DNA from: Acidobacteriota bacterium
GTDB taxonomy: Bacteria; Acidobacteriota; Holophagae; Holophagales; Holophagaceae
Direction: 5' to 3'
Assembly: GCA_021794095.1 (NCBI GenBank)
Contig: JAJYRN010000012.1
Location: forward strand, 1 to 64,000
Length of the DNA: 64,000 nt
The notes under the pieces were generated by a model. The model saw nothing but the letters and a program-made list of their open reading frames with translations. It had not been told where the DNA came from and did no database searches. Positions 1 through 64,000 of the stretch are shown here, piece by piece. The position numbers and the translations under genes were made by a program. Position 1 is the stretch's first letter. Each line of letters begins with the position of its first letter.

Positions 1-139
1 CAGCCATTGGCCCTCCAGTTGGATTGGTTCTCGCAAACTCAAACCTACCGGACCCAATGGCTTCCTTATGCCCTCACCCCCTCGCCTCGGCTCAGGGGGA
101 ACTTACAGAAATTGGTGTACACGACCCGATCGCACCGTG

Positions 140-360
140 GGTGCCATCGGCCATGCGTCAGCCCTGCGTGAAGCCGAACAGGGTGAGCACGGCGCGGGGG
201 CTGCCAAGTGGGCGAAATTCTCGTCCAGGCACCTGTGCAGGAGCCCCATCGCTATTGGCTCCAGGAACAGGGCGCGCTGGCCGGCGAAGCGGATCATGCC
301 TCCTTCCGGGTCCGCTTGAGGTGGTTGTTTGAGATCGATAATGAGATCAACGATGCTCAT
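140..360 (-). pseudogene. Decayed XylR_N (V4R-like) sensory-domain fragment
   Basis: Reading the minus strand from the ATG at 360, the first ~47 residues (including DPEGGMIRFAGQRALFLEP) look like the start of the XylR_N domain found at the N-terminus of sigma-54-type aromatic-response activators. After LDENFAHL the match moves to another frame, where ARAVLTLFGFTQG is followed by TGA and then RMADG. The family usually has GW-RMA there, so a TGG-to-TGA change is likely. One frameshift plus one nonsense codon, and no AAA+ or HTH region following, mark it as a remnant. Family assignment is from remembered motifs only. Confidence 0.5.
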
Positions 361-811
361 GGGTTTTTCCCGTCATTCAAATTGAATGCACGGATAGGTC
401 ATCTTGATCAAAAGGCGAGGGACATTACTCGAAAAATATTTGTAAAGTATTTGAATAAATATAGTTAGAAATTGGAATAGAACGTGCCTCAACAACTCCG
501 AAGCTGAAGGGTCAAACCATGGGAGTACGGACCTTGATCATCCGGTGTGTCGTTTCTGCGGTTTCCCCGTCGACGGAGCCGGCGCTGCTGAATCGGCGGC
601 AAGGGTACGGAAACGTGTCAGCGATGCATTTGGCCCCCGGTACTTCCGCAGGCGAAAGGACGGTATGAGGTCTGCAGCAGCGCCACGCTGAATGAATACA
701 GAATCAAAAAGATAAAGCCATGTATTGACGCGAAATCAAAGGAACATCCCCAGCCTTTGCATGAGGTTGGGCGATGGCATGGTTTTTAAACCACGTAAAG
801 AGGAGAAGCAA
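361..811. other. Intergenic stretch without a supported gene
   Basis: An AT-rich patch (about 400-480) lies upstream of the decayed XylR_N fragment and may be its old promoter region. One plus-strand frame stays open from about 440 to 690 and reads a CRFCG segment, but it has no good start codon or ribosome site. Only the last 15 bases (AAAGAGGAGAAGCAA) have a clear job, as the ribosome-binding region of the lipoprotein gene that follows. Confidence 0.5.
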
Positions 812-3742
812 ATGAACAGGCTTGAAAACGCTACCAGACCATGGCTGTGGTCCATCGCATTGCTGTTGGTCGCCTTTGCGTCAGGCTGCAAAGGCGGCGG
901 AGAAGGAAGCCGAGCTCCCATCCTGGGCGGCGGCGGCGGTGCCACCCTCACTGCGATTCCGCCCCAGGTGACGCTCACCGTGCCTGTCACCAACATTCCC
1001 GGCCCCACGACGGGCGTAGCCACCAACACTGCCATCACCGCGGCTTTCACCACGGACATGGCCTCGGCCAGCATCACCGGGACGAGCTTCACCTTGACGG
1101 GGCCGGGTCTCACGGCCGTGCCCGGCGCTGTGACCTACGCGTCCCGGACCGCGGTTTTCACACCCACGAACGTGCTGGCCGCCAGCACCACCTATACCGC
1201 TACGATCACATCGGCAGTCACGGATGCGGCCGGTACACGGCTGGCTGGCAATCAGGGCGTTTTCCCCGCGAACAGTAGTTATGTTTGGACCTTCACCACG
1301 GGCCTCGCGCCCGACACGACCCGGCCCCAGGTGACCCTCACCGTTCCAGCCACGACGGTTCCCGGTCCCACGACAGGCGTAGCGACCAACACAGCCATTG
1401 CCGCAGCCTTCACGGAGGATATGGCTCCGACGACCCTTAGCGGGACCAGCTTCATCCTGAGTGGACCCGGGGCGGCAGTGGTCGCAGGGACTGTGACCTT
1501 TGCCTCCCGGACTGCGACCTTTACGCCCTCGGCGGCTCTTGTGGCCAGCACGACCTATACCGCCACGATCACAACGGCGGCGACGGATCTGGCGGGCAAT
1601 GCGCTGGCCGGCAATCAGGGCGTTCTGCCCGCCGCCAGCAATTATATCTGGACCTTCACGACCGCAGCCGGACCTGACATAACACGGCCGCAGGTCACGC
1701 TCACCGTCCCGGCTACGACGATTCCCGGTCCGACGACCGGCGTAGCGACCAATACCGCCATTGCCGCAGCCTTCACGGAAGACATGAACCCGCTCAACCT
1801 CACGGCAGCCAGCTTCACGCTGGTAGGGCCTGGTTCCACCATCGTCGCCGGCAGCGTGTCCTATGCCTCCCGCACGGCGGTCTTCACGCCACTAGCTGTG
1901 CTTTCAGCCAGCACGACCTATACCGCCACGATCACGACAGCGGCGACGGATCTGGCCGGCAACGCGCTGGCCGGCAATCAGGGCGTTCTGCCCGCCGCCA
2001 GTAATTATGTCTGGACCTTCACGACCGCCCCCGGGCCCGACACGACCCGTCCCATGGTCACACTGACCGTGCCGCTCACGACCATTCCTGGTCCCACCAC
2101 CGGTGTGGCCACCAACACGGCTATCAGTGCCGCCTTCACGAAAGCCATGGCTCCTCTCAGCATCAGCGTTGCCAGTTTCACGCTGACGGGGCCCGGCACG
2201 ACCCCAGTCTTGGGAACCGTTTCCTACGCCTCCCAGATCGCGACCTTCACACCTTCGGCAGTACTGCTGGCTGGCACGACCTATACCGCCACGATCACGA
2301 CAGCGGCGACGGATCTGGCCGGCAATGCGCTGGCCGGCAATCAGGGCGTTTTGCCCGCCGCCAGCAATTATGTCTGGACCTTCACGACCAGTGTGGTGCT
2401 CGACACGACCCGGCCGACGGTCACGCTGACCGTTCCTGTCACGACCATTCCAGGCCCGACTACCGGTGTCGCAATCAACACGGCCATCAGCGCCGCCTTC
2501 TCTGAGGACATGGCGCCGCTCACCATCAATGCCGCAAGCTTCACGCTGACGGGCCCGGGTCTGACCCCTGTCCTGGGCAGCGTCACCTACGCCTCCCGGA
2601 TCGCGGTCTTCACGCCGTCAGCCGCGCTCGTCGCCAACACCACCTATATCGCGACCATCACCACGGTCGCCACCGACCTGGCCGGCAATCAGCTGTCCGG
2701 CAACCAGGCCATTCAACCCGCCGTCAGCAACTACGTGTGGACTTTCACCACTGCGGCGGTGGTGGCCATCCCACCCACCATCACACTCACCAATCCCGCC
2801 GACGCGGCTACTGGCGTGGCGCTCAACGCCCCTGTCAACGCGACCTTCAGCGAAACGATGGACCCCTTGACCCTCAGCACCGCCACCTTCACCGTCCAAC
2901 CCAGTGGCTCCCCCTTGGGGCCCTTGGTCCTGGGTTCGGTCACCTACGATGCGTTGACCAACATCGCCACCTTCACACCCAGCAGTCCGCTCACCGCCAG
3001 TACCAGCTACACGGCCACCATCACCGGTGCCAAGGATCTGGCCGGTGACCCCCTGGTTGCCGGGCTGGTACCCAATCCATGGACCTTCACCACAGGCACG
3101 GGCCTCGCCCCCGGCGCTGTCAATCTCGGTTCCGCCAGCACCTTCGGGATCATGGCCACGTCCGCCATCACCAATACGGGCGCCGCGACGATGATCAACG
3201 GCGATGTCTCCCTGGATCCTGGCACCTCCTGTGGGCTGCTGCCGGCTCAGGTGAACGGCACGATCCACATCAATGACACCGTCTCCGCGCAGGCCCGGCT
3301 CGATCTCCTGGCCGCCTACAACTACGCGAAGACCCTGCCTCCGGGGACCACCATCTCGGGTGGCGCCGATCTGGGCGCCCTCTATCCTTTGGGCATTCCT
3401 CCGGGCACCTATACCTCCGGCAGCACGATGCTGGTCTCGACCCCACTCATCCTCGACGCGGGCGGCAACGCGAACGCCGTCTGGGTCTTCCAGATCGGTT
3501 CCTCGTTGACGACCACCGCCAATGTCACGCTGGCCAATGGGGCTCAGGCCAAGAATGTGTTCTGGGTTCCCACCCTGGACGGTACGGTCGGCGTCGGGTC
3601 CATCTTCTACGGGACCATCGTGTCTGGCCGGGATGTCACCGCCAAGACGGGCTCCGTGATCAATGGCCGGATCCTTGCCGGAGCGACGCTTGCCGGCACG
3701 ATCGCCCTGGACACCAATACTGTCAATGTTCCCGCCCCATGA
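812..3742 (+). CDS. Surface lipoprotein: six Big_5-type Ig-like repeats plus C-terminal DUF3494 (ice-binding-like) domain
   Basis: 976 residues from ATG 812, chosen over the TTG at 725 because AGGAG sits 6 nt upstream and a lipoprotein signal follows (hydrophobic stretch, then FASGC with Cys26). Residues ~49-760 are six repeats beginning like RPxVTLTVPxTTIPGPTTGV and ending NYVWTFTT, resembling bacterial Ig-like Big_5 domains. Residues ~768-976 (VNLGSASTFGIMA...) match the DUF3494 fold shared by bacterial ice-binding proteins and adhesins. Likely exported and lipid-anchored, with the repeats acting as a stalk and DUF3494 as the tip. Binding to ice cannot be claimed; many DUF3494 proteins are adhesins. 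An OmpA-family gene follows after 40 nt, probably in the same transcript. Confidence 0.85.
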   Translation: MNRLENATRPWLWSIALLLVAFASGCKGGGEGSRAPILGGGGGATLTAIPPQVTLTVPVTNIPGPTTGVATNTAITAAFTTDMASASITGTSFTLTGPGLTAVPGAVTYASRTAVFTPTNVLAASTTYTATITSAVTDAAGTRLAGNQGVFPANSSYVWTFTTGLAPDTTRPQVTLTVPATTVPGPTTGVATNTAIAAAFTEDMAPTTLSGTSFILSGPGAAVVAGTVTFASRTATFTPSAALVASTTYTATITTAATDLAGNALAGNQGVLPAASNYIWTFTTAAGPDITRPQVTLTVPATTIPGPTTGVATNTAIAAAFTEDMNPLNLTAASFTLVGPGSTIVAGSVSYASRTAVFTPLAVLSASTTYTATITTAATDLAGNALAGNQGVLPAASNYVWTFTTAPGPDTTRPMVTLTVPLTTIPGPTTGVATNTAISAAFTKAMAPLSISVASFTLTGPGTTPVLGTVSYASQIATFTPSAVLLAGTTYTATITTAATDLAGNALAGNQGVLPAASNYVWTFTTSVVLDTTRPTVTLTVPVTTIPGPTTGVAINTAISAAFSEDMAPLTINAASFTLTGPGLTPVLGSVTYASRIAVFTPSAALVANTTYIATITTVATDLAGNQLSGNQAIQPAVSNYVWTFTTAAVVAIPPTITLTNPADAATGVALNAPVNATFSETMDPLTLSTATFTVQPSGSPLGPLVLGSVTYDALTNIATFTPSSPLTASTSYTATITGAKDLAGDPLVAGLVPNPWTFTTGTGLAPGAVNLGSASTFGIMATSAITNTGAATMINGDVSLDPGTSCGLLPAQVNGTIHINDTVSAQARLDLLAAYNYAKTLPPGTTISGGADLGALYPLGIPPGTYTSGSTMLVSTPLILDAGGNANAVWVFQIGSSLTTTANVTLANGAQAKNVFWVPTLDGTVGVGSIFYGTIVSGRDVTAKTGSVINGRILAGATLAGTIALDTNTVNVPAP
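961..3103 (+). repeat. Six tandem 363-bp coding repeats
   Basis: The equivalent CxACCTATAC-type segment begins at 1188, 1551, 1914, 2277, 2640 and (diverged) 3003, an exact 363-bp period by my count, or 121 codons per Ig-like unit. Copies 2-4 share a nearly identical 113-bp block (1551-1663, 1914-2026, 2277-2389), while copies 1, 5 and 6 are more diverged. This pattern suggests recent duplication or gene conversion in the middle of the array. Confidence 0.9.
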
Positions 3743-3782
3743 TGGTTTCATAAAAACACATAAAACATTCACAGGAGAAAAA

Positions 3783-5294
3783 ATGAGATTATCAAGAGCT
3801 TCAGGGAAGTTGCAGTTGGTGGCCCTTCTGATCATCGCCAGCCCGTTTGCAATGGCCCAGGATTCAGGTTGGTACATCGGCGCCAACGTCGGCCCGTCGC
3901 GAGCCAAGATTGACGATATCAGGATCACCAGCGGCCTTCTGGGGGCGGGTTTCGCCACCACTTCGATCAACGACCATGACCGCGATACCGGCTACAAGCT
4001 GTTCGTCGGCTACCAGTTCAACAAGTACTTCTCATTTGAGGCCGGTTATTTCGATCTGGGCAAATTCAGCTTCAACGCCACCACAGTGCCGGCGGGAACC
4101 CTGGACGGTCAGCTCAAGCTCAACGGTGAGAATTTCGATGTAGTCTTCAATTTACCCTTCACCGAAAAGTTTTCCATCTTCGCCAGGGCTGGCGTGAACT
4201 ACGCCAATGTCAAGGACTCCTTCTCCGGTACCGGAACGGTCTATGTGCTCAATCCCAATCCAAGCGAGCGAGCGGCGAACTACAAGTTCGGCGGCGGCCT
4301 TCAGTACGATTTCACCAAATCCTTCGGGATGCGCGCCGAGGTGGAACGCTACCGGATCAACGATGCGGTCAACAACAAAGCGGACATTGACATGGCCTCG
4401 ATTGGCCTGCTGATTCGCTTCGGCCGTAAATCCCCGGCGCCGGAACAGGCCCAAGCTTCCTATGTGGCCCCACCCGAACCTGTGGCACCGCCACCTGAAC
4501 GGGTGATTGAAGCAGCTCCAGTGGAAACCGTTGCAGAGGCCCCGACGAAAACCGAGGAATACTGCACCCTCCTGAACATCCAGTTCGATATCAATCGAGA
4601 CCAGATGCAGCGCCAGGAGAAAGAGAAACTTGCGGTGATCGGGACCTTCCTGGCGAAATACCCCGGCACGACGGCCGTGATCGAGGGCCACACCGACAAT
4701 GTGGGGGATCCTGAGCACAACATGATGCTGTCCCTGCACCGGGCCGAGAGCGTGGTGAATTACCTGGTGGATGACCTCCACATTGACCGCTCCCGTCTGA
4801 AGGCTGTGGGGTATGGAGACCTTCGCCCCATTGCGGACAACGCTACCGAGGAAGGGAAACAGCAGAACCGGCGCATTGATGCGGTGGTCCCGTGTGTGAT
4901 GGATTTCCCGGGACTGAAGGTGGCTCCGGCCCGGATCACGATGGCCATGCAAATCGAGTTCGATGCATTGAAGGCTGATATCAAGCCGGAATACGATAGC
5001 GATTTCCAGAGGGTCGCGAATTTCATGAAGGCGAATCCCTACGTCACGGCGACGGTGGAAGGGAACACTGCCGCTCTTCCGAATGACCCCAATCTGGCAA
5101 TGAAGATCTCCCTACTCCGCGCGAACAACGTGGTGGATTACCTGGTGAATCATTTCGGCATCGAACGTTCGCGGCTGTCCGCGGAAGGCTTCGGGGATAC
5201 CCGGAGGGTCGCCTACAACTCCAGCGCGCAGGGCCGAGAGGACAACCGCAGGGTCAACATCATCATCAACTACCCACAGAAAGCCACGAACTAG
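3783..5294 (+). CDS. Outer-membrane beta-barrel protein with two C-terminal OmpA domains
   Basis: 503 residues from ATG 3783, preceded by ACAGGAG 5-6 nt upstream; the longer ORF-track start (3663) lies inside the previous gene. A signal peptide ends near AMA-QD (residue 24). Residues ~25-220 form an OmpA-like barrel (DSGWYIGANVG, alternating aromatic strands). A Pro/Ala/Glu linker leads to OmpA domain 1 (~259-372, IEGHTDNVGDPEHN) and OmpA domain 2 (~382-500). Domain 1 keeps the Asp and Arg used to bind peptidoglycan diaminopimelate. In domain 2 the equivalent reads EGNTAALPN, so the Asp is missing, although LLRANNVVDYL keeps the Arg. Role inferred: anchoring the outer membrane to the cell wall. 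Confidence 0.88.
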   Translation: MRLSRASGKLQLVALLIIASPFAMAQDSGWYIGANVGPSRAKIDDIRITSGLLGAGFATTSINDHDRDTGYKLFVGYQFNKYFSFEAGYFDLGKFSFNATTVPAGTLDGQLKLNGENFDVVFNLPFTEKFSIFARAGVNYANVKDSFSGTGTVYVLNPNPSERAANYKFGGGLQYDFTKSFGMRAEVERYRINDAVNNKADIDMASIGLLIRFGRKSPAPEQAQASYVAPPEPVAPPPERVIEAAPVETVAEAPTKTEEYCTLLNIQFDINRDQMQRQEKEKLAVIGTFLAKYPGTTAVIEGHTDNVGDPEHNMMLSLHRAESVVNYLVDDLHIDRSRLKAVGYGDLRPIADNATEEGKQQNRRIDAVVPCVMDFPGLKVAPARITMAMQIEFDALKADIKPEYDSDFQRVANFMKANPYVTATVEGNTAALPNDPNLAMKISLLRANNVVDYLVNHFGIERSRLSAEGFGDTRRVAYNSSAQGREDNRRVNIIINYPQKATN

Positions 5295-5331
5295 GCTTCG
5301 GCCCGGTTCCTGCGACATCGCCATTCCAGCC

Positions 5332-5382
5332 AAGCTGACCTGTCCTTGATGCTCGCCAAGGCAGAAGGCAGGTCAGCTTTTT
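5332..5382 (+). terminator. Rho-independent terminator after the OmpA-barrel gene
   Basis: AAGCTGACCTG and CAGGTCAGCTT form a perfect 11-bp stem around a 26-nt loop, and the second arm runs into TTTTT. It sits 38 nt past the stop at 5294, so it should end the lipoprotein-OmpA transcript. The loop is longer than usual. Confidence 0.75.
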
Positions 5383-5435
5383 CCCCATTCCACGTTCGCG
5401 GCCGATGCGCGTCATCGCCCGCCCAGGAGGCGTTC

Positions 5436-5744
5436 ATGACCATCCACCAGATTCCGGAACCCCGCCCCAACATTGAACCCAAGCCCAGCGAATATCCTCA
5501 ACCTGCCACGCCCAGCCCGGATCCCGACACTGGTGACACCCCGCATGCCTGGGAAATGACCGCCTCGAGGAAGGTGGATGACCTCTCCAGGCACGAATCC
5601 AAACACGATGCCAAGCACGACCCAAGCCGTGACGCCAAGCACGACTCGAAGCATGACTCCAGGCAGAAGCCGGAGAATGCCGTCCCGCATGAAGCCCATC
5701 AGCAGCCGGGTACGAGGCCTCTGCCAGAACACGCGAAGAAATAG
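5436..5744 (+). CDS. Small hydrophilic His/Asp/Lys-rich repeat protein, unknown function
   Basis: 102 residues from ATG 5436, favoured by CCAGGAGG 5 nt upstream; the earlier in-frame start (5346) would overlap the terminator. The N-terminal half is rich in proline and glutamate. Residues ~47-75 contain a degenerate K/R-H-D repeat (SKHDAKHDPSRDAKHDSKHD). There is no signal peptide or membrane segment. The spaced His/Asp pattern could bind divalent metals or make the protein disordered; both are guesses. I recognise no family. It is the first gene of the stress-type cassette. Confidence 0.6.
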   Translation: MTIHQIPEPRPNIEPKPSEYPQPATPSPDPDTGDTPHAWEMTASRKVDDLSRHESKHDAKHDPSRDAKHDSKHDSRQKPENAVPHEAHQQPGTRPLPEHAKK

Positions 5745-5804
5745 ACCCCCCCCATTAACCCCTTTTGAAGAGCCGCCCACTCCGGGCAGAAATGCGAACG
5801 CGCC

Positions 5805-6578
5805 ATGCAACGATTCAAAATGAATTCCCATGCAGCCTTCATGACTTCAGCGGCGCTGATCATGGTGGCCGGGCTTCCGGCCCAGGCTTCCGGGCTGGAC
5901 AACCGGATCGAGGCCTCTGCCAAGAACAGTTACAACTTCAAAACCTACCTGAAGGACGACCACATCACGGTTGAGTCCAAGGGAGGCGTGGTCACCCTTA
6001 CGGGCACAGTGTCCGAGGATTTCCATAAATCGCTGGCTCAGGACACGGTGGCAGGGCTGCCTGGGGTCAAGGACGTAAAGAACGAGCTAACAATTGTCGG
6101 CGATCAGCCCGCCGATCATTCGGATGGCTGGATCACGATGAAAGTCAAGACAGCGCTGACCTTTCACAAGAACGTAAGCGTCACTGATACGAATGTCCAC
6201 ACGCAAAATGGCATTGTCACCCTCTCGGGCAAGGCCGATTCAGAAGCGCAGAAGCAGCTGACAGCCGAGTATGCGAAGGATGTGGACGGAGTCACGGAGG
6301 TCCGCAACGAGATGGTGGTCTCCAAACCCGACCGGCCTGTCCATCGAAGCCTGGGGCAGAAGGTGGATGACGCTTCCATCACTGCCGAGGTCAAGACGAC
6401 CCTCCTCTTTCACAAATCAACCCATGCTCTGGCCACTCGTGTGACCACCAAGCATGGTGTGGTGACCCTCCATGGAGAAGCTCGGAACCCTGCGGAAAAG
6501 GCCCTGGTGACGAAGCTCGCTGAGGACATCGAAGGCGTTCGGCATGTGAACAACCAGATGAGCGTCCAGAAGTCCTGA
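5805..6578 (+). CDS. Exported protein with three BON domains (OsmY-like)
   Basis: About 257 residues. The signal peptide is AALIMVAGLPAQASG; ATG 5805 and ATG 5820 are both possible starts and neither has a strong ribosome site. Three BON domains follow at about 30-100, 108-175 and 190-257, each ending in the typical GVVTLTG/GIVTLSG strand and a GVxxVxN helix end. BON-domain proteins such as OsmY are periplasmic or outer-membrane-associated and are commonly induced by osmotic or envelope stress. The neighbouring genes are small stress-type proteins, in line with that role. Confidence 0.88.
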   Translation: MQRFKMNSHAAFMTSAALIMVAGLPAQASGLDNRIEASAKNSYNFKTYLKDDHITVESKGGVVTLTGTVSEDFHKSLAQDTVAGLPGVKDVKNELTIVGDQPADHSDGWITMKVKTALTFHKNVSVTDTNVHTQNGIVTLSGKADSEAQKQLTAEYAKDVDGVTEVRNEMVVSKPDRPVHRSLGQKVDDASITAEVKTTLLFHKSTHALATRVTTKHGVVTLHGEARNPAEKALVTKLAEDIEGVRHVNNQMSVQKS

Positions 6579-6588
6579 TGCCATAACC

Positions 6589-6621
6589 GGCTTCCTGGTC
6601 CGCTGGGCGGACCGGGAAGCC
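6589..6621 (+). terminator. Strong hairpin after the BON gene
   Basis: GGCTTCCTGGTCCGC and GCGGACCGGGAAGCC form a 15-bp stem with one mismatch and a 3-nt loop, 10 nt beyond the BON stop codon. No T-run follows, so it may protect the 3' end or attenuate rather than terminate fully. Confidence 0.5.
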
Positions 6622-6638
6622 CTTCAAGGGAGTCCTCC

Positions 6639-6920
6639 ATGCTGGAGAACAGAAAGGCCTACGAAAGCAAGTTGGAGGCGCAGTTGGCGCAATGGGAGGC
6701 CGAGATAGATGTTCTCAAGGCCAAGGCCAAACGCCAGGGTGTTGATGCGATGGTCGGCTACGACAAAACCATTGATGCCCTTCAGCGCAAGCGCGAGGAG
6801 ATTAAGAATCACCTGCTCAATCTGAAGGGCGCCAGCGATGACACCTGGGAAAGCATGAAGGCCGGAGCGGAACAGGCATGGCTTGAACTCAAGGCCATGG
6901 TCCGCGGTTCCTCTGAATAA
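6639..6920 (+). CDS. Small coiled-coil stress-type protein (sll1863-like)
   Basis: 93 residues, ATG 6639 with AAGGGAG upstream. Almost the whole chain is amphipathic helix rich in Lys, Glu and Ala (KLEAQLAQWEAEIDVLKAKA), predicted coiled coil, with no signal or membrane segment. It resembles the short coiled-coil proteins often annotated as sll1863-family stress-response proteins that occur beside BON and Dps genes. Molecular function is unknown; the name rests on composition, length and neighbourhood. Confidence 0.72.
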   Translation: MLENRKAYESKLEAQLAQWEAEIDVLKAKAKRQGVDAMVGYDKTIDALQRKREEIKNHLLNLKGASDDTWESMKAGAEQAWLELKAMVRGSSE

Positions 6921-6972
6921 GACTGAATCCTTCGGAACCCATAACCATGCAGTCACCAGTTCGGAGCGCACC

Positions 6973-7122
6973 ATGTTATGGACCATCGCAGTCGTTCTCC
7001 TTGTTCTCTGGGCCTTGGGCCTCGTCAGCGCCTACACGATGGGGGGCTTCATCCATGTCCTGCTCGTGGTTGCCATTGTCATCATCCTGATCCGCGTCAT
7101 CCAGGGCCGGCGGGTTCTCTAG
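6973..7122 (+). CDS. lmo0937-family small membrane protein
   Basis: 49 residues from ATG 6973, preceded by GGAG 6 nt upstream. The ORF-track version from 6883 adds an unlikely N-terminus overlapping the previous gene. It has two hydrophobic helices (LWTIAVVLLVLWALGLVSAY and FIHVLLVVAIVIILIRVI) joined by a TMGG turn, ending IQGRRVL. This closely fits the lmo0937 family of tiny inner-membrane proteins, whose function is not known. It is shorter than most gene-finder cut-offs and belongs with the surrounding stress cassette. Confidence 0.85.
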   Translation: MLWTIAVVLLVLWALGLVSAYTMGGFIHVLLVVAIVIILIRVIQGRRVL

Positions 7123-7159
7123 CCGGCGGTCGGTTGATTTCTAGCCCCAGGAGCCTGTC

Positions 7160-7651
7160 ATGAACCGCAACCATCCACCCGTTGAACACCCGCGCCTCGA
7201 TGCCAAGACCACGGAGGAGTTGATGGATCTTCTCAACCAGTCCCTGGTTGACACGCTCGATCTCGCCTACCGGACCCGGCGGGCCCGCTGGAATGCGCGA
7301 AGCCCGGATTCATGGGGCCTCAACTTGCTGTTCGATCAGCTCTACGGCCAACTGGCTATCTATGGTGACGGATTCGCTGAGCGGGTGGCCATCGCGGGGG
7401 GCCATCACCTTGATACCAACCATGCCGTAGGCAGCGCAGCTGGCCTGATCGAGTACCCATTGGATGCGCTCGACGGCACGCTCCAACTGGGCACCCTGGT
7501 TGACCACTACGGTGAATACGCGGGGGGGATGCGTAGGGGTGTCCGGAAGGCCGGGAAACTCGGCGATCAGCCTACGGCGGATTTCTACACGATTGTCTGC
7601 CATGCCATGGACAAGGCCCTTTGGATGCTTACAGCCCATGAAGACGTCTGA
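7160..7651 (+). CDS. Dps-like ferritin-fold protein with altered ferroxidase residues
   Basis: 163 residues, ATG 7160 after CCAGGAG. Length and helical pattern fit Dps (LLNQSLVDTLDLAYRTRR, LFDQLYGQ, FAERVAIAGG). In Dps the dinuclear iron site uses two His, an Asp and a Glu. Here the first His position reads RARWN (Arg) and the second reads GLNLLFDQLY (Asn), while the later D and E of YGDGFAERV remain. Iron oxidation at the usual site is therefore doubtful; shell formation or DNA binding may persist. The cassette context points to stationary-phase or oxidative stress. Confidence 0.8.
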   Translation: MNRNHPPVEHPRLDAKTTEELMDLLNQSLVDTLDLAYRTRRARWNARSPDSWGLNLLFDQLYGQLAIYGDGFAERVAIAGGHHLDTNHAVGSAAGLIEYPLDALDGTLQLGTLVDHYGEYAGGMRRGVRKAGKLGDQPTADFYTIVCHAMDKALWMLTAHEDV

Positions 7652-7672
7652 AACCCCAGCCAGGAGACCACC

Positions 7673-8062
7673 ATGTCCATCGCGCTCGAACTTACGTTCA
7701 TTGTAGTTCTGGTCGCACTCACAGTCGGCCTGGTGCGTCTGCTGGTCCAGTTGCGTCGAACAGCCCAGGGCATTGACGTCTTTCTTTTATCCTCCAGTAA
7801 AGATCTGTCCCAGATTGCAGAGGACGTTCATGCTTCCCGGTTGCGGATGGATCTCTTGGCGGCCGCGCTCCAGATCTCCCTGGAAGACCTTTCGGGTTTG
7901 ACCGGGATGATTCGGGACTTGGGACGCGCGGCGCAGGATCTCAATCGGCGCTACCACGGCGCTATCGAATCGGCCTCCCGCACTCTCGGCGGCATCGTCG
8001 GAGGAATCAGCGCTGTGCTGACCTTCTTCAAACGCAGGCAACCCCCTCACGTACACGAATAG
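7673..8062 (+). CDS. DUF948-like membrane-anchored coiled-coil protein
   Basis: 129 residues, ATG 7673 after CCAGGAG. One N-terminal transmembrane helix (LTFIVVLVALTVGLVRLLV) is followed by a cytoplasmic helical region (SSSKDLSQIAEDVHASRL) and a short hydrophobic glycine-rich patch before a basic tail. The layout is that of DUF948/YtxG-type proteins, which often sit next to YtxH-type genes, as here (12 nt upstream of one). Function is unknown; it is associated with general stress in Firmicutes. Confidence 0.7.
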   Translation: MSIALELTFIVVLVALTVGLVRLLVQLRRTAQGIDVFLLSSSKDLSQIAEDVHASRLRMDLLAAALQISLEDLSGLTGMIRDLGRAAQDLNRRYHGAIESASRTLGGIVGGISAVLTFFKRRQPPHVHE

Positions 8063-8073
8063 GAGCAACACTC

Positions 8074-8349
8074 ATGAGTCAGGAAAACACCTCCTACACG
8101 GGCCCCATGCTGCTGACGTTCCTGGCCGGCGCCACGATAGGCGCACTGCTGGTGGCCCTCACCACACCCAAGACCGGCCCTGAACTCCGTGGGGATCTCA
8201 AGGATCTCGCCCGCCGTGCCAAGCGGAAGGCCGGGGATCTGGCAGATGAGGCCAGCCTAGGCTGGGAAGACATGAAGGAGCGCACAGCCCTCGCCGCCAG
8301 CGACCTCAGGCGCGGTATGACTGATGCGGCCAACGATCTGCGGGGCTGA
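8074..8349 (+). CDS. YtxH-domain protein
   Basis: 91 residues, ATG 8074 with AGGAG 9 nt upstream. An N-terminal helix with the glycine-rich GATIGALLVALTTPKTG signature of YtxH proteins is followed by a charged helix (LRGDLKDLARRAKRKAG). These are membrane-anchored stress proteins of unknown biochemical role. It forms a YtxG/YtxH-like pair with the gene just upstream. Confidence 0.85.
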   Translation: MSQENTSYTGPMLLTFLAGATIGALLVALTTPKTGPELRGDLKDLARRAKRKAGDLADEASLGWEDMKERTALAASDLRRGMTDAANDLRG

Positions 8350-8364
8350 GCGCCTGGGATGCTC

Positions 8365-8385
8365 CACGCCCTATTCCAGGGCGTG
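8365..8385 (+). terminator. Short perfect hairpin after the YtxH gene
   Basis: CACGCCCT and AGGGCGTG form an 8-bp perfect stem with a 5-nt loop, 15 nt past the YtxH stop. A weak pyrimidine/T stretch (GGTTCTTTCT) comes some 9 nt later, so it is at best a partial terminator. Confidence 0.4.
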
Positions 8386-8486
8386 ATCAAGGTTCTTTCT
8401 GCCTCCGTGAATGCTTCCCGGAACCATCCGGCTCCGGAATTCGAACCATCCCCCATCCACCGATGGACGCCCTGAAAGGTGCGAAA

Positions 8487-9935
8487 ATGAAAAGCTGGAA
8501 TGCAATCCCGTTCGCGGCGGTGGCTTTGGTCATCCAGGCTCAGCCGCCGCCACCCATTCCCAACCCCGCCCCACCGGCCTCGGTGCCTCTTTATCGGGTG
8601 ACCGTCGTGCAGGGTTCGGCCAAGGCCATCAACTACCGGAATCTTAAGTCCTCCACGAAGATAGACCTGAAAGGCACGATTCTGCTGCCGGCCGCCTCGG
8701 GTATGGCGACCGTGAAGAACAAGGACGGGGCCCTCCAGATCATCGCGAAGGTCAAAAACCTTCCGCCCGCCTCTACCTTCGGCGGGGAATTCCTGACCTA
8801 TGTGATGTGGGGCATCTCCCCGGAAGGCCGGGCGACCAATCTGGGTGAACTCGTCCTCAAGCACGGCAAGTGCAAGGTCAAGGTCACGGAGGCGCTCCAG
8901 ACCTTCGGTCTGGTGGTGACCGCTGAGCCGTACTTTGCCGTGAGCCAGCCCAGTGATGTGGTGGTTATGGAAAATGCGGTCCGAAAGGAATCTCGTGGTC
9001 AGGTCGAGCTTATTGACGCCAAGTACGAGCTGTTGAAGCGGGGCCAATACACCTTGAACCTGCCCTCCACGGCGCCCATGGTCATGGATGACAAAACGCC
9101 TTTTGCCGTCTATCAGGCTCGCAATGCAGTGCGCATCGCCGAAGCAGCGGGCGCTTCAACCTACGCGCCCGAGGCGCTGGGGAAGGCCCAGGGCTACCTC
9201 AACCAGTCCGAGAACGAAGAGGGAAAGAAGGGAAGCCGGATTCTGATGGCCCGGGAAGCCGTCCAGAGGGCCGAGGATGCCCGTTTGATCTCGGTGCAGC
9301 GGCAGGAAGCGGAGCGGGTGGCCTGGGAACAGAAGGTGGCTCAGGAGAAACTTGATGATTCCAGGCGAGCCGCGGCCCGAGCCAGCGATCAGGCTGCCGC
9401 CGCCCAGGCTGCTGCCCAGGAGCAAACCCAGCAGGCCGAAAATGAGAATGACCGATTGCGTTCCAAGAATGAAGGACTGCAATCCAAGAACGAAGATCTG
9501 AGAAGCAAGTTGATGGAGCAGCTCAATGCCATCCTCCAGACCCGCGCCACGGTCCGGGGATTGATTGTGAACATGTCTGGGGTGCTGTTCCAGAACGGGA
9601 AGGCGGTGCTGCTGCCTGCCGCGCGGGAGAAGCTTTCGAAAATCGCCGGGATCCTGTCAACCCACAAGGGGTTGATGATCGAGGCGGACGGCTTCACGGA
9701 CAGCACGGGTAGCGATGCGCTCAACCAGCGTCTGTCGGAGCAGCGGGCCCAAAACACCAAGGATTATCTGGTCAGCCAAGGGGTCTCGGTTGATGCCATC
9801 ACCTCAAAGGGTTTCGGCAAGAGCGACCCCATCGCTTCCAATAACACAGACGCCGGACGAAGGGAAAACCGGCGGGTGGAGTTGGTGGTCTCGGGTGAGG
9901 GTCTCACCGACCCAACGGCCGCTGCTGGGCTGTGA
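8487..9935 (+). CDS. OmpA-family protein with DUF4398-like helical region
   Basis: 482 residues from ATG 8487, chosen because a signal peptide (MKSWNAIPFAAVALVIQAQ) starts there; an upstream in-frame ATG is at 8463. A beta-rich domain at ~30-160 (anti-sigma-K/CHRD-like appearance, uncertain) is followed by a helical DUF4398-like segment (ARNAVRIAEAAGASTYAPEA) and a long Gln/Ala/Glu coiled coil. An OmpA domain occupies ~356-475 (EADGFTDSTGSDALNQRLSEQR) with its Asp and Arg retained. Probably periplasmic or outer-membrane, binding peptidoglycan. It closes the run of small stress genes. Confidence 0.82.
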   Translation: MKSWNAIPFAAVALVIQAQPPPPIPNPAPPASVPLYRVTVVQGSAKAINYRNLKSSTKIDLKGTILLPAASGMATVKNKDGALQIIAKVKNLPPASTFGGEFLTYVMWGISPEGRATNLGELVLKHGKCKVKVTEALQTFGLVVTAEPYFAVSQPSDVVVMENAVRKESRGQVELIDAKYELLKRGQYTLNLPSTAPMVMDDKTPFAVYQARNAVRIAEAAGASTYAPEALGKAQGYLNQSENEEGKKGSRILMAREAVQRAEDARLISVQRQEAERVAWEQKVAQEKLDDSRRAAARASDQAAAAQAAAQEQTQQAENENDRLRSKNEGLQSKNEDLRSKLMEQLNAILQTRATVRGLIVNMSGVLFQNGKAVLLPAAREKLSKIAGILSTHKGLMIEADGFTDSTGSDALNQRLSEQRAQNTKDYLVSQGVSVDAITSKGFGKSDPIASNNTDAGRRENRRVELVVSGEGLTDPTAAAGL

Positions 9936-9956
9936 GTACGGATCCTTCCCAGTGAG

Positions 9957-10007
9957 GCGAGCCCCCCCGAATTTCCGGTCTGCCAAGCGGAGATCCCGGG
10001 GGCTCGC
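9957..10007 (+). terminator. GC-rich hairpin after the second OmpA gene
   Basis: GCGAGCCCCC and GGGGGCTCGC form a perfect 10-bp stem enclosing 31 nt, 22 nt beyond the stop codon. No T-run follows. It could be a weak terminator or 3' stabiliser. Confidence 0.45.
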
Positions 10008-10171
10008 CGGTGGTGCCAGAGGCATAGGCAAGCTACTGGCCTTAAGAATCAGATCCGAAGTCGAAGTCCTTGGATGAACACACTCCCGGCACCAGGCGCG
10101 GCATAGATTTCGCCCGAATGCGCCGCTGGGTCAATCAACGCACCACTTGAAACCAAAAAAGGAGTTGAACC

Positions 10172-10714
10172 ATGGTCGAGTCCAACGCAGTGGTTGGCAT
10201 TTTCGATTCCCATGTTCAGGCAGAAACAAGCATCAAGGAACTTCAGCTCGCTGGGTTCGACATGAAAAGACTGTCCATTGTGGGGAAGGACTACCATACC
10301 GAGGAGCATGTGGTGGGTTTCTACAATTCCGGTGACCGCATGAAGCTGTGGGGCAAGCGCGGCGCCTTCTGGGGCGGGTTTTGGGGGATGCTCTTCGGGT
10401 CGGCCCTGTTCGTCGTCCCCGGGCTCGGACCCCTCATCGTGTTCGGTCCCCTGGTCGGCTGGATCATCGGAGCCATGGAAGGTGCCATGGTGGTAGGCGG
10501 GTTCGGGATCTTGGCCGCCGGCCTCTATAGCATTGGCATTCCCAAGAACAGTTGCCTGCAGTACGAAACCGCAGTCCGATCCGACAAGTTCCTCGTGATC
10601 GCCCACGGTGCCGAGGCCGAAGCGGCCAAGGCCAAGAGCATCCTCCAGATGGCTGGCGCCGCGCACATCGGCGTGCATTCGGAGGCATGCCGGCAGTTGA
10701 TGAGTCAGGCCTGA
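10172..10714 (+). CDS. Stress-type membrane protein (DUF1269 / GSP17M-like)
   Basis: 180 residues, ATG 10172 with AAAGGAG 8 nt upstream. The N-terminal ~45 residues (VVGIFDSHVQAETSIKELQ) resemble the GSP17M/ferredoxin-like fold of general stress proteins. A glycine-rich double membrane segment follows at ~65-125 (GFWGMLFGSALFVVPGLGPL), and the C-terminal region (KFLVIAHGAEAEAAKAKSIL) repeats the same fold. The family is found in stress clusters; its biochemical role is unknown. A 92-nt gap separates it from the dehydrogenase gene. Confidence 0.75.
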   Translation: MVESNAVVGIFDSHVQAETSIKELQLAGFDMKRLSIVGKDYHTEEHVVGFYNSGDRMKLWGKRGAFWGGFWGMLFGSALFVVPGLGPLIVFGPLVGWIIGAMEGAMVVGGFGILAAGLYSIGIPKNSCLQYETAVRSDKFLVIAHGAEAEAAKAKSILQMAGAAHIGVHSEACRQLMSQA

Positions 10715-10806
10715 AGAAAGCCTGTTTCCCTTGCCAGATCTGAACGGACATCGGGGGTTAAATCCGGAATTGATCGCCGTACCAAAGCACGAACGGAGTT
10801 CCAAGC

Positions 10807-11850
10807 ATGAAAGCACTTGTCTACAACGGTCCCGGGAAACGCGCCTTGGAAGAGAGACCCAAGCCCCTCATCACGGCGCCTACCGATGCCATCGTCAAGA
10901 TCTCTAAGACGACGATCTGTGGCACGGATCTGCACATTCTGAAAGGGGATCTATCAACGGTCACGGTAGGCCGGATCCTTGGCCACGAAGGGGTCGGCGT
11001 GGTCGAACAGGTCGGCGGGAGTGTCGCGAACTTCAGCGTGGGGGACCGGGTACTCATCTCGTGCATCACCTCCTGCGGAAGGTGCCTCAACTGCAAGAAA
11101 GGGATGTACTCCCATTGCGAGAATGGCGGAGGCTGGATTCTCGGAAACCTGATTGATGGAACCCACGCGGAATATGTCCGGATTCCCTTCGCAGACAACA
11201 GCCTGTACCCGATTCCCACGGGAGCCGATGAAGAAGCGCTGGTCATGTTGAGCGACATTCTTCCCACCGGATTCGAATGTGGCGTCATCAAGGGGCAGGT
11301 CCAGCCCGGCGACACCGTGGCGATTGTCGGCGCAGGCCCCATCGGGTTGGCGGCCCTGCTTACGGCCCAATTCTTCTCTCCGGCGGAACTCATCATGATT
11401 GACGTTGATGACAATCGCCTGGAAGCAGCCAAAGCCTTCGGGGCGACGAAGGTTGTCAACAACGGCGATGGCAAGGCCGCCGAGAAGGTGATGGCCCTCA
11501 CCGGCAACCGAGGCGTGGATGTCGCGATCGAGGCCATTGGGATCGCAGCGAGCTTCGATGTCTGCCAGGCCATCGTAACGGCGGGGGGCCACATCGCCAA
11601 CATTGGCGTACATGGCAAGCCGGTCCAGTTGAACCTGGACAAGCTCTGGTCTCAGAACATCACCCTCACCACCCGCCTGGTGGATACCGTGACAACCCCG
11701 ATGCTTCTGAAAACCGTGTTGTCGGCCAGGATCAACCCGAAGCTTTTGATCACGCATCACTTTGCATTGAATGACCTGATGCGGGCCTACGACACGTTTG
11801 GCAATGCAGGGAAAGAACACGCCCTGAAAGTGATGATTACCCATGCCTAG
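10807..11850 (+). CDS. Zinc-dependent alcohol dehydrogenase, MDR superfamily
   Basis: 347 residues, ATG 10807 with CGGAG upstream. Catalytic zinc residues are visible in TICGTDLH and GHEGVGVV. The structural zinc loop CGRCLNCKKGMYSHC has four cysteines, and the NAD(P)-binding loop is VAIVGAGPIGLA followed by acidic MIDVDD, suggesting NAD. It probably oxidises an alcohol or reduces an aldehyde; the substrate cannot be read from sequence. Its stop overlaps the next start by 8 nt, so it is co-transcribed with a phospholipase D-like gene. Confidence 0.9.
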   Translation: MKALVYNGPGKRALEERPKPLITAPTDAIVKISKTTICGTDLHILKGDLSTVTVGRILGHEGVGVVEQVGGSVANFSVGDRVLISCITSCGRCLNCKKGMYSHCENGGGWILGNLIDGTHAEYVRIPFADNSLYPIPTGADEEALVMLSDILPTGFECGVIKGQVQPGDTVAIVGAGPIGLAALLTAQFFSPAELIMIDVDDNRLEAAKAFGATKVVNNGDGKAAEKVMALTGNRGVDVAIEAIGIAASFDVCQAIVTAGGHIANIGVHGKPVQLNLDKLWSQNITLTTRLVDTVTTPMLLKTVLSARINPKLLITHHFALNDLMRAYDTFGNAGKEHALKVMITHA

Positions 11851-13321
11851 TATGACGGCTCCATTGCGGGTTCCTGGTCCCCTGCCCGGGCGCCGGATGG
11901 CCCGCTGGATGCGTCAGCGTCGGCATGTGACCGTAGGCCTTCGGAGTCCAGGCCGGTCACAGGTTATGTGGTTCTGGGCCTTGGCCGCCTGCCTGGTGAA
12001 TTCAGCCTGCGCCCGCCTGCCGGATATGAGTCTGAAGGCGCCCAAGAACGTGCCTACCAAGCCCAGCGTCATTGACGGTCAGGGGGCGTTGAATGAACGG
12101 GAGGCCGCTTCGGCGCTTGCCAAGCGCCTGGGGCATACCAGGGCCGACGCCAAGGCCCTGGCCGCGCTCGAAGAAGCCGCTTCGGGCCGGCCGCTCATCA
12201 CAGGAAACAACGTCAGGCTGCTGTTCGATGGCCCCAGCATCATCACGGCGATGTTGACCGCGGTGGCGGAGGCCAAGGACACCATCAATCTGGAGACCTA
12301 CCTCTTCGATCAGGATCCGCTCGGCCTGAAGTTCGCCGATGAACTCATCGCCAAGCAGAAGGAAGGCGTTCAGGTCAGCATCATCTATGACTGCGTCGGA
12401 ACGCTGGGCACCCCACAGGCCTTCTTTGACCGGATGCAGGCGGCCGGCATCCGGCTGTTGCCCTACCACCCCGTGAGCCCGTTCCACCGGCTGGGCCATT
12501 GGCGCATCAACAACCGCGATCACCGGAAAATCCTGGTGGTGGACGGGAGGGTGGCCTTCACCGGCGGCGTGAACATCACCGCCGCCTATTCCAGCAGTTC
12601 GCTATTCAGATCCCATGCCAAGAACCGGACCTCTGTGGGCTGGCGGGAAACCCATATCCAGATCGAAGGCCCCGCCGTGACCGCACTGCAATGGCTGTTT
12701 CTGGATAACTGGGCGAGCCAGAAGGAAGGCGTGCTTCCAGACCGGGACTACTTCCCCCAGCAGCCAGCGGTCGGCAACAAGGTCGTGCGGGTGCTTGGCA
12801 GTCAGCCCGGCGGCGGCTACGAGATCTACAAGACCTATTTCCTGGCCATCCAGAGCGCGACGAAATCCATCCACATCACCGCTGCGTACTTCGCCCCTGA
12901 CGTACAGCTCCTGCGGGCTCTCGCTGATGCCGCCAGGCGCGGCGTGGATGTGAAACTCATTCTGCCCAGCATCTCTGATGGCGGGCCCATCTTGTATGCC
13001 GGACAGTCCTTCTATACCCAGATGCTCAAGGCCGGCATCTCGGTCTACGAGCTGAAGACTTCCGTGCTGCACGCCAAGACGGCGGTCATTGATGGCAGCT
13101 GGTCCACGGTGGGCTCCACCAACCTGGATATGCGGAGCTTCCTCCATAACAAAGAGGTCAACGTCGTTGTGCTGGGGAACGATTTTGGACGGGAGATGGA
13201 AAGCGCCTTTCAGGACGATCTCAAGGATACGAACAGAATCACCCTGGAACAGTGGAAGCAGCGACCCCTGGCCCAGCGCCTCAAAGAATGGCTATCCCGG
13301 CTTTTTTCGTATTGGCTATGA
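11843..13321 (+). CDS. Phospholipase D-like / cardiolipin synthase family protein with N-terminal anchor
   Basis: About 492 residues from ATG 11843, overlapping the dehydrogenase by 8 nt; no start has a clear ribosome site, and ATG 11966 (MWFWALAACLVNSACARL) would give a lipoprotein-like signal. Both HKD motifs are intact: HRKILVVDGRVAFTGG at ~224 and HAKTAVIDGSWSTVGSTN at ~410, each with the downstream GG or GSxN. This is the two-domain arrangement of bacterial cardiolipin synthases and PLD transphosphatidylases. Likely role: phospholipid remodelling at the membrane, fitting the envelope-stress context. Confidence 0.88.
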   Translation: MPSMTAPLRVPGPLPGRRMARWMRQRRHVTVGLRSPGRSQVMWFWALAACLVNSACARLPDMSLKAPKNVPTKPSVIDGQGALNEREAASALAKRLGHTRADAKALAALEEAASGRPLITGNNVRLLFDGPSIITAMLTAVAEAKDTINLETYLFDQDPLGLKFADELIAKQKEGVQVSIIYDCVGTLGTPQAFFDRMQAAGIRLLPYHPVSPFHRLGHWRINNRDHRKILVVDGRVAFTGGVNITAAYSSSSLFRSHAKNRTSVGWRETHIQIEGPAVTALQWLFLDNWASQKEGVLPDRDYFPQQPAVGNKVVRVLGSQPGGGYEIYKTYFLAIQSATKSIHITAAYFAPDVQLLRALADAARRGVDVKLILPSISDGGPILYAGQSFYTQMLKAGISVYELKTSVLHAKTAVIDGSWSTVGSTNLDMRSFLHNKEVNVVVLGNDFGREMESAFQDDLKDTNRITLEQWKQRPLAQRLKEWLSRLFSYWL

Positions 13322-13408
13322 GGCCAGCAGAACGGACGAACTTCGTTCAGAACGTGTCAGACGCACTGGGCGAAGGACACAGGACATCACCGACAAGGAG
13401 GCAGCATT

Positions 13409-14164
13409 ATGAAACCAATAGGCAAGATTCAGACAGGCCTGCTCCTGCTGCTTCTCGGAGCAGCAGTGCCAGCATTCGCTCACCAGGACCGGGGCGACGG
13501 AAAGGCCAAGCACCCCAAGGAGCAGCAACAGCCCCAACGAGGGGAACAGCAGGCTCAACCGAATCAGGCGCGACCTGGGCCCACAAGGCAGGCGCAACCG
13601 TCCCATGCCCAGGGCCAGCCGGTCCGGCCTCAGCAGCTCCCACCGCCGACGAGAGGGCAACAGCAACAGCGGCAGCGTGAGCAGCAGGTCAGGGCGCAAC
13701 AAGAACGGCAGCGTCAGGGCCAGGCCAGGGCGCACCAGGAACAGCAGCGACAGCGTCAGGCCAAGCCATTTGCACAGCAGGAGCACCGCGCGAACGCAGC
13801 TGAACAGCGTGGCATCTGGCAGGCGCGCCGGGCTCGGAACTGGCGAACCGAACATCGCAACTGGGACCAGCGTGGTGGCTACACCGGCTATCGCATTCCA
13901 GAGAGTCGTTACCGCGGCCATTTCGGTCCGAGTCGCGTGTTCCGCCTCCGGAGCTATCCCTTGATCATGTTTGGCGGGTACCCCCGCTTCCAGTTCGACG
14001 GCTTCTGGTTCAGTGTCATGGATCCGTGGCCTGAATACTGGTCGAACAACTGGTACGACAACGATGATGTCTATATCAGCTACGCTGGAGATGGCTATTA
14101 CCTCTACAATCGCCGGCATCCCCAGGACCGCATCGCCATCTCGGTTTCCATCCAGATGAATTGA
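13409..14164 (+). CDS. Secreted Gln/Arg-rich protein with aromatic C-terminal domain
   Basis: 251 residues, ATG 13409 with AAGGAGG 6 nt upstream. The signal peptide ends near AVPAFA-HQ (residue 24). Residues ~25-135 are low-complexity Gln/Arg/Pro (for example QQRQRQAKPFAQQE), likely disordered and strongly basic. Residues ~140-250 are rich in Trp, Tyr and Phe (WPEYWSNNWYDNDDVYISY), the look of RcnB/YXWGXW-type periplasmic proteins. Function unknown. The repetitive central part may be expandable. The divergent 132-nt gap downstream holds no gene. Confidence 0.7.
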   Translation: MKPIGKIQTGLLLLLLGAAVPAFAHQDRGDGKAKHPKEQQQPQRGEQQAQPNQARPGPTRQAQPSHAQGQPVRPQQLPPPTRGQQQQRQREQQVRAQQERQRQGQARAHQEQQRQRQAKPFAQQEHRANAAEQRGIWQARRARNWRTEHRNWDQRGGYTGYRIPESRYRGHFGPSRVFRLRSYPLIMFGGYPRFQFDGFWFSVMDPWPEYWSNNWYDNDDVYISYAGDGYYLYNRRHPQDRIAISVSIQMN

Positions 14165-14296
14165 AAATCGGGCCTTCAATGTCTTTGTCTTTAATGTGCT
14201 GACTCCGTGGTGCTTCCCGCGGATGCCTAGCATCGCAACGGCAAGCAGTTGAATGAGAACGCACCAGGTGTTCTTCGTTCTGGGGAGATTGGCACC

Positions 14297-17200
14297 ATGG
14301 CCGTGAAGAAGAAAAAGGAAATGGCGAAACAGAACCCGCCTCCGCTCCCCGGAGAGCGGATCGAACTGACGCCATCCCCGGCCGAGACGGATCCCGCCCC
14401 TTCAGAGAAAACAGCCTCCCACAGGCACGAACCTCAGAAGGCCCGATTCCCCATCGTTGGCATCGGCGCTTCGGCCGGGGGACTGGCGGCCTTCGAAGCG
14501 TTCTTTTCCGGCATGCCCGCTGAGACCGATCCGGGCATGGCCTTTGTCCTGGTGCAACACCTGGCCCCGGACCACAAGAGCATCCTCACCGATCTCATCC
14601 GGCGCTACACCCGCATGCAGGTCTTCGAGGTCGAAGACGGAATGGAGGTGAAGCCGAACTGCGCCTACATCATTCCGCCGAACCGGGACATGGCATTCCT
14701 GAATGGCGCCCTCCAATTGCTGGAACCCGCCGCGCCCCGCGGCCAGCGTCTTCCGATTGATTTCTTCTTCCGCTCTCTCGCCCAGGACCAGCATGAGCGG
14801 GCCATCTGCATCGTGCTTTCCGGTACCGGCAGCGATGGCACCCAGGGCCTCCGGGCCATCAAGGGTGAGGGCGGCATGGTGATGGCGCAAAATCCCGGCT
14901 CCAGCGAGTACGACGGCATGCCCCGCAGCGCCATCGCCACCGGTCTCGTGGATTTTGAACTTCCCCCTGCGGAGATGCCCGCCCAACTCATAGGCTACGT
15001 GGCGCATGCTTTCGGCCGGCCCCCCCGCGCGGCCACGGCTCAGGCGCCTAAGACCGATAGCGCGTTGAACAAGCTCTTCGTCTTGCTGCACGTCCAGACT
15101 GGCCACGACTTTTCCAATTACAAGCCGAGCACCATTCATCGCCGGATTGAGCGCCGTATGGCTGTTCATCAGATTGATACCCTAGATGAATATGTCAAAT
15201 ACGCCCAGCACACACAGGCTGAGGTAGACGGCCTCTTCAGAGATCTGCTGATCGGAGTGACCAATTTCTTCCGTGACCCGGAGGCCTTCACGGCGCTTGA
15301 AGAACAGGTCATTCCAAGGCTCTTCGCAGGAAAACCTGGGGGCGCCGCGGTTCGTGTCTGGTCGCCGGGCTGTTCCACCGGGGAAGAGGCCTACTCCATC
15401 GCCATCCTCTTGCAGGAACGCATGGAGGCGCTGAAGCAAAGCCATGCTCTGCAAGTCTTCGCTACAGATCTGGACGGCCAGGCAATTGCCACGGCTCGCG
15501 CCGGTCTCTATTCAACCAGCATTGCCGCCGATCTCTCGCCGGAGCGGCTCTCTCGATTCTTCACGGCCGAGCCCGACGGCAGTGCCTATCGCATCCAAAA
15601 AATCATTCGCGACATGGTGATCTTTTCCGAGCACGACCTGATCAAGGATCCGCCCTTTTCGAAGCTCGATTTGATCAGTTGCCGAAATCTCCTGATCTAC
15701 ATGGGCAGTGAGTTGCAGAAGAAGCTCATTCCCTTGTTCCACTACGCGCTGAACCCAGGCGGGTTCTTATTTCAGGGCACGTCAGAGACCGTGGGTGATT
15801 TTGGTGATCTTTTTTCGGCGCTGGATAGGAAAGCGAAACTGTATCAGCGCAAGGAAAATGTCCATGGCGCGCAGCGCACAGCCATGGGCAGGCTCCTACC
15901 CCCGGTGTCCGCGATGGAACTGTCGCACCAGCGGATACCGGGTAAAGCTGCCTTGTCCATCAAACAACCCATGCGTGAGCTGGCAGAGCAAACGCTCTTG
16001 CAGCTGGTCGCCCCGGCCGGCGCGCTCATCAATGACCGGGGCGACATCCTCTACCTTCATGGCCGCACCGGCTTGTACCTGGAACCGACTCCGGGTGAGG
16101 CCGGAATCAATAACATCCTGAAGATGGCGCGCGAAGGGTTGCGCCACGAATTGACCACGGCCCTGCACAAAGCCATCGGAACCGAAGTCCCCGTGCGTTG
16201 TTTGGGGCTGCGCGTCAAAACGAATGGCCATTTCACCACAGTCAACCTGACCGTCAGTCCGGTGACGGCCGTGCCAGGCTCGAAACCTGAGGCGCCCCTG
16301 TATATGGTTATCCTGGAGGAGGCACCTTCGGCGGATCCCCAATCTCCTGATCAGGTTCCGGGGGATGACTCCACGTCAGCGAATGCGGATGGAAGGCTCG
16401 AATCGCTCAAGCGGCAGCTGCAGGCCAAGGAGGAGTATCTCAAGGCCTCGAACGAAGAGCTGGAGACCTCCAACGAAGAACTGAGATCCTCAAATGAGGA
16501 AATGCAGTCTGTGAATGAAGAATTGCAGTCCACCAACGAGGAACTGGAAACCTCCAAGGAGGAACTTCAATCGGTGAATGAGGAGCTGGCCACCGTCAAC
16601 GCGGAGTTGCAGACCAAGGTGGTGGATCTGTCGCGCCTCAATAACGACATGAACAATCTGTTGGCGGGTACCGGGATCGCCACGGTCTTTGTGGATCATC
16701 AGCTGCGCATCCTGCGTTTCACGCCTACCGCCACCCAGATCATCAATCTGATTCTGGGCGATGTGGGTCGGCCAGTGGGCCACATCGTCTCCAAGTTGGT
16801 GGGCTATGACAGGCTGGTCCAGGATGTAAAGGCCGTGCTGGCGACGCTGACTCCCAAGGAAGTGGAGGTGCAGACAGCGGCTGGCAGGTGGTACGTGATG
16901 CGCATCCAGTTGTACCGAACCCTCGACAATGTAATCGAGGGCGCAGTCATCACCTTCGTGGACATCACGGAGATGAAACGGACGCAGGCCGCGCTACGGG
17001 AGAGCGAGTCCCTCTTCCAGCAGGTCGCGGCGGCACTGCCCCAATTTGTATGGACGAGCCGTCCCGATGGCTTTTGCGATTACTTCAGCCCCCAGTGGAT
17101 TAAGTACACCGGCGTCCCGGAGGACCAACAGTTGAGTTCCAGGTGGCTCGAATTGATCCATCCCGAGGACCGGGGCACGGTGATGGGACTTTGGAACGCA

Positions 17201-17425
17201 GCGATCGCCACAGGAGAGCCCCTCGATACTGGATTCCGGCTTCGCCATCACGATGGCACCTATCGAGGATTCGACGCGCGGGCGAGTGCCTTGCGCAATG
17301 CCGATGGCCGCATCGTGAAATGGCTGGGCCAGGCGACGGAAAACACGGGGCGCTGGCCACAGGACAAGGCCGAGGCGCACCGGAAAGAACATGGACCTGG
17401 GAAGAGGGTGGTGTCCAATGAATAG
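14297..17425 (+). CDS. CheB-CheR-PAS fusion protein (methylesterase + methyltransferase + PAS)
   Basis: 1042 residues from ATG 14297 (GGGGAG upstream) rather than TTG 14249. The CheB-type methylesterase at ~51-235 keeps the catalytic Ser (GIGASAGG), His (VLVQHLAPD) and Asp (LSGTGSDG). CheR follows at ~256-520 (VWSPGCSTGEEAYSIAIL, SAM site). A heptad coiled coil of SNEEL-type repeats spans ~700-785, then a PAS_10-like domain and a PAS domain (~903-1018). It has no receiver and no kinase domain; a histidine kinase gene overlaps its 3' end by 8 nt and may supply output. Fusions of this type are common sensory proteins whose methylation targets are unknown. Confidence 0.9.
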   Translation: MAVKKKKEMAKQNPPPLPGERIELTPSPAETDPAPSEKTASHRHEPQKARFPIVGIGASAGGLAAFEAFFSGMPAETDPGMAFVLVQHLAPDHKSILTDLIRRYTRMQVFEVEDGMEVKPNCAYIIPPNRDMAFLNGALQLLEPAAPRGQRLPIDFFFRSLAQDQHERAICIVLSGTGSDGTQGLRAIKGEGGMVMAQNPGSSEYDGMPRSAIATGLVDFELPPAEMPAQLIGYVAHAFGRPPRAATAQAPKTDSALNKLFVLLHVQTGHDFSNYKPSTIHRRIERRMAVHQIDTLDEYVKYAQHTQAEVDGLFRDLLIGVTNFFRDPEAFTALEEQVIPRLFAGKPGGAAVRVWSPGCSTGEEAYSIAILLQERMEALKQSHALQVFATDLDGQAIATARAGLYSTSIAADLSPERLSRFFTAEPDGSAYRIQKIIRDMVIFSEHDLIKDPPFSKLDLISCRNLLIYMGSELQKKLIPLFHYALNPGGFLFQGTSETVGDFGDLFSALDRKAKLYQRKENVHGAQRTAMGRLLPPVSAMELSHQRIPGKAALSIKQPMRELAEQTLLQLVAPAGALINDRGDILYLHGRTGLYLEPTPGEAGINNILKMAREGLRHELTTALHKAIGTEVPVRCLGLRVKTNGHFTTVNLTVSPVTAVPGSKPEAPLYMVILEEAPSADPQSPDQVPGDDSTSANADGRLESLKRQLQAKEEYLKASNEELETSNEELRSSNEEMQSVNEELQSTNEELETSKEELQSVNEELATVNAELQTKVVDLSRLNNDMNNLLAGTGIATVFVDHQLRILRFTPTATQIINLILGDVGRPVGHIVSKLVGYDRLVQDVKAVLATLTPKEVEVQTAAGRWYVMRIQLYRTLDNVIEGAVITFVDITEMKRTQAALRESESLFQQVAAALPQFVWTSRPDGFCDYFSPQWIKYTGVPEDQQLSSRWLELIHPEDRGTVMGLWNAAIATGEPLDTGFRLRHHDGTYRGFDARASALRNADGRIVKWLGQATENTGRWPQDKAEAHRKEHGPGKRVVSNE

Positions 17426-18770
17426 CCAGGATAGCGAGGCCAAAATGGCCGCCGGCCTGCGTTGGCGAGCCGAGGAAGTGGCCCGTGAGAAAGGTTCCGC
17501 GTTCTCAGATAAGACGGAGATCATCTCTCCCCGGGATATGCGGCGGACGCTCCACGAATTGCGTGTGCATCAAATCGAGCTGGAGATGCAGAACGAGGAA
17601 TTGCGGCGCGTTCAGGCCGAGCTGAATGCCTCACGGGTCCGCTATTTCGACCTGTATGACCTGGCGCCGGTCGGCTACTGCATCCTCTCCATGGAGGGGC
17701 TTGTCCTGGAAATCAACCTCACCGCGGTCACGCTGCTGGGGGTGCCCCGGGCCGTGGTCCTCCAACAGCCGATCACGCGGTATATCCACAAGGAGGATCA
17801 GGACATCTACTACTTGCACCGCAAGCGGTTCCTGGAGACGGGTGAACCCTATGCGTGCGACCTGCGGATGGTGAGGACGGATGGGACGGTCTTCTGGGCG
17901 CATCTGGCGGCCATCTCCGCGCAGGATACCCATACGATCCTGAATCAGATTCCCGGCCGTGCGCTTGTGAGCCGCCTCGTGCTCAGCGACATCACGGGGC
18001 GCAAAGAGGCCGAGGAAGCCCGGTCCAGGCTCGAGGCCGAGCTTCAGAAGGCGCAGAAGATGAAGACCCTGGGCGTCCTTGCCGGCGGCATCGCCCACGA
18101 CTTCAACAACATCCTCACCGCGATCGTGGGCAACGCGAACCTGGGCCATGAAGCGGCAGAGGAAGGGCGCAAGGTGGATTCCTATTTCGAGGCCATCGAA
18201 AAGGCCGCCATGCGGGCGTCGGAACTCACCCGGCAAATGCTTGCCTACGCAGGCCAAGGGGCATTCGTGATGGGGAAGGTGGACGTCAACAGGGTGATCA
18301 AAGAGATCCTTCCGATCATCTCCGTCGCTCTCCACGGGAACGTGACCCTCCAGTGTGACCTGATGGACCCGCTTCCTTCCGTCATGGCAGATGCAACTCA
18401 GATCTTCCGGGTGATGACGAATCTGATCACGAACGGCCTGGAATCCATCTCCGAGAACGTGGAGGGCCGGGTTGCCATCCGGACGGGTGTGGAGGAGGTC
18501 AGTCAATCCGCCATCGAGTCCAACGCCTGGGCCCTGTCCGTCATTCCGGGACGCTATGTGACCCTGGAAGTGATGGATACGGGGGTGGGCATGGCTCCAG
18601 AGGTCGTGACCCAGGCCTTTGATCCCTTTTTCACGACGAGATTCACTGGCCGCGGGTTGGGGCTGGCCGCTGTGATCGGGATTCTCAGCAGCCACAGGGG
18701 CGGGATCTGTGTGCGGAGTGAACCCGGGCAGGGCACCTCCTTCAAGGTGTTCCTACCCGAAGAGGCCTGA
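17418..18770 (+). CDS. PAS-domain sensor histidine kinase
   Basis: 450 residues from ATG 17418, which overlaps the CheB-CheR stop (ATGAATAG), implying translational coupling. An N-terminal helix (HELRVHQIELEMQNEELRR) leads into a PAS domain at ~65-190 (YDLAPVGYCILSMEG). HisKA follows at ~214 (LAGGIAHDFNNILTA, His present), then HATPase at ~330-450 with DTGVGMAPEV and GRGLGLAAV. No receiver domain and no membrane segment, so it is cytoplasmic. No response regulator gene is adjacent. It probably works with the CheB-CheR-PAS protein upstream. Confidence 0.9.
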   Translation: MNSQDSEAKMAAGLRWRAEEVAREKGSAFSDKTEIISPRDMRRTLHELRVHQIELEMQNEELRRVQAELNASRVRYFDLYDLAPVGYCILSMEGLVLEINLTAVTLLGVPRAVVLQQPITRYIHKEDQDIYYLHRKRFLETGEPYACDLRMVRTDGTVFWAHLAAISAQDTHTILNQIPGRALVSRLVLSDITGRKEAEEARSRLEAELQKAQKMKTLGVLAGGIAHDFNNILTAIVGNANLGHEAAEEGRKVDSYFEAIEKAAMRASELTRQMLAYAGQGAFVMGKVDVNRVIKEILPIISVALHGNVTLQCDLMDPLPSVMADATQIFRVMTNLITNGLESISENVEGRVAIRTGVEEVSQSAIESNAWALSVIPGRYVTLEVMDTGVGMAPEVVTQAFDPFFTTRFTGRGLGLAAVIGILSSHRGGICVRSEPGQGTSFKVFLPEEA

Positions 18771-18877
18771 CCGCCCTTGGAGGTGGATGGCCGTCAATGC
18801 CGTGTTGCGTTTCATGCAAGATCTACCGGGCCGCTGGTGTGGTAGAGGCCGCCAAATAACTGGAAAGGAAGAAGCCC

Positions 18878-19033
18878 ATGCTCGGAACCATTTTGATCAT
18901 TGTCATCGTTCTAATGTTGGTTGGCGCCATCCCCAGATGGCCCCATAGCCGGGACTGGGGCTACTACCCGAGTGGGGGATTGGGACTGGTCCTGCTGGTT
19001 GTCATCATTCTGCTGCTCATGGGCCGACTATAA
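18878..19033 (+). CDS. DUF3309-family small membrane protein (absent from ORF track)
   Basis: 51 residues, ATG 18878, preceded by GGAAAGGAAGAAG. Two hydrophobic segments (LGTILIIVIVLMLVGA and GLGLVLLVVIILLLMG) flank the signature IPRWPHSRDWGYYPSGG, which fits DUF3309. It is too short for the ORF track. These tiny inner-membrane proteins are frequent beside stress genes; their function is unknown. An AT-rich stretch ending in TTTTTT right after the stop may terminate transcription. Confidence 0.88.
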   Translation: MLGTILIIVIVLMLVGAIPRWPHSRDWGYYPSGGLGLVLLVVIILLLMGRL

Positions 19034-19210
19034 AATATCTATAAATATATTTTTTGCCCCCATGAGTAGAACCCGCTTGGTCAACCTGCATGGTGCCGCC
19101 TTCCCTGGCGGCGCTGGGTTTCGTTCGGTGGATGGTTTCCCACCTCAGACAGCTCGCAAAGCCGCCCACCTCGGTCCCTTTGATGCACTCGCAAGGGATT
19201 TGGAGACATT

Positions 19211-19882
19211 GTGACGAGACCCATTGAACCTGATCGAGACACGGGCACTATCCCAACCGTCGCAGTCATTGTGGCCCATCCTGATGATGAGATCCTCTGG
19301 AGCGGTGGTCTTCTCCTCAGCCATCCCGAGTGGTCGCCGTTTATCCTGACCTTGTGCCGTGGTGAGGATCCTGACCGGGCACCCCGATTCGCGAGGGTTC
19401 TGGAGTGCCTGGGCTCGGAAGGGGCCATGGGGAATCTCGACGACGGGCCCGAGCAGGTTCCCATCCCTTTGGAGCAGGTGGAAGCCACGATTCTTTCCCT
19501 GCTGCCCAGGTTGGATTTCGATATCCTGCTCACCCACGCGCCCCAGGGCGAGTACACATGGCATCGCCGGCACGGTGAAGTGTCCCGGGCGATCCAGGAG
19601 CTATGGCGGTATGGGCGGCTTCGCGTCAGGTGCCTGTGGGAGTTCGCCTACGAGGATGGCGGTGGCGCCTATGCCCCGCGGCCCAGGCAGGACGCATCCG
19701 TCCTGCTCGACCTGCCAGGCCCGGTCTGGGCCAGGAAACAGGCGCTCATCACGGATGTCTACGGCTTCACGAAGACCAGTTGGGAGGCCCGCGCGGCCAC
19801 CCGCGCCGAGGCCTTCAACTGCTACCGGGATCCCGCAGCCATTCCCCTGGTGGCCGGAGAGGACTTGGAGCTGAGCCGATGA
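19211..19882 (+). CDS. PIG-L / LmbE-family deacetylase
   Basis: 223 residues from GTG 19211 (TTGGAGA upstream; no ATG fits). The zinc motif AHPDDE is at ~22-27, and the second His region HRRHGEV at ~118-124. Members remove acetyl groups from N-acetylglucosamine-type sugars in GPI, mycothiol, bacillithiol and natural-product pathways. Its stop overlaps the glycosyltransferase start (ATGA), so the two are translationally coupled, which suggests the enzyme acts on a GlcNAc-containing product of that transferase. Substrate is inferred only. Confidence 0.88.
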   Translation: MTRPIEPDRDTGTIPTVAVIVAHPDDEILWSGGLLLSHPEWSPFILTLCRGEDPDRAPRFARVLECLGSEGAMGNLDDGPEQVPIPLEQVEATILSLLPRLDFDILLTHAPQGEYTWHRRHGEVSRAIQELWRYGRLRVRCLWEFAYEDGGGAYAPRPRQDASVLLDLPGPVWARKQALITDVYGFTKTSWEARAATRAEAFNCYRDPAAIPLVAGEDLELSR

Positions 19883-21015
19883 AGATTCTCGTTCTTTACA
19901 CCCATCCGCCGGCTCCCGGGGGCTTGGCCACCCAGGGCGACCTCCTCTACAAGGGTTTGCTGGAAATTGGCGTAGACGCCCAGGCGGCTCACCTCAAATC
20001 GGATCTCGAAAAGGAGTGGTATTACCGCTGGTTCAAGCCCGATGCGGTGGTAGGCATCGGCTTCTGGGGGGACGTCCCCGACATCGTCCTCCATCCGCAG
20101 CGCTTCGGGATGCGGGCCGTGCCCTGGATTCTGGCGGATGGCTATGTGGCGAACTACCGGGATGTCCTGGATGCGATGCCCCTTATCCTGGTGACTTCGG
20201 ATTGGGTGCGGGAGACCTTCGTCAGGGATGGCGTGCGGGGCGACCACACCGTGACCCTGCCCATCGGCTGCGATACGGATGCCTTCATTCCCCGCAGTCC
20301 GGATGATCCGAAGGTGCGGGCGGTGCGGGAGGCCCTGGGCGTTCCCCAGACCGAACACCTGATCCTCACGGTGGGCGGCGACACTGCCTCCAAGGGAGGC
20401 CGCGAGGTCATGACGGCGCTGGCCAGCCTGGGGGACTCGGTGCCTCCCTGGCGATACGTCTGCAAGGTCTGGCCCCAGGAGCGGACCAACGTGCAGAACA
20501 AGCTCGACCTGGAACTGGCCCAGTCCCTCGGGATCCAGGACCGGGTGAGTTTCCAGATGCACCAGGTGTCACGGACCCTCATGCCGTACCTGCTGGCCGC
20601 CTGCGACATCTACGCCGGCCCCTCCAGGCTGGAGGGCTTCGGGATGTCCCAGGTGGAGGCCGGTGCCTGTGGGAAACCTGTCATAGGCATCCGGGCCATG
20701 GCCATGCTGGACACGCTGGTGCACGGCGAAACAGCTTTCCTGGCCAGGGTGGCCGAGGAAATCCGGATCACGGAGACCGTGCTGGGACCGGAATCGGGGT
20801 TCGAACCTGGCCATCGCGTGGTCTTCGAGAAGCCGCGTGTCTCGGATTACCGGGCCAGCTCCACGGATATCGCCGAGTACCTGAAGCTTCTGCTCAACGA
20901 TGCTGATCTCCGGCAACGGATGGGTGAGGCGGGCCGACGGAGGGCGGTGGAACGGTTCGACTACCGGCTCGTGGCCCGGCACCTTGTCGAGATTCTCAGT
21001 GAAAGGCGGGCTTGA
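19879..21015 (+). CDS. GT4-type glycosyltransferase
   Basis: 378 residues from ATG 19879 (ATGA overlap with the deacetylase); the ORF-track start at 19603 lies inside the deacetylase in another frame. The C-terminal GT-B half shows TVGGDTASKGG and the GT4 donor-binding motif PSRLEGFGMSQVEAGACGKPVI, with the ExxxxxE glutamates. The N-terminal half starts MKILVLYTHPPAPGG, typical of a GT-B acceptor domain. It transfers a nucleotide-activated sugar with probable retention; donor and acceptor are unknown. It lies between a sugar deacetylase and a glycosidase. Confidence 0.88.
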   Translation: MKILVLYTHPPAPGGLATQGDLLYKGLLEIGVDAQAAHLKSDLEKEWYYRWFKPDAVVGIGFWGDVPDIVLHPQRFGMRAVPWILADGYVANYRDVLDAMPLILVTSDWVRETFVRDGVRGDHTVTLPIGCDTDAFIPRSPDDPKVRAVREALGVPQTEHLILTVGGDTASKGGREVMTALASLGDSVPPWRYVCKVWPQERTNVQNKLDLELAQSLGIQDRVSFQMHQVSRTLMPYLLAACDIYAGPSRLEGFGMSQVEAGACGKPVIGIRAMAMLDTLVHGETAFLARVAEEIRITETVLGPESGFEPGHRVVFEKPRVSDYRASSTDIAEYLKLLLNDADLRQRMGEAGRRRAVERFDYRLVARHLVEILSERRA

Positions 21016-21016
21016 T

Positions 21017-22141
21017 ATGAACGCTTCCATCCAGGAAGCCAGGCACGCCGCGATGGATGTCCTGCTGCACAATGCTTCAGGCCCCTTCGAGGGGCTTCCC
21101 CGCACCGCAGGCTGGGGTTATCCGGAACCCTACACCCGGGATCTGCTCATCTCCGCCCTGGGCATTCTCGCCTCCGGGGATGAAGGACTTCTGCGCATCC
21201 TGCGCCGTGTGCTGGAGACCTTGGCCCTGAACCAGAGCCCGCGCGGCCAGGCCCCTTCCATGGTGCATGATCCGGAGAACCGCGGGGCCAGCGATACGAC
21301 GCCCCTTTTCCTCCTGATCCTGGGCCTGTACCGGCGCTACACAGGGGAGGCCACCTTCCTGGAGGAAGCTGGAACCAAGGCCCTTCGCTGGATGGACTAC
21401 CAGACCGTTGACGACCGGGAATTGGTGGGCCAGCAGCCCACCACCGATTGGCGGGATGAGCAGTGGGTGCTGGGCCATGGCCTCTATGTCAACGCACTCG
21501 TCCATGGCTATCTCAAGCAGCTGGGGCTGACCGAGCGGGCGGAGTCGCTGCGGGCCGCCGCGAACGACAAGGATGGACAGGGGTTTGTCACCCATGGCCA
21601 GCCCACCTATGCGCTCTGGTTCTTCAAGGTGCTCCGGAACAAGCGCAGTGACCTGCTCGGCAACAGCCTGGCCATCCTCACGGGACTCGCCGCTCCCGAT
21701 CTTGCGCGGGACATGGTGGCCTGGGTCGAGGCCCAGTGCGTGGAGCTGCGTGCGACCGGGCAACTCGCCTTGGATCTGCCGCCCTGCCTCTTCCCGTACG
21801 TGCTGCCGGGGGATCCCGACTGGCACGCCCGCTTCGGCATCTACAACCTGCCCGGGGACTATCACAATGGGGGGGTCTGGCCATTTGTCTGCGGGTTCTA
21901 TGTGGCGGCGCTCGTGGCCTGCGGCGAACAGCAGTTGGCGGAAAAAAAGCTCCTGGCACTGACCGCGCTGGTGCAGCCTTCCCGCAAGATGCCAGCCACC
22001 CATCCTGGGGCCTTCGGGTTCAACGAGTGGTTCCACGCCCAGGATGGCACTCCCGGGGGCGAGGACTGGCAGACCTGGTCTGCATCCATGTACCTCTACG
22101 CCGTGGCCTGCGTCGAGGCCGGGGAAGCCCTCTTCTTCTAG
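21017..22141 (+). CDS. (alpha/alpha)6-barrel glycosidase, GH100/neutral-invertase-like
   Basis: 374 residues from ATG 21017, one base past the glycosyltransferase stop, with GAAAGGCGGG upstream. Helical-barrel signatures: GYPEPYTRDLLISALGILA near residue 35, where the Asp of TRD matches the proposed acid of neutral invertases, and DYHNGGVWPFVCGFYVAA near 280, close to the YHNGGSWP motif of GH100. It could also be an amylo-alpha-1,6-glucosidase-type enzyme. No signal peptide, so it is cytoplasmic. Inferred role: trimming or recycling a sugar made by the two genes before it. Confidence 0.75.
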   Translation: MNASIQEARHAAMDVLLHNASGPFEGLPRTAGWGYPEPYTRDLLISALGILASGDEGLLRILRRVLETLALNQSPRGQAPSMVHDPENRGASDTTPLFLLILGLYRRYTGEATFLEEAGTKALRWMDYQTVDDRELVGQQPTTDWRDEQWVLGHGLYVNALVHGYLKQLGLTERAESLRAAANDKDGQGFVTHGQPTYALWFFKVLRNKRSDLLGNSLAILTGLAAPDLARDMVAWVEAQCVELRATGQLALDLPPCLFPYVLPGDPDWHARFGIYNLPGDYHNGGVWPFVCGFYVAALVACGEQQLAEKKLLALTALVQPSRKMPATHPGAFGFNEWFHAQDGTPGGEDWQTWSASMYLYAVACVEAGEALFF

Positions 22142-22215
22142 ACACATCCGGGTTCAAATCTGGCCAGGACATCCGCGGTGCTGACCCAGTTCTCGTGTCT
22201 GGTCCAGAGATTCCC

Positions 22216-22821
22216 TCATGTTTCCATGGGACCGGATCCCTGGCGGGTCCAGCGGGAAGCCAGGCGGGCGAAGGCCCGTTCCCGGGTCCGGATCTCCCGG
22301 AAGCCCCTGCACGTGCCTTCGTTGAATCGTTCAGGGCAGGCGGCACAGGGGCTGCGGTCGGGCCCGCGCCGGCGGTAGCGGCGCACCCACAGGCCAGCCG
22401 CGGTCCAGACCAGGGCGGCCAGAAGCCAAGCCTGGAGACCGGGATGCCGCAACGCCTGGATCAGCAGGAAGGGGGGCAGGGCGGCGGGCAGGTACCGGGT
22501 GAGCGGTTTGGGAAGGCGAAGGTTGCTCAGCCCCAGCAGGATGGGGATGGTTTCCAGGGCCGCCAGGACGGCCAGGATCCCCGGGCGGACGGCCGGGACC
22601 GTCAGTCCCAGCGCCGCTCCGGACAGGGCGCCCAGGGCCGCAAGGGTACAGCCCCGGCAGAGCCTGAACCTGCGCCCGAACCGGAAGACCTCCCCCGAGT
22701 ACTCCTGGCAGAGGGGATGGTGGGCCCAGCGGTGGAAGGCGTGGGCGTGGCGCGCCAGGCGATCCACACGCCGCGCCAGTGCCCGGGGCAGGGCGGGTCG
22801 CCTCGGGGCCGGTAGGACCAT
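22216..22821 (-). CDS. Cysteine-containing membrane protein, DUF2085-like
   Basis: 201 residues on the minus strand. An N-terminal basic region leads to HHPLCQEYSGEVFRFG and FRLCRGCTLAALGALSG, resembling the C-H-Q/CRxC-T pattern of DUF2085 proteins. Three or four hydrophobic helices follow (ETIPILLGLSNLRL, FLLIQALRHPGLQAWLLAAL). The C-terminus has a second cysteine set, CAACPERFNEGTC. Metal or redox use of these cysteines is possible but unproven. It follows a YbjQ gene by 15 nt, probably the same transcript. Confidence 0.55.
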   Translation of the reverse strand: MVLPAPRRPALPRALARRVDRLARHAHAFHRWAHHPLCQEYSGEVFRFGRRFRLCRGCTLAALGALSGAALGLTVPAVRPGILAVLAALETIPILLGLSNLRLPKPLTRYLPAALPPFLLIQALRHPGLQAWLLAALVWTAAGLWVRRYRRRGPDRSPCAACPERFNEGTCRGFREIRTRERAFARLASRWTRQGSGPMET

Positions 22822-22836
22822 CGCGGAGCGCCGATC

Positions 22837-23196
22837 TTAGGCGATCCGGGCCGCTCGTACCCGGACGGCGGTGCCGTAGGCGATGATCTCGTTGGTGTTC
22901 TGCATGAGCTCGCCGCTGTCGAAGCGCATGGCCAGTACGGCGTTGGCGCCCATGGCGAGGGCATGCTGTTCGAGGCGGTCCATGGCTTCGTTGCGGGAGT
23001 CGCTGGCCAGCTCGGTGAGCATGGTGATCTCGCCGCCGAACACCTGCTGACAGCCGGCGCAGGTGGTACCCACAACGCTGCGGCTGCGGACGGTCACGCC
23101 CCAGCAGGGCCCGATGATCGCTTCGATCTCGGTCCCGGGGGGCGGATCGAAGGTGGTGACGATGGGAATCTTGTGGGGATGCGCGTTCTGGGACAT
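22837..23196 (-). CDS. YbjQ-family (DUF74) protein
   Basis: 119 residues on the minus strand. The family core is visible: VTTFDPPPGTEIEAIIGPCWGV, a helix ENxxxAMDRLEQHALAMGANAVLAMRFDS, and a final EIIAYGTAVRV strand. YbjQ proteins form pentamers of unknown function and are sometimes labelled heavy-metal-binding. It starts 8 nt after the acyl-CoA synthetase stop, consistent with one operon. Confidence 0.88.
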   Translation of the reverse strand: MSQNAHPHKIPIVTTFDPPPGTEIEAIIGPCWGVTVRSRSVVGTTCAGCQQVFGGEITMLTELASDSRNEAMDRLEQHALAMGANAVLAMRFDSGELMQNTNEIIAYGTAVRVRAARIA

Positions 23197-23204
23197 GGCG
23201 TTCC

Positions 23205-25043
23205 TCAGTGGGCTTCGCTATCGCCCTTGGGTTCAAGGTAGAGGCTTTCGATCAATCCGCCGTACATCTCGTTCACCACCCGGCGTTTCACCTTGAGCGA
23301 CGGTGTGAGCTGGCCACCCTCCAGGGTCATCTCGTGATCCAGCAGGGCGATTTTCTTGATGCGCTCGTAGTTGGAAAGCTCGGCATTGACCCGTTCCACC
23401 CGGCTCATGAGTTTGGCCATGACCAGCGGATCCTGGACCAGATCCGCGTGGGAACGGAAATTCAGCTTCTTGAGGTGGGCCCAGCGGATCAGCGAATCAA
23501 AATTGGGGACGACCAGCGCGCTGATGTAATTCCGGTTGTCCCCGATGAGCACCGCCTGGGAGATGTACTTGTCCTCCTTCAGCTCGTTCTCGATGGGCTG
23601 GGGGGCCACCTTCTTCCCGCCGCTCGTGACGATGAGTTCCTTCTTCCGGTCCGTGATGAACAGGCGGCCCCGGTCATCGAGACGGCCGATGTCCCCGGTG
23701 TGGAAGTAGCCGTCTTCATCAATGGCTTCGCGGGTGGCAGTCTCGCTCTTCCAGTAGCCGATCATCACGTTGGGCCCCTGGCAGAGGATTTCCCCATCTT
23801 CGGCGATCTTCAGGAAGGGCTTCCCATTCCAGGTCTCGTAGATCGGCCGGCCCACGCATCCCGGCAATACTTCGCCCGGGTGGTTCACCGTGATGACCGG
23901 GCTGGTCTCCGTGAGGCCGTACCCTTCGAGGATGGGCAGGCCGATGATCCAGAAGAACTCCATGATCTTGGGGCCCAGCGGCGCCCCGCCGCTGATGGCG
24001 AACTTCATGCGTCCACCGGTACGCTGGCGGATCTTCTCGAACACCACGGCCCGGGCTGTGCGGTACCACAGGCCCTTCCAGGACGGCGGCTGCTGGTCCC
24101 GCATCAGGTAGGGAGCGGCCTGGCGGCCCGCCAGCATGGCCCAATGGAAGATGAGCCGCTTGAGGAAGCCGCCCGCGGACACGGTGTCGTAGATCTTCGC
24201 GAAGATCTTTTCGTAGATCCGGGGCACCGAGGCCATGACCGTGGGGCGGACTTCCAGAAGGTTGTCGGCCACGGTGTTCACGCTTTCCGCGTAGTAGATC
24301 CCGGCGCCGACGTGGAACATGAGGTAGTGGCCGGCCATGCGCTCGAAAATGTGGGTGAGCGGCAGGAAGCTGAGGGCCCGCTCATCGGCGCCGATGGCCA
24401 CCACCCCCTCTGCGGCCAGCACGTTCGTGACGAGGTTCCCGTGGGTGAGCATGGCGCCCTTGGGCTCGCCCGTGGTGCCGCTGGTGTAGATGAGGGTGAG
24501 CAGGTCGTCAGCCTTGCGCTCCGCGCCCCACTGTCGCACGAGCGGGCGGCGCTCTTCCTGCGCCGCGCCTTCGGCCAGGAGATCCGCCCAGCGGAGCAGG
24601 GTGCGGCCGGTGCCTTCGGGGAGCTCGTCGTCCATGAGCACCGCCGCTTCGAGGAAGGGCAGGGTATCCCAGTGGGCCAGCACCTTGTCGAGCTGCGCCC
24701 GGTTCGAGCAGATGACCCAGCGCGATTCGCTGTTGTGCAGGATGTAGGCGGCCTGGGGGGCATTCAGGGTGGCGTAGATGGTGGCATCGGGAAGCCCCAG
24801 GATGGCGCAGGCGTAGTCGGCGATGGCCCACTCGGGGCGGTTCTCGGAGAGGAGGGCCACCCGGTCGCCCGCGCGTAGTCCGCGCCGCTCCATCGCGAGG
24901 GCCAGCCGTTCCACCTGGTCCAGCACCTCCAGGTGGGAGATGGGCACGTACGCACCCTCCCGCTTGAAGGCAAGCGCATCCGGGAGCTTCTTCTCGACCG
25001 CCTGATAGAAAAGCTGGGCGATGGTTTCGATCGGCTGAGGCAC
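23205..25043 (-). CDS. Long-chain acyl-CoA synthetase (AMP-forming)
   Basis: 612 residues on the minus strand from GTG 25043, supported by CCGGAG 6 nt upstream. The AMP-binding P-loop is LIYTSGTTGEPKGAML; the A8 region reads GYFHTGDIGRLDDRGRLFITDRKKELI and a lysine follows in TSGGKKVAPQ. Length and the EGYGLTETSPVI motif fit the FadD15/FACL type with a ~600-residue body. It activates fatty acids to acyl-CoA for beta-oxidation or lipid synthesis, at the membrane or in the cytosol. Its upstream edge is only 32 nt from xerC on the other strand. Confidence 0.92.
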   Translation of the reverse strand: MPQPIETIAQLFYQAVEKKLPDALAFKREGAYVPISHLEVLDQVERLALAMERRGLRAGDRVALLSENRPEWAIADYACAILGLPDATIYATLNAPQAAYILHNSESRWVICSNRAQLDKVLAHWDTLPFLEAAVLMDDELPEGTGRTLLRWADLLAEGAAQEERRPLVRQWGAERKADDLLTLIYTSGTTGEPKGAMLTHGNLVTNVLAAEGVVAIGADERALSFLPLTHIFERMAGHYLMFHVGAGIYYAESVNTVADNLLEVRPTVMASVPRIYEKIFAKIYDTVSAGGFLKRLIFHWAMLAGRQAAPYLMRDQQPPSWKGLWYRTARAVVFEKIRQRTGGRMKFAISGGAPLGPKIMEFFWIIGLPILEGYGLTETSPVITVNHPGEVLPGCVGRPIYETWNGKPFLKIAEDGEILCQGPNVMIGYWKSETATREAIDEDGYFHTGDIGRLDDRGRLFITDRKKELIVTSGGKKVAPQPIENELKEDKYISQAVLIGDNRNYISALVVPNFDSLIRWAHLKKLNFRSHADLVQDPLVMAKLMSRVERVNAELSNYERIKKIALLDHEMTLEGGQLTPSLKVKRRVVNEMYGGLIESLYLEPKGDSEAH

Positions 25044-25075
25044 AATGACTCCGGATGCAAAGGGAAGATGTGGAA

Positions 25076-25996
25076 ATGGTAGCAGGGAAGGCCGCTGAGC
25101 CGCTGGGGGAGCCGATCGCGGCGTTCCACCTGGAGCAGCGTGCGCGGGGTGTTTCAGCGCACACCGGGCGGGCTCAGCGGGGCGACCTGGAAAAACTCCT
25201 GGAGCACGCAGTGCGCTGGCAGTGGCCGGGCTGGGACATCACGCCCCGCACCCTGCGCGGGTTCGCCCTGGAATTGGGTGAGCGCGGACTCGACCCGGCC
25301 AGCCAGGCGCGCATTCTTTCCACGGTGCGGAGCTACTTCCGATGGCTGTGGGACACCCGGCGCATCGAGCGGAATCCCGCCTCGGGGCTGCGCAATCCCA
25401 AACAACCCAGCCGGCTGCCCGCCTTTCTCACGGAGGGTGAGAGCCAGTCTCTGCTGGACCTTCCGCCGGCCACGGATTTCCCATCGGCCCGCCTTGCCTG
25501 CCTGCTGGAACTGCTCTACGCCTCGGGTCTGCGCGTGTCGGAGCTGGTGGGACTCGATCTCCAGGATCTGCTCATGGAGCAGCGGACCCTGCGCGTGCTG
25601 GGCAAGGGTCGCAAGGAGCGGCTGGTGCCTTACCACGAGCGCGCGGCGGAGGTTCTTGCGTCCTACCTGGCCCATCGGGGCGCGTTCCTGGCTGCCCGCA
25701 CCCTGCCCGCGACACCCGCGCTTTTTCTCAACCAGCGGGGCGGGCGGCTCACGACCACCAGCGTCCGCACCTTGCTACGCCAGGCCCTGGTGGCGGCCTC
25801 GGTGCGCGCCCGGATCAGCCCCCATGCCCTGCGCCACAGTTTCGCCACCCACCTGTTGAACCGAGGGATGGATCTCCGGGCCATCCAGGAACTGCTCGGC
25901 CATGCCAGCCTCAGCACCACCCAGCGCTACACCCACCTGGGCCTCGATGAACTGGCCCGCACCTACGAGAAGGCCCATCCTCGCGCCAAAGCCTAG
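25076..25996 (+). CDS. xerC: Tyrosine site-specific recombinase XerC
   Basis: 306 residues from ATG 25076, chosen for AGGGAAG 8 nt upstream; ATG 25055 is an alternative giving 313. The SAM-like N-domain is at ~10-95. Catalytic residues are all present: Arg in ASGLRVSEL, Lys in GKGRKER, HxxR in [12 protein letters not shown], His in LLGHASLS, and Tyr in TTQRYTHL. Length, and no nearby phage or integron genes, favour a chromosomal dimer-resolution recombinase over a mobile-element integrase. XerD and dif are not in the window. Confidence 0.9.
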
Positions 25997-26025
25997 TGCG
26001 GCGCCCCTGCTTCTGGAGGGATCCC

Positions 26026-26712
26026 ATGGAAACCGTTCTGCCCCTGCCTGTGCCGGTGCTCGTCCCTGTGCAGGGCAGCTCCGCCGGCTTTCCCGTGCGC
26101 CGGATCTACTGCGTAGGGCGGAACTACGCGGACCATGCCCGCGAGATGGGTGGGGATCCCAAGCGCGAACCTCCCTTCTTCTTCGGGAAGCCCTGGGATG
26201 CCGCGGTGCCCGGCGGCGGTGTGATCGCCTACCCCCCAGCGACCGCCGACCTCCACCACGAGGTCGAGCTGGTGGTGGCCCTGGGGCAGGGAGGCCGTGA
26301 CATCCCCGTGGAAGCGGCGCTCGAGCGCGTGTTCGGCTATGCAGTGGGCCTTGATCTCACCCGCCGGGATCTCCAGGCCCGCGCCAAGGAGAAGGGCCAG
26401 CCCTGGGAGATGGCAAAGGGGTTCGACCAGTCGGCGCCCCTGTCGGCGTTGATGCCGGTGGCCCAGATCGGACATCCGGCCTCTGGAGCCATCTGGCTGA
26501 GCGTGAATGGTGCCGAACGGCAGCGGGGCGACCTGGGCCAGATGACCTGGAGCGTGGCCGAGATCATCGCCCACCTCTCCGGTTTTGTCGCGCTGGCGCC
26601 CGGGGATCTGATCTTCACCGGAACGCCTGCAGGAGTCGGAGCCATTCAGAAAGGCGACCGCGTCCGCTGTGGCATCGAGGGGGTTGGGGAGCTGAAGATC
26701 CTCGTGGGTTGA
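26026..26712 (+). CDS. Fumarylacetoacetate hydrolase (FAH)-family protein
   Basis: 228 residues from ATG 26026, with CTGGAGGG 5 nt upstream; the GTG at 25996 overlaps the xerC stop and is less likely. The FAH fold is clear: [17 protein letters not shown], the metal ligands in [11 protein letters not shown] (two Glu) and [11 protein letters not shown] (Asp), and the C-terminal [13 protein letters not shown]. Compact members of this size include fumarylpyruvate hydrolase, acylpyruvases and oxaloacetate decarboxylases. The substrate cannot be chosen from sequence. Confidence 0.88.
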
Positions 26713-27657
26713 TCAGCCGGCGCTGCCCGATTTGAACTGGGCAATGATGTCATCCACGCTGTCCTTGCGGCTGTCCGCTTCCAGGCTGGTGTCGAAGATC
26801 CGGTCCTGGGTGGCGGCGCGACGTTCTCCGAACCCCTGCGCCGCAAGGGCATCGGTGTGGATGTTGAAGATCACCAGCAGCCGGGTGAGTCCCGCCTGGA
26901 ACTGTTTCAGCAACAGGACGACCTTCTCGATCTTCTGGCGAGTGATGTCCTGGAATTGGAGGATGTTCAGGATCTCGAAGGCCTCGTCGCCGACCTGCCG
27001 CATCTGGGCCTTCGCGGGATCCAGATCCGGCTGGGGGCCGGGCCCCTCCATCTGATGGGCGAAAAGGAACTCGACAATTTCCTGGGCCAGCTGGGCACGG
27101 TCCTCGCCACCTGCGGCCCGGTCGAGGAACCCGGCGATGGCATCCTGGAGGGCGGTCGTCCGGGCCCGCTGGGCATTCACCGCGTCGCCGCAGGCGGTGA
27201 CGGACCGCATCGCCTCGTCGCAGGAGGCCATGAGGGTGTCCAGCCGGTTCATGACGCTCTGGGTGGCCTCTTCCGTGTCGCTGGTGATGGCGTCCAGCTG
27301 GGCGGCCAATTCGGGCACCTGGGTGCTCTGGTGCTTCACCGAGGCATCCAGCTGCTGGAGGTTCAGCAGCGTCTGGTTCAGGCTGGAAACCAGGGCGCCC
27401 AGTTCGCCTTTGGCTTCGATGTCAATCTTCTGGTAGACACGGCCATTGGCCATATCCTGGGCGGCCTGGGCCAGCCGGTGGATGCTGGCATCGGCATCGC
27501 CCTGGAGTTCCTGGCGGAGCTCCTGGATCAGCGTCTGGATGCCGTCGAGGCGCTGATCCAGCTGCTTCCGCCGCTGCTGGAATTCGAGCACCATGCTGTC
27601 TTGGCTGGGTCCATCCGGCGCAGACTGCGAGGTCGGCGTTTCTGGGGCATCGGACAT
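26713..27657 (-). CDS. cheZ: CheZ-family CheY-P phosphatase
   Basis: 314 residues on the minus strand, mostly long helices. The CheZ catalytic stretch reads NILQFQDITRQKIEKV, keeping the Asp and the Gln four residues later that attack CheY-phosphate. The C-terminus (KDSVDDIIAQFKSGSAG) resembles the CheY-binding tail of CheZ, which is VDDLLxxLGF in enterics. An N-terminal extension of ~60 residues is unusual. It is the last gene of a pdxJ-DUF4388-cheZ run, away from the main chemotaxis operon. It should shorten the CheY-P lifetime set by CheA. Confidence 0.8.
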   Translation of the reverse strand: MSDAPETPTSQSAPDGPSQDSMVLEFQQRRKQLDQRLDGIQTLIQELRQELQGDADASIHRLAQAAQDMANGRVYQKIDIEAKGELGALVSSLNQTLLNLQQLDASVKHQSTQVPELAAQLDAITSDTEEATQSVMNRLDTLMASCDEAMRSVTACGDAVNAQRARTTALQDAIAGFLDRAAGGEDRAQLAQEIVEFLFAHQMEGPGPQPDLDPAKAQMRQVGDEAFEILNILQFQDITRQKIEKVVLLLKQFQAGLTRLLVIFNIHTDALAAQGFGERRAATQDRIFDTSLEADSRKDSVDDIIAQFKSGSAG

Positions 27658-27687
27658 GGAACCTCCGGATCCGTTGACTTCGGGTGA

Positions 27688-28506
27688 TCAGGGTGCGGGA
27701 CGCACGTGGACATGGCTTCCTTCGGCCAGGTTCCACGCCTGCATGAGTTCGCGGGGGACCGCCACCAGGTGCTCGGGCAGACTGGCGCTGAACTCCACCC
27801 GTTCCACCGCGGGGCCTTCAGGCCAGATCAACCGGAGGTTCCGGATGCCGTGGGAGTAGGGCCCCAGGCGTGTCCAGCGGCTTTCCAGGGCTTTCGGGAG
27901 CTCCAGGCAACCGCCCTTCCGGAAGAGGCTGGTCTTCAGGGGCACGACAGCCACGTGGGCATCCGGTTCCAGGAGGTCCAGACGCCCCGCGTCCTTCAGG
28001 ATGCAGGCGGCCTGCAGGACCGCCACATCGTTCTGGCCGGACACCTTCATCACGTCCTGGAAATCGCGGTAGCCATCAAAGTACGGGAGGATGCGGCGCT
28101 CCTCGGCAAAGATCTTCAGACCCTCAGCCAGGGCGGGAAGGGGCTGGGTGGGCCAGGGGACCACGGTGAGGCGGGGGAACAGGCTGTGGAGGCGCTTGCG
28201 GCTGTCGCTGAGCCGCGCCGAGTCCATCAGCAGATCGGGAACGGTCCGCCGGATGGAAGCGGGCATCTGGATCTGCGTCGAAAGGAATTCAAATTGGCCC
28301 GTACTCCATTCAAGGATCTCGAAGGCGGCTGATTCGCCCCGCTGGGACGGGGTTTCCGCATGGATGACTTCTCCCCGGGAGAAGTAGAGGACGCCGCTGA
28401 TCCGGCCCGAAGATACCTGGAGCATGCCCGTCTTGCGATTGACATGGAGCAGCTGCGCGACATCCATCAAGGAGATGCTCTCCAGGCTGCCCTTCAGGTT
28501 GCTCAT
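27688..28506 (-). CDS. DUF4388 (PATAN) domain regulatory protein
   Basis: 272 residues from ATG 28506 (GGGAGCG upstream); the longer ORF-track start reads into pdxJ. Residues ~1-100 are a DUF4388/PATAN domain (LKGSLESISLMDVAQLLHVN, GVLYFSRGEVIHAE). The rest (~110-270) has no family I recognise but ends in a short beta-rich region (SASLPEHLVAVPRELMQAWN) resembling an AbrB/SpoVT-type fold, which is uncertain. PATAN proteins in Myxococcota and Acidobacteriota are linked to motility and signalling, and here one sits between pdxJ and cheZ. Confidence 0.72.
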   Translation of the reverse strand: MSNLKGSLESISLMDVAQLLHVNRKTGMLQVSSGRISGVLYFSRGEVIHAETPSQRGESAAFEILEWSTGQFEFLSTQIQMPASIRRTVPDLLMDSARLSDSRKRLHSLFPRLTVVPWPTQPLPALAEGLKIFAEERRILPYFDGYRDFQDVMKVSGQNDVAVLQAACILKDAGRLDLLEPDAHVAVVPLKTSLFRKGGCLELPKALESRWTRLGPYSHGIRNLRLIWPEGPAVERVEFSASLPEHLVAVPRELMQAWNLAEGSHVHVRPAP

Positions 28507-28534
28507 CGCGCTCCCATCTGTGTCGGCGGGATGG

Positions 28535-29263
28535 TCATGCCCGGCTCCCGGCGATGGCCGTGCGCATCTCAGCCACTGCCCGTTCGAGACCGACGAAGAT
28601 GGCGCGGCCGATGATGCTATGGCCGATGTTGAGTTCCTCCACCTCGGGGATGGCCGCCACCGGGCCCACATTCGTGAGGCTCAGGCCGTGGCCCGCAAGC
28701 ACACGCAAGCCGAGGCGGCTGGCCATCCGGCCGGCCTCGCGCAGACGGGCCAGCTCCGCCGAAGGATCGGCGGTCATGGGGAGATCCGCGTAGAGTCCGG
28801 TGTTCAACTCCACCGCGTCCGCTTCCAGCTTCGCGGCCATCTTGATCTGGTCGAGCACGGGATCGAGGAACAGGCTCGTGCGGATGTCGGCGGCCCGCAG
28901 CTCCCGGATGATGCCTCGCAGCATGCCCTGGAGGAAGACGGCATCAAGTCCGCCCTGGGTGGTGAGCTCCTCGCGGCTTTCAGGCACCAGGGTCACCCAG
29001 GCGGGCTTCACCGGATTCACGGCGGCCATGGCTTCCGCGGTGGCGGCGCATTCCACATTCAGAGGCACGGCCAGCACCTCCTTGAGGATGTGGAGATCCC
29101 GCTCCTGGATGTGTCTCCGGTCGCCGCGGAGATGGACGGTGATGCCGTCTGCCCCTGCGCCCTGGGCCATCAGAGCAGCGGCGGCGGGTTCGGGCTCATG
29201 CCCCGCACGAGCCTGACGGAGGGTGGCCACATGATCGATGTTGACGCCTAGCCTGGGGTTCAA
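28535..29263 (-). CDS. pdxJ: Pyridoxine 5'-phosphate synthase PdxJ
   Basis: 242 residues on the minus strand. The family start is intact (PRLGVNIDHVATLRQARAG), with ADGITVHLREDRRHIQ-type (here HLRGDRRHI), the conserved Glu in NVECAAT, and the C-terminal GHGLSLTNVGPVAAI and ELNIGHSIIGRAI. It condenses 3-amino-2-oxopropyl phosphate with deoxyxylulose 5-phosphate to make pyridoxine 5'-phosphate (vitamin B6), in the cytosol. A strongly structured element lies 28 nt upstream and could be a leader of this gene. The ribosome site is GGAGCCTCCT-like and weak. Confidence 0.95.
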   Translation of the reverse strand: MNPRLGVNIDHVATLRQARAGHEPEPAAAALMAQGAGADGITVHLRGDRRHIQERDLHILKEVLAVPLNVECAATAEAMAAVNPVKPAWVTLVPESREELTTQGGLDAVFLQGMLRGIIRELRAADIRTSLFLDPVLDQIKMAAKLEADAVELNTGLYADLPMTADPSAELARLREAGRMASRLGLRVLAGHGLSLTNVGPVAAIPEVEELNIGHSIIGRAIFVGLERAVAEMRTAIAGSRA

Positions 29264-29292
29264 GGAGGCTCCGGGGGTTCTTCTAGCAGCTT

Positions 29293-29565
29293 AGGAGCTG
29301 GAGCGGAATAAGCAAAGCCATCGCGCGGGGTGCCGGGCAAGCGAGTCAAGGAGACTGAGGTTCCAGCGGAGCGGGACTCCGTGAACCGAAGCCGACGCAG
29401 GATCGCGCAGCCCGCCACCCCGCGCCCGGAGGGTTGACGCCCATCCGCGCGCCCCGCGGCGTCAGGGCCCTTGAACCATGAACCACATGGCCCTGCGGGC
29501 CCTTCCTTGCGGATGCATCGCGGCTGGGCGTCAACGATGGCATCGATTATTCCGTTCCAGCTCCT
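29293..29565 (+). ncRNA. Candidate structured RNA (three-way junction), family not recognised
   Basis: Complementary segments nest without conflict over 273 nt. P1 pairs 29293-29311 with 29547-29565 (19 bp, including one G-U if plus-strand RNA). P2 pairs GCCATCG 29317-29323 with CGATGGC 29535-29541. Arm A pairs GCGCGGGGTG 29323-29332 with CACCCCGCGC 29416-29425, then GGGC/GCCC, GGTTC/GAACC and CGGAG/CTCCG. Arm B pairs GTTGACGCCCA 29433-29443 with TGGGCGTCAAC 29525-29535, then ATCCGC/GCGGAT and CAGGGCC/GGCCCTG. The arms share single bases at the junction. The single G-U in P1 would be C-A on minus-strand RNA, favouring the plus strand, but a minus-strand pdxJ leader is possible. No RNase P, tmRNA, SRP or 6S core motif seen. 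A MITE-like inverted-repeat element is the other option. Confidence 0.5.
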
Positions 29566-29671
29566 GAACCGACGGGGCTTTAGATCCTCCATCGGCTTTG
29601 GGAGGCTCTTGCATAATGACTAAATGAGAGTTGAAACGTTTATTGCGGGCCACCAGAATGGAGCCATGGAC

Positions 29672-30454
29672 ATGTCCGGATGGCCCCCCGTGCTGTTCCT
29701 GGCCCATGGCGCCCCTACGCTCGCGCTGGATGGCGGGGCCTGGGCGGAGCAGTTGGCCCGGTTGAGCCTCCAGTTGCCGCCCCTCAAAGCCGTGCTGGTC
29801 TGTTCCGCCCATTGGGAAACCCAAGAAGGCTTCCGGGTTGGAGGGGCCGCCCAGCCCCGCACCCTGCACGATTTCGGGGGCTTTCCTGAGCCCCTCTACA
29901 GCCTGCGCTATCCGGCTCCGGGTTCGCCGGAGCTGGCTTCCCGCGTGGTGTCGTTGCTCGGTGAAGCCGGCTTTGAAGCCGCGGTGGGGGCTGACCGGGG
30001 GCTGGATCATGGCGTCTGGGTGCCTCTGTTGCACCTGCTTCCCGAGGCCCGGATTCCGGTGGTGCCCCTCTCCCTGCCACGCCTGCGGGAACCTGGGAGC
30101 TTGTGGGAGGCGGGCCGCGCCCTGGCTCCGCTCCGCGAGGAGGGGGTGCTGATCCTCGGTAGCGGCGGTCTGGTGCACAACCTGGGCCAGCTGGATTGGG
30201 CGGATGCTTCGGCGCCCGAGCCCTGGGCGCAGGCCTTCGAGACCTGGATGCTGGAGCGCCTGGCGGAGGCTCCCGCTCAGGCCATGGACTGGACCCACGC
30301 GCCGGGAGCGGCCACTGCGGTGCCGACTTCGGAGCACCTGGATCCCCTCTGGTTGGCCCTCGGCGCGGCGGGCGGCGCCCCCGCCCAGACCTTTTTCGCG
30401 GGCTGGCAATTCGGCAACCTCAGCCTGCGGTGTCTGTCCTTCGCGCCAGGGTGA
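29672..30454 (+). CDS. DODA-type (class III extradiol) ring-cleaving dioxygenase family protein
   Basis: 260 residues from ATG 29672 (GGAG 8 nt upstream); ATG 29666 and ATG 29624 are alternatives. Metal-binding and active-site residues of the LigB/DODA family are visible: His in LAHGAPTLAL, His in SAHWET, the loop DHGVWVPL, and His in SEHLDPL. Members include 4,5-DOPA dioxygenase and YgiD-type enzymes that bind non-haem iron or zinc. The physiological substrate is unknown. It converges with the SpoIIE-kinase gene, with the 3' ends overlapping by 35 nt. Confidence 0.85.
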   Translation: MSGWPPVLFLAHGAPTLALDGGAWAEQLARLSLQLPPLKAVLVCSAHWETQEGFRVGGAAQPRTLHDFGGFPEPLYSLRYPAPGSPELASRVVSLLGEAGFEAAVGADRGLDHGVWVPLLHLLPEARIPVVPLSLPRLREPGSLWEAGRALAPLREEGVLILGSGGLVHNLGQLDWADASAPEPWAQAFETWMLERLAEAPAQAMDWTHAPGAATAVPTSEHLDPLWLALGAAGGAPAQTFFAGWQFGNLSLRCLSFAPG

Positions 30455-32753
30455 ACCGGATGCGGTTGCCCGCCGCATTGAAGGTCAGTTCCCGGGACAG
30501 GGCCTTCAGCAGGGCGAGGCCTCGGCCGGGAGGCGCGCCGGCGCCGCCGGGCTGGGACTGTTCCCAACTCTGCCAGTCGAAGCCCGGTCCGGGGTCTTCC
30601 ACCGTCACGACCACGTCCTGAACCGGGCCGCTGGGCAGGGTCCAGAGCTGGATTTCCAGGTGCACGCTGCCCCCCGGGAGGGCAGCGAGGTGCAGTTTCC
30701 GGATGGCTTCATAGGCCTCGAAGCCCAGGGGTTTCAGGGCTGGATCCAGGTGGAGCACCCCATGGTCCACCGCGTTATGCAGGGCTTCGCTGAGGGTGAG
30801 GGCCAGGACCTGTTCCAGGGAGCCGGACACACCCCGGGCGGCCAGCAGGCGCACCACCTCGGGCACCAGGTCCCGCACGGCGATGCGTCCCGGCTGGAAG
30901 TCCAGGGCCAGGGCCAGGGACTCGTCCCGCTCGATGGAGGCCAGGCCGGAGGCCTCCGGTGCGGCTGGTACAGTCAGGCCGACCGGTTCAGGCACCTCCC
31001 AGAGGGCCCAGGAGACATCGTCGTGCTGCTCCCGGTTTTCGATGGCCAGGGCCAGGGTTTCGCGGATGGCATCGCGGTGCACCTCGAGTGGGGCTCCGTC
31101 CAGTCCCTGGAAGAGGCGGGTTTCGGCTTCGGTGCCGGGGAACAGATCCAGCACCCCGTCGGTGAAGGCCAGCAGCCTGCTGCCGGGTGGGACAGCCACG
31201 GTCTCGACCTCCGGGGCCTGGCCCCCCACGCGGATGCCGGCGGGCAGGTTGCGGCTCGGGAAGCGCCGCCGCCCGGCGCCCGGGAGGCTCAGGATGGCAT
31301 CCGGCAGGCCGGCGTTGAGCAGGGACAGGACGCCATTGCGCAGATCCAGGCGGATCAGGAACAGGCACAGGAAGCGGTCCACGGGCATGAGCTGGTGGAT
31401 GCGCTGGTTGATTTCCCGGTAGATCGTTTCCAGGGGCACATCGCGGCGGGCCATGGTGAGAAAGGCCTGGATCGCCGGCAAGGTGGAAATGCCCGCCGTG
31501 AGTCCGTGGCCGGTGGCATCGCAGAGCAGGCCGAAATGAAGGCCTCCCGGGCCCTGCCGGTAGGTGCAGGCATCGCCGTTGATCCGCTCCGTGCGAAGGG
31601 TCTCCATGTGGAAATGGCTGGGGAGGGCGGCCAGGCCGGGCTCCACCAGCCGCTGGAGCACGTGCTTGGCCAGCGCCAGTTCCTGATCGTTCCGGGCGCG
31701 GGCCTCCTGGATGGTTGCGGCCTTCTGGTCCAGGCGGGTCATCAGGCCGTTGAAGGCATCTACCAGGATGCGGGTCTCGTCGTGGGCCCGCGTGAGGATG
31801 GTCCGCTGGCCCGGCGGCCGGTCCGCCGCGTCTTCCAACTGGCGGGTGAAGGCCTCCAGGTTGCGGGTGAGGCCGTGGGACAGGAGCCAGGTCAGGGCCA
31901 GGGCCACCAGCATGGCAAGCGCGCTGCTGGCCTGGAGGATGCGGCGCAGGCGGAGGATGGGCGCGTGGGTCGCGGCTTCGGGGATGGACGCCACCACCAC
32001 CCAGGGGACGGTGGCCAAGCGCCGGTGGGTGGTCAGGGGAGGGGCGCCCGTGGAACGGGGTGGCGAGGCGCCCAGGAGGGTGTGCCCTGTCCCATCCTCC
32101 AGGGTCACATACCCGCCGCCCATCAGCCGCTCCTGGACCAGGGCGCCGAGGAAGGCGTCGTGGGCCAGATCCAGCCTCCCCGCCAGGATGAGGCGGGTCT
32201 GCCCATCGGGGCCCAGGCAGGGGGCGGCCATCACGACGGCGGCGGTGCCACCGGGGCCCAGCTGGAACGTTCTGGAGATCCCGGGGTGGCGCGCGACTGC
32301 CACCTGCCGGAAGAAAGCTTCGAGGCGTCCAGTGGCGGGTGCAGGAAGGTCCTCAGACTGGGAGGCGACGATGCGGCCATCGGGCCGGGCCAGGTAGGAG
32401 CCCGACGGAAAGAGGGCGCGGAGTACATCCCGATGCTCCAGCCACTGCCGGGCCGTGCGGCCCTGGGCCGGGAGCCGGTCCGGGCAGCTCTGGGCCGCCG
32501 AGGCCAGGGCCTCCAGGCAGGTGCTGAACGTCGCATCCACGGTCTGGGCCAGCAGGCTGACCAGATGCTGCTGCTGGGCCTCCACCTGCCGGCGCTCGGT
32601 GGCGTTGAAGGCCCGCATGGCCGCCCAGCCCCCGGCGGCCAGGAGCAGGGCGATGCTAATTCCGAACGCCAGGAAGATGCGGATCTGGAGGCTGAGGAAA
32701 CGGGCGCCAGGGGCCTTTCGCGCGGTGTTGGCGCCCACGTCCGGAAGGTTCAT
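30420..32753 (-). CDS. Membrane SpoIIE-type phosphatase fused to an anti-sigma-type (RsbW-like) kinase
   Basis: 777 residues on the minus strand. TM1 at ~24-45 (IFLAFGISIALLLAAG), a periplasmic dCache-like domain, TM2 near 285 (SSALAMLVALALTWLL), HAMP, then the PP2C/SpoIIE domain at ~350-560 with metal Asp motifs LLCDATGHGL, LAFTDGVLD and QHDDVSWAL. A HATPase_c_2 domain follows (~620-777) with N-box LSEALHNAVDHG and VEDPGPGFDW, so both catalytic halves look intact. It could dephosphorylate and rephosphorylate STAS proteins; one STAS gene lies directly upstream (1 nt apart). Confidence 0.88.
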   Translation of the reverse strand: MNLPDVGANTARKAPGARFLSLQIRIFLAFGISIALLLAAGGWAAMRAFNATERRQVEAQQQHLVSLLAQTVDATFSTCLEALASAAQSCPDRLPAQGRTARQWLEHRDVLRALFPSGSYLARPDGRIVASQSEDLPAPATGRLEAFFRQVAVARHPGISRTFQLGPGGTAAVVMAAPCLGPDGQTRLILAGRLDLAHDAFLGALVQERLMGGGYVTLEDGTGHTLLGASPPRSTGAPPLTTHRRLATVPWVVVASIPEAATHAPILRLRRILQASSALAMLVALALTWLLSHGLTRNLEAFTRQLEDAADRPPGQRTILTRAHDETRILVDAFNGLMTRLDQKAATIQEARARNDQELALAKHVLQRLVEPGLAALPSHFHMETLRTERINGDACTYRQGPGGLHFGLLCDATGHGLTAGISTLPAIQAFLTMARRDVPLETIYREINQRIHQLMPVDRFLCLFLIRLDLRNGVLSLLNAGLPDAILSLPGAGRRRFPSRNLPAGIRVGGQAPEVETVAVPPGSRLLAFTDGVLDLFPGTEAETRLFQGLDGAPLEVHRDAIRETLALAIENREQHDDVSWALWEVPEPVGLTVPAAPEASGLASIERDESLALALDFQPGRIAVRDLVPEVVRLLAARGVSGSLEQVLALTLSEALHNAVDHGVLHLDPALKPLGFEAYEAIRKLHLAALPGGSVHLEIQLWTLPSGPVQDVVVTVEDPGPGFDWQSWEQSQPGGAGAPPGRGLALLKALSRELTFNAAGNRIRFTLARRTDTAG

Positions 32754-32754
32754 C

Positions 32755-33066
32755 TCACCCTTCCCGGATCTCGAACAGCTTTCCGAACTGCACCACCTGG
32801 AGAATGGTCATGACGGTCGGGGATGGCCGGCTGAGGATCACCTTCTGGCCCTTGGCTTCGGCGCGTTCCCGGATCAGGAGCAGCATGCCCAGAGCCGCGG
32901 AATCCATGTAGCTTACGGCCGAGAGATCCAGGGTGATCGCAGAAAGGCCAGGGGTTTCGAGCAGGCCCGCGGTGGCGGTCTTGAAGGCGCTGTGGGCCTC
33001 GAAGGTGAAGGTGCCCTCCATGCGGAGGACGCCAGGCTGAGCATCGGAGTGGATGAGGAGGGTCAT
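32755..33066 (-). CDS. STAS-domain anti-anti-sigma-factor-like protein
   Basis: 103 residues on the minus strand, one nucleotide before the SpoIIE-kinase gene. The STAS fold is clear (GTFTFEAHSAFKTA; AITLDLSAVSYMDSAALGMLLL). The serine in YMDSAAL sits at the phospho-acceptor position of SpoIIAA/RsbV. It is therefore a probable substrate of the adjacent kinase and phosphatase. It lies 20 nt after cheB, so it is co-transcribed with chemotaxis genes. Confidence 0.88.
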   Translation of the reverse strand: MTLLIHSDAQPGVLRMEGTFTFEAHSAFKTATAGLLETPGLSAITLDLSAVSYMDSAALGMLLLIRERAEAKGQKVILSRPSPTVMTILQVVQFGKLFEIREG

Positions 33067-33086
33067 GGCGTGTCCTGGGAGCAGGG

Positions 33087-34139
33087 TCAGGGTTCGGTGG
33101 ACCAGGCGAGCATGTGGCGGGCCAGGGCGGCCAATGGGACTTGCTGAACCACGGCGCCCCGGAGCCAGGCCATCTTGGGCATGCCATACACCACGGAGGA
33201 GGCTTCATCCTGCCCCAGGGTGTGCGCGCCGGCTTTCCGCATCTGGAAGAGGCCCTCGGCGCCATCATCGCCCATCCCCGTCAGGATGATGCCCAGGGCT
33301 TTGCTCCGGCAGGTTTCGGCGGCGGATTCGAACAGCACATTGGCGGAGGGGCGGTGGCGGGAGACGGGCGGGCCCTCCACCAGGCGCGCCGCCAATCCCG
33401 GGGGGTGCCGCTCCACCCGGAGGTGGTAACCGCTTGGCGCGAGGTAGATGGTGCCGGTCTGGAGGGGCTCGCCATCCTCCGCCAGCTTGACCCGGGGCGC
33501 GCTGAGGCGGTCCAGACGCGCGGCGAAGGCCTCCGTGAAGCCTGGCAGCATGTGCTGGACCACAGCGATCGGGGGCAGGCCCGCAGGCAGGGCCTGGAAG
33601 ATCTCGCGCAGGGCTTCCGTCCCCCCTGTGCTGGAGCCGATGGCGATGAGCTGGCGGCCCGGGGCCAGGCGCACCGGAGCCTGGGGTGGGGGCAGGGCGG
33701 CCGGAGGGGGCGCCGGCCGAACCGACAGCGCGGCCTGGGCGGCAGCGTATACCGCCTCGGCGATCTCTGGTCCCATGGCCTCGAGCCCCTGGAGCGGATC
33801 CACCTCGGGCTTGCCGATGACATCCACTGCGCCCAGAGCCAGCGCGTCCAGCGCCGTGGCCGTGCCCTTGGCAGTCAGGCTCGACACCATGACAACGGGC
33901 AGGGGGTGGGCCTTCTGGAGCTTGCCCAGGAAGGTCAGCCCATCCATGCGCGGCATTTCCACATCGAGGGTCAGCACATCAGGCGCCAGGGCCTTGATCT
34001 TCTCGCGGGCATCGTAGGGATCCGTGGCGGTACCCACCACCTCCAGGCCCGGGTGGCGCTCCAGGATGAGGCTCATGACCCGCCGGATGAGGGCGCTGTC
34101 GTCCACCACAAGGACCCGTTTGCGCCGGGGCGGCATCAT
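33087..34139 (-). CDS. cheB: Chemotaxis protein-glutamate methylesterase CheB
   Basis: 350 residues on the minus strand. The receiver domain occupies ~8-125 (LVVDDSALIRRVM; phospho-Asp in LTLDVEMPRMDG). A Pro/Ala linker follows, then the methylesterase at ~165-345 with catalytic Ser (AIGSSTGGTEAL), His (VVQHMLPGF) and Asp (LTGMGDDGAEG). It removes methyl groups from (and deamidates) receptors, balancing CheR. Its start overlaps the cheD stop by 4 nt. Confidence 0.95.
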   Translation of the reverse strand: MMPPRRKRVLVVDDSALIRRVMSLILERHPGLEVVGTATDPYDAREKIKALAPDVLTLDVEMPRMDGLTFLGKLQKAHPLPVVMVSSLTAKGTATALDALALGAVDVIGKPEVDPLQGLEAMGPEIAEAVYAAAQAALSVRPAPPPAALPPPQAPVRLAPGRQLIAIGSSTGGTEALREIFQALPAGLPPIAVVQHMLPGFTEAFAARLDRLSAPRVKLAEDGEPLQTGTIYLAPSGYHLRVERHPPGLAARLVEGPPVSRHRPSANVLFESAAETCRSKALGIILTGMGDDGAEGLFQMRKAGAHTLGQDEASSVVYGMPKMAWLRGAVVQQVPLAALARHMLAWSTEP

Positions 34140-34783
34140 GTGAACAACTCCACGTCAGAGCCTGCCGCGCCCTGGGCCACCCGCTGCAGGTACGAGGCCT
34201 CACGTTCGATGAGGGTCCGGTTGTGCACCTGATCCAGGCGTTTCACCAGCACCTGGCCGCTGTGGGGGAAGAAGTAGACCTTCCGGGGGTAGGTGCCGCC
34301 GAGATCTTCGCTCCAGAGCGGGATGCCCTCCTGCTGGAGGTACGTCCTCACGAACAGGATGTTCTGGCTGCCCACGTCGGTGAGGCCCTCCATCACTTTA
34401 CCGCCGCCGAAGGCCTTGGCCACCAGGCGGTCCCGCTGGGCGCCCAGGTGCAGCAGGTCATTGATGAGGTATTCCATGGCCGCCGCGCCGTAGCGGGCCG
34501 CGAAGAACACATCCGGATCCGGGGCGTGCCGGCTGAGGGGCAGCATGAAGTGGTTCATGCCGCCGACCATGGCCACGGGATCCAGGATGCAGGCGGCCAC
34601 ACAACTGCCCAGGACGGTGACGATGACCTCGTCCGTGCGGGTGGCGTAGAACTCTCCCGGCAGGATCTTCATAGCCTGGCGCTGGAAATGGCGGTCGAAG
34701 TAGGTGGAGGCCTGCCCCTCCAGCCGGGTGGTGGATCGCCGATGCAAGGGGGGATCGGGGCGGGTGGCGGGAGCGGGACTCAC
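34136..34783 (-). CDS. cheD: Chemoreceptor glutamine deamidase CheD
   Basis: 215 residues on the minus strand. The catalytic Cys is in VTVLGSCVAACI and the His in GGMNHFMLP, with the AFGGGKVMEGL region also conserved. It deamidates glutamines on receptors and may bind CheC-type phosphatases. The N-terminus carries ~35 extra basic residues. The C-terminus ends GSDVELFT, similar to the last residues of the soluble receptor in this operon (GDVDLF). It overlaps both cheR and cheB by 4 nt. Confidence 0.93.
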   Translation of the reverse strand: MSPAPATRPDPPLHRRSTTRLEGQASTYFDRHFQRQAMKILPGEFYATRTDEVIVTVLGSCVAACILDPVAMVGGMNHFMLPLSRHAPDPDVFFAARYGAAAMEYLINDLLHLGAQRDRLVAKAFGGGKVMEGLTDVGSQNILFVRTYLQQEGIPLWSEDLGGTYPRKVYFFPHSGQVLVKRLDQVHNRTLIEREASYLQRVAQGAAGSDVELFT

Positions 34784-35646
34784 GGCTGGCCCTCCTGCTT
34801 CCGGTAGATGGTCTGGCCCAGGGGCTTCAAGCCCATGGTGGCGTCCAGCAGGGATTCCGAATGCCCCACGAACAGGAAACCGCCCGGAGCAAGGTGTTCC
34901 CGGAAGCGGCTCACCAGATTCCGCTGCGTGGGCTTGTCGAAATAGATCATCACATTGCGGCAGAAGATCGCATGGAACCGCCCGGCCGCCATGGGCCAGG
35001 AGGCATCCAATAGGTTCAGCTGCTCGAACTGGACCAGCTGGCGGATCTCTGGGCGGATCCGGACCTTGCCCTCCTGCGCCCCGGTGCCCCGCAGGAAGGC
35101 GAAGCGCCGCCAGGCCTCGTCCAGGTTCTCGATGCGGGCCCAGGGGTACACGCCCCGGGTGGCAGTGTCGAGCACGGCGGTATCCAGGTCCGTGGCCAGG
35201 ATCTCGGCGGGGTGGGCGCCGAAGGCCTGGCGCAGGGTCATGGCCAGGGTGTACGGCTCCTCACCGGTGGAGCAGCCCGCGCTCCAGATGCGGATGGGGC
35301 GGGGCAGGGTGCCGCTCCCGGCGAGCAGTTCCACCAGGCGCGGGAAGTGGTGGGGTTCCCGGAAGAAGCTGGTCAAGTTGGTGGTGAGGGCGTTGATGAA
35401 AGCCACCCATTCACCCGAGGCTGGATCCCGCAGACGCTCAAGATAGGTCTCGTAGGAATCCAAACGGAGGGTGCGCAGGCGCTTGGCCAGGCGGGACTGG
35501 ACCATGGTGAGCTTGTGCGGCGAGAGGGCGATGCCGGAATGCTCATGCAGGAGGTTGCGCAGGGTCTGGAAGGTGGCGGGCGACAGGGGCGGCCGCCCCG
35601 GAAGGAGCTCCGACGGGATGGCCGGATCCGGTCCCCTGGGCGTCAT
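34780..35646 (-). CDS. cheR: Chemotaxis protein methyltransferase CheR
   Basis: 288 residues from ATG 35646 (ATGA overlap with cheA); the longer ORF-track start runs into cheA. The N-terminal helical domain is at ~15-80 (SGIALSPHKLTMVQSRLAKR). The SAM-binding core includes IWSAGCSTGEEPYTLAM and ILATDLDTAVLDTA, and later FHAIFCRNVMIYF. The beta-subdomain loop FLRGTGAQEGKVRI matches the short RGTG form of pentapeptide-binding CheR, fitting the receptor here that ends WESF. It methylates receptor glutamates. Confidence 0.95.
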   Translation of the reverse strand: MTPRGPDPAIPSELLPGRPPLSPATFQTLRNLLHEHSGIALSPHKLTMVQSRLAKRLRTLRLDSYETYLERLRDPASGEWVAFINALTTNLTSFFREPHHFPRLVELLAGSGTLPRPIRIWSAGCSTGEEPYTLAMTLRQAFGAHPAEILATDLDTAVLDTATRGVYPWARIENLDEAWRRFAFLRGTGAQEGKVRIRPEIRQLVQFEQLNLLDASWPMAAGRFHAIFCRNVMIYFDKPTQRNLVSRFREHLAPGGFLFVGHSESLLDATMGLKPLGQTIYRKQEGQP

Positions 35647-37733
35647 GCGGAAACCTGGGCGTTGCCGCTCTCGAGGCGGAGCAGCCCCTGGACATCCAGG
35701 ATCAGGGCCACGCGGCCATCCCCGAGAATGGTGGCGCCGGAAATGCCCTCCACGCGGCGGTAGTGGGTTTCCAGGCTCTTGATGACCACCTGCTGCTGCC
35801 CCAGCAACTCGTCTACCGCCATGGCGGCCCGCTTGCCCTCGGCTTCCACCAGCACCAGGAGCACCCGCTCCTCCGCTGTGTCTGCGGCGCCACCTCCCTC
35901 CAGGATCCGCTGGAGGCGCATCACCGGGATGAACTCGCCCCGGAGGCTGATCACCTCCCGGTCGCCCTTGACGGTGCGAATGTCCGCGCGGCGGCACTGG
36001 AAACTCTCCAGCACCGAGGCCAGGGGGAACACGAAGGTCTCGGGGCCCACGCGCACCGTCAAGCCATCGAGGATGGCCAGGGTGAGGGGCAGGATGAGGG
36101 TGAACGTGGAACCCCGGCCCAGCTGGCTGGCGATATCAATGCGCCCGCCCAGGGCCCGGATGTTCTGGCGCACCACATCCATGCCGACGCCGCGGCCGGA
36201 GACATCGGAGACCTGCTCGGCCGTGGAGAAACCGGGTTCGAAAATCAGGGGGAAGAGCTCCTCGTCGGCCGGCCGTGCGTCTGCCGGCAGCAGCCCCCGC
36301 TCGATGGCCTTGCGCAGGATGCGCGCGGGATCCAGCCCGTGGCCGTCGTCCTTCACCTCGATGTGGATGTGCCCGCCCCGGCTATAGGCCCGCAGGGTGA
36401 TGGTGCCCTTGGACGGCTTGCCCGCCGCGGCGCGCGCCTCGCGGGTCTCGATACCGTGGTCTACCGCATTGCGGACCAGGTGGGTCATGGGATCTACCAG
36501 CATCTCGATGAAGGTCTTGTCCAGTTCGGTGGCCTGGCCTTCGAGCACCAGGTCCAGCTCCTTCCCCATCTGCTTGGCCAGCTCATGCACCATCCGCGGG
36601 AAGCGCGAGAACACCATCTCCACGGGCACCATGCGGATGCCCATGACGCGCTCCTGGAGTTCGCGGGTCTGCCGGTCGAGCTGGAGCAAGGCGACCGCCA
36701 TCCGTTCTTCGCTGCCGGCGCCCCTGGCGGACTGGGCCGCCTGGGCCAGCATGGCCTGGGTGATGACCAGCTCGCCGACCAGGTTCACCAGGCGATCCAC
36801 CTTTTCGGTGGCGACACGAATGGTGGCAGCCTCCGCCTGGTTGCGCTTCTTCTGCTGCTGGCCCAGGGCCCGGTCCACCGCCTCCGGCTTCGCCTTCCCC
36901 GTGGCGATCAGGATTTCGCCCAGGTGCTTCTGCTGGGCCAGAGCTTCGCGCACATCCGCCGGTGGAACGCCTTCCTCGCGCTCCAGGATTTCGCCGATGG
37001 GCGGCACCTGGCTGTCGGGCGTCAGCGGTTCGATCCGGAGGTTGTCGCCTTCGGCGACGAACTCGAAGACCTCCTCCACATCCGCCCGGGGAGCTGCCGA
37101 ATCGAGGTGCAGATCCCAGGCCAAGTGGCAGTCCTCAGGCTCCAGGCTTTCCAGTTTGGGGAGGTGGGCGAGATCCGGCCAGGCCTGGAGGGTTCCCAGG
37201 CGTCCGAGGTCGCGGAACAGCCGCTCCAGGTTCACACCGCGGCGGAAGGCATCCACCGGGGCTTCAAAGTGGATCCGGAACCCGGGCCCGTGGGTGGGTG
37301 CAGGTGGGGGCGGGGCCGGTGCGGGCGGCGCGGGGGCTGCCGCGCCCTCCTCCTGGAGATGGGCCAGCAGCGCTTCCTGGGCCTGCTGCTCCTTGGCCGG
37401 CAAGGGCTCGCTCCGCTGGGCGGCATAGATATGGCTTCGGATCAGATCCACGGCCTGAAGCAGATGCTCGACCAGATCCGGGGTCAGGGCGCGGTGCCCC
37501 TGGCGGACCGGTTCGAGGAAGCTCTCCAGCTGGTGGGTGAACGCGGCGATGGCGGGGAATCCGAAGGTTCCGGCATTGCCCTTGAGGGAGTGGGCGGCGC
37601 GGAACAGGGTGTGCAGATCCTCCGGTTCCACCGCCTGGAGGTCCATGGCCAGCAGCGTGGCCTCCATGCTGTCCGCCAGCTCGACCGCTTCCTCGAAGAA
37701 GGCGTTGCGGAACTGTTCCATGGGATCGGACAT
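35643..37733 (-). CDS. cheA: Chemotaxis histidine kinase CheA
   Basis: 696 residues from ATG 37733, inside the TGATG junction with cheY. The Hpt domain holds the phospho-His in LFRAAHSLKGNAGTFG (~46). A Pro/Ala linker leads to a P2-like domain (~150-235, GFRIHFEAPVDAF). Dimerisation helices, HATPase (DHGIETREARA, DVSGRGVGMDVV) and a C-terminal CheW domain (~560-696) follow. All kinase elements look intact. It phosphorylates CheY and CheB under receptor control in the array. Confidence 0.95.
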   Translation of the reverse strand: MSDPMEQFRNAFFEEAVELADSMEATLLAMDLQAVEPEDLHTLFRAAHSLKGNAGTFGFPAIAAFTHQLESFLEPVRQGHRALTPDLVEHLLQAVDLIRSHIYAAQRSEPLPAKEQQAQEALLAHLQEEGAAAPAPPAPAPPPPAPTHGPGFRIHFEAPVDAFRRGVNLERLFRDLGRLGTLQAWPDLAHLPKLESLEPEDCHLAWDLHLDSAAPRADVEEVFEFVAEGDNLRIEPLTPDSQVPPIGEILEREEGVPPADVREALAQQKHLGEILIATGKAKPEAVDRALGQQQKKRNQAEAATIRVATEKVDRLVNLVGELVITQAMLAQAAQSARGAGSEERMAVALLQLDRQTRELQERVMGIRMVPVEMVFSRFPRMVHELAKQMGKELDLVLEGQATELDKTFIEMLVDPMTHLVRNAVDHGIETREARAAAGKPSKGTITLRAYSRGGHIHIEVKDDGHGLDPARILRKAIERGLLPADARPADEELFPLIFEPGFSTAEQVSDVSGRGVGMDVVRQNIRALGGRIDIASQLGRGSTFTLILPLTLAILDGLTVRVGPETFVFPLASVLESFQCRRADIRTVKGDREVISLRGEFIPVMRLQRILEGGGAADTAEERVLLVLVEAEGKRAAMAVDELLGQQQVVIKSLETHYRRVEGISGATILGDGRVALILDVQGLLRLESGNAQVSA

Positions 37734-38095
37734 CACAGCACCTTGTTCACGACATCCAGCAGCTTTTCGGGACTGAAGGGTTTCACGATCCAGCCGGTGG
37801 CGCCGGCCTCTTTGCCCTTCTGCTTCATGTCCAGACCGGACTCTGTGGTGAGCACGAGGATGGGGGTGAACCGGAACTCGGGCAGGGCGCGCAGGCGCTG
37901 CACCAGGGTGATGCCATCCATGCGGGGCATGTTCACATCCGTGATGACCAGCGACAGCTTCTGGCCCCGGGCGCGCTCCAGGGCTTCCAGGCCGTCCCCC
38001 GCCTCCAGGATGTCGAAGCCGGCTCCCTTCAGGGTGAAGCCGATCATCTGCCGCATGGTGCTCGAATCGTCCACGGTGAGGATGGTCTTGCCCAT
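37733..38095 (-). CDS. cheY: Chemotaxis response regulator CheY
   Basis: 120 residues from ATG 38095 (GGGAGTG upstream); the track's TTG 38113 is less likely. A single receiver domain: acidic pair in TVDDSSTMRQM, phospho-Asp in LVITDVNMPRMDG, Thr in VLTTESG and Lys in IVKPFSPE. It is the direct CheA target and presumably binds the flagellar switch or another output. CheZ is encoded at 26713. It sits between the soluble receptor and cheA. Confidence 0.93.
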   Translation of the reverse strand: MGKTILTVDDSSTMRQMIGFTLKGAGFDILEAGDGLEALERARGQKLSLVITDVNMPRMDGITLVQRLRALPEFRFTPILVLTTESGLDMKQKGKEAGATGWIVKPFSPEKLLDVVNKVL

Positions 38096-38109
38096 GGCGG
38101 TCACTCCCG

Positions 38110-39165
38110 TCAAAAAAGGTCTACGTCGCCGGCGGCCAGGGAATCCCGCTTGACGGCTTTGAAGCGGATCTGCGCGGCCTCGACGGAGGCCAGATCCGCC
38201 AGCAGGGTCTGGAGGGCCGTGCCTTCGTCTTCCCCCCGGTCGAGGCCGGCTTCGAGGGCCTTCCAGGCGGTGGCCTGCTCCTGGAGGTTCCCCAGTTCCT
38301 GCTGGCAGGCCTGGAGGGTCTGGTGCACCAGATCCTCGAACTGGAGGCTGCGCACCACATGGCCGACCTGCTCTTCGATCTGCCGGGCGTTGACTTCCAT
38401 CTCGGCCACCCGATCGCGCACCTTCCGGGTGCTTTCATCCAGGGCCTGGATGAGGGATTCGGAGTCGCCCCGGGACTGGATGGCGATGTTCAAATCCTTG
38501 CTCGCGATGGCCTGTACCTGGCTATCCGTGCGGATCAGGGCTTCCCGGGTGCCCTGGATCTGCTCCTGGATGGTGGCGCTCAGCGCCGTGCTGTGGTCCG
38601 CCAGCTTGGACACTTCCCCGGCCACCACCGCGAAGCCCGCGCCGAACTTCCGGGCGTGGGCGGCCTCGATGGTGGCGTTGAGGGCCAGGAGGTGGGTCTG
38701 CCCTGCGATGTCGCCCAGTTCCTGGAGCATGCCCTCCATGCGGTCCGAACGGGTGCGGATGTCCTCGACTTCTTCTACCAGTTGCATGGAGGATTTGGAG
38801 ATCTCGAGCATGTTGCCCACAAAGGCATCGAGGGTGCCGATGATGCTGGCCGACAGGGTGGCGGTGGCTTCGGTGGAATCCATATTCTTGCCGGTGATGC
38901 GCATGGCATCCTGCACCGAAAGGGCCAGATGGTGCTGGGCCTGCACCCGCGCACTCAGCGTTCTCAACGCTTGTTCCAGGGTCTGGGCCGCTTCGCCCAC
39001 CAGGCTGTCCACCTGGCCCAGCTCCGAGTGGAGGAAGGCCACCTGGCCCTCAAGCATGAGGGCTTCCCGCTGCGCGATCTGGCGCACCAGCGACCGGTGA
39101 GGCGCCGCGACTTCCCCGGTCTGCGCTTCTTCGACCGAGGGCTTCCGCAAGGTCCATGCGGTCAT
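38110..39165 (-). CDS. Cytoplasmic MCP-like protein with divergent tip and CheZ-like motif
   Basis: 351 residues from ATG 39165 (ATGA overlap with the STAS gene); the track's 470-residue version reads into cheW. No membrane segment; long coiled coil. The receptor hairpin tip reads [23 protein letters not shown], versus the usual [18 protein letters not shown], so the Asn, Arg and Glu used in trimer and CheA/CheW contacts are changed. Near residue 285 comes [10 protein letters not shown], which has the Asp-x3-Gln spacing of the CheZ active site. It ends GDVDLF. Possibly a soluble regulator or phosphatase rather than a classical receptor. Confidence 0.78.
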
Positions 39166-39461
39166 GGCTGGCGCTCCAGAAGGGCGGCCAATCCGAGGGG
39201 CCGGAACCGTTCTGTCCACTCGGCCTTGAGACCGGTCAGCGACAGCGTCGCGCCCTGGGCCTTGGCCTGGCGCTCCAGGGCCAGCAGCAGCTGGAGGCCC
39301 GATAGATCCAGATCGCCAATACCGGAGAGATCCAGCATCAGCGGGCCCTGATGACCGGCGAGGCGGATCCGGAGCGCCTCGAACTGTTCCTGGATGCTGA
39401 ACAGATCGAGATCCCCCTGAAGGGCGAATGGGGCGGGTGAGGGTTTCTTGGGCATGGGCAT
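39162..39461 (-). CDS. STAS-domain protein inside the chemotaxis operon
   Basis: 99 residues from ATG 39461, at a TGATG junction with cheW; its stop overlaps the soluble receptor start. The STAS core is [23 protein letters not shown], with Ser in the expected phospho-acceptor loop (DLSGL). It is the second STAS protein of the operon. It could be phosphorylated by the RsbW-like domain of the 30420 gene, by analogy with partner switching. Confidence 0.85.
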
Positions 39462-39961
39462 CAAGGGGCGGCGGCCTCGATGGAGTGCAACTCTCCATCG
39501 GACAGAAGGCGGTCGAGGTCAAGGAGGATCAGCATGGATTCGCCGCCCTGGGCAGAGGGTTGGGTGGCCAGGCCCGCGATGAACTCTCGCCCGAGTTGGG
39601 CCTGGCCGCCCAGTTCAGGGGGTGGCTTGATGGCCGATCCATCCAGATCCACCACATCCGACACGGCATCCACTCGGATGCCCAGGGTGCGGCTCAGCAC
39701 CTCGACGATGATGATCACCGGGCGCCCGCCCTCGGGCGGATCCCCGAGGGAGAACCGCTGGCGGAGATCCAGAATGGGCACAATGGCTCCGCGCAGGTTG
39801 ATGACGCCCGGCATGTAAGGCGGAGACTTGGGAATGCGGGTGATGATGGCTTCGGCCTGGATTTCCCGGACCTTGAGGATGGGAATGCCATAGGCTTCGC
39901 CGGCCAGGGCGAAACACAAAACCTGGCTGAGCGTCTGAGCAGCGGATGGAAGGTTGGACAT
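39461..39961 (-). CDS. cheW: Chemotaxis coupling protein CheW
   Basis: 166 residues on the minus strand. Single CheW domain: [21 protein letters not shown], the [24 protein letters not shown] strand pair, and [10 protein letters not shown]. It links CheA to receptors in the signalling array. It begins 27 nt after the MCP stop, so it shares the operon with the receptor. Slightly long for CheW owing to a glycine/glutamine-rich loop near residue 130. Confidence 0.95.
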
Positions 39962-39988
39962 GGCCTCTCCTGAGTGGCTGCCTGGGTG

Positions 39989-41722
39989 CTAGAAGGATTC
40001 CCAGCTGCCGTCTTCATCATCCTTGGGGGTGGGCACGGGGGGCTTCGTGGCGGACAACTCTGGGCGGGCGGCAGGTCGCTTGAGCACGGGAGCATGGGCC
40101 GCCGGGGCCTTCCTCGGGGCCGGAGCGGTGGCATGGGTCACGGTGGTGTGCTGGGGCTTGGCCTGGCCCCGGCGGACTTCCACCCCCGTCTTGAATCGGG
40201 CTACGACCTCGGTGAGGGCGTGGGCCTGGGCATCCAGGGATTCCGCGGCGGCGGCGGCCTCCTCCACCAGAGCGGCGTTCTGCTGCGTCACTTCATCCAT
40301 CTGCACCACGGCCTTGTTGATCTCGTTCAGGGCGGTGCTCTGCTCCTGGGTGGCGCCCGCGATCTCCTCCACCAGGCTGGTGGCCCGCTGCACGTTGGTG
40401 ACCACCTCCTGGATGGTCTCCCCGGCGTGGGCGGCGACCTTGGTGCCGTCCTGAGACTTGGCCACGCTCTCGCGGATGAGCCCCTTGATCTCCTTGGCCG
40501 CATCGGCGCTGCGCTTGGCGAGATTGCGCACTTCGGCGGCCACCACGGCGAAGCCACGGCCCTGCTCGCCGGCCCGCGCGGCCTCCACGGCGGCGTTCAG
40601 GGCCAGCAGGTTGGTCTGGAAGGCGATCTCATCCACCACGCCGATGATCTCGTTGATCTTGGCGGAACTCTGGTTGATGGCCTCCATGGCGGAGATGACC
40701 TGGCCCACGGCTTCGCCGCCCTCCTGGGCCACCTTGCGGGCCCGGCCGGCTTCCTGGTTGGCGGAGCGGGCGTTGTCGGCGGTCTGGTTCACGTTGGAGG
40801 TAATCTCCTCCATGCTGCTGGCGGTCTCCTCCAGGCTGGCGGCCTGTTCCTCGGTCCGACGGCTGAGATCCTGGTTGCCCATGGAGATCTCGCCCGATGC
40901 GGTGGAGATGGCCTGGGCGCTCTCCTGGATCTGCAACACCATTTCGCGCAGCCCCTCGTTCGTCTCGTTGAGGATGCGGCCCAGGGTGCCAAGTTCATCC
41001 TTGGATCGCACCGCCACCCGCTGGGTGAGATCCCCCTGGGCTACGGTCTCGATCACATCCCCCACGGCCTTCAGGGGCTGGGTGATGCTGCGGGTGGTGA
41101 GATAGGCCAGCACTGCGCCGAGGATGAGGGCCAGCACGGTGCCGGTCACCATCATCATCAGGGCGCTCTGATAGGCCGCCTGGGCTTCGGCGTACTTCGC
41201 CTGCATGTTCTGGTTGTAGTACTGAACGGATTTGGCGAGTTCATCCTGCCATGCCTGTTCGTTGCCGCGGGCCTCGCCCAGCATGAGCTTGGCAGCATCC
41301 TGGTTTTTGCCGGCCTGGGCCAGGGCCATCACCTGACCGTTGGAGGCGCGGGCCTTGGCCTTGGCTGTTTCGATCTCCGCGAAGAGATCCTTGCCACGTT
41401 GGGACTCCTGGCTGGCCTCCAGTTTCTTGGAGGTCTCATCGTAGGAGGCGCGGGCCTTGGCGATGGCCTCCCGGGCGGTCTGCTGATCCGCTGCGTTGTT
41501 CAGGAGCAGGATCGTCCGCATCTCCCGTGAAATGGCGAATACCTGGTCGGTCATGTCACGCGCCATCTTGTCCTGCGCACTGTAGTGGGTGACGATCTGC
41601 TCCATGTTGCCGTCAACGGCTCCCATGCGGTTCAGGCCAATGCCTGCGACCACCATGAGCAGGGCCAGGATGATCCCGAAACCCAGGGCGAGACGGGTTC
41701 CGATCTTCAGGTTCGTGAGCAT
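39989..41722 (-). CDS. Methyl-accepting chemotaxis protein with 4HB-like sensor and CheR-binding tail
   Basis: 577 residues from ATG 41722, with TTGGAGG 4 nt upstream; the track's longer start adds a non-coding leader. TM1 ~12-32, a periplasmic four-helix-bundle-like domain (~35-185), TM2 ~190-212, HAMP, and a cytoplasmic signalling domain with the canonical tip [20 protein letters not shown]. The extreme C-terminus is an Ala/Pro linker ending SWESF, matching the NWETF-type pentapeptide that tethers CheR. The ligand is unknown. First gene of the operon and next to a CRP-like site. Confidence 0.93.
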
Positions 41723-41813
41723 GGGGCCTCCAACTGGAAGGGACTGTGGGGAAGGGATTCCATACCGATGCCATCGGCGGATGGTGCCGGGATCAAACAA
41801 ATGTTCGTTCGTG

Positions 41814-41829
41814 TGTGACATTGATCACA
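41814..41829. promoter_or_regulatory. CRP/FNR-family palindromic operator
   Basis: TGTGACATTGATCACA is a perfect TGTGA-N6-TCACA palindrome, the consensus half-sites of CRP and close to FNR-type sites. It lies between divergent genes, 92 nt upstream of the MCP start and ~160 nt upstream of the hybrid kinase start, so it could act on either. No CRP-family gene is present in this window. Confidence 0.65.
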
Positions 41830-41987
41830 GGTGGGTCAAATAGTTGTTGAATCCAACATTAACGATGTCTGAAAACCGGTTGGAGCCTCAATACAGCCAG
41901 CCGGATTAATGGCCTGCTGGCCCTGCCAGAACTCCTGCTCGCCGCCTTTCTGGCCGAAAGATTTTGGAGTGGACCACCGGGGCCCTA

Positions 41988-44900
41988 ATGTCAAACCTCT
42001 TCCAGCCTGATCCTCCAACCCCTGTCGTCCGTAGCTGGGGGCGGGTGTCTTCGATCCGGTCCGCCTGGGTGGTCCTGGCGCTCTGCCTGGTGATCCTCGG
42101 GGGGGGCGGTTTCCTCCTGCAACGGCAGATTCGGAGCGCGCGTCGGGAAGCGCGGCAGGAACTGGCCACCATCGCCGACCTGAAGACCTCGCAGATCGCG
42201 GCCTGGTATGTCAGTCGCGAACACTTCGCGGACCGGATCCAGCACAACCGGATCCTGCAGGATCAGTTCCTGCGGATCCTGGATGGCACAGCCACTCCGC
42301 AAACAAGGACCGACTTGGAAGCCTGGCTGGAGGATCTGCAGGCCGACGGCTACCAGCAGGTGGCGCTGTTCGGCCGCAGTGGCCAGGTGTTCCTGCGGGC
42401 GCCGAAGGCCGCGAAGTCCATCGTGTGGGATGCGACCGATCCGGATTTCCAGAAGGCCCTGGCTGTGGGACACGTTCTGATCCAGCGGCTGCACCGGGAT
42501 GCGGCCGATCCGAACAGCCACTTGAGCGTGTGGGTGCCCGTGACCCAGCGAAAGGGCGGTACGCCGGTAGGCCTGCTGCTGCTCCAGGTGGATGTTTCTC
42601 CGTTCCTGGCGCCCTACCTGGCCACTTGGCCCCACACCAGCCCTACGGCTGAAACCCAGCTGGTGGAGCGGATCGGCAATGATGCGGTCTATCTGAACGA
42701 TCAGCGCTTTCAGCCCGGAACGGCATTGACGCTGCGGATCCCCATCGAGGGCCATGCGGACCATCCGGCCGTCATGGCGGTGCTGGGCCGGGAGGGCCTG
42801 GTCACGGGCCGCGACTACCGGAATGTGCCCGTGCTGGCGGTGCTCCGCAAGATTCCGGGCACCCCATGGTCCCTGGTCGCCAAGGTGGATCAATCCGAGA
42901 TCTATCGTTCCGCGCGCCAGGAGAGCTGGACCGGAGCCCTCATCCTGCTGATGATGGCGGGGCTGGTGGCAAGCGGTTCCGCGCTCCTCTTCCGCCAGCG
43001 TGCCCTGAACGAGGCCCGCGAGCTGCTTCAGCTCGAACAGGAAGCCAAGGCCTCCAATGAGCGGTACCGCCTTCTGATGGAGCGGGCCAACGACATCATC
43101 CTGGTGCTGGGCCGGGAGGGCCGCATCCTGGAGGCCAACGCCCAGGCCGTGGCGGCCTACGGGTACTCCCATGAGGAACTGCTGCGTCTAACCATCCTGG
43201 ATCTCCGGGAACCTGAAACCCGGGAGATAGCTGCGCTTCAATTGGCGCGGGTCCAGAAGGGGGAAGCCCTGCGCTTCGATGCGCTGCACCGCCGGGCCGA
43301 TGGCGCCGTGTTCCCGGTGGAGGTCTCGTCCACGCGGATTCCCATGGGTGAGGATGCGGCCCTGTTGAGCTTCATCCGCGACATCACTGAGCGGAAGGCG
43401 CAGGAAGACGCTCTGGAGCGCATGACCCGGCTCTATGCGGCGCTGAGCCAGGTGAACCAGGCCATCGTGTGGTCCAAGGATCGGCAGGCCCTGCTGGACA
43501 AGATCTGCGAAGTGATGGTCGTCTTCGGGACGTTCAGCATGGCCTGGATCGGGTGGGATGATCCCGGAACCCATCAGGTGCGCGTGGAGGCGCACTATGG
43601 AGACCGCTGGGGCATCCTCGACCGGGTGACGGTCCGCAGCGATGACACCCCGGAAGGCCGCGGCCCCCTGGGGACCGCCCTCCGGGAAGGACATCCCTGC
43701 CTGCTGAACGACTACCAGGGCGCGTCCGAATCGGCCCCCTGGCGCCAGGAGTTGCAGGCCTCGGGACTGGCTTCGATGGCGGCCTTCCCGATCCGGCAGG
43801 GCGGCGCGGTGGTGGGGGGGCTCGCCGTCTATGCCACAGGGAAGGACTTTTTCGGCCCCCATGAGGCTGCGCTGCTGGAAGAGGCCGCCGGAGATGTCTC
43901 TTTCGCCCTGGATCACCTGGCCAGTGAGGCGAAGCGCCTGGAGGCGGAGACGGCCCTGTGCGAACAGGAGCGCTTCCTGCGCGAGGCGGAGGAGGCGGGC
44001 GGCGTCGGTTGCTACACCTGGAATCTTCCAACCGACCGGTGGATTGCCACGCCCGCCCTGGAACGCATCTTCGGCATCGGGCCCGACCATCCGCGGGATC
44101 TCGCGGGGTGGCTGGCGCTGGTAGAGCCTTCCCATCGGGAGGCCCTGCGCGCCCATGTGGACGAACGCCTGGCGCAGCATGGCCCCTTCGATTATGAGTA
44201 CCCCATCCGCCGTCCCCTGGATGGGCAGCTCCTCTGGCTTCGCGGCACGGGTGAATTCCGCTGGGATGAGGCCGGTCAGCCTCTGGCGCTCACGGGCGTC
44301 ATTCGCGATGTCACCGACCGGAAGGTCCGCGAGCTGGAACTGGCGCGGACCAACCGCCTCTACGCTGCCCTCAGCCAGGTGAACCAGGCCATCGTGTGGG
44401 CGAAGGACCGCCAGGATCTGCTGGACCGGGTCTGCCGCGTCCTGGTCGAACAAGGTGCCTTCAGCATGGCCTGGATCGGCTGGGAGGATCCAGCGATCCA
44501 GCGGGTACGGGTTTCCGCTTCCTTCGGGGATGCCCGCGGGATGCTGGACCGCGTGGTGGTGCGCACGGACGCTTCCCCCGAAGGGCGCGGGGCTGTGGGC
44601 CCGGCCATCACCCAGGGGCGTCCCTCAGTATTCAATGATCTCTTGGGAGATCCGCGTTCCGCGCCCTGGCAGGCGGAGCTAGCCGAGTCCGGGTTTGCGT
44701 CCATGGCGGCCTTCCCGGTCCAGGAAGGCGGGGCGACCCGGGGGGCCATTGCCGTCTATGCCGCCGAGAAGGATTTCTTCGCCGCGCCTGAAGTGGCGCT
44801 TCTGGAAGAGGTGGCGAGGGATCTTTCCTTCGCCCTGGACCACCTGGCCAGCGAGGCCGAGCGGCGCGCCGCAGAAACGGCGCTGCAGGCTTCCGAGGAC

Positions 44901-47300
44901 AAGTTCTCGAAGGCCTTCCATGCCAGTCCCGACAGCGTGGCCATCAACCGGGTGTCGGATGGCGTCTACCTGGATGTCAACGAGGGCTTCCAGGCCATGC
45001 TTGGCTATACCCTCGAGGAATCTCTGGGGCGCTCCTCCCGGAGCGGGGGACTTGATGTCTGGGCGCGGACCAGTGATCTGGAATGTCTTCAGGAAGGCCT
45101 GAAGCAGGAAGGCCGGGTCATGGGCCTGGAGGCTCTGTTCCGCCGCAAGGACGGTTCCATTCTCACGGGCCTCATGTCAGCCAGCCTCATGGAGGTGGGA
45201 GGCGAGCCCTGCTCGCTCACCATTACCCGCGACATCACCGATCGCAAGCTCCAGGAGCAGAAGCTGGAGCGCATGACCCAGCTCTACGCGGCCCTCAGCC
45301 AGGTGAACCAAGCCATCGTGTGGTCCAAGGGGCAGCAGGAGCTTCTGGAGAAGATCTGCGAAGTGATGGTCGTTTTCGGGAAGTTCAGCATGGCGTGGAT
45401 CGGCGAAAACGATCCTGCCACCGTCACGGTGCGGCAGGTCGCGACCTACGGCGATGCGCACGGATACTTGGATTCCCTCCAGGTGCGCAGCGATGACACA
45501 CCCATGGGCCGGGGCCCCACGGGCATCGCCATCCGGGAAGAACGCGCCTGCATCATGAATGCTTTCCTGGAGGAATCCCGGACCCAGCCCTGGCACCAGC
45601 ATGCCACCCGTTGCGGTTATGCGGCTTCGGCGGCCTTCCCCATCCGGCGGGAGGGTCAGATCTGGGGCGCGCTCACGGTCTATGCTCCCGTCGAGGGGTT
45701 CTTCGGCGAACATGAAGCGGCCCTGCTGGAAGAGGCCGCCATGGACATCTCGTTCGCCATGGACCACATGGCGGGGGAGGCCCGGCGCCGGGAAGCGGAA
45801 GCGGCCCAGGCCCGCCTGCTGGACATTATCGAATCCAGCCTGAACGAGATCTACATCTTCGATGCGGAGACCCTGCGGTTCGAGTACGTCAACCGCGGCG
45901 CCCAACGCAACCTCGGCTACTCCATGGAATCCCTGCGGAACATGACGGCCGTGGAGTTGAAGCCTGAGTTCACGGAGACGACCTTCCGTGAGGCGATCGC
46001 CCCGCTTTTGGATCATGAGCAAGAGCACCTGGTGTTCGAGACGCTGAACCAGCGGGCCGATGGCAGCCGGTATCCCGTGGAGGTGCACCTCCAGCTGGTG
46101 GAGCAGGAGGGCGTACGGCGCTTCCTGGCGGTGATCCTGGACATCACGGAGCGGCGGCGCGCCGAGGATGAGCGCCGGGAACTCGAAGTCCAACTTCTCC
46201 AGACCCAGAAACTCGAAAGCCTGGGCGCCCTCGCGGGGGGGCTGGCCCACGACATGAACAATGTGCTGGGCGCCGTTCTCGGCGTGGCCTCCACCCTGCG
46301 CGAGAAACAGGGGGAATCCGGGCCGGACGGAAAGCCGCTCGACACCATCATCCAGGCCTGTATGCGGGGCCGTGGTGTGGTCAAAAGCCTCCTCTATTTC
46401 GCCCGCAAGGATCTCCAGGAAGAACGGCCCATTGACCTGAACGCCCTGGTGCAGGAGATGGTCCAGCTCCTGGGCCAGACCACCCTGAAGCGCATCCAGC
46501 TCGAGATGAACCTCCAGGAGGGTCTCGCCCAGGTGCGCGGTGATGGCGGCGCGCTGAATCACGCCCTGATGAACCTCTGCGTCAACGCCCTGGATGCCAT
46601 GCCCGAGGGCGGGAGCCTTCAGATCACAACGGCCGCCGTGCCGGATGGCGGTGTGGACCTGCGGGTCAAGGACACGGGTGTGGGCATGCTTCCGGCCGTG
46701 CTCGCCCGGTGCATGGAACCCTTCTACACCACCAAGCCCCGGGGCAAGGGCACGGGGCTGGGACTGCCCATGGTCCAGAGCACCATGCAGGCCCATGATG
46801 GCCGCTTCGAACTCCGGAGTGCTCCTGGCGAGGGCACCGAGGCCATCCTGCATTTCCCTCCCGCGCGCCTGCTGGCTCCCGCCGTGCCGGAATCACCTGT
46901 GGCGGAGTTACGGGCCGCGACGTCTGCCAGTCTCGACATCCTGCTGGTGGACGACGATGACCTGGTGCGCGATTCGGTGCAGGAGCTGCTGGGCCTCCTG
47001 GGCCACCACTGCATCGCCGTTCCAGGCGGCCAGGAGGCCCTGGACCTCCTGGAATCGGGCCAGAAGGTGGACCTTGTCATTCTCGACATGAACATGCCCG
47101 GCATGAGCGGGGCCCAAGCCCTGCCGAGGATCCTGGCCCTGCGCTCCGGGCTGCCGGTGATCCTGGCCACCGGCTACAGCAGCGAAGATTTGGCTCCCAT
47201 CATGGCGGGCCGCAGCCATGTCCAGTCCATCTCGAAACCCTTCAGTGTCCTCGAGCTCAAGGCGCGGATCGAATCCCTGGCCAACCAGGGTCTGTCCTGA
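41988..47300 (+). CDS. Large hybrid sensor histidine kinase with triplicated PAS-GAF units
   Basis: 1770 residues from ATG 41988 (TTG 41964 also open; neither has a strong ribosome site). TM1 ~25-43, a ~270-residue periplasmic sensor, TM2 ~313-330. Then PAS-GAF three times (PAS ~358, 660, 967; GAF ~481-645, 788-957, 1098-1264), a fourth PAS ~1277-1387, HisKA at ~1404 (LAGGLAHDMNNVLGA), HATPase at ~1504-1624 (DTGVGMLPA, GKGTGLGLPMV), and a C-terminal receiver ~1649-1767 (phospho-Asp in VILDMNMPGM). Probably senses a signal via the periplasmic domain plus cytosolic GAF/PAS inputs. Bacteriohemerythrin and a lone receiver follow. Confidence 0.9.
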   Translation: MSNLFQPDPPTPVVRSWGRVSSIRSAWVVLALCLVILGGGGFLLQRQIRSARREARQELATIADLKTSQIAAWYVSREHFADRIQHNRILQDQFLRILDGTATPQTRTDLEAWLEDLQADGYQQVALFGRSGQVFLRAPKAAKSIVWDATDPDFQKALAVGHVLIQRLHRDAADPNSHLSVWVPVTQRKGGTPVGLLLLQVDVSPFLAPYLATWPHTSPTAETQLVERIGNDAVYLNDQRFQPGTALTLRIPIEGHADHPAVMAVLGREGLVTGRDYRNVPVLAVLRKIPGTPWSLVAKVDQSEIYRSARQESWTGALILLMMAGLVASGSALLFRQRALNEARELLQLEQEAKASNERYRLLMERANDIILVLGREGRILEANAQAVAAYGYSHEELLRLTILDLREPETREIAALQLARVQKGEALRFDALHRRADGAVFPVEVSSTRIPMGEDAALLSFIRDITERKAQEDALERMTRLYAALSQVNQAIVWSKDRQALLDKICEVMVVFGTFSMAWIGWDDPGTHQVRVEAHYGDRWGILDRVTVRSDDTPEGRGPLGTALREGHPCLLNDYQGASESAPWRQELQASGLASMAAFPIRQGGAVVGGLAVYATGKDFFGPHEAALLEEAAGDVSFALDHLASEAKRLEAETALCEQERFLREAEEAGGVGCYTWNLPTDRWIATPALERIFGIGPDHPRDLAGWLALVEPSHREALRAHVDERLAQHGPFDYEYPIRRPLDGQLLWLRGTGEFRWDEAGQPLALTGVIRDVTDRKVRELELARTNRLYAALSQVNQAIVWAKDRQDLLDRVCRVLVEQGAFSMAWIGWEDPAIQRVRVSASFGDARGMLDRVVVRTDASPEGRGAVGPAITQGRPSVFNDLLGDPRSAPWQAELAESGFASMAAFPVQEGGATRGAIAVYAAEKDFFAAPEVALLEEVARDLSFALDHLASEAERRAAETALQASEDKFSKAFHASPDSVAINRVSDGVYLDVNEGFQAMLGYTLEESLGRSSRSGGLDVWARTSDLECLQEGLKQEGRVMGLEALFRRKDGSILTGLMSASLMEVGGEPCSLTITRDITDRKLQEQKLERMTQLYAALSQVNQAIVWSKGQQELLEKICEVMVVFGKFSMAWIGENDPATVTVRQVATYGDAHGYLDSLQVRSDDTPMGRGPTGIAIREERACIMNAFLEESRTQPWHQHATRCGYAASAAFPIRREGQIWGALTVYAPVEGFFGEHEAALLEEAAMDISFAMDHMAGEARRREAEAAQARLLDIIESSLNEIYIFDAETLRFEYVNRGAQRNLGYSMESLRNMTAVELKPEFTETTFREAIAPLLDHEQEHLVFETLNQRADGSRYPVEVHLQLVEQEGVRRFLAVILDITERRRAEDERRELEVQLLQTQKLESLGALAGGLAHDMNNVLGAVLGVASTLREKQGESGPDGKPLDTIIQACMRGRGVVKSLLYFARKDLQEERPIDLNALVQEMVQLLGQTTLKRIQLEMNLQEGLAQVRGDGGALNHALMNLCVNALDAMPEGGSLQITTAAVPDGGVDLRVKDTGVGMLPAVLARCMEPFYTTKPRGKGTGLGLPMVQSTMQAHDGRFELRSAPGEGTEAILHFPPARLLAPAVPESPVAELRAATSASLDILLVDDDDLVRDSVQELLGLLGHHCIAVPGGQEALDLLESGQKVDLVILDMNMPGMSGAQALPRILALRSGLPVILATGYSSEDLAPIMAGRSHVQSISKPFSVLELKARIESLANQGLS
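43410..45790 (+). repeat. Three tandem PAS-GAF coding repeats (~0.93 kb period)
   Basis: Within the hybrid kinase, LYAALSQVNQAIVW is found three times (near 43430, 44360 and 45280), each followed by a GAF domain with FSMAWIG, a GRGPxG-type motif and AAFPxxxGG. The spacing is about 920-930 bp. DNA such as GTGAACCAGGCCATCGTGTG recurs almost unchanged, pointing to internal gene duplication. Confidence 0.85.
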
Positions 47301-47380
47301 GGCATTCCTGACCGGGACGTTATTCATGCATTCTCCGGAGCCTGACGAGAAGGAGTCCGAGGACATCCAAGGAGAATCCC

Positions 47381-47791
47381 ATGCCCATCGCCATCTGGAG
47401 CAGCCGCTTCGAGACGGGAATCCCCATCATTGACCAGCAGCACCAGGCCCTCTTCGAGGCCGTCAACAAGCTGGCGGATTCCTTCAAGAACGGTACCGCT
47501 TCGGCCCAGGTGAAGGCCAGCATGGATTTCCTCGTGAAGTACACGGTGGAGCACTTCCAGACCGAAGAGAAGTTCATGAAGGAGATGGGCTACCCCAAGC
47601 TCAGCTCCCACATGGCTGAACACGCCCAACTGGTGGCGAAGGCCAAGGACCTGCAGGCCCGGCTCGCCGAGGGGAAGCCTGTGACGGTCGAGGTGACTTC
47701 CTTCCTGGCGGACTGGCTGAAGCACCACATCAACGAAGTGGATATGGGCTACGTGGAATTCGCCAAGGCCAAGGCCCGCGAGAAAGCCTGA
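47381..47791 (+). CDS. Bacteriohemerythrin
   Basis: 136 residues, ATG 47381 with AAGGAGA 7 nt upstream. Diiron ligands of the hemerythrin bundle are in place: His in IDQQHQALFE, His and Glu in EHFQTEEKFM, His in HMAEHAQLV, and His and Asp in KHHINEVDMGY. It binds O2 at a diiron centre and may store or sense oxygen. It lies 80 nt after the hybrid kinase and 28 nt before a response regulator, so oxygen sensing in that pathway is a reasonable inference. Confidence 0.93.
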   Translation: MPIAIWSSRFETGIPIIDQQHQALFEAVNKLADSFKNGTASAQVKASMDFLVKYTVEHFQTEEKFMKEMGYPKLSSHMAEHAQLVAKAKDLQARLAEGKPVTVEVTSFLADWLKHHINEVDMGYVEFAKAKAREKA

Positions 47792-47819
47792 CAGGCCCCA
47801 CCCCAACTGGAGGCAGGCC

Positions 47820-48182
47820 ATGGCCCGGATCGCGGTGCTCGATGACAGCAGGTTCATGCGGACCCTCGTGACCAAGATGCTCGAAGAGGGGGGGCACGAG
47901 GCCGTGTCCTGCGAGGAGTCCAGCCTCTCGGGCATCCAGGATCGCCTCCAGGCCCTGGCCCCTGATCTGGTGCTCACGGACTACCAGATGCCCGGCTGCA
48001 ATGGGCTCACCGTGGCCCGGATTGCGCACCAGCAGCGGGCGGACCTCCCGGTGCTGCTGCTCACCGCCACCCACGACCCCGCCATCGAGGAGGCGCTCCT
48101 CAAGCAGCAGCCGCTCTCGATCCTCCACAAGCCGGTCGAAGGAACGGAACTCCTGGCCGCCGTCACGCGCATGCTGGGGTAG
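47820..48182 (+). CDS. Single-domain response regulator (CheY-like)
   Basis: 120 residues, ATG 47820 with GGAGGC upstream. Receiver only: acidic pair in VLDDSRFMRTL, phospho-Asp in LVLTDYQMPGCNG, Thr in LLLTATHD, Lys in ILHKPVEG. No output domain, so it works through protein-protein contact or passes phosphate on. Given order and spacing, likely partners are the hybrid kinase at 41988 and bacteriohemerythrin; CheA is another possible donor. Confidence 0.88.
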   Translation: MARIAVLDDSRFMRTLVTKMLEEGGHEAVSCEESSLSGIQDRLQALAPDLVLTDYQMPGCNGLTVARIAHQQRADLPVLLLTATHDPAIEEALLKQQPLSILHKPVEGTELLAAVTRMLG

Positions 48183-48214
48183 GATCGGCCCTGGATCCTT
48201 GACGGGGGACAGCC

Positions 48215-49546
48215 ATGGCGGTGAAGGCACTGGATGGATTGGCGGAAGATGCGCTCCGGGCGTTCCTGGCCTGGAGCCCCTCATCCAGGCTGGCCCGCCG
48301 CCAGCTTCTGCATGGGTGGTCCGAGCAGCTGGCGCTGGTGAAGGATGATCTCGCCCAGTGGATGACCCGGGAGACGGGCAAACCCATCACCCTGGCCCGG
48401 GGCGAAGTGGCGCGCGCCGAGAGCACCCTTCAGGCCACGATCGAGGCGCTGGGGACGTTTGGCGAAGAGGCCGTGCCCTACGACCTGATGGCCGGGGCGG
48501 AGGGCTGCCGGGCCGTGCTGCGGCGCTTCCCGGTGGGGCCGGTGCTGGCGATCACGCCCTTCAACTTCCCGGTGAACCTGGCCATGCACAAGCTGGCTCC
48601 GGCCCTGGGCGCCGGATGCAGCGTGCTCTGGAAACCCTGCCCCCAGGCGCCACGGACTTCGCGGCTGCTGTGGGAGAGTTTCGAAGCGGCCCGCATCGCC
48701 GTGGCCGCGCCGGTCCGCCTGCTCCAGCTCGCGCCGCCGGATCCGGCCGAGGCGGAACTGCTGGCGCAGGATCCCCGCATCGCCGTGGTCAGCTTCACGG
48801 GGTCCGAGCGGGTGGGCCGCCATCTCGAGCGCCTGCTCGTCGGGAAGCGGCTCCTGCTGGAACTGGGCGGTAATGCCGCCGTGGTGGTGGATGAGGGGGT
48901 GGATGCGGCCCAGGTGGCGCGCCAGCTCGCGCCCGCGGCCGTGGCCGGCGCGGGCCAGAGCTGCTCCAAGGCCCAGCGCTTCTACATCCACCGGAACCTG
49001 TGGGAAGCCTTCGTTCCAGCGTTCGTGGATGCCGTGAAAGCCTTGCCCGTGGGTGATCCCATGGATCCAGCGACGGTGGTGGGGCCCCTCATTGACGAGG
49101 CCACTGCCCTTCGGGTGGACGAAGGCCTGGACCGCGCCGTCGCCGGCGGGGCCACGGTGCTTCTGCGCGGGAAGCGCCAGGGCGCCCTGCTGCCCCCCGC
49201 CATCCTCGCGGAGGTGCCGGAGGAGGATCCGTTCGTGTGCGAGGAAGTCTTCTCGCCGCTTTCGCTGCTCGTCCCCGTGGCCACCTTCGAGGAAGGCCTC
49301 GGGCGGGCGGCGGCCACCCGCTTCGGCCTGCGCGCCAGCGCCTACAGCCGCGACCAGCGCCACCTCCGCCTCGCGGAGTCCAGGCTGCGGGCCGGCGGTG
49401 TGCTCCTGAACCTCCCGCCCACCTTCCGCCTGGATGCCGCGCCCTTCGGTGGCGTGGCCGCCAGCGGCAACGGCTTCGAGGGGCCCCGCTGGGCACTGGA
49501 AAGTTTCACCGAGGGCCGTTTGATCGTCGAAGGTCCAGCCCTCTAG
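48215..49546 (+). CDS. Aldehyde dehydrogenase-family protein
   Basis: 443 residues, ATG 48215 with GGGGGAC upstream. NAD-domain motif VLAITPFNFPVNLAMHKLAPAL, FTGSERVG, catalytic Glu region LLLELGGNAAVV, and catalytic Cys in GAGQSCSKAQRF. C-terminal FGLRASAYSRD and the PFGGVAASGNG ending fit succinate-semialdehyde or CoA-acylating relatives, but the exact substrate is unknown. It is slightly short for the family (~480) at the N-terminus. A small unknown gene and pta follow. Confidence 0.9.
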   Translation: MAVKALDGLAEDALRAFLAWSPSSRLARRQLLHGWSEQLALVKDDLAQWMTRETGKPITLARGEVARAESTLQATIEALGTFGEEAVPYDLMAGAEGCRAVLRRFPVGPVLAITPFNFPVNLAMHKLAPALGAGCSVLWKPCPQAPRTSRLLWESFEAARIAVAAPVRLLQLAPPDPAEAELLAQDPRIAVVSFTGSERVGRHLERLLVGKRLLLELGGNAAVVVDEGVDAAQVARQLAPAAVAGAGQSCSKAQRFYIHRNLWEAFVPAFVDAVKALPVGDPMDPATVVGPLIDEATALRVDEGLDRAVAGGATVLLRGKRQGALLPPAILAEVPEEDPFVCEEVFSPLSLLVPVATFEEGLGRAAATRFGLRASAYSRDQRHLRLAESRLRAGGVLLNLPPTFRLDAAPFGGVAASGNGFEGPRWALESFTEGRLIVEGPAL

Positions 49547-49561
49547 CCGCCGAGGCCAGCC

Positions 49562-49897
49562 ATGACCCTGCCCATTCCCTTCTCGCCCGGCGACCTAGTC
49601 GTGGCGGTGCTGCATTCGCCCCGCGAGCGCCTGTGGGGGCGCCTGCTCGGCCTCGAGGCATCCGGCATCGCCTTGCGGGGTCTGGACCTCGCCTCCTGGG
49701 AGGAGGTGCTCCGGCTGGCCCGCAGCGGTGACCACGACCAGATCGCCCTGGGTACCCGGTTCCTGCCCATGCACCGCCTCGAAGTGCTCTACCTGGATGA
49801 GCTCAGTTCCGGCGTGCCCAGCCTGGGCGAGACCTTCCGTGATCGCACCGGGCTGGAGCCCGGCCATTTCCTCGGGGGCGACCCCGAAACCCGCTGA
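49562..49897 (+). CDS. Conserved-looking small protein, unknown function
   Basis: 111 residues, ATG 49562 with CCGAGG upstream. An N-terminal beta-rich part ([29 protein letters not shown]) and a polar C-terminal tail. It has no signal, membrane helix or motif I recognise. It sits 15 nt after the aldehyde dehydrogenase and 10 nt before pta, so it is probably in the same transcript. Confidence 0.65.
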
Positions 49898-49907
49898 TGG
49901 AGTTCCC

Positions 49908-50912
49908 ATGACCCATGCCAACCACATCTTCTGGATGGACCGTTTCCGCGAGCGGGCCCGGACGCTGAAACATCCGGTCGTGCTGCCCGAGGGCCGGGAT
50001 GACCGCACGCTCCAGGCCGCCCGCCTCCTGGTGGACCAGGGGCTCTGCTGCCTGACCGTGCTGGGGGATCCGGACGACATGACCCGCCGGGCCAAGGCCC
50101 TGGGTTTCACCCTCGACGGCATGGCCCTGGTGGATCCCGCCAGCAGTCCGAAGCGACCGGAGTTCGCAGGAATCTTCTTCGAGCGCCGGAAGGCCAAGGG
50201 CGTCACCGAGGCCCAGGCCCTGGAAGCCGCCGGGAACCCCCTCTGGTTCGGCGCCCTGATGGTGCAGTCCGGCCAGGCCCACGGCATGGTGGCCGGGGCG
50301 CTCAACACCACGGGGGAGACGGTGCGGGCCTGCCTCCAGTGCATCGGCGCGGCGCCCGGCATCCAGACCGTGTCCAGCTTCTTCCTGATGATCCACCCCG
50401 ATGCGGCCTTCGGTGAGCGGGGGGCCATGATCTTCGCGGATTGCGCCGTGGTGCCCGATCCCACGCCGGAGCAGCTGGCCGACATCGCCCTGGCCGCGGC
50501 CGGCAATGCCCGCCGCCTGCTGGATGCGGAGCCCCGCGTGGCCCTCCTCAGTTTCTCCACCCGGGGCTCGGCGGAGCATCCCTGCGTGGACAAGGTGCGC
50601 CAGGCGCTGTCCATCCTGCGGGACAAGGCGCCGGACCTGGCGGTGGATGGCGAACTGCAGGCGGATGCGGCCCTGATGCCCTCCGTGGGCCAGCGGAAGG
50701 CTCCGGGCTCGGCCGTGGCGGGGCGGGCCAATGTGCTGGTCTTCCCGGATCTCGATGCCGGGAACATCTCGTACAAGATCGCCGAACGCCTGGGCGGGTG
50801 CGCGGCCATCGGGCCCTTTCTCCAGGGCCTGGCCAAGCCGGCCAACGACCTCAGCCGCGGCTGCAGCGCCCAGGACATCGCCGATACGGTGGTGCTGACG
50901 GCCCTCCAGTGA
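49908..50912 (+). CDS. pta: Phosphate acetyltransferase
   Basis: 334 residues from ATG 49908; the longer track ORF overlaps the previous gene. Compact Pta domain: [21 protein letters not shown] near the start, [32 protein letters not shown], and [22 protein letters not shown] and [16 protein letters not shown] at the C-terminus. It interconverts acetyl-CoA and acetyl phosphate. No acetate kinase is adjacent. Its stop overlaps the purN start (GTGA). Confidence 0.92.
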
Positions 50913-51511
50913 AGCGCCTGGCGCTCTTCATCTCCGGGACCGGCGGCAATGCCATGAACCTTGTAGCCGCGTGCCGCGATGGGCGCGTGCCCGCGCGGCC
51001 GGTGGTGGGCGTGGCGTCCACCGCCAAGGCGGGTGGTATCGCCCGTCTCCGGGCCGAGGGCGTGCCGGTCGCCGTCGTGGCGCGCAAAGACTTCGACTCC
51101 GATGAGGCCTATTCCGATGCCTGCTACCAGGCCGCCGAAGCGGCGGGAGCCGAGGTCGTATGCCTCTGCGGCTGGCTGAAGAAGCTGGAGGTGCCCCGCC
51201 GCTGGGAGGGCCGCATCCTGAACATCCACCCCGGACTGCTGCCCCGGTTCGGCGGGCCCGGGATGTACGGCATGCACGTCCACCGGGCGGTGCTGGCGGC
51301 GGGCGCGGCCGAATCCGGCGCCACGGTGCACCTGGTGGATGCCGAGTACGACCACGGCCGCATCCTGGCCCAGGCCCGGGTTCCCGTGCTTCCGGGCGAC
51401 ACCCCGGAGGAACTGCAACAGCGCGTCTATGCCGCCGAGATGGACCTCTATCCCAAGGCCCTGGCCGCCTTCCTGCGGGAAGGGGCCTCGCGCCTTACAC
51501 TGGAACCATGA
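50909..51511 (+). CDS. purN: Phosphoribosylglycinamide formyltransferase PurN
   Basis: 200 residues from GTG 50909, overlapping the pta stop by 4 nt. Formyltransferase motif [15 protein letters not shown] at the start; the catalytic Asn-His-Asp set is in [17 protein letters not shown] and [13 protein letters not shown]. It uses 10-formyl-THF to formylate GAR in purine synthesis. The [12 protein letters not shown] variant is typical of one PurN branch. Its 3' end overlaps the nnr start (ATGA). Confidence 0.9.
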
Positions 51512-52902
51512 TCCCTCTCCTGACCGCCGACGAGATGCGGACTGCCGAGCGGCAGGCCATCGAGGTCTGGGGGGTTTCCTCCCTCGTACTGCAGGAGCAC
51601 GCGGCCCTGGGCGCCCTCGCGCTGCTGCCTCTGGGCGAGCCGCTGAACGTGCTCGCCGGGCCCGGCAACAACGGGGGCGATGCCCTGGCCCTCGCGCGAT
51701 TGGCGAGACTGGAAGGTCGGCAGGTCCGCGTCTGGGCCCTGGCCGATCCCGCCGGTTGGCAGGGGGATGCCGCCCATCAGGCCCACCTCTGGCAGGGGCT
51801 GGGCGGGACCATCGAGCGCGCCGCGGAGCCAGCCCTGGAGGTTCGTGCCTGGCGGGGCTGGGTCGTGGATGGGCTGTTCGGTCTCGGCAGCCGGCGTCCT
51901 CTGGAGGGTGAGGCCGAGGCCTGGGCGCGGGCGTTGAATGCTTCCCCTCTACCGGTGCTGGCTCTGGATCTGCCCTCGGGCCTGGATCCCAGCCGTGCCG
52001 AAGTGCCCGGCGAGGTGATCCGGGCCACGCGCACCGCCTGCTTCGGGGCCCGCAAGATCTGCCACGGACTGCTGCCCGCGCGGAGCTGGTGCGGGGAGAT
52101 CACCCTGGTGCCCATTCCGCTCGACCATGCGCCGGAGGCCCATCTCCACCTTCTGGATCGTCCCCGGCTGGAACCCCGCACCTGGGATGCCCACAAAGGC
52201 AGCTTCGGCCACCTGGGCATCCGGGCCGGCAGCCTGGGCATGAGCGGAGCCGCCGTTCTGGCCGCGAAGGGGGCGCTTCGCGTGGGGGCCGGTCTGGTGA
52301 CGATCCTGTGCGAACCCGAGGTCCGGGCGGAGATCGCGGCCCAGATTCCCGAGGCCATGGTGCGCCCCTGGCAGGGGTCCGTGCCGGAAGGCATTGACGT
52401 ACTCCTGGCCGGCCCCGGCGGCATCACCCAGGTGCCGGACTGGGAGGGCCCCCTCGTGCTGGATGCCTCGGCCCTGGGGCCGGGCGAAGGTCCACGGTGG
52501 ATGGACCGCCCCGGCACGGCCATCACGCCCCATCCCGGCGAGTTCGCCCGGCTCTTCGGCTTGTCCCGGCCCCTGCTCATGGACGAGCGGCTGGCCCAGG
52601 CCCGCCAGGTGGCGGTGGGGCGACCCGGTGTGCTGCTCCTGAAAGGGGCCCAGAGCGTGGTGGCTGGCGGAGGTCTGGATGATCTCTGGATCAATCCCAC
52701 CGGGCATCCGGGCCTGGCCACGGGGGGCAGTGGCGATCTGCTGGCCGGCATGGTGGCCGGATTCCGCGCCCAGGGCCTGCCCATGCGCCAGGCCGTGGCC
52801 ACCGCCGCCTGGTTCCACGGGGCCGCTGCCGATCGCTTGCCGGGCCCCGGCCTGCTGCCGTCGGATCTCGTTGCCGTCCTGCCGGAGCTTCTGCGTGCCT
52901 GA
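51508..52902 (+). CDS. nnr: Bifunctional NAD(P)H-hydrate epimerase/dehydratase
   Basis: 464 residues from ATG 51508 (ATGA overlap with purN). The N-terminal YjeF domain (~1-200) has LAGPGNNGGDALALARL and DGLFGLGSRRPLEG. The C-terminal ribokinase-like domain (~225-464) has GHLGIRAGSLGMSGA and the catalytic Asp loop TGGSGDLLAGMVAGF. It repairs damaged NAD(P)H hydrates. The carbohydrate-kinase half is shorter than usual by some 20-30 residues. It overlaps tsaE by 8 nt. Confidence 0.92.
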   Translation: MIPLLTADEMRTAERQAIEVWGVSSLVLQEHAALGALALLPLGEPLNVLAGPGNNGGDALALARLARLEGRQVRVWALADPAGWQGDAAHQAHLWQGLGGTIERAAEPALEVRAWRGWVVDGLFGLGSRRPLEGEAEAWARALNASPLPVLALDLPSGLDPSRAEVPGEVIRATRTACFGARKICHGLLPARSWCGEITLVPIPLDHAPEAHLHLLDRPRLEPRTWDAHKGSFGHLGIRAGSLGMSGAAVLAAKGALRVGAGLVTILCEPEVRAEIAAQIPEAMVRPWQGSVPEGIDVLLAGPGGITQVPDWEGPLVLDASALGPGEGPRWMDRPGTAITPHPGEFARLFGLSRPLLMDERLAQARQVAVGRPGVLLLKGAQSVVAGGGLDDLWINPTGHPGLATGGSGDLLAGMVAGFRAQGLPMRQAVATAAWFHGAAADRLPGPGLLPSDLVAVLPELLRA

Positions 52903-53329
52903 CCGATTCCTGGCCGACGAGGCCGCCACCGAGTCCCTGGGCGAGGAACTGGCCCGCCACACACCGCCCGGCGGAACCTGGCTCCTGCATGGAGCGCTGG
53001 GCGCGGGCAAGACCACCTGGACACGGGGCTTCCTGAAGGGGCTGGGCGGCGATCCCGATGAGGCCGCCTCCCCCACCTATGCCGTCCTCCATCGCTATGC
53101 CACGCCCTCCGGCCACCTGTTCCACCTGGACCTCTACCGGCCCGGACCCAACGGGGCCTGGACCCTCGGCCTTGAGGAGCAACTGGGACCGGAGGACCGC
53201 CTGGTCGTGGAGTGGGCGGGTCCGGAGGGACCATGGCCCACGGACTGGGTGGGCGAGCTGACCCTGAGCCCGGAAGGGGCTGGGCGGCGGGCGGAATGGA
53301 CAGGCCCTGGCCAGTCTCTCGCCCCATGA
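52895..53329 (+). CDS. tsaE: tRNA threonylcarbamoyladenosine biosynthesis ATPase TsaE
   Basis: 144 residues from GTG 52895, overlapping the nnr stop by 8 nt. Walker A is HGALGAGKTTWTRG; ASPTYAVLHRY and FHLDLYRP are the family Thr and Asp regions; the C-terminal VVEWAGPEG motif is present. It is the ATPase partner of TsaB/TsaD in t6A tRNA modification. The nnr-tsaE order is a common bacterial arrangement. Ends 7 nt before rmuC. Confidence 0.88.
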   Translation: MPDRFLADEAATESLGEELARHTPPGGTWLLHGALGAGKTTWTRGFLKGLGGDPDEAASPTYAVLHRYATPSGHLFHLDLYRPGPNGAWTLGLEEQLGPEDRLVVEWAGPEGPWPTDWVGELTLSPEGAGRRAEWTGPGQSLAP

Positions 53330-53336
53330 TGGCGGC

Positions 53337-54635
53337 ATGAGCCTCCCGCTGCTTACCGTCCTGCTCGCGGCCCTGGCCGTCGCCTTCGCCGCCTGGGCGG
53401 CCCTGCGCCGGACCCCGCTCGATCCGGTGGCCCTCGAGGCCCTTCGGCGCCAGCAGGAGGAACGGGCAGCCCGGGGCCGGACCGAGCTCCAGCAGGCCCT
53501 CAGCCTCCACATCGAGCCGGTGCGTTCCGAGCTGGCCCAGGCCCGCACAGCCCGGGCCCAGGCCCAGGAGCAACAGCTCCGCCTCCAGGCGGAGAAACTC
53601 GCCGAAGGCTTCCAGGCCCTTGGCGCCAGCCTCCAGGAAGCGCTCCGCCAGGCCCGGGCCGAGCAGGGGAGCCAGCTCCTCCAGGTCCAGCAGCAGGTCC
53701 AGCAGCGCCTGGAAGCCCTCCAGCTATCCAACGAGGCCCGCCTGGAGCAGATGCGCCGTACCGTGGACGAGCAGCTCCACGCGGCCCTGGAGAAGCGGCT
53801 GGGCGAGAGCTTCAGCCTGGTGGCTGAGCGCCTGGAGCAGGTCCAGCGGGGCCTGGGAGAGATGCAGACCCTGGCCCAGGATGTGGGCGGCCTCAAGCGG
53901 GCCCTGACCAACGTGAAGACCCGCGGGGTTCTAGGCGAGGCCCAGCTGGGCGCCCTGCTGGAGCAGTACCTGGCGCCGGGCCAGTACGCCGCCAATGTGA
54001 AGATCCGCCCCCGGGCCAACGAGATGGTGGAATATGCGGTGAAGCTGCCCGGGCCCGAGGAGGGCGGCACCGTGTGGCTCCCCATTGATGCCAAGTTCCC
54101 CATCGAGGACTACCAGCGCCTCATGGAAGCTTACGAGATCGGGGATCTGGTGGCCGTGGAGACGGCAGGCAAGGCCCTGGAGGCCCGCCTGCTTTCCCAG
54201 GCGCGGGACATCCGGGACAAGTACCTTGCGCCGCCCTACAGCACGGATTTCGCGCTGCTGTTCCTGCCCTTCGAGGGGCTCTATGCGGAGGCCCTGCGCC
54301 GGCCCGGGCTGCTGGAGCGGCTCCAGCGGGACTGCAAGGTCACGTTCGTGGGCCCCACCACCCTGACCGCCTTTCTCAACAGCCTCCAGGTGGGCTTCCG
54401 CACCCTGGCCATCAGCAAGCGGAGCAGCGAAGTCTGGAAACTCCTGGGCCAGGTGAAGACGGAATTCGGCACGTTCGGGGGCGCCCTGGAAGCCGTGCAG
54501 AGGAAGCTCGAGGAAGCGGGCACCAAGCTGGGTGAGGTCTACAGGGGCAAGGACCGGATGGAAAAACGTCTGGCGGGGGTGGAAGCCCTGCCGGAGGACG
54601 CGCCCAGCCCGGCGGTGCTGAAGATGGACGAATAA
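53337..54635 (+). CDS. rmuC: DNA recombination protein RmuC
   Basis: 432 residues, ATG 53337. A single N-terminal membrane helix (LLTVLLAALAVAFAAWAAL) and a long Gln/Glu/Arg coiled coil at ~40-190 lead to the RmuC nuclease-like core (~200-400) with TRGVLGEAQLGALLEQYL, LPIDAKFPIEDYQRL and DFALLFLPFEGLYAEAL. It limits certain inversion and recombination events and is nuclease-related. No unusual changes seen. Confidence 0.92.
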   Translation: MSLPLLTVLLAALAVAFAAWAALRRTPLDPVALEALRRQQEERAARGRTELQQALSLHIEPVRSELAQARTARAQAQEQQLRLQAEKLAEGFQALGASLQEALRQARAEQGSQLLQVQQQVQQRLEALQLSNEARLEQMRRTVDEQLHAALEKRLGESFSLVAERLEQVQRGLGEMQTLAQDVGGLKRALTNVKTRGVLGEAQLGALLEQYLAPGQYAANVKIRPRANEMVEYAVKLPGPEEGGTVWLPIDAKFPIEDYQRLMEAYEIGDLVAVETAGKALEARLLSQARDIRDKYLAPPYSTDFALLFLPFEGLYAEALRRPGLLERLQRDCKVTFVGPTTLTAFLNSLQVGFRTLAISKRSSEVWKLLGQVKTEFGTFGGALEAVQRKLEEAGTKLGEVYRGKDRMEKRLAGVEALPEDAPSPAVLKMDE

Positions 54636-54691
54636 AATTCTTCACAATTCCCAACGGCGTCCTAGGATGCGGGCAGAACCCGGGGGGCCGA

Positions 54692-55198
54692 ATGCACAAG
54701 GGGCGGGAGCGGTTGGGCAGCAGCGAAGTCATTGCCGTGGACCGCAACTACGTCCCGATGCAGGAAGTGAGCCGCCGCCGGGCCCTCTGCGCCGTGGTGG
54801 CGGGCCGGGCCCATGTGTTGAATCCGGTCACCTTCGAGCGCCATGGGAACCTCGAGGGCAGGCTCGAACTCATCATCTTCCCCCACGCCCAGGCCTGCAG
54901 CGATTCCAAGCTGCTGCTGGGCCGCCTGGAGCGCCGGGTGCTCAAGCGGGACCATTTCACCTGCCAGTACGAGGGCTGCCAGCGCAAGGCGACCACGGTG
55001 GACCATGTGGTGCCCCTCTGCCAGGGCGGCTCAACCACCTGGCAGAACCTGGTGGCCTGCTGCCTGGCCTGCAACCAGACGAAGGGCGGGCGGACGCCCG
55101 ACCAGGCGGGCATGCGCCTGAAGAATCCTCCCAAGGGGCCTCGGGCCCACCTCTTCGAGCGGTTCGAGGAACTTCTGAAGCGGGCCAGCGCGGCTTGA
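54692..55198 (+). CDS. HNH endonuclease-family protein
   Basis: 168 residues, ATG 54692 with CCGGGGGGCC upstream. The N-terminal ~70 residues (VIAVDRNYVPMQEVSRRRAL) are typical of small chromosomal HNH proteins. The HNH core is RRVLKRDHFTCQYEGC, TVDHVVPLCQGGSTTWQNLV and CLACNQTKGGRTP, with its zinc cysteines and the catalytic His present. No toxin, phage or restriction neighbours, so its role is unclear; such genes are usually single and conserved in position. Confidence 0.9.
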   Translation: MHKGRERLGSSEVIAVDRNYVPMQEVSRRRALCAVVAGRAHVLNPVTFERHGNLEGRLELIIFPHAQACSDSKLLLGRLERRVLKRDHFTCQYEGCQRKATTVDHVVPLCQGGSTTWQNLVACCLACNQTKGGRTPDQAGMRLKNPPKGPRAHLFERFEELLKRASAA

Positions 55199-55404
55199 AC
55201 CCGGGGGTCTGAATGGTTTTTTGTGGGCATTTTATGCCCTAGTCAGGCCTTTCAAGGCTGCAAAATAGCCGCCGGTGGGACATCGGCAGCATCAACCGAA
55301 AAAGTTCCGCTAATAATTTTGTTTTTTAGAATGGATAAGCTTCAAATTTCAGTCTTTCGCTTTTTTCCGTAGCGTTCTAGGCTCCTAGGCAGGGAGGAAC
55401 CCCC
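55199..55404. other. AT-rich intergenic region before pepA
   Basis: About 205 nt, much richer in A/T than the window average (AATAATTTTGTTTTTTAGAATGG). Likely holds the pepA promoter, but I cannot point to a clear -35/-10 pair. A small GGGCAT-TTT-ATGCCC hairpin at ~55227 has no downstream T-run. The ribosome site CAGGGAGG lies 8 nt before the pepA start. Confidence 0.45.
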
Positions 55405-56877
55405 ATGCCTACAGTGGATATCAATTCGCAGACCGGGAAGGACTTCGCCGGGGATGCGCTGCTGGTTCCGGTGTTTTCGGGACGTGAGCGTCACCGCCTG
55501 CCACTTGCCATCAGCAAGGTGGCGCGGCAGGTGATGGACGAGGGCGATTTCAAAGCGGACTATCTTGAAATTGTGCCGCTCCATCATCCCAATGGGGTGA
55601 AGGAGACCCGTTGGATGGTCCTGGTGGGCCTGGGCGAGGAAGAGAAAATCACCCTCAACAAGATCCGAAAGGCCGTGGGCGCCGCAGCCCGCTTCGCCCT
55701 CAAGAAGAAGTGGAAGCGCATCGGCATCCTCGCACCCTCCACGTCCACCCTTGAGCACGACGTGGTGCAGAGCGCCATCACCGAAGGCGCACTCCTCGCG
55801 AACTATGACCTCGTCACCTTCAAGGGCGGGAAATCGGAAGCCAAACAGTTCGAGTCGGTGGAGGTCTTCACCAACGGGGACGACACCCGCAAGGCCCGCC
55901 GGAAGCTCCCGATGATCGAGGCCGGCGTGGCCGCCTGCCACCGGGTGCGCGATCTCGCCAACACGCCCGCGGGCGATCTCTACCCTGAGGTTTTCGCGGA
56001 TACGGCGGTGAAGCTCGCGAAACAGCACAAGCTCCACTGCGAGGTCATGGATGTGCCGGCCCTCGAGAAGGGCGGCTTCCGGGCCCTGCTGGCGGTGGGT
56101 CAGGGCAGCGTCCGGCCGCCCCGGCTGGTGAAGCTGGAGTACAAGCCCAAGGAGAAGCCCAAGAAGCACATCGTGCTCGTGGGCAAGGGTGTGTGTTTTG
56201 ATTCCGGCGGCCTCTCCCTGAAGGATGCTTCCAACATGGAGACCATGAAGGACGACATGACCGGAGCCGCCATCGTGCTGGCGACCCTGGTGGCCTGCGC
56301 CCAGCTGGAAGCGCCCGTCCAGGTGACCGGCCTGATGGGCCTGGTGGAGAACATGCCTTCGGGCACCAGCTACAAGCCTGGGGATGTCCTCCGCACCCGC
56401 AGCGGCAAGACCGTGGAAGTGCTGAACACCGATGCCGAAGGCCGCCTCGTGCTGGCGGATCTGCTCCACTACGCGAATGAGCTCGGCGCCGACCACATCC
56501 TCGATCTCGCCACCCTGACCGGGGCGGCGATGGTGGCTATGGGCGATGCGGTTTCAGCGGTCATGGGCACGGACCAGCGGCTGGTGGACCGCCTGCTGGA
56601 TGCGGGCAGCGCCGCGGGCGAGCACCTCTGGCAACTGCCCCTGGTGGAGGAATACGCCGAGCTGCTCAAGAGTCCCCTGGCCGATATCAAGAACATCTCT
56701 GGCACCCGCTGGGGGGGCACGATCACCGCCGGCCTCTTCCTGCGCGAGTTCGCGGGGGATGCCTCCTGGGCCCATGTGGATCTTTCCGGCAGCTGGTCCA
56801 CCAAGGAGCGCGACTACCGCACCCATGGCTCCACCGGCGAAGGCCCCCGGTTCCTCCTGGAGTGGCTCATGGATTGA
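55405..56877 (+). CDS. pepA: Leucyl aminopeptidase (M17, PepA)
   Basis: 490 residues, ATG 55405 with GGGAGG upstream. The N-terminal domain is ~1-165. The catalytic domain has Lys/Asp in VLVGKGVCFDSGGLSLK, Asp in KDDMTGAAIV, and the Asp/Glu/Arg set in LNTDAEGRLVLADLL, plus the conserved GTRWGGTITAGLFL and DLSGSW. Two metal ions are expected; hexameric cytosolic peptidase releasing N-terminal residues. No missing residues. A strong hairpin follows the stop. Confidence 0.95.
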   Translation: MPTVDINSQTGKDFAGDALLVPVFSGRERHRLPLAISKVARQVMDEGDFKADYLEIVPLHHPNGVKETRWMVLVGLGEEEKITLNKIRKAVGAAARFALKKKWKRIGILAPSTSTLEHDVVQSAITEGALLANYDLVTFKGGKSEAKQFESVEVFTNGDDTRKARRKLPMIEAGVAACHRVRDLANTPAGDLYPEVFADTAVKLAKQHKLHCEVMDVPALEKGGFRALLAVGQGSVRPPRLVKLEYKPKEKPKKHIVLVGKGVCFDSGGLSLKDASNMETMKDDMTGAAIVLATLVACAQLEAPVQVTGLMGLVENMPSGTSYKPGDVLRTRSGKTVEVLNTDAEGRLVLADLLHYANELGADHILDLATLTGAAMVAMGDAVSAVMGTDQRLVDRLLDAGSAAGEHLWQLPLVEEYAELLKSPLADIKNISGTRWGGTITAGLFLREFAGDASWAHVDLSGSWSTKERDYRTHGSTGEGPRFLLEWLMD

Positions 56878-56885
56878 CCTTTCCC

Positions 56886-56923
56886 GGGCCTCCCGCCGGG
56901 CACCTCAGCCGGGCGGGAGGCCC
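56886..56923 (+). terminator. GC-rich hairpin after pepA
   Basis: GGGCCTCCCGCC and GGCGGGAGGCCC form a 12-bp stem within 10 nt of the pepA stop. No T-run follows. Its position suggests a role in ending or stabilising the pepA transcript. Confidence 0.5.
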
Positions 56924-57127
56924 AGGAAGCGTCCAGGCTTCCGGTTGAAGGCCTTGAGGATCTCGATCCAGAGGCGGCGGCTGACGCGGCCATCGAGATC
57001 GCGGGAGAAGCCTCCAGGAACCAGCGAATCAGATTCTCCACCCGGGAATCGGGTGCGGTCACGGGCGACCGCAGGGTGACGCAGGGTGGCGTTGGACCGA
57101 TCCTTGGAGGGGGGGGCGGAGGCCCTG

Positions 57128-57748
57128 ATGACGGATCTTCGCAAGGCCCGGGAGGCCATGGTGCTGACCCAGATCGAGGCGCGGGGCGTTCGCGACCCAC
57201 ACGTGCTGTCGGCCATGAGGGAAGTTCCCCGGCACCGCTTCGCACCGCCCGCCTGCCTACCCGAGGCCCACGAGGACCACCCGCTGCCCATCGGCCGGGG
57301 GCAGACAATCTCCCAGCCCTACATCGTGGCCTTCATGGCCGAGGCCCTGGAACTCTCGGGGACCGAGCGCGTGCTGGAAGTGGGTTCCGGAAGCGGCTAT
57401 TTTGCGGCGGTGCTGGCCAGGCTGGCCCGGAAGGTGGTGGCCCTGGAACTGGAGCCCGAGCTGGCGGCCCGGTCGGCCGAGGTGCTGGCGAACCTTGGGA
57501 TCCCCAACGTAGAGGTCCAGACCACCGATGGCGCGCAGGGCTGGCCCGAGGGTGCCCCCTACGACGCCATCGTACTCAGTTGCGCCGCCGGAACCGTGCC
57601 CGAGGCCCTGTGGCCGCAGCTTGCGCCCGGTGGCATCCTGCTGGCCCCCCTCGGAGCGCCCTGGGAAACCCAATGGCTGACGCGCTTCCGTGGGGGGCCG
57701 AGCCAGCCTGAGCGCCTGCTGCCCGTGGTCTTCGTGCCCCTGCGGTAG
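57128..57748 (+). CDS. pcm: Protein-L-isoaspartate O-methyltransferase
   Basis: 206 residues from ATG 57128, favoured by GGAGG 7 nt upstream; the track start at 57086 is less likely. Family motifs: PRHRFAPPACLPEAHEDHPLPIG, GQTISQPYIVAFMAEAL, the SAM loop VLEVGSGSGYFAAVLA and GTVPEALWPQLAPGGILLAPL. It methylates isoaspartyl residues to start protein repair in the cytosol. No surE or nlpD neighbour. Confidence 0.92.
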   Translation: MTDLRKAREAMVLTQIEARGVRDPHVLSAMREVPRHRFAPPACLPEAHEDHPLPIGRGQTISQPYIVAFMAEALELSGTERVLEVGSGSGYFAAVLARLARKVVALELEPELAARSAEVLANLGIPNVEVQTTDGAQGWPEGAPYDAIVLSCAAGTVPEALWPQLAPGGILLAPLGAPWETQWLTRFRGGPSQPERLLPVVFVPLR

Positions 57749-57787
57749 CGCGCGTTCCGGGTGCGCCAAGGCTGGACCTGCGCGGAA

Positions 57788-57921
57788 CCCAGAGGACACA
57801 GAGGCCTGCGGGTAGAAGGTTCCGCTGCTCGAAGCCTTCACGGTCCTCCTGGATCGAATGCCCCTTCTCGCGGCCATTCCGAACCTCTCCACTGGAGCGC
57901 CTTCCTCTGTGCCTTCTGTGG
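57788..57921. repeat. Intergenic inverted pair of a CAGAGGACACAGAGG-type repeat
   Basis: CCCAGAGGACACAGAGG at 57788-57804 and, inverted, CCTCTGTGCCTTCTGTGG at 57904-57921, ~100 nt apart, between pcm and a minus-strand gene. Sequences of this kind (CCACxGAGGxCACxGAGG) recur in intergenic regions of many bacterial genomes. Here the pair could form a long imperfect hairpin and may act as a bidirectional terminator between convergent genes. Confidence 0.5.
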
Positions 57922-57971
57922 CGCCCTGTGTTCTCGGCGTTCCAGCTTTTCGTTCTGCCTGTCGAATCAGC

Positions 57972-58475
57972 CTAGGCCGTTGTTGCCAGCAGATCTGGAA
58001 TGCCTCGATGCCGGTCCAGAAAACGGAGGATGCCGGCGGTGTCCACTGCGGCGGGCAGGCCGGACCAGGGTTGAGAGGGCCGCAGCATGCCGAGCATGTC
58101 CTCCGGGCAGCCCACCTGCTCGTAGAGGTGCTCCACGCGCCGGGCCAGGAGGGGCAGGGTGGCCTCGGTGGCCAGGGCCTCGCGCAGGATGGCCAGGCGC
58201 CAGCGGTCCTGGGCGTGGGCCCAGCGGGCGCTGCCGGGACGGGGGGTCTTCCCGGCGGCCTCGGCACAGGCCTCCCAGAGGTGGGCTTCGAAGTCCCGGA
58301 GCCCGGGACCCTCCAGACCCCGCAGGGTGGCCAGGGCCGGTCCGTCGCCCTGGAAGGCCGACCAGGCCTGGATCTGCATGGGCTCGAGGAAGCCGAAATC
58401 GTAGCCCACGATGATGTCATCCCAACCGGGTTCGCCGAGGAAGGTACGGAAGGATTCGAGGGCATCGCGGGTCAT
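57972..58475 (-). CDS. Hypothetical protein
   Basis: 167 residues from ATG 58475 (GAGGTG upstream), 7 nt after the arginase-family stop. Mostly helical and acidic (WDDIIVGYDFGFLEPMQIQAW, RDFEAHLWEACAEAAG, ARRVEHLYEQVGC). I see no signal, membrane helix or known motif, and recognise no family. It is the last gene of a GNAT, plsC, arginase, hypothetical run. Confidence 0.6.
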   Translation of the reverse strand: MTRDALESFRTFLGEPGWDDIIVGYDFGFLEPMQIQAWSAFQGDGPALATLRGLEGPGLRDFEAHLWEACAEAAGKTPRPGSARWAHAQDRWRLAILREALATEATLPLLARRVEHLYEQVGCPEDMLGMLRPSQPWSGLPAAVDTAGILRFLDRHRGIPDLLATTA

Positions 58476-58482
58476 GGGCACC

Positions 58483-59421
58483 TCAGACGAGGAGATGAAG
58501 GGCCAGGTGGGCGGCCACGCGGGCGCTGGCCTCGCCGCCCTCGAGCTCCGGGGCCAGTTCCATCAGGTCGGCGCCCACCCAGGGGCGCGCCCAGGCGCGG
58601 GTGGCATGGACGAGGCGCAGGGCCTCGGCCAGGCTGAGGCCCCCAGGAACGGGTTCGGCCACGGCCGGGACGATCGCGGGGTCGAGGGCGTCCAGATCTA
58701 CGCTCACGTAGGCGGGGCCTTCGCCCACGCGGGCCAGGTCCTCCATGAGCCGCATGGCCAGCAGGGGATCGCGGAGGTCCGCCGGTGTCCACATCCGCAC
58801 CCCGGCCGCGCTGAGGAAGGCGAGTTCGTCCTCATCGAAGCGAGGGGCCCGCAGGCCGGCCTGGACCGTGCGATCCGGATCCAGGAGGCCGTCCTCCAGC
58901 GCTTGGCGGACCCAGGTGCCGTGGTGGAGGTCGGTGCCCCAGGCGGCGCCATCGGCGGCATCGGGGTGGGCGTCCAGGTGGAGGAGGCCCAGAGGCCCGT
59001 GGTGGCAGGACAGGGCCCGCAGGGCGCCGAGGGTCATGGCATGGTCGCCGCCCAGCAGGAGCGTGCGGCAACCGAAGGCGGCCCAGGCGCCCACCGTGGT
59101 CTGGATCGCCTCCAGGGCCTCCTTCAGGGAGAAGGGCAGGGTGGGGATGTTGCCACCGTCCAGCCAGCCCTCCGCGGCCGCAGGGCCCAGGGGCTCACGG
59201 CCCTCGCGCAGGCGCTGGGGCATGGGCCGGGTGCCCAGCCCCATGGAGGCGGCCCGGAGGGCCCAGGGGCCCAGGCGCGCGCCGGGCCGGTGGAGGACGC
59301 CGGCATCGCAGGGCACGCCGAGGACCACGCCCGCGGCGGCGCAGGGCTCGAGCGCCACGGGCAGGCCCAGGAAGGGGGTCAGACCCGTGCGGAGGCAGCC
59401 CATCAAGGTTTCAGCGGACAT
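58483..59421 (-). CDS. Arginase/agmatinase (ureohydrolase)-family protein
   Basis: 312 residues from ATG 59421 (ACCGGAGG upstream); the longer track ORF runs through other genes. Manganese ligands are visible: His in LLGGDHAMTLGAL, Asp-x-His-x-x-Asp in LLHLDAHPDAADGAA, and Asp-x-Asp in YVSVDLDALDPAIVPA, with GGLSLAEALRL. The reaction is hydrolysis of a guanidino compound (arginine, agmatine, guanidinobutyrate or formimidoylglutamate); which one cannot be told. Overlaps the plsC 3' end by 19 nt. Confidence 0.88.
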   Translation of the reverse strand: MSAETLMGCLRTGLTPFLGLPVALEPCAAAGVVLGVPCDAGVLHRPGARLGPWALRAASMGLGTRPMPQRLREGREPLGPAAAEGWLDGGNIPTLPFSLKEALEAIQTTVGAWAAFGCRTLLLGGDHAMTLGALRALSCHHGPLGLLHLDAHPDAADGAAWGTDLHHGTWVRQALEDGLLDPDRTVQAGLRAPRFDEDELAFLSAAGVRMWTPADLRDPLLAMRLMEDLARVGEGPAYVSVDLDALDPAIVPAVAEPVPGGLSLAEALRLVHATRAWARPWVGADLMELAPELEGGEASARVAAHLALHLLV

Positions 59422-60089
59422 GGAACCTCCGGTGCGAGCGCAGTTCGGAAGGCGGCAACCCAGGTGGCGGGATTGGGGAAATCGGCGGGATGCAGCGGCG
59501 CCAGAGCCTCCACCGTCACCGGCGTACGGGTGGCCAGGAGCGTCCGGAGGTGGGGCAGCAGGGTCTCGTCGCCGGTCCAGGGGTAGTGGGGGGCCGGGCT
59601 GCTGAGGCGCAGGGGTTGGGCGGGCAGGCCCAGGGCGTGGGCCGCTCGCAGGCCACCCTTGTAGAAGGGGGCAAGGCGATCCCCCCGCGTGGTGGTGCCC
59701 TCGGGGAAGAGGAGCATGGGTCGGCCCGTACGGAGCGATCCCGTGAAGGCCGCCAGGGCCGAGGCCCGGCTGGCGGGATCCTCGCGGTCCACGAAGTGCA
59801 GGCCTGATTTTCGCGCCCAGCCTCCGATCAGGGGATAACCCGTGACCTCGCCCTTGGCCACGGTGCCCATGGGGCGGAGACTCATGAGGACGACCGGATC
59901 CACCCAGCTCAGATGGTTGGCCACCCAGAGGGGGAGATCCCTGCGGAGCTGGCCGCGCACCTCGAGGTCCACGCCCAGGGCCGGCAGCAGGCGTTTGGCC
60001 CAGCGGTGCAGGCCGGATTGCGGCTCGGCGCCCGCCGCCAGGCGGGGGAGCAGCGTGAACGTGGGCCAGAGGACGCCCGCCCAGGACAT
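59403..60089 (-). CDS. 1-acyl-glycerol-3-phosphate acyltransferase family (PlsC-like)
   Basis: 228 residues from ATG 60089 in the TGATG overlap with the upstream GNAT gene. The acyltransferase motif I is VANHLSWVDPVVL (His-x4-Asp) and motif III is LLFPEGTTTRG. An N-terminal hydrophobic segment (WAGVLWPTFTLLPRL) may anchor it to the inner membrane. It should acylate lysophosphatidate or an ornithine-lipid precursor; the GNAT partner leaves that open. Confidence 0.85.
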   Translation of the reverse strand: MSWAGVLWPTFTLLPRLAAGAEPQSGLHRWAKRLLPALGVDLEVRGQLRRDLPLWVANHLSWVDPVVLMSLRPMGTVAKGEVTGYPLIGGWARKSGLHFVDREDPASRASALAAFTGSLRTGRPMLLFPEGTTTRGDRLAPFYKGGLRAAHALGLPAQPLRLSSPAPHYPWTGDETLLPHLRTLLATRTPVTVEALAPLHPADFPNPATWVAAFRTALAPEVPCPLKP

Positions 60090-60625
60090 CAGGACACCAG
60101 CTTGAGGCGGGTGTAGCGGGCCCGGACCCGCTCCAGGTCGTCCCTGGTGATGACGGACCAGAGCCGCACGTCGCCGGGGCCGTAGAAATCGCGGACCTCC
60201 TCCACCACCCGGGCGCCCAGGGCATTGTGGATGCTGCGGGCGTCGGTGTTGTCCGGCTCTACGAGGAAGCGGCACTCCTCCACCTCCTCTTGCACCAGCT
60301 TGGCCACCATGGCGCGAATGAGCAGGACGTTCACCCGGGTTTTCTGGTAGTCGGGATGCACGGCCAGGGTGGCGCAGTAGGCGATCCGCCCCTTGGCGAA
60401 GTTGAGGACGTAGCCCACGGGCCGGTCGCCGTCCAGGACAAGGAAGCACCAGTCGCGATAAAGCTCCGTGCAGAGCCGCAGGTAGTGCGGACAGAGCTCG
60501 CCGCTGCCGTCTTCCCGCCAGATCTCGGCCTCGAGGCGGCGCAGGTGACGGAAATCGTCGCTGGTGAGGGGGCGCACCGTGTAGCGCGAACCCTCGGGGT
60601 GGGGGGGTAGGGACTGGATGCTCAT
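60089..60625 (-). CDS. GNAT-family N-acetyltransferase
   Basis: 178 residues from ATG 60625 (GGGAGG upstream); the longer track start is unsupported. Acetyl-CoA-binding region: YVLNFAKGRIAYCATLAVHPDYQKTRVNVLLIRAMV, then NTDARSIHNALGARVVEEVRDFY. The substrate is unknown. It is translationally coupled to the PlsC-like gene. The pairing of an acetyltransferase-fold enzyme with a PlsC-like enzyme recalls ornithine-lipid synthesis (OlsB/OlsA), but OlsB is a different GNAT-type fold with other motifs, so this is only a hint. Confidence 0.82.
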   Translation of the reverse strand: MSIQSLPPHPEGSRYTVRPLTSDDFRHLRRLEAEIWREDGSGELCPHYLRLCTELYRDWCFLVLDGDRPVGYVLNFAKGRIAYCATLAVHPDYQKTRVNVLLIRAMVAKLVQEEVEECRFLVEPDNTDARSIHNALGARVVEEVRDFYGPGDVRLWSVITRDDLERVRARYTRLKLVS

Positions 60626-60829
60626 GGTGGGCCTCCCGGTGTGGTACCAGGGTCGGCCGTGGCCATGACAGGCCCGTGGCGCGCCGGGGAAATCCTCGAC
60701 AACAGGCCGGTACGGCGCTGTGACGGAGGTCGGCCGTCCCCGGGTGTCACCCTTGCCGGGACTGTCAAGATCGGTCCGCGGCATGACCGCCGCGTGGCGC
60801 GGGGGGAACTTCCCGGTGATATTCGAAGC

Positions 60830-61825
60830 TCAGAAGTAGGGTGCCACCAGCTTGAGGAAACCGCCCGCCAGCAGGGCGCTGACGGGAATCGTGAGAACCC
60901 AGGCCACGACCATGTTTCCGGCGATGCCCCAGCGCACGGCGGAAACATTGGTGCTGGTGCCCACGCCCATGATGGAGCCGGCGATGACGTGGGTGGTGCT
61001 CACGGGGATGCCCGCGTGCGCCGCGCCCAGGATGACGATGGCCGAGGCGGTCTCGGCCGCGAAGCCATGGATCGGGCGGAGTTTCACGATCTTGGTGCCC
61101 ATGGTCTTGATGATCTTCCAGCCACCGGACATGGTGCCGAAGCCCATGGCCATGGCACAGGCGAGCTTGACCCAGATGGGAACGGCCACATGGCTCCCCG
61201 TGGATTCGAGCTTGCCATAGGTGATGAGGGCCAACGCGATGATGCCCATGGATTTCTGGGCATCGTTGGTGCCGTGGGCGAAGGCCATGGAGGCGGCGGA
61301 AAGCAGCTGGTATTTCCGGAAGGCTTGGTTCACGCGCTGTCCGATCATGCGACGGCAGATCCATAGCAACGCGAGAATGAGGGCTCCGGCGATGAAGAAG
61401 CCGAGGATGGGGGAGATCACCAGGAAGGTGGCGACCTCCTCCAGTTTGGCCGTGTGGAGCGCGGTCATGCCGGCATGGGCCACCACGGCTCCCGCGAGAC
61501 CTCCCACCAGGGCGTGGCTGGAGCTGGACGGGATACCGAACCACCAGGTGATGAGGTTCCAGACGATGGCCGCCAGCAGGGCGGCGACGACCACGGCCGG
61601 GACCACCAGGCTGCTGTCGGCGATGCCCTTGGCGATGGTGGAGGCGACTTCCACCCCCATGAGCGCGCCGCCGAAGTTGAGGACACCGGCCATCAGAACG
61701 GCGTTCCGCGCGGACAGAACGCCCGTCGAGACGACGGTGGCGATGGCGTTGGCCGTGTCATGGAATCCGTTGATGTAGTCGAAGACCAGGGCCAGGCAGA
61801 CGATGATGACCAGGGTGAGGAGCAT
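60830..61825 (-). CDS. Inorganic phosphate transporter, PiT family
   Basis: 331 residues on the minus strand with ~9-10 membrane helices. PiT signatures: DYINGFHDTANAIATVVSTGVLS near residue 15 and the inverted-repeat partner AFAHGTNDAQKSMGIIAL near 190, with GAAHAGIPVSTTHVIAGSIMG. It imports phosphate driven by a proton or sodium gradient. It sits 7 nt downstream of a DUF47 gene, the usual pairing. The 204-nt gap behind it (60626-60829) shows no gene. Confidence 0.93.
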   Translation of the reverse strand: MLLTLVIIVCLALVFDYINGFHDTANAIATVVSTGVLSARNAVLMAGVLNFGGALMGVEVASTIAKGIADSSLVVPAVVVAALLAAIVWNLITWWFGIPSSSSHALVGGLAGAVVAHAGMTALHTAKLEEVATFLVISPILGFFIAGALILALLWICRRMIGQRVNQAFRKYQLLSAASMAFAHGTNDAQKSMGIIALALITYGKLESTGSHVAVPIWVKLACAMAMGFGTMSGGWKIIKTMGTKIVKLRPIHGFAAETASAIVILGAAHAGIPVSTTHVIAGSIMGVGTSTNVSAVRWGIAGNMVVAWVLTIPVSALLAGGFLKLVAPYF

Positions 61826-61832
61826 GGAATCC

Positions 61833-62480
61833 TCAGGCGTTCTTCATGACCGTGGAGCCCACCACCTTGGCCACCAGCTCGACTTTGTCGGTGGCATCCT
61901 CCACCTGCTCCAGGATCTCCTTCCACTTGATCAGCTCGATGGGATCCTTCGGATCCTCGAAGATCTCAGCGAGGGCCGCGTGGTAGATGGAATCAGCCTT
62001 GTTCTCCAAGCTGTGAACACGCCGGATCCGGTCCCGGATCTCCTTGGCGTTGGACATGTTCCGCAGGGAGCGCACGAGGTGGAGCAGTTCGCCGCAGCCC
62101 TCCACGAGGATGGAGCTGATTTCCATGACGGCGGGCTTCACGGTGGCGATGCGGTAGAGGATGAACCGTTCGCACACGGCGTGAATCCGGTCTACCACAT
62201 CGTCAATGGCATGGGCCAGGTGGAGGATGTCCTCCCGCTCGATGGGGGTGACGAAGGTGTGGTTGAGGCGGTCCACGATCTCGTGGGTGAGGTCATCGCC
62301 GGTGTGCTCGAAATCCTTCATCTGCCGGCGCAGCTCTGCGAATCGGGCCGGGTCGCCGGTCCGGATTTCCCGGTCGAAGAGCTGAGCCGCCTGGTACGCG
62401 TTGCCCGTGGCGGATTCGAGCAGGTCGAAAAAGACCATTTCATGGGGTTTCAACCAGCGCATCAATGCGTTCATGGACAT
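61833..62480 (-). CDS. DUF47 (PhoU-like) phosphate-transport accessory protein
   Basis: 215 residues from ATG 62480 (GGAG 6 nt upstream); the track's longer start (62507) is less supported. All-helical PhoU-like bundle with charged repeats: RQMKDFEHTGDDLTHEIVDRL and REDILHLAHAIDDVVDRI, later RRVHSLENKADSIYHAAL. DUF47 proteins bind metals and regulate the adjacent Pit transporter. It is first in the operon and diverges from the PhoR-like kinase gene by ~113 nt. Confidence 0.9.
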   Translation of the reverse strand: MSMNALMRWLKPHEMVFFDLLESATGNAYQAAQLFDREIRTGDPARFAELRRQMKDFEHTGDDLTHEIVDRLNHTFVTPIEREDILHLAHAIDDVVDRIHAVCERFILYRIATVKPAVMEISSILVEGCGELLHLVRSLRNMSNAKEIRDRIRRVHSLENKADSIYHAALAEIFEDPKDPIELIKWKEILEQVEDATDKVELVAKVVGSTVMKNA

Positions 62481-62593
62481 GGCGGCTCCGGCAAGTACTG
62501 CTTCCAATGTAGCTGGAGCCGCTCTGTGACCGGAGCGTAAATTGAGCGTGCGCCGCTGTCCGGGGACCGGCCTCCGGTGTAAGGTCGAAGCCC

Positions 62594-63931
62594 ATGGGAC
62601 AACGCCCTTCCAGGAACAGCGATCCAGGATTGCCGGCCTTCTTGGGGCGGGCGCTGCTTTCGCTATGCGCCATGCTGTTCCTGGGGGTGGGGCTCGGGAT
62701 GACTCTGCGCCACGGCCTGTCCTCCCTCTGGGTGCTCGGGCTGATCGTCACCCTGGCGTGGCTGGTGGTGCTCATGGCCCGGTGGCAGGTGCGGTTGGTG
62801 GCGGAGCCCCTGGGACAGCTGCTGAACGAGGCGCGGCCCATGGCCATCGCGGATCTTCCCGGTGCGTGGTCCGCCTTGGAACAGGAGAACCTCGATCTGA
62901 AGGAACGGGCCGACCGGGAAGATCAGTTGCTGCGCAGCATCATGACTCGGCTGGAAGAAGGACTACTCCTGTTCGGGGCCGAAGGCAGCCTGGAGATCTT
63001 CAACCCGGCGGCTCAGCGCCTTCTGGGCCTGGGTGCTCCGCTGGCCCAGGGCATGTTCCCGCCGGCGGTGTTCCAGGATCCTGAAAGCCCCGTCGCCCTT
63101 CAGCGGGCCTACTTGGGCGTACCCTCCGAATGGCGCCTGAGCCGGGCTGCGCGGATTCTCCGGGCCCGGGCCATCCCCTTCGCGCCCTCCGGCGCTGTGG
63201 CGGGAGTCCTGCTCACCCTCGACGACATCACCCGTCAAGAGGCCCTGGAGACCACGCGGCAGAAGTTCATCTCGAATGTGAGCCATGAGCTGAAGACGCC
63301 GGTGACCGCGATCCGCATCGCTGCCGAAAACCTCCAGGAAGAGCGCCTTTCGGAGGCTGGTCAGGCCAATGCCCAGGCCTTGCTCCGCTCGGTGGATCGC
63401 CTGGCCCTGCTGCTGGGCGACCTGTCGGAGCTGAGCCGCATTGAAAGCGGAGCCCTGCGGCTGGCGCCCGAGCAGGTGGATCTGGATGGCTTCGTGGCCT
63501 CGCTGCGGGAGGATTTCGAGGTCCGGCATGGCGCCTCGGGCGTCCACCTGGACCTCCAATGGGCCGGCCCCGCCGGGACCAGTGTGGTGGTGGACCCCCT
63601 CCGCCTCAGCCAGATCCTGGAGAACCTGGTCTCCAATGCCGTGAAGTTCAGCCCGCCGGGCGGCACGGTGACCGTGCGGGCGGAACGGACGGACCGCGAC
63701 CTGCAATGGGAGGTCGCCGATGCAGGCCCCGGCATTCCCGAGGCTGAACAGGCGCGGATCTTCGAACGGTTCTACCGGGCCCAGGCCGCCAAAGCCAAGC
63801 CAGGCACGGGTCTCGGTTTGGCCATCGTCAAACACCTGTGTCGTCTGATGGGTGGCGAAGTGACCGTGGAGAGCCACCCCGGTGAAGGCGCCTGCTTCCG
63901 CGTCGTGCTTCCCCTCCAGCCCTCCCGATGA
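62594..63931 (+). CDS. PhoR-like sensor histidine kinase
   Basis: 445 residues, ATG 62594. Two N-terminal membrane helices (~17-62), a PAS-like linker region (~115-215), HisKA with FISNVSHELKTPVTAIRI (His near 241) and HATPase with NLVSNAVKFSPPGG, DAGPGIPEAEQARIFERFYR and GTGLGLAIVKHL. This is the PhoR layout: no periplasmic sensor, PAS plus kinase. Flanked by the PiT/DUF47 operon and a convergent PhoB-like regulator, so phosphate control is a fair inference. Confidence 0.88.
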   Translation: MGQRPSRNSDPGLPAFLGRALLSLCAMLFLGVGLGMTLRHGLSSLWVLGLIVTLAWLVVLMARWQVRLVAEPLGQLLNEARPMAIADLPGAWSALEQENLDLKERADREDQLLRSIMTRLEEGLLLFGAEGSLEIFNPAAQRLLGLGAPLAQGMFPPAVFQDPESPVALQRAYLGVPSEWRLSRAARILRARAIPFAPSGAVAGVLLTLDDITRQEALETTRQKFISNVSHELKTPVTAIRIAAENLQEERLSEAGQANAQALLRSVDRLALLLGDLSELSRIESGALRLAPEQVDLDGFVASLREDFEVRHGASGVHLDLQWAGPAGTSVVVDPLRLSQILENLVSNAVKFSPPGGTVTVRAERTDRDLQWEVADAGPGIPEAEQARIFERFYRAQAAKAKPGTGLGLAIVKHLCRLMGGEVTVESHPGEGACFRVVLPLQPSR

Positions 63932-63939
63932 GCTGAAGC

Positions 63940-64000
63940 TCACGCGCCCGAGGGCCCTCCCAGCCGGTAACCCACGCCGACCAGGGTTTCGATATGGGTC
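63940..64000 (-). CDS. Response regulator C-terminus, OmpR/PhoB-type (partial, cut by window end)
   Basis: On the minus strand the frame starting at 63999 reads THIETLVGVGYRLGGPSGA and stops at TGA (63942-63940). The IxTLVGVGYRL segment is the final beta-hairpin of the OmpR/PhoB winged-helix DNA-binding domain. It is the 3' end of a gene running in from beyond the window. It converges with the PhoR-like kinase, with only 8 nt between stops, so it is probably the cognate regulator. Too short for the ORF track. Confidence 0.75.
   Translation of the reverse strand, partial: THIETLVGVGYRLGGPSGA

Follow-up and report, generated by a model that had tools for sequence, protein, structure and literature searches.

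Three adjacent genes in the window analysed here (the whole 64,000-nt stretch of contig JAJYRN010000012.1 from a member of the Holophagaceae, Acidobacteriota), encoding a PIG-L de-N-acetylase, a GT4 glycosyltransferase and a GH100/GH63-like glycosidase, form one operon that is conserved in order across about ten phyla, far beyond what would be expected by chance. The operon is real and strongly conserved, and while the enzyme classes are all known, their combination is apparently new: among open-licence papers we found no relevant description of a PIG-L/GT4/GH100 operon. Three-enzyme cassettes kept over such distances usually represent one complete pathway, and since this triad has stayed together in the same order across about ten phyla, its likely task is to produce, modify and recycle a single small sugar compound. 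The reading that we favor, at a little under even odds (roughly 0.45), is that the operon serves a soluble, cytosolic amino-sugar glycoside, which the GT4 enzyme would build, the PIG-L protein would deacetylate and the glycosidase would recycle. Coordinates of the cassette and its surroundings are collected in Table 1.

Table 1. Features of the cassette and its upstream context, in window coordinates.
Feature	Position	Strand	Basis
Lower-GC stress-type gene island, context	725..18770	+	Pfam; base composition
Ice-binding-like (PF11999) protein with Big_5 repeats, start of the island	725-3742	+	Pfam
DUF3309 small membrane protein, directly upstream neighbour	18878..19033	+	Pfam PF11752, 85 bits
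GGAG ribosome-binding-like site, 5 bases 5' of the PIG-L GTG	19202..19205	+	Sequence
PIG-L (LmbE-like) de-N-acetylase, 223 aa, GTG start	19211..19882	+	Pfam PF02585; invariant HPDDE 23-27, H118/H121
GT4 retaining glycosyltransferase, 378 aa	19879..21015	+	Pfam PF00534; invariant K172, E252-x7-E260; GT-B model
GH100/GH63-like (alpha/alpha)6-barrel glycosidase, 374 aa, predicted inverting	21017..22141	+	Pfam PF12899; model; D147, E337

The gene arrangement given in a preliminary description of this DNA was confirmed: the three open reading frames at 19211-22141 are complete and co-directional, the PIG-L and GT4 genes overlap by four nucleotides (ATGA), and a single base (21016) lies between the GT4 stop and the glycosidase start. 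The cassette closes a plus-strand run extending over 725-22141; the DUF3309 gene just before it is a neighbour, for which we claim no membership of the cassette. No NCBIfam model names any of the three proteins, no Rfam match was found within 17000-24000, and a promoter and terminator scan gave nothing above chance. PADLOC returned 0 matches, no phage match was found and no GT4 relatives were seen in viral contigs, and we rejected a phage or defence origin for the cassette on these results.

An alignment of the glycosidase, run against 84,980 species genomes, yielded 382 relatives, of which we kept the best 80. Among these best 80 of 382, 77 lie with a GT4 gene and 70 with both partners, in the same order and on the same strand. 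Ten of the 80 lack PIG-L, eight of them being cut by a contig end; PIG-L is thus present in 70 of the 72 loci with room for it, the two exceptions (L075 and L077) carrying GT4 and glycosidase genes and no PIG-L although upstream DNA is available, as tblastn confirms. Going by record titles, which give 11 phylum labels and can be wrong for MAGs, the best 80 of 382 comprise 20 loci from Bacteroidota, 20 from Planctomycetota, 19 from Acidobacteriota, 7 from Chloroflexota, 6 from Verrucomicrobiota, 3 from Desulfobacterota, and one each from Spirochaetota, Hydrogenedentota, Aminicenantes, Kiritimatiellota and Proteobacteria. When 60 relatives were searched, each of the three proteins was found in the identical six same-genus genomes, with the genes in the same order at the loci inspected; this genus is Geothrix-like, its loci recurring in the species-genome scan as those of Geothrix rubra, G. 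limicola and G. fuzhouensis as well as Holophagaceae MAGs. A reverse search with the GT4 profile alone recovered the triad at 8/8 Acidobacteriota loci (8 of 199 genomes positive) and 5/5 Bacteroidota loci (5 of 297), the window's own genome being among the eight and the seed genome among the five. The low genome counts together with the complete triads at the GT4-selected loci show that the cassette is patchy in distribution and nearly indivisible.

GT4 and glycosidase pairwise identities correlate (r = 0.83, 68 loci), and the PIG-L and GT4 genes overlap by four nucleotides in 36 of 67 loci. Conservation is highest for GT4 (54-100% identity), with median pairwise identities of 66% for GT4, 62% for the glycosidase and 49% for PIG-L. 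In the GT4 tree, rows labelled Akkermansiaceae or Verrucomicrobiota (L040, L041, L043, L044, L045) fall inside the Holophagaceae clade at more than one place, a nesting that suggests transfer between phyla, with MAG binning errors as another possible cause. Distant relatives of the glycosidase on Deinococcus, Variovorax and Gemmatirosa plasmids (25-33% identity) occur without GT4 and PIG-L; those from Deinococcus (L028, L030) stand beside a ROK protein and a sugar ABC transporter, or beside a beta-N-acetylglucosaminidase.

All three proteins look cytosolic, no signal peptide being seen on any of them, and catalytically intact. The deacetylase contains both superfamily motifs (AHPDDE and H-x2-H), and its metal-binding and catalytic residues, H23-P-D-D-E27 and H118/H121, are invariant in 69 homologues. 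Its PF02585 score is nevertheless just under the cut-off (27.9 against 28.2 bits; 30.1 with neighbouring matches), a PDB sequence search found no match with either the single protein or a profile, and it carries HRRH where the usual PIG-L motif is HPDH. The weak score and the HRRH variant mean that its substrate may be other than GlcNAc. The GT4 protein matches Glycos_transf_1 with 72.9 bits and combines a GT-B fold (model pLDDT 90.8) with the E-x7-E motif of its class; G15, K172, K196, E252 and E260 are invariant in 76 homologues. Its best fold match is HepE, an exopolysaccharide enzyme, and the predicted fold places it also near the small-acceptor enzymes GlgM, MshA, BshA, SPS and TreT; NCBIfam gives weak matches to EpsE and TuaC.

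The Glyco_hydro_100 match of the glycosidase (31.2 bits, cut-off 23.6) covers residues 213-363 only, the C-terminal 40%, and an MGH1-like Pfam match stays below threshold (25.6 bits, cut-off 27). The model (pLDDT 90.6) is closest in fold to the GH100 invertases InvB and InvA and an Arabidopsis neutral invertase, followed by GH63 mannosylglycerate hydrolase and glucosylglycerate hydrolase. Y35, Y39, D42, D147, Y282, W288, E337, Q352 and W354 are invariant in 82 homologues. A PDB profile alignment sets E337 on the Glu of the alkaline invertase FPEYYDG motif, which we take to be Glu414 of the InvA catalytic pair Asp188/Glu414 (PMC6995568). In addition, Y35/Y39/D42, Y282/W288 and E337/Q352/W354 reproduce the spacing of Tyr36/Trp40/Asp43, Tyr375/Trp381 and Glu419/Gln434/Trp436 in glucosylglycerate hydrolase (PMC6608630), so that these residues may, judged by spacing, form an equivalent -1 subsite. 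D147 would be the likely acid, with D144 as an alternative, and E337 the putative base.

Based on these features we can present a rough proposal for what the operon does. The retaining GT4 enzyme would attach a sugar to a small acceptor through an alpha linkage, GlcNAc donated by UDP-GlcNAc being the most likely candidate, and PIG-L would remove the N-acetyl group to leave a free amine. The glycosidase, for which D147 is the likely acid and E337 the putative base, would hydrolyse the alpha-glycoside by inversion and so turn the product over, in the way that sucrose is handled by invertase and glucosylglycerate by its hydrolase. The product would probably serve as a solute for stress or reserve, synthesized and recycled as required. 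Precedents for parts of this scheme are sucrose-phosphate synthase with invertase, glucosylglycerate with its hydrolase, and BshA with BshB; together with the gene order, the translational overlap and the predicted cytosolic location, they support a logic of making, de-N-acetylating and cleaving. The earlier proposal of a GlcNAc-derived small molecule is reasonable in this light, given the cytosolic look of the proteins, the small-acceptor folds and the amino-sugar enzymes near some cassettes; its thiol part did not hold.

Genes next to the cassette in other genomes fit sugar recycling. Of the best 80 of 382 loci, 14 have a gene of GH130, a mannoside phosphorylase family, in the fetched flanks, and 16 have a second GT4 there; at least one of the two is present in 23 loci, in most cases in the same orientation as the cassette. 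From the 0-5 GH130 genes seen in each genome, a rough estimate puts the number expected by chance in the 827 kb read below one. In all three Desulfobacterota loci an SIS protein (GlmS/NagB-II-like) overlaps the start of the PIG-L - GT4 - GH series, and in two of the three a glucokinase and a GH130 gene follow the cassette; GH130 precedes it in two of three. A Dehalococcoidia locus has, between GT4 and glycosidase, a protein left unnamed by all Pfam and NCBIfam models, which we read as NagB-like. The GH130, second GT4, glucokinase and GlmS/NagB-II-like genes are all consistent with recycling.

Two further observations concern these neighbours. The second GT4 (L086:1079-3469, L064:1469-3805 and 14 more loci) often lies beside GH130, and its full-length versions have about 350-400 C-terminal residues that carry no family assignment. 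In Geothrix rubra (L037 7146-10628; G001:C2 607489-608163) the cassette is immediately followed by a GH130 gene in convergent orientation.

The main weakness of the amino-sugar reading lies in the identity of the sugar: GH130 genes in the flanks suggest mannose alongside glucosamine, and PIG-L is divergent. Its weak match, the two loci that do without it and HepE as the best fold match of the GT4 all count against the model. The weak PIG-L score and the two loci lacking the gene speak for a compatible solute or reserve glycoside that has no amino sugar, in which the GT4 and the glycosidase would make and break a glucoside or mannoside and PIG-L would act on some other N-acyl substrate or be a different amidase. 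Sucrose-phosphate synthase with invertase, and glucosylglycerate synthase with its hydrolase, are models for such a pair, and this reading agrees with a glycosidase closest to invertase and the mannosyl- and glucosylglycerate hydrolases and with the GH130 and second GT4 genes in the flanks. It accounts poorly for a PIG-L gene retained wherever there is room, save twice, with an invariant catalytic motif, or for the amino-sugar enzymes in some operons, and we consider it rather unlikely.

A salvage route would assign the glycosidase, GH130, kinase and isomerase to the breakdown of an imported or internal glycan, with GT4 and PIG-L acting on intermediates. The glucokinase, GlmS/NagB-II-like and GH130 genes beside the cassette in Desulfobacterota would suit it, as would the company that the distant Deinococcus plasmid glycosidases keep (ROK proteins, ABC sugar importers or a beta-N-acetylglucosaminidase). 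Those relatives, however, lack GT4 and PIG-L, no transporter is conserved in the cassette loci, and the best conserved member is the nucleotide-sugar GT4, which favours synthesis; salvage is therefore an unlikely account. Modification of a cell-surface polysaccharide or glycolipid is more doubtful again. It would explain the HepE match, the EpsE and TuaC hits and the sulfatase and DUF6600 neighbours seen in a few loci, but the EpsE and TuaC scores are far below their cut-offs and the glycosidase and deacetylase have no visible signal peptide. Neither the annotated window neighbours nor the recurrent annotated neighbours elsewhere include a flippase (Wzx), a polymerase (Wzy) or a lipid-carrier glycosyltransferase, and no sugar-phosphate transferase or anchor gene adjoins the cassette in the window or recurs at other loci.

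The preliminary description had likened the PIG-L/GT4 pair to those of glucosaminyl thiol synthesis, an analogy encouraged by the matching enzyme classes and by BshA and MshA among the GT4 fold neighbours. The source genome has its own set on contigs other than that of the cassette, however: BshA lies on C13 (496.6 bits), and BshC (C12:33185-33928) stands beside a canonical PIG-L, BshB (95 bits, C12:32406-32753; locus L116, G000:C12 27000-39000). The cassette GT4 reaches only 36.8 bits against the BshA model TIGR03999 (cut-off 273.7) and 61.8 against the MshA model TIGR03449 (cut-off 462.5). The genome search for bshC that had been proposed as a check thus found the gene, but away from the cassette and irrespective of it: BshC is present in 13/13 Geothrix-type genomes tested, six with the cassette and seven without, and was not found in three cassette genomes (G239, G240 and G242, from Phycisphaerales, Spirochaetota and Desulfobacula). 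From the separate bsh genes and this distribution it follows that the cassette is independent of bacillithiol. As had been noted, no ligase gene is nearby, and none occurs in any of the cassette loci. A bacillithiol- or mycothiol-like pathway is disfavoured by the dedicated bshA and bshB-bshC genes, the low BshA and MshA scores and a BshC that does not track the cassette, and we give it next to no probability.

For the physiological role of the amino-sugar glycoside, gene context suggests stress. Downstream of the ice-binding-like gene, 3663-18770 encodes two OmpA proteins, BON, ferritin/Dps-like, DUF948, YtxH, YflT, zinc alcohol dehydrogenase, PLD, CheB-CheR-PAS and histidine kinase proteins, followed by DUF3309. 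GC content in the island is mostly 0.58-0.63, compared with 0.65 in the cassette and 0.64-0.73 beyond 20 kb. Members of several island families are also found next to the cassette in Bacteroidota and in further Holophagaceae, and ice-binding-like Big_5 proteins lie near it in two Bacteroidota loci (L060 and L094). A bolder version of the proposal, which we hold only tentatively, is that a glucosamine-bearing and hence cationic compatible solute or reserve serves stress survival in about ten phyla, and that the glycosidase represents a new family or subfamily between GH100 and GH63. The cassette may lead to a sugar metabolite that is both new and widespread and to a glycosidase of new specificity; it also sets this GT4/PIG-L pairing apart from thiol synthesis, with which it is easily confused. 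With only three enzymes, apparently undescribed, it can be tested in vitro.

The proposed pathway shares parts with several known systems. In bacillithiol synthesis, BshA (GT4) places GlcNAc on a small acceptor and BshB (PIG-L) then de-N-acetylates the product; the cassette differs in having a glycosidase instead of the BshC ligase, in a genome with a full bsh set elsewhere. It also resembles the pseudodisaccharide step of aminoglycoside synthesis, where the GT4 enzymes NeoM and KanF transfer GlcNAc and a PIG-L enzyme deacetylates the soluble product, although a glycosidase is present here and no cyclitol or antibiotic-biosynthesis genes were seen near the cassette. With the GH100 alkaline/neutral invertases (Anabaena InvA and InvB, PDB 5goo and 5z74) the glycosidase shares the (alpha/alpha)6 barrel, as its best fold match, and the conserved catalytic Glu, whereas it is shorter (374 against about 430-460 residues), only 16-19% identical and matched by Pfam over the C-terminal 40%. 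The GH63 mannosylglycerate and glucosylglycerate hydrolases (PDB 4wvc and 5ohc), at 13-16% identity, have the same fold and a matching spacing of the putative -1 subsite residues (PMC6608630), and they show that a hydrolase can serve to recycle a stress solute.
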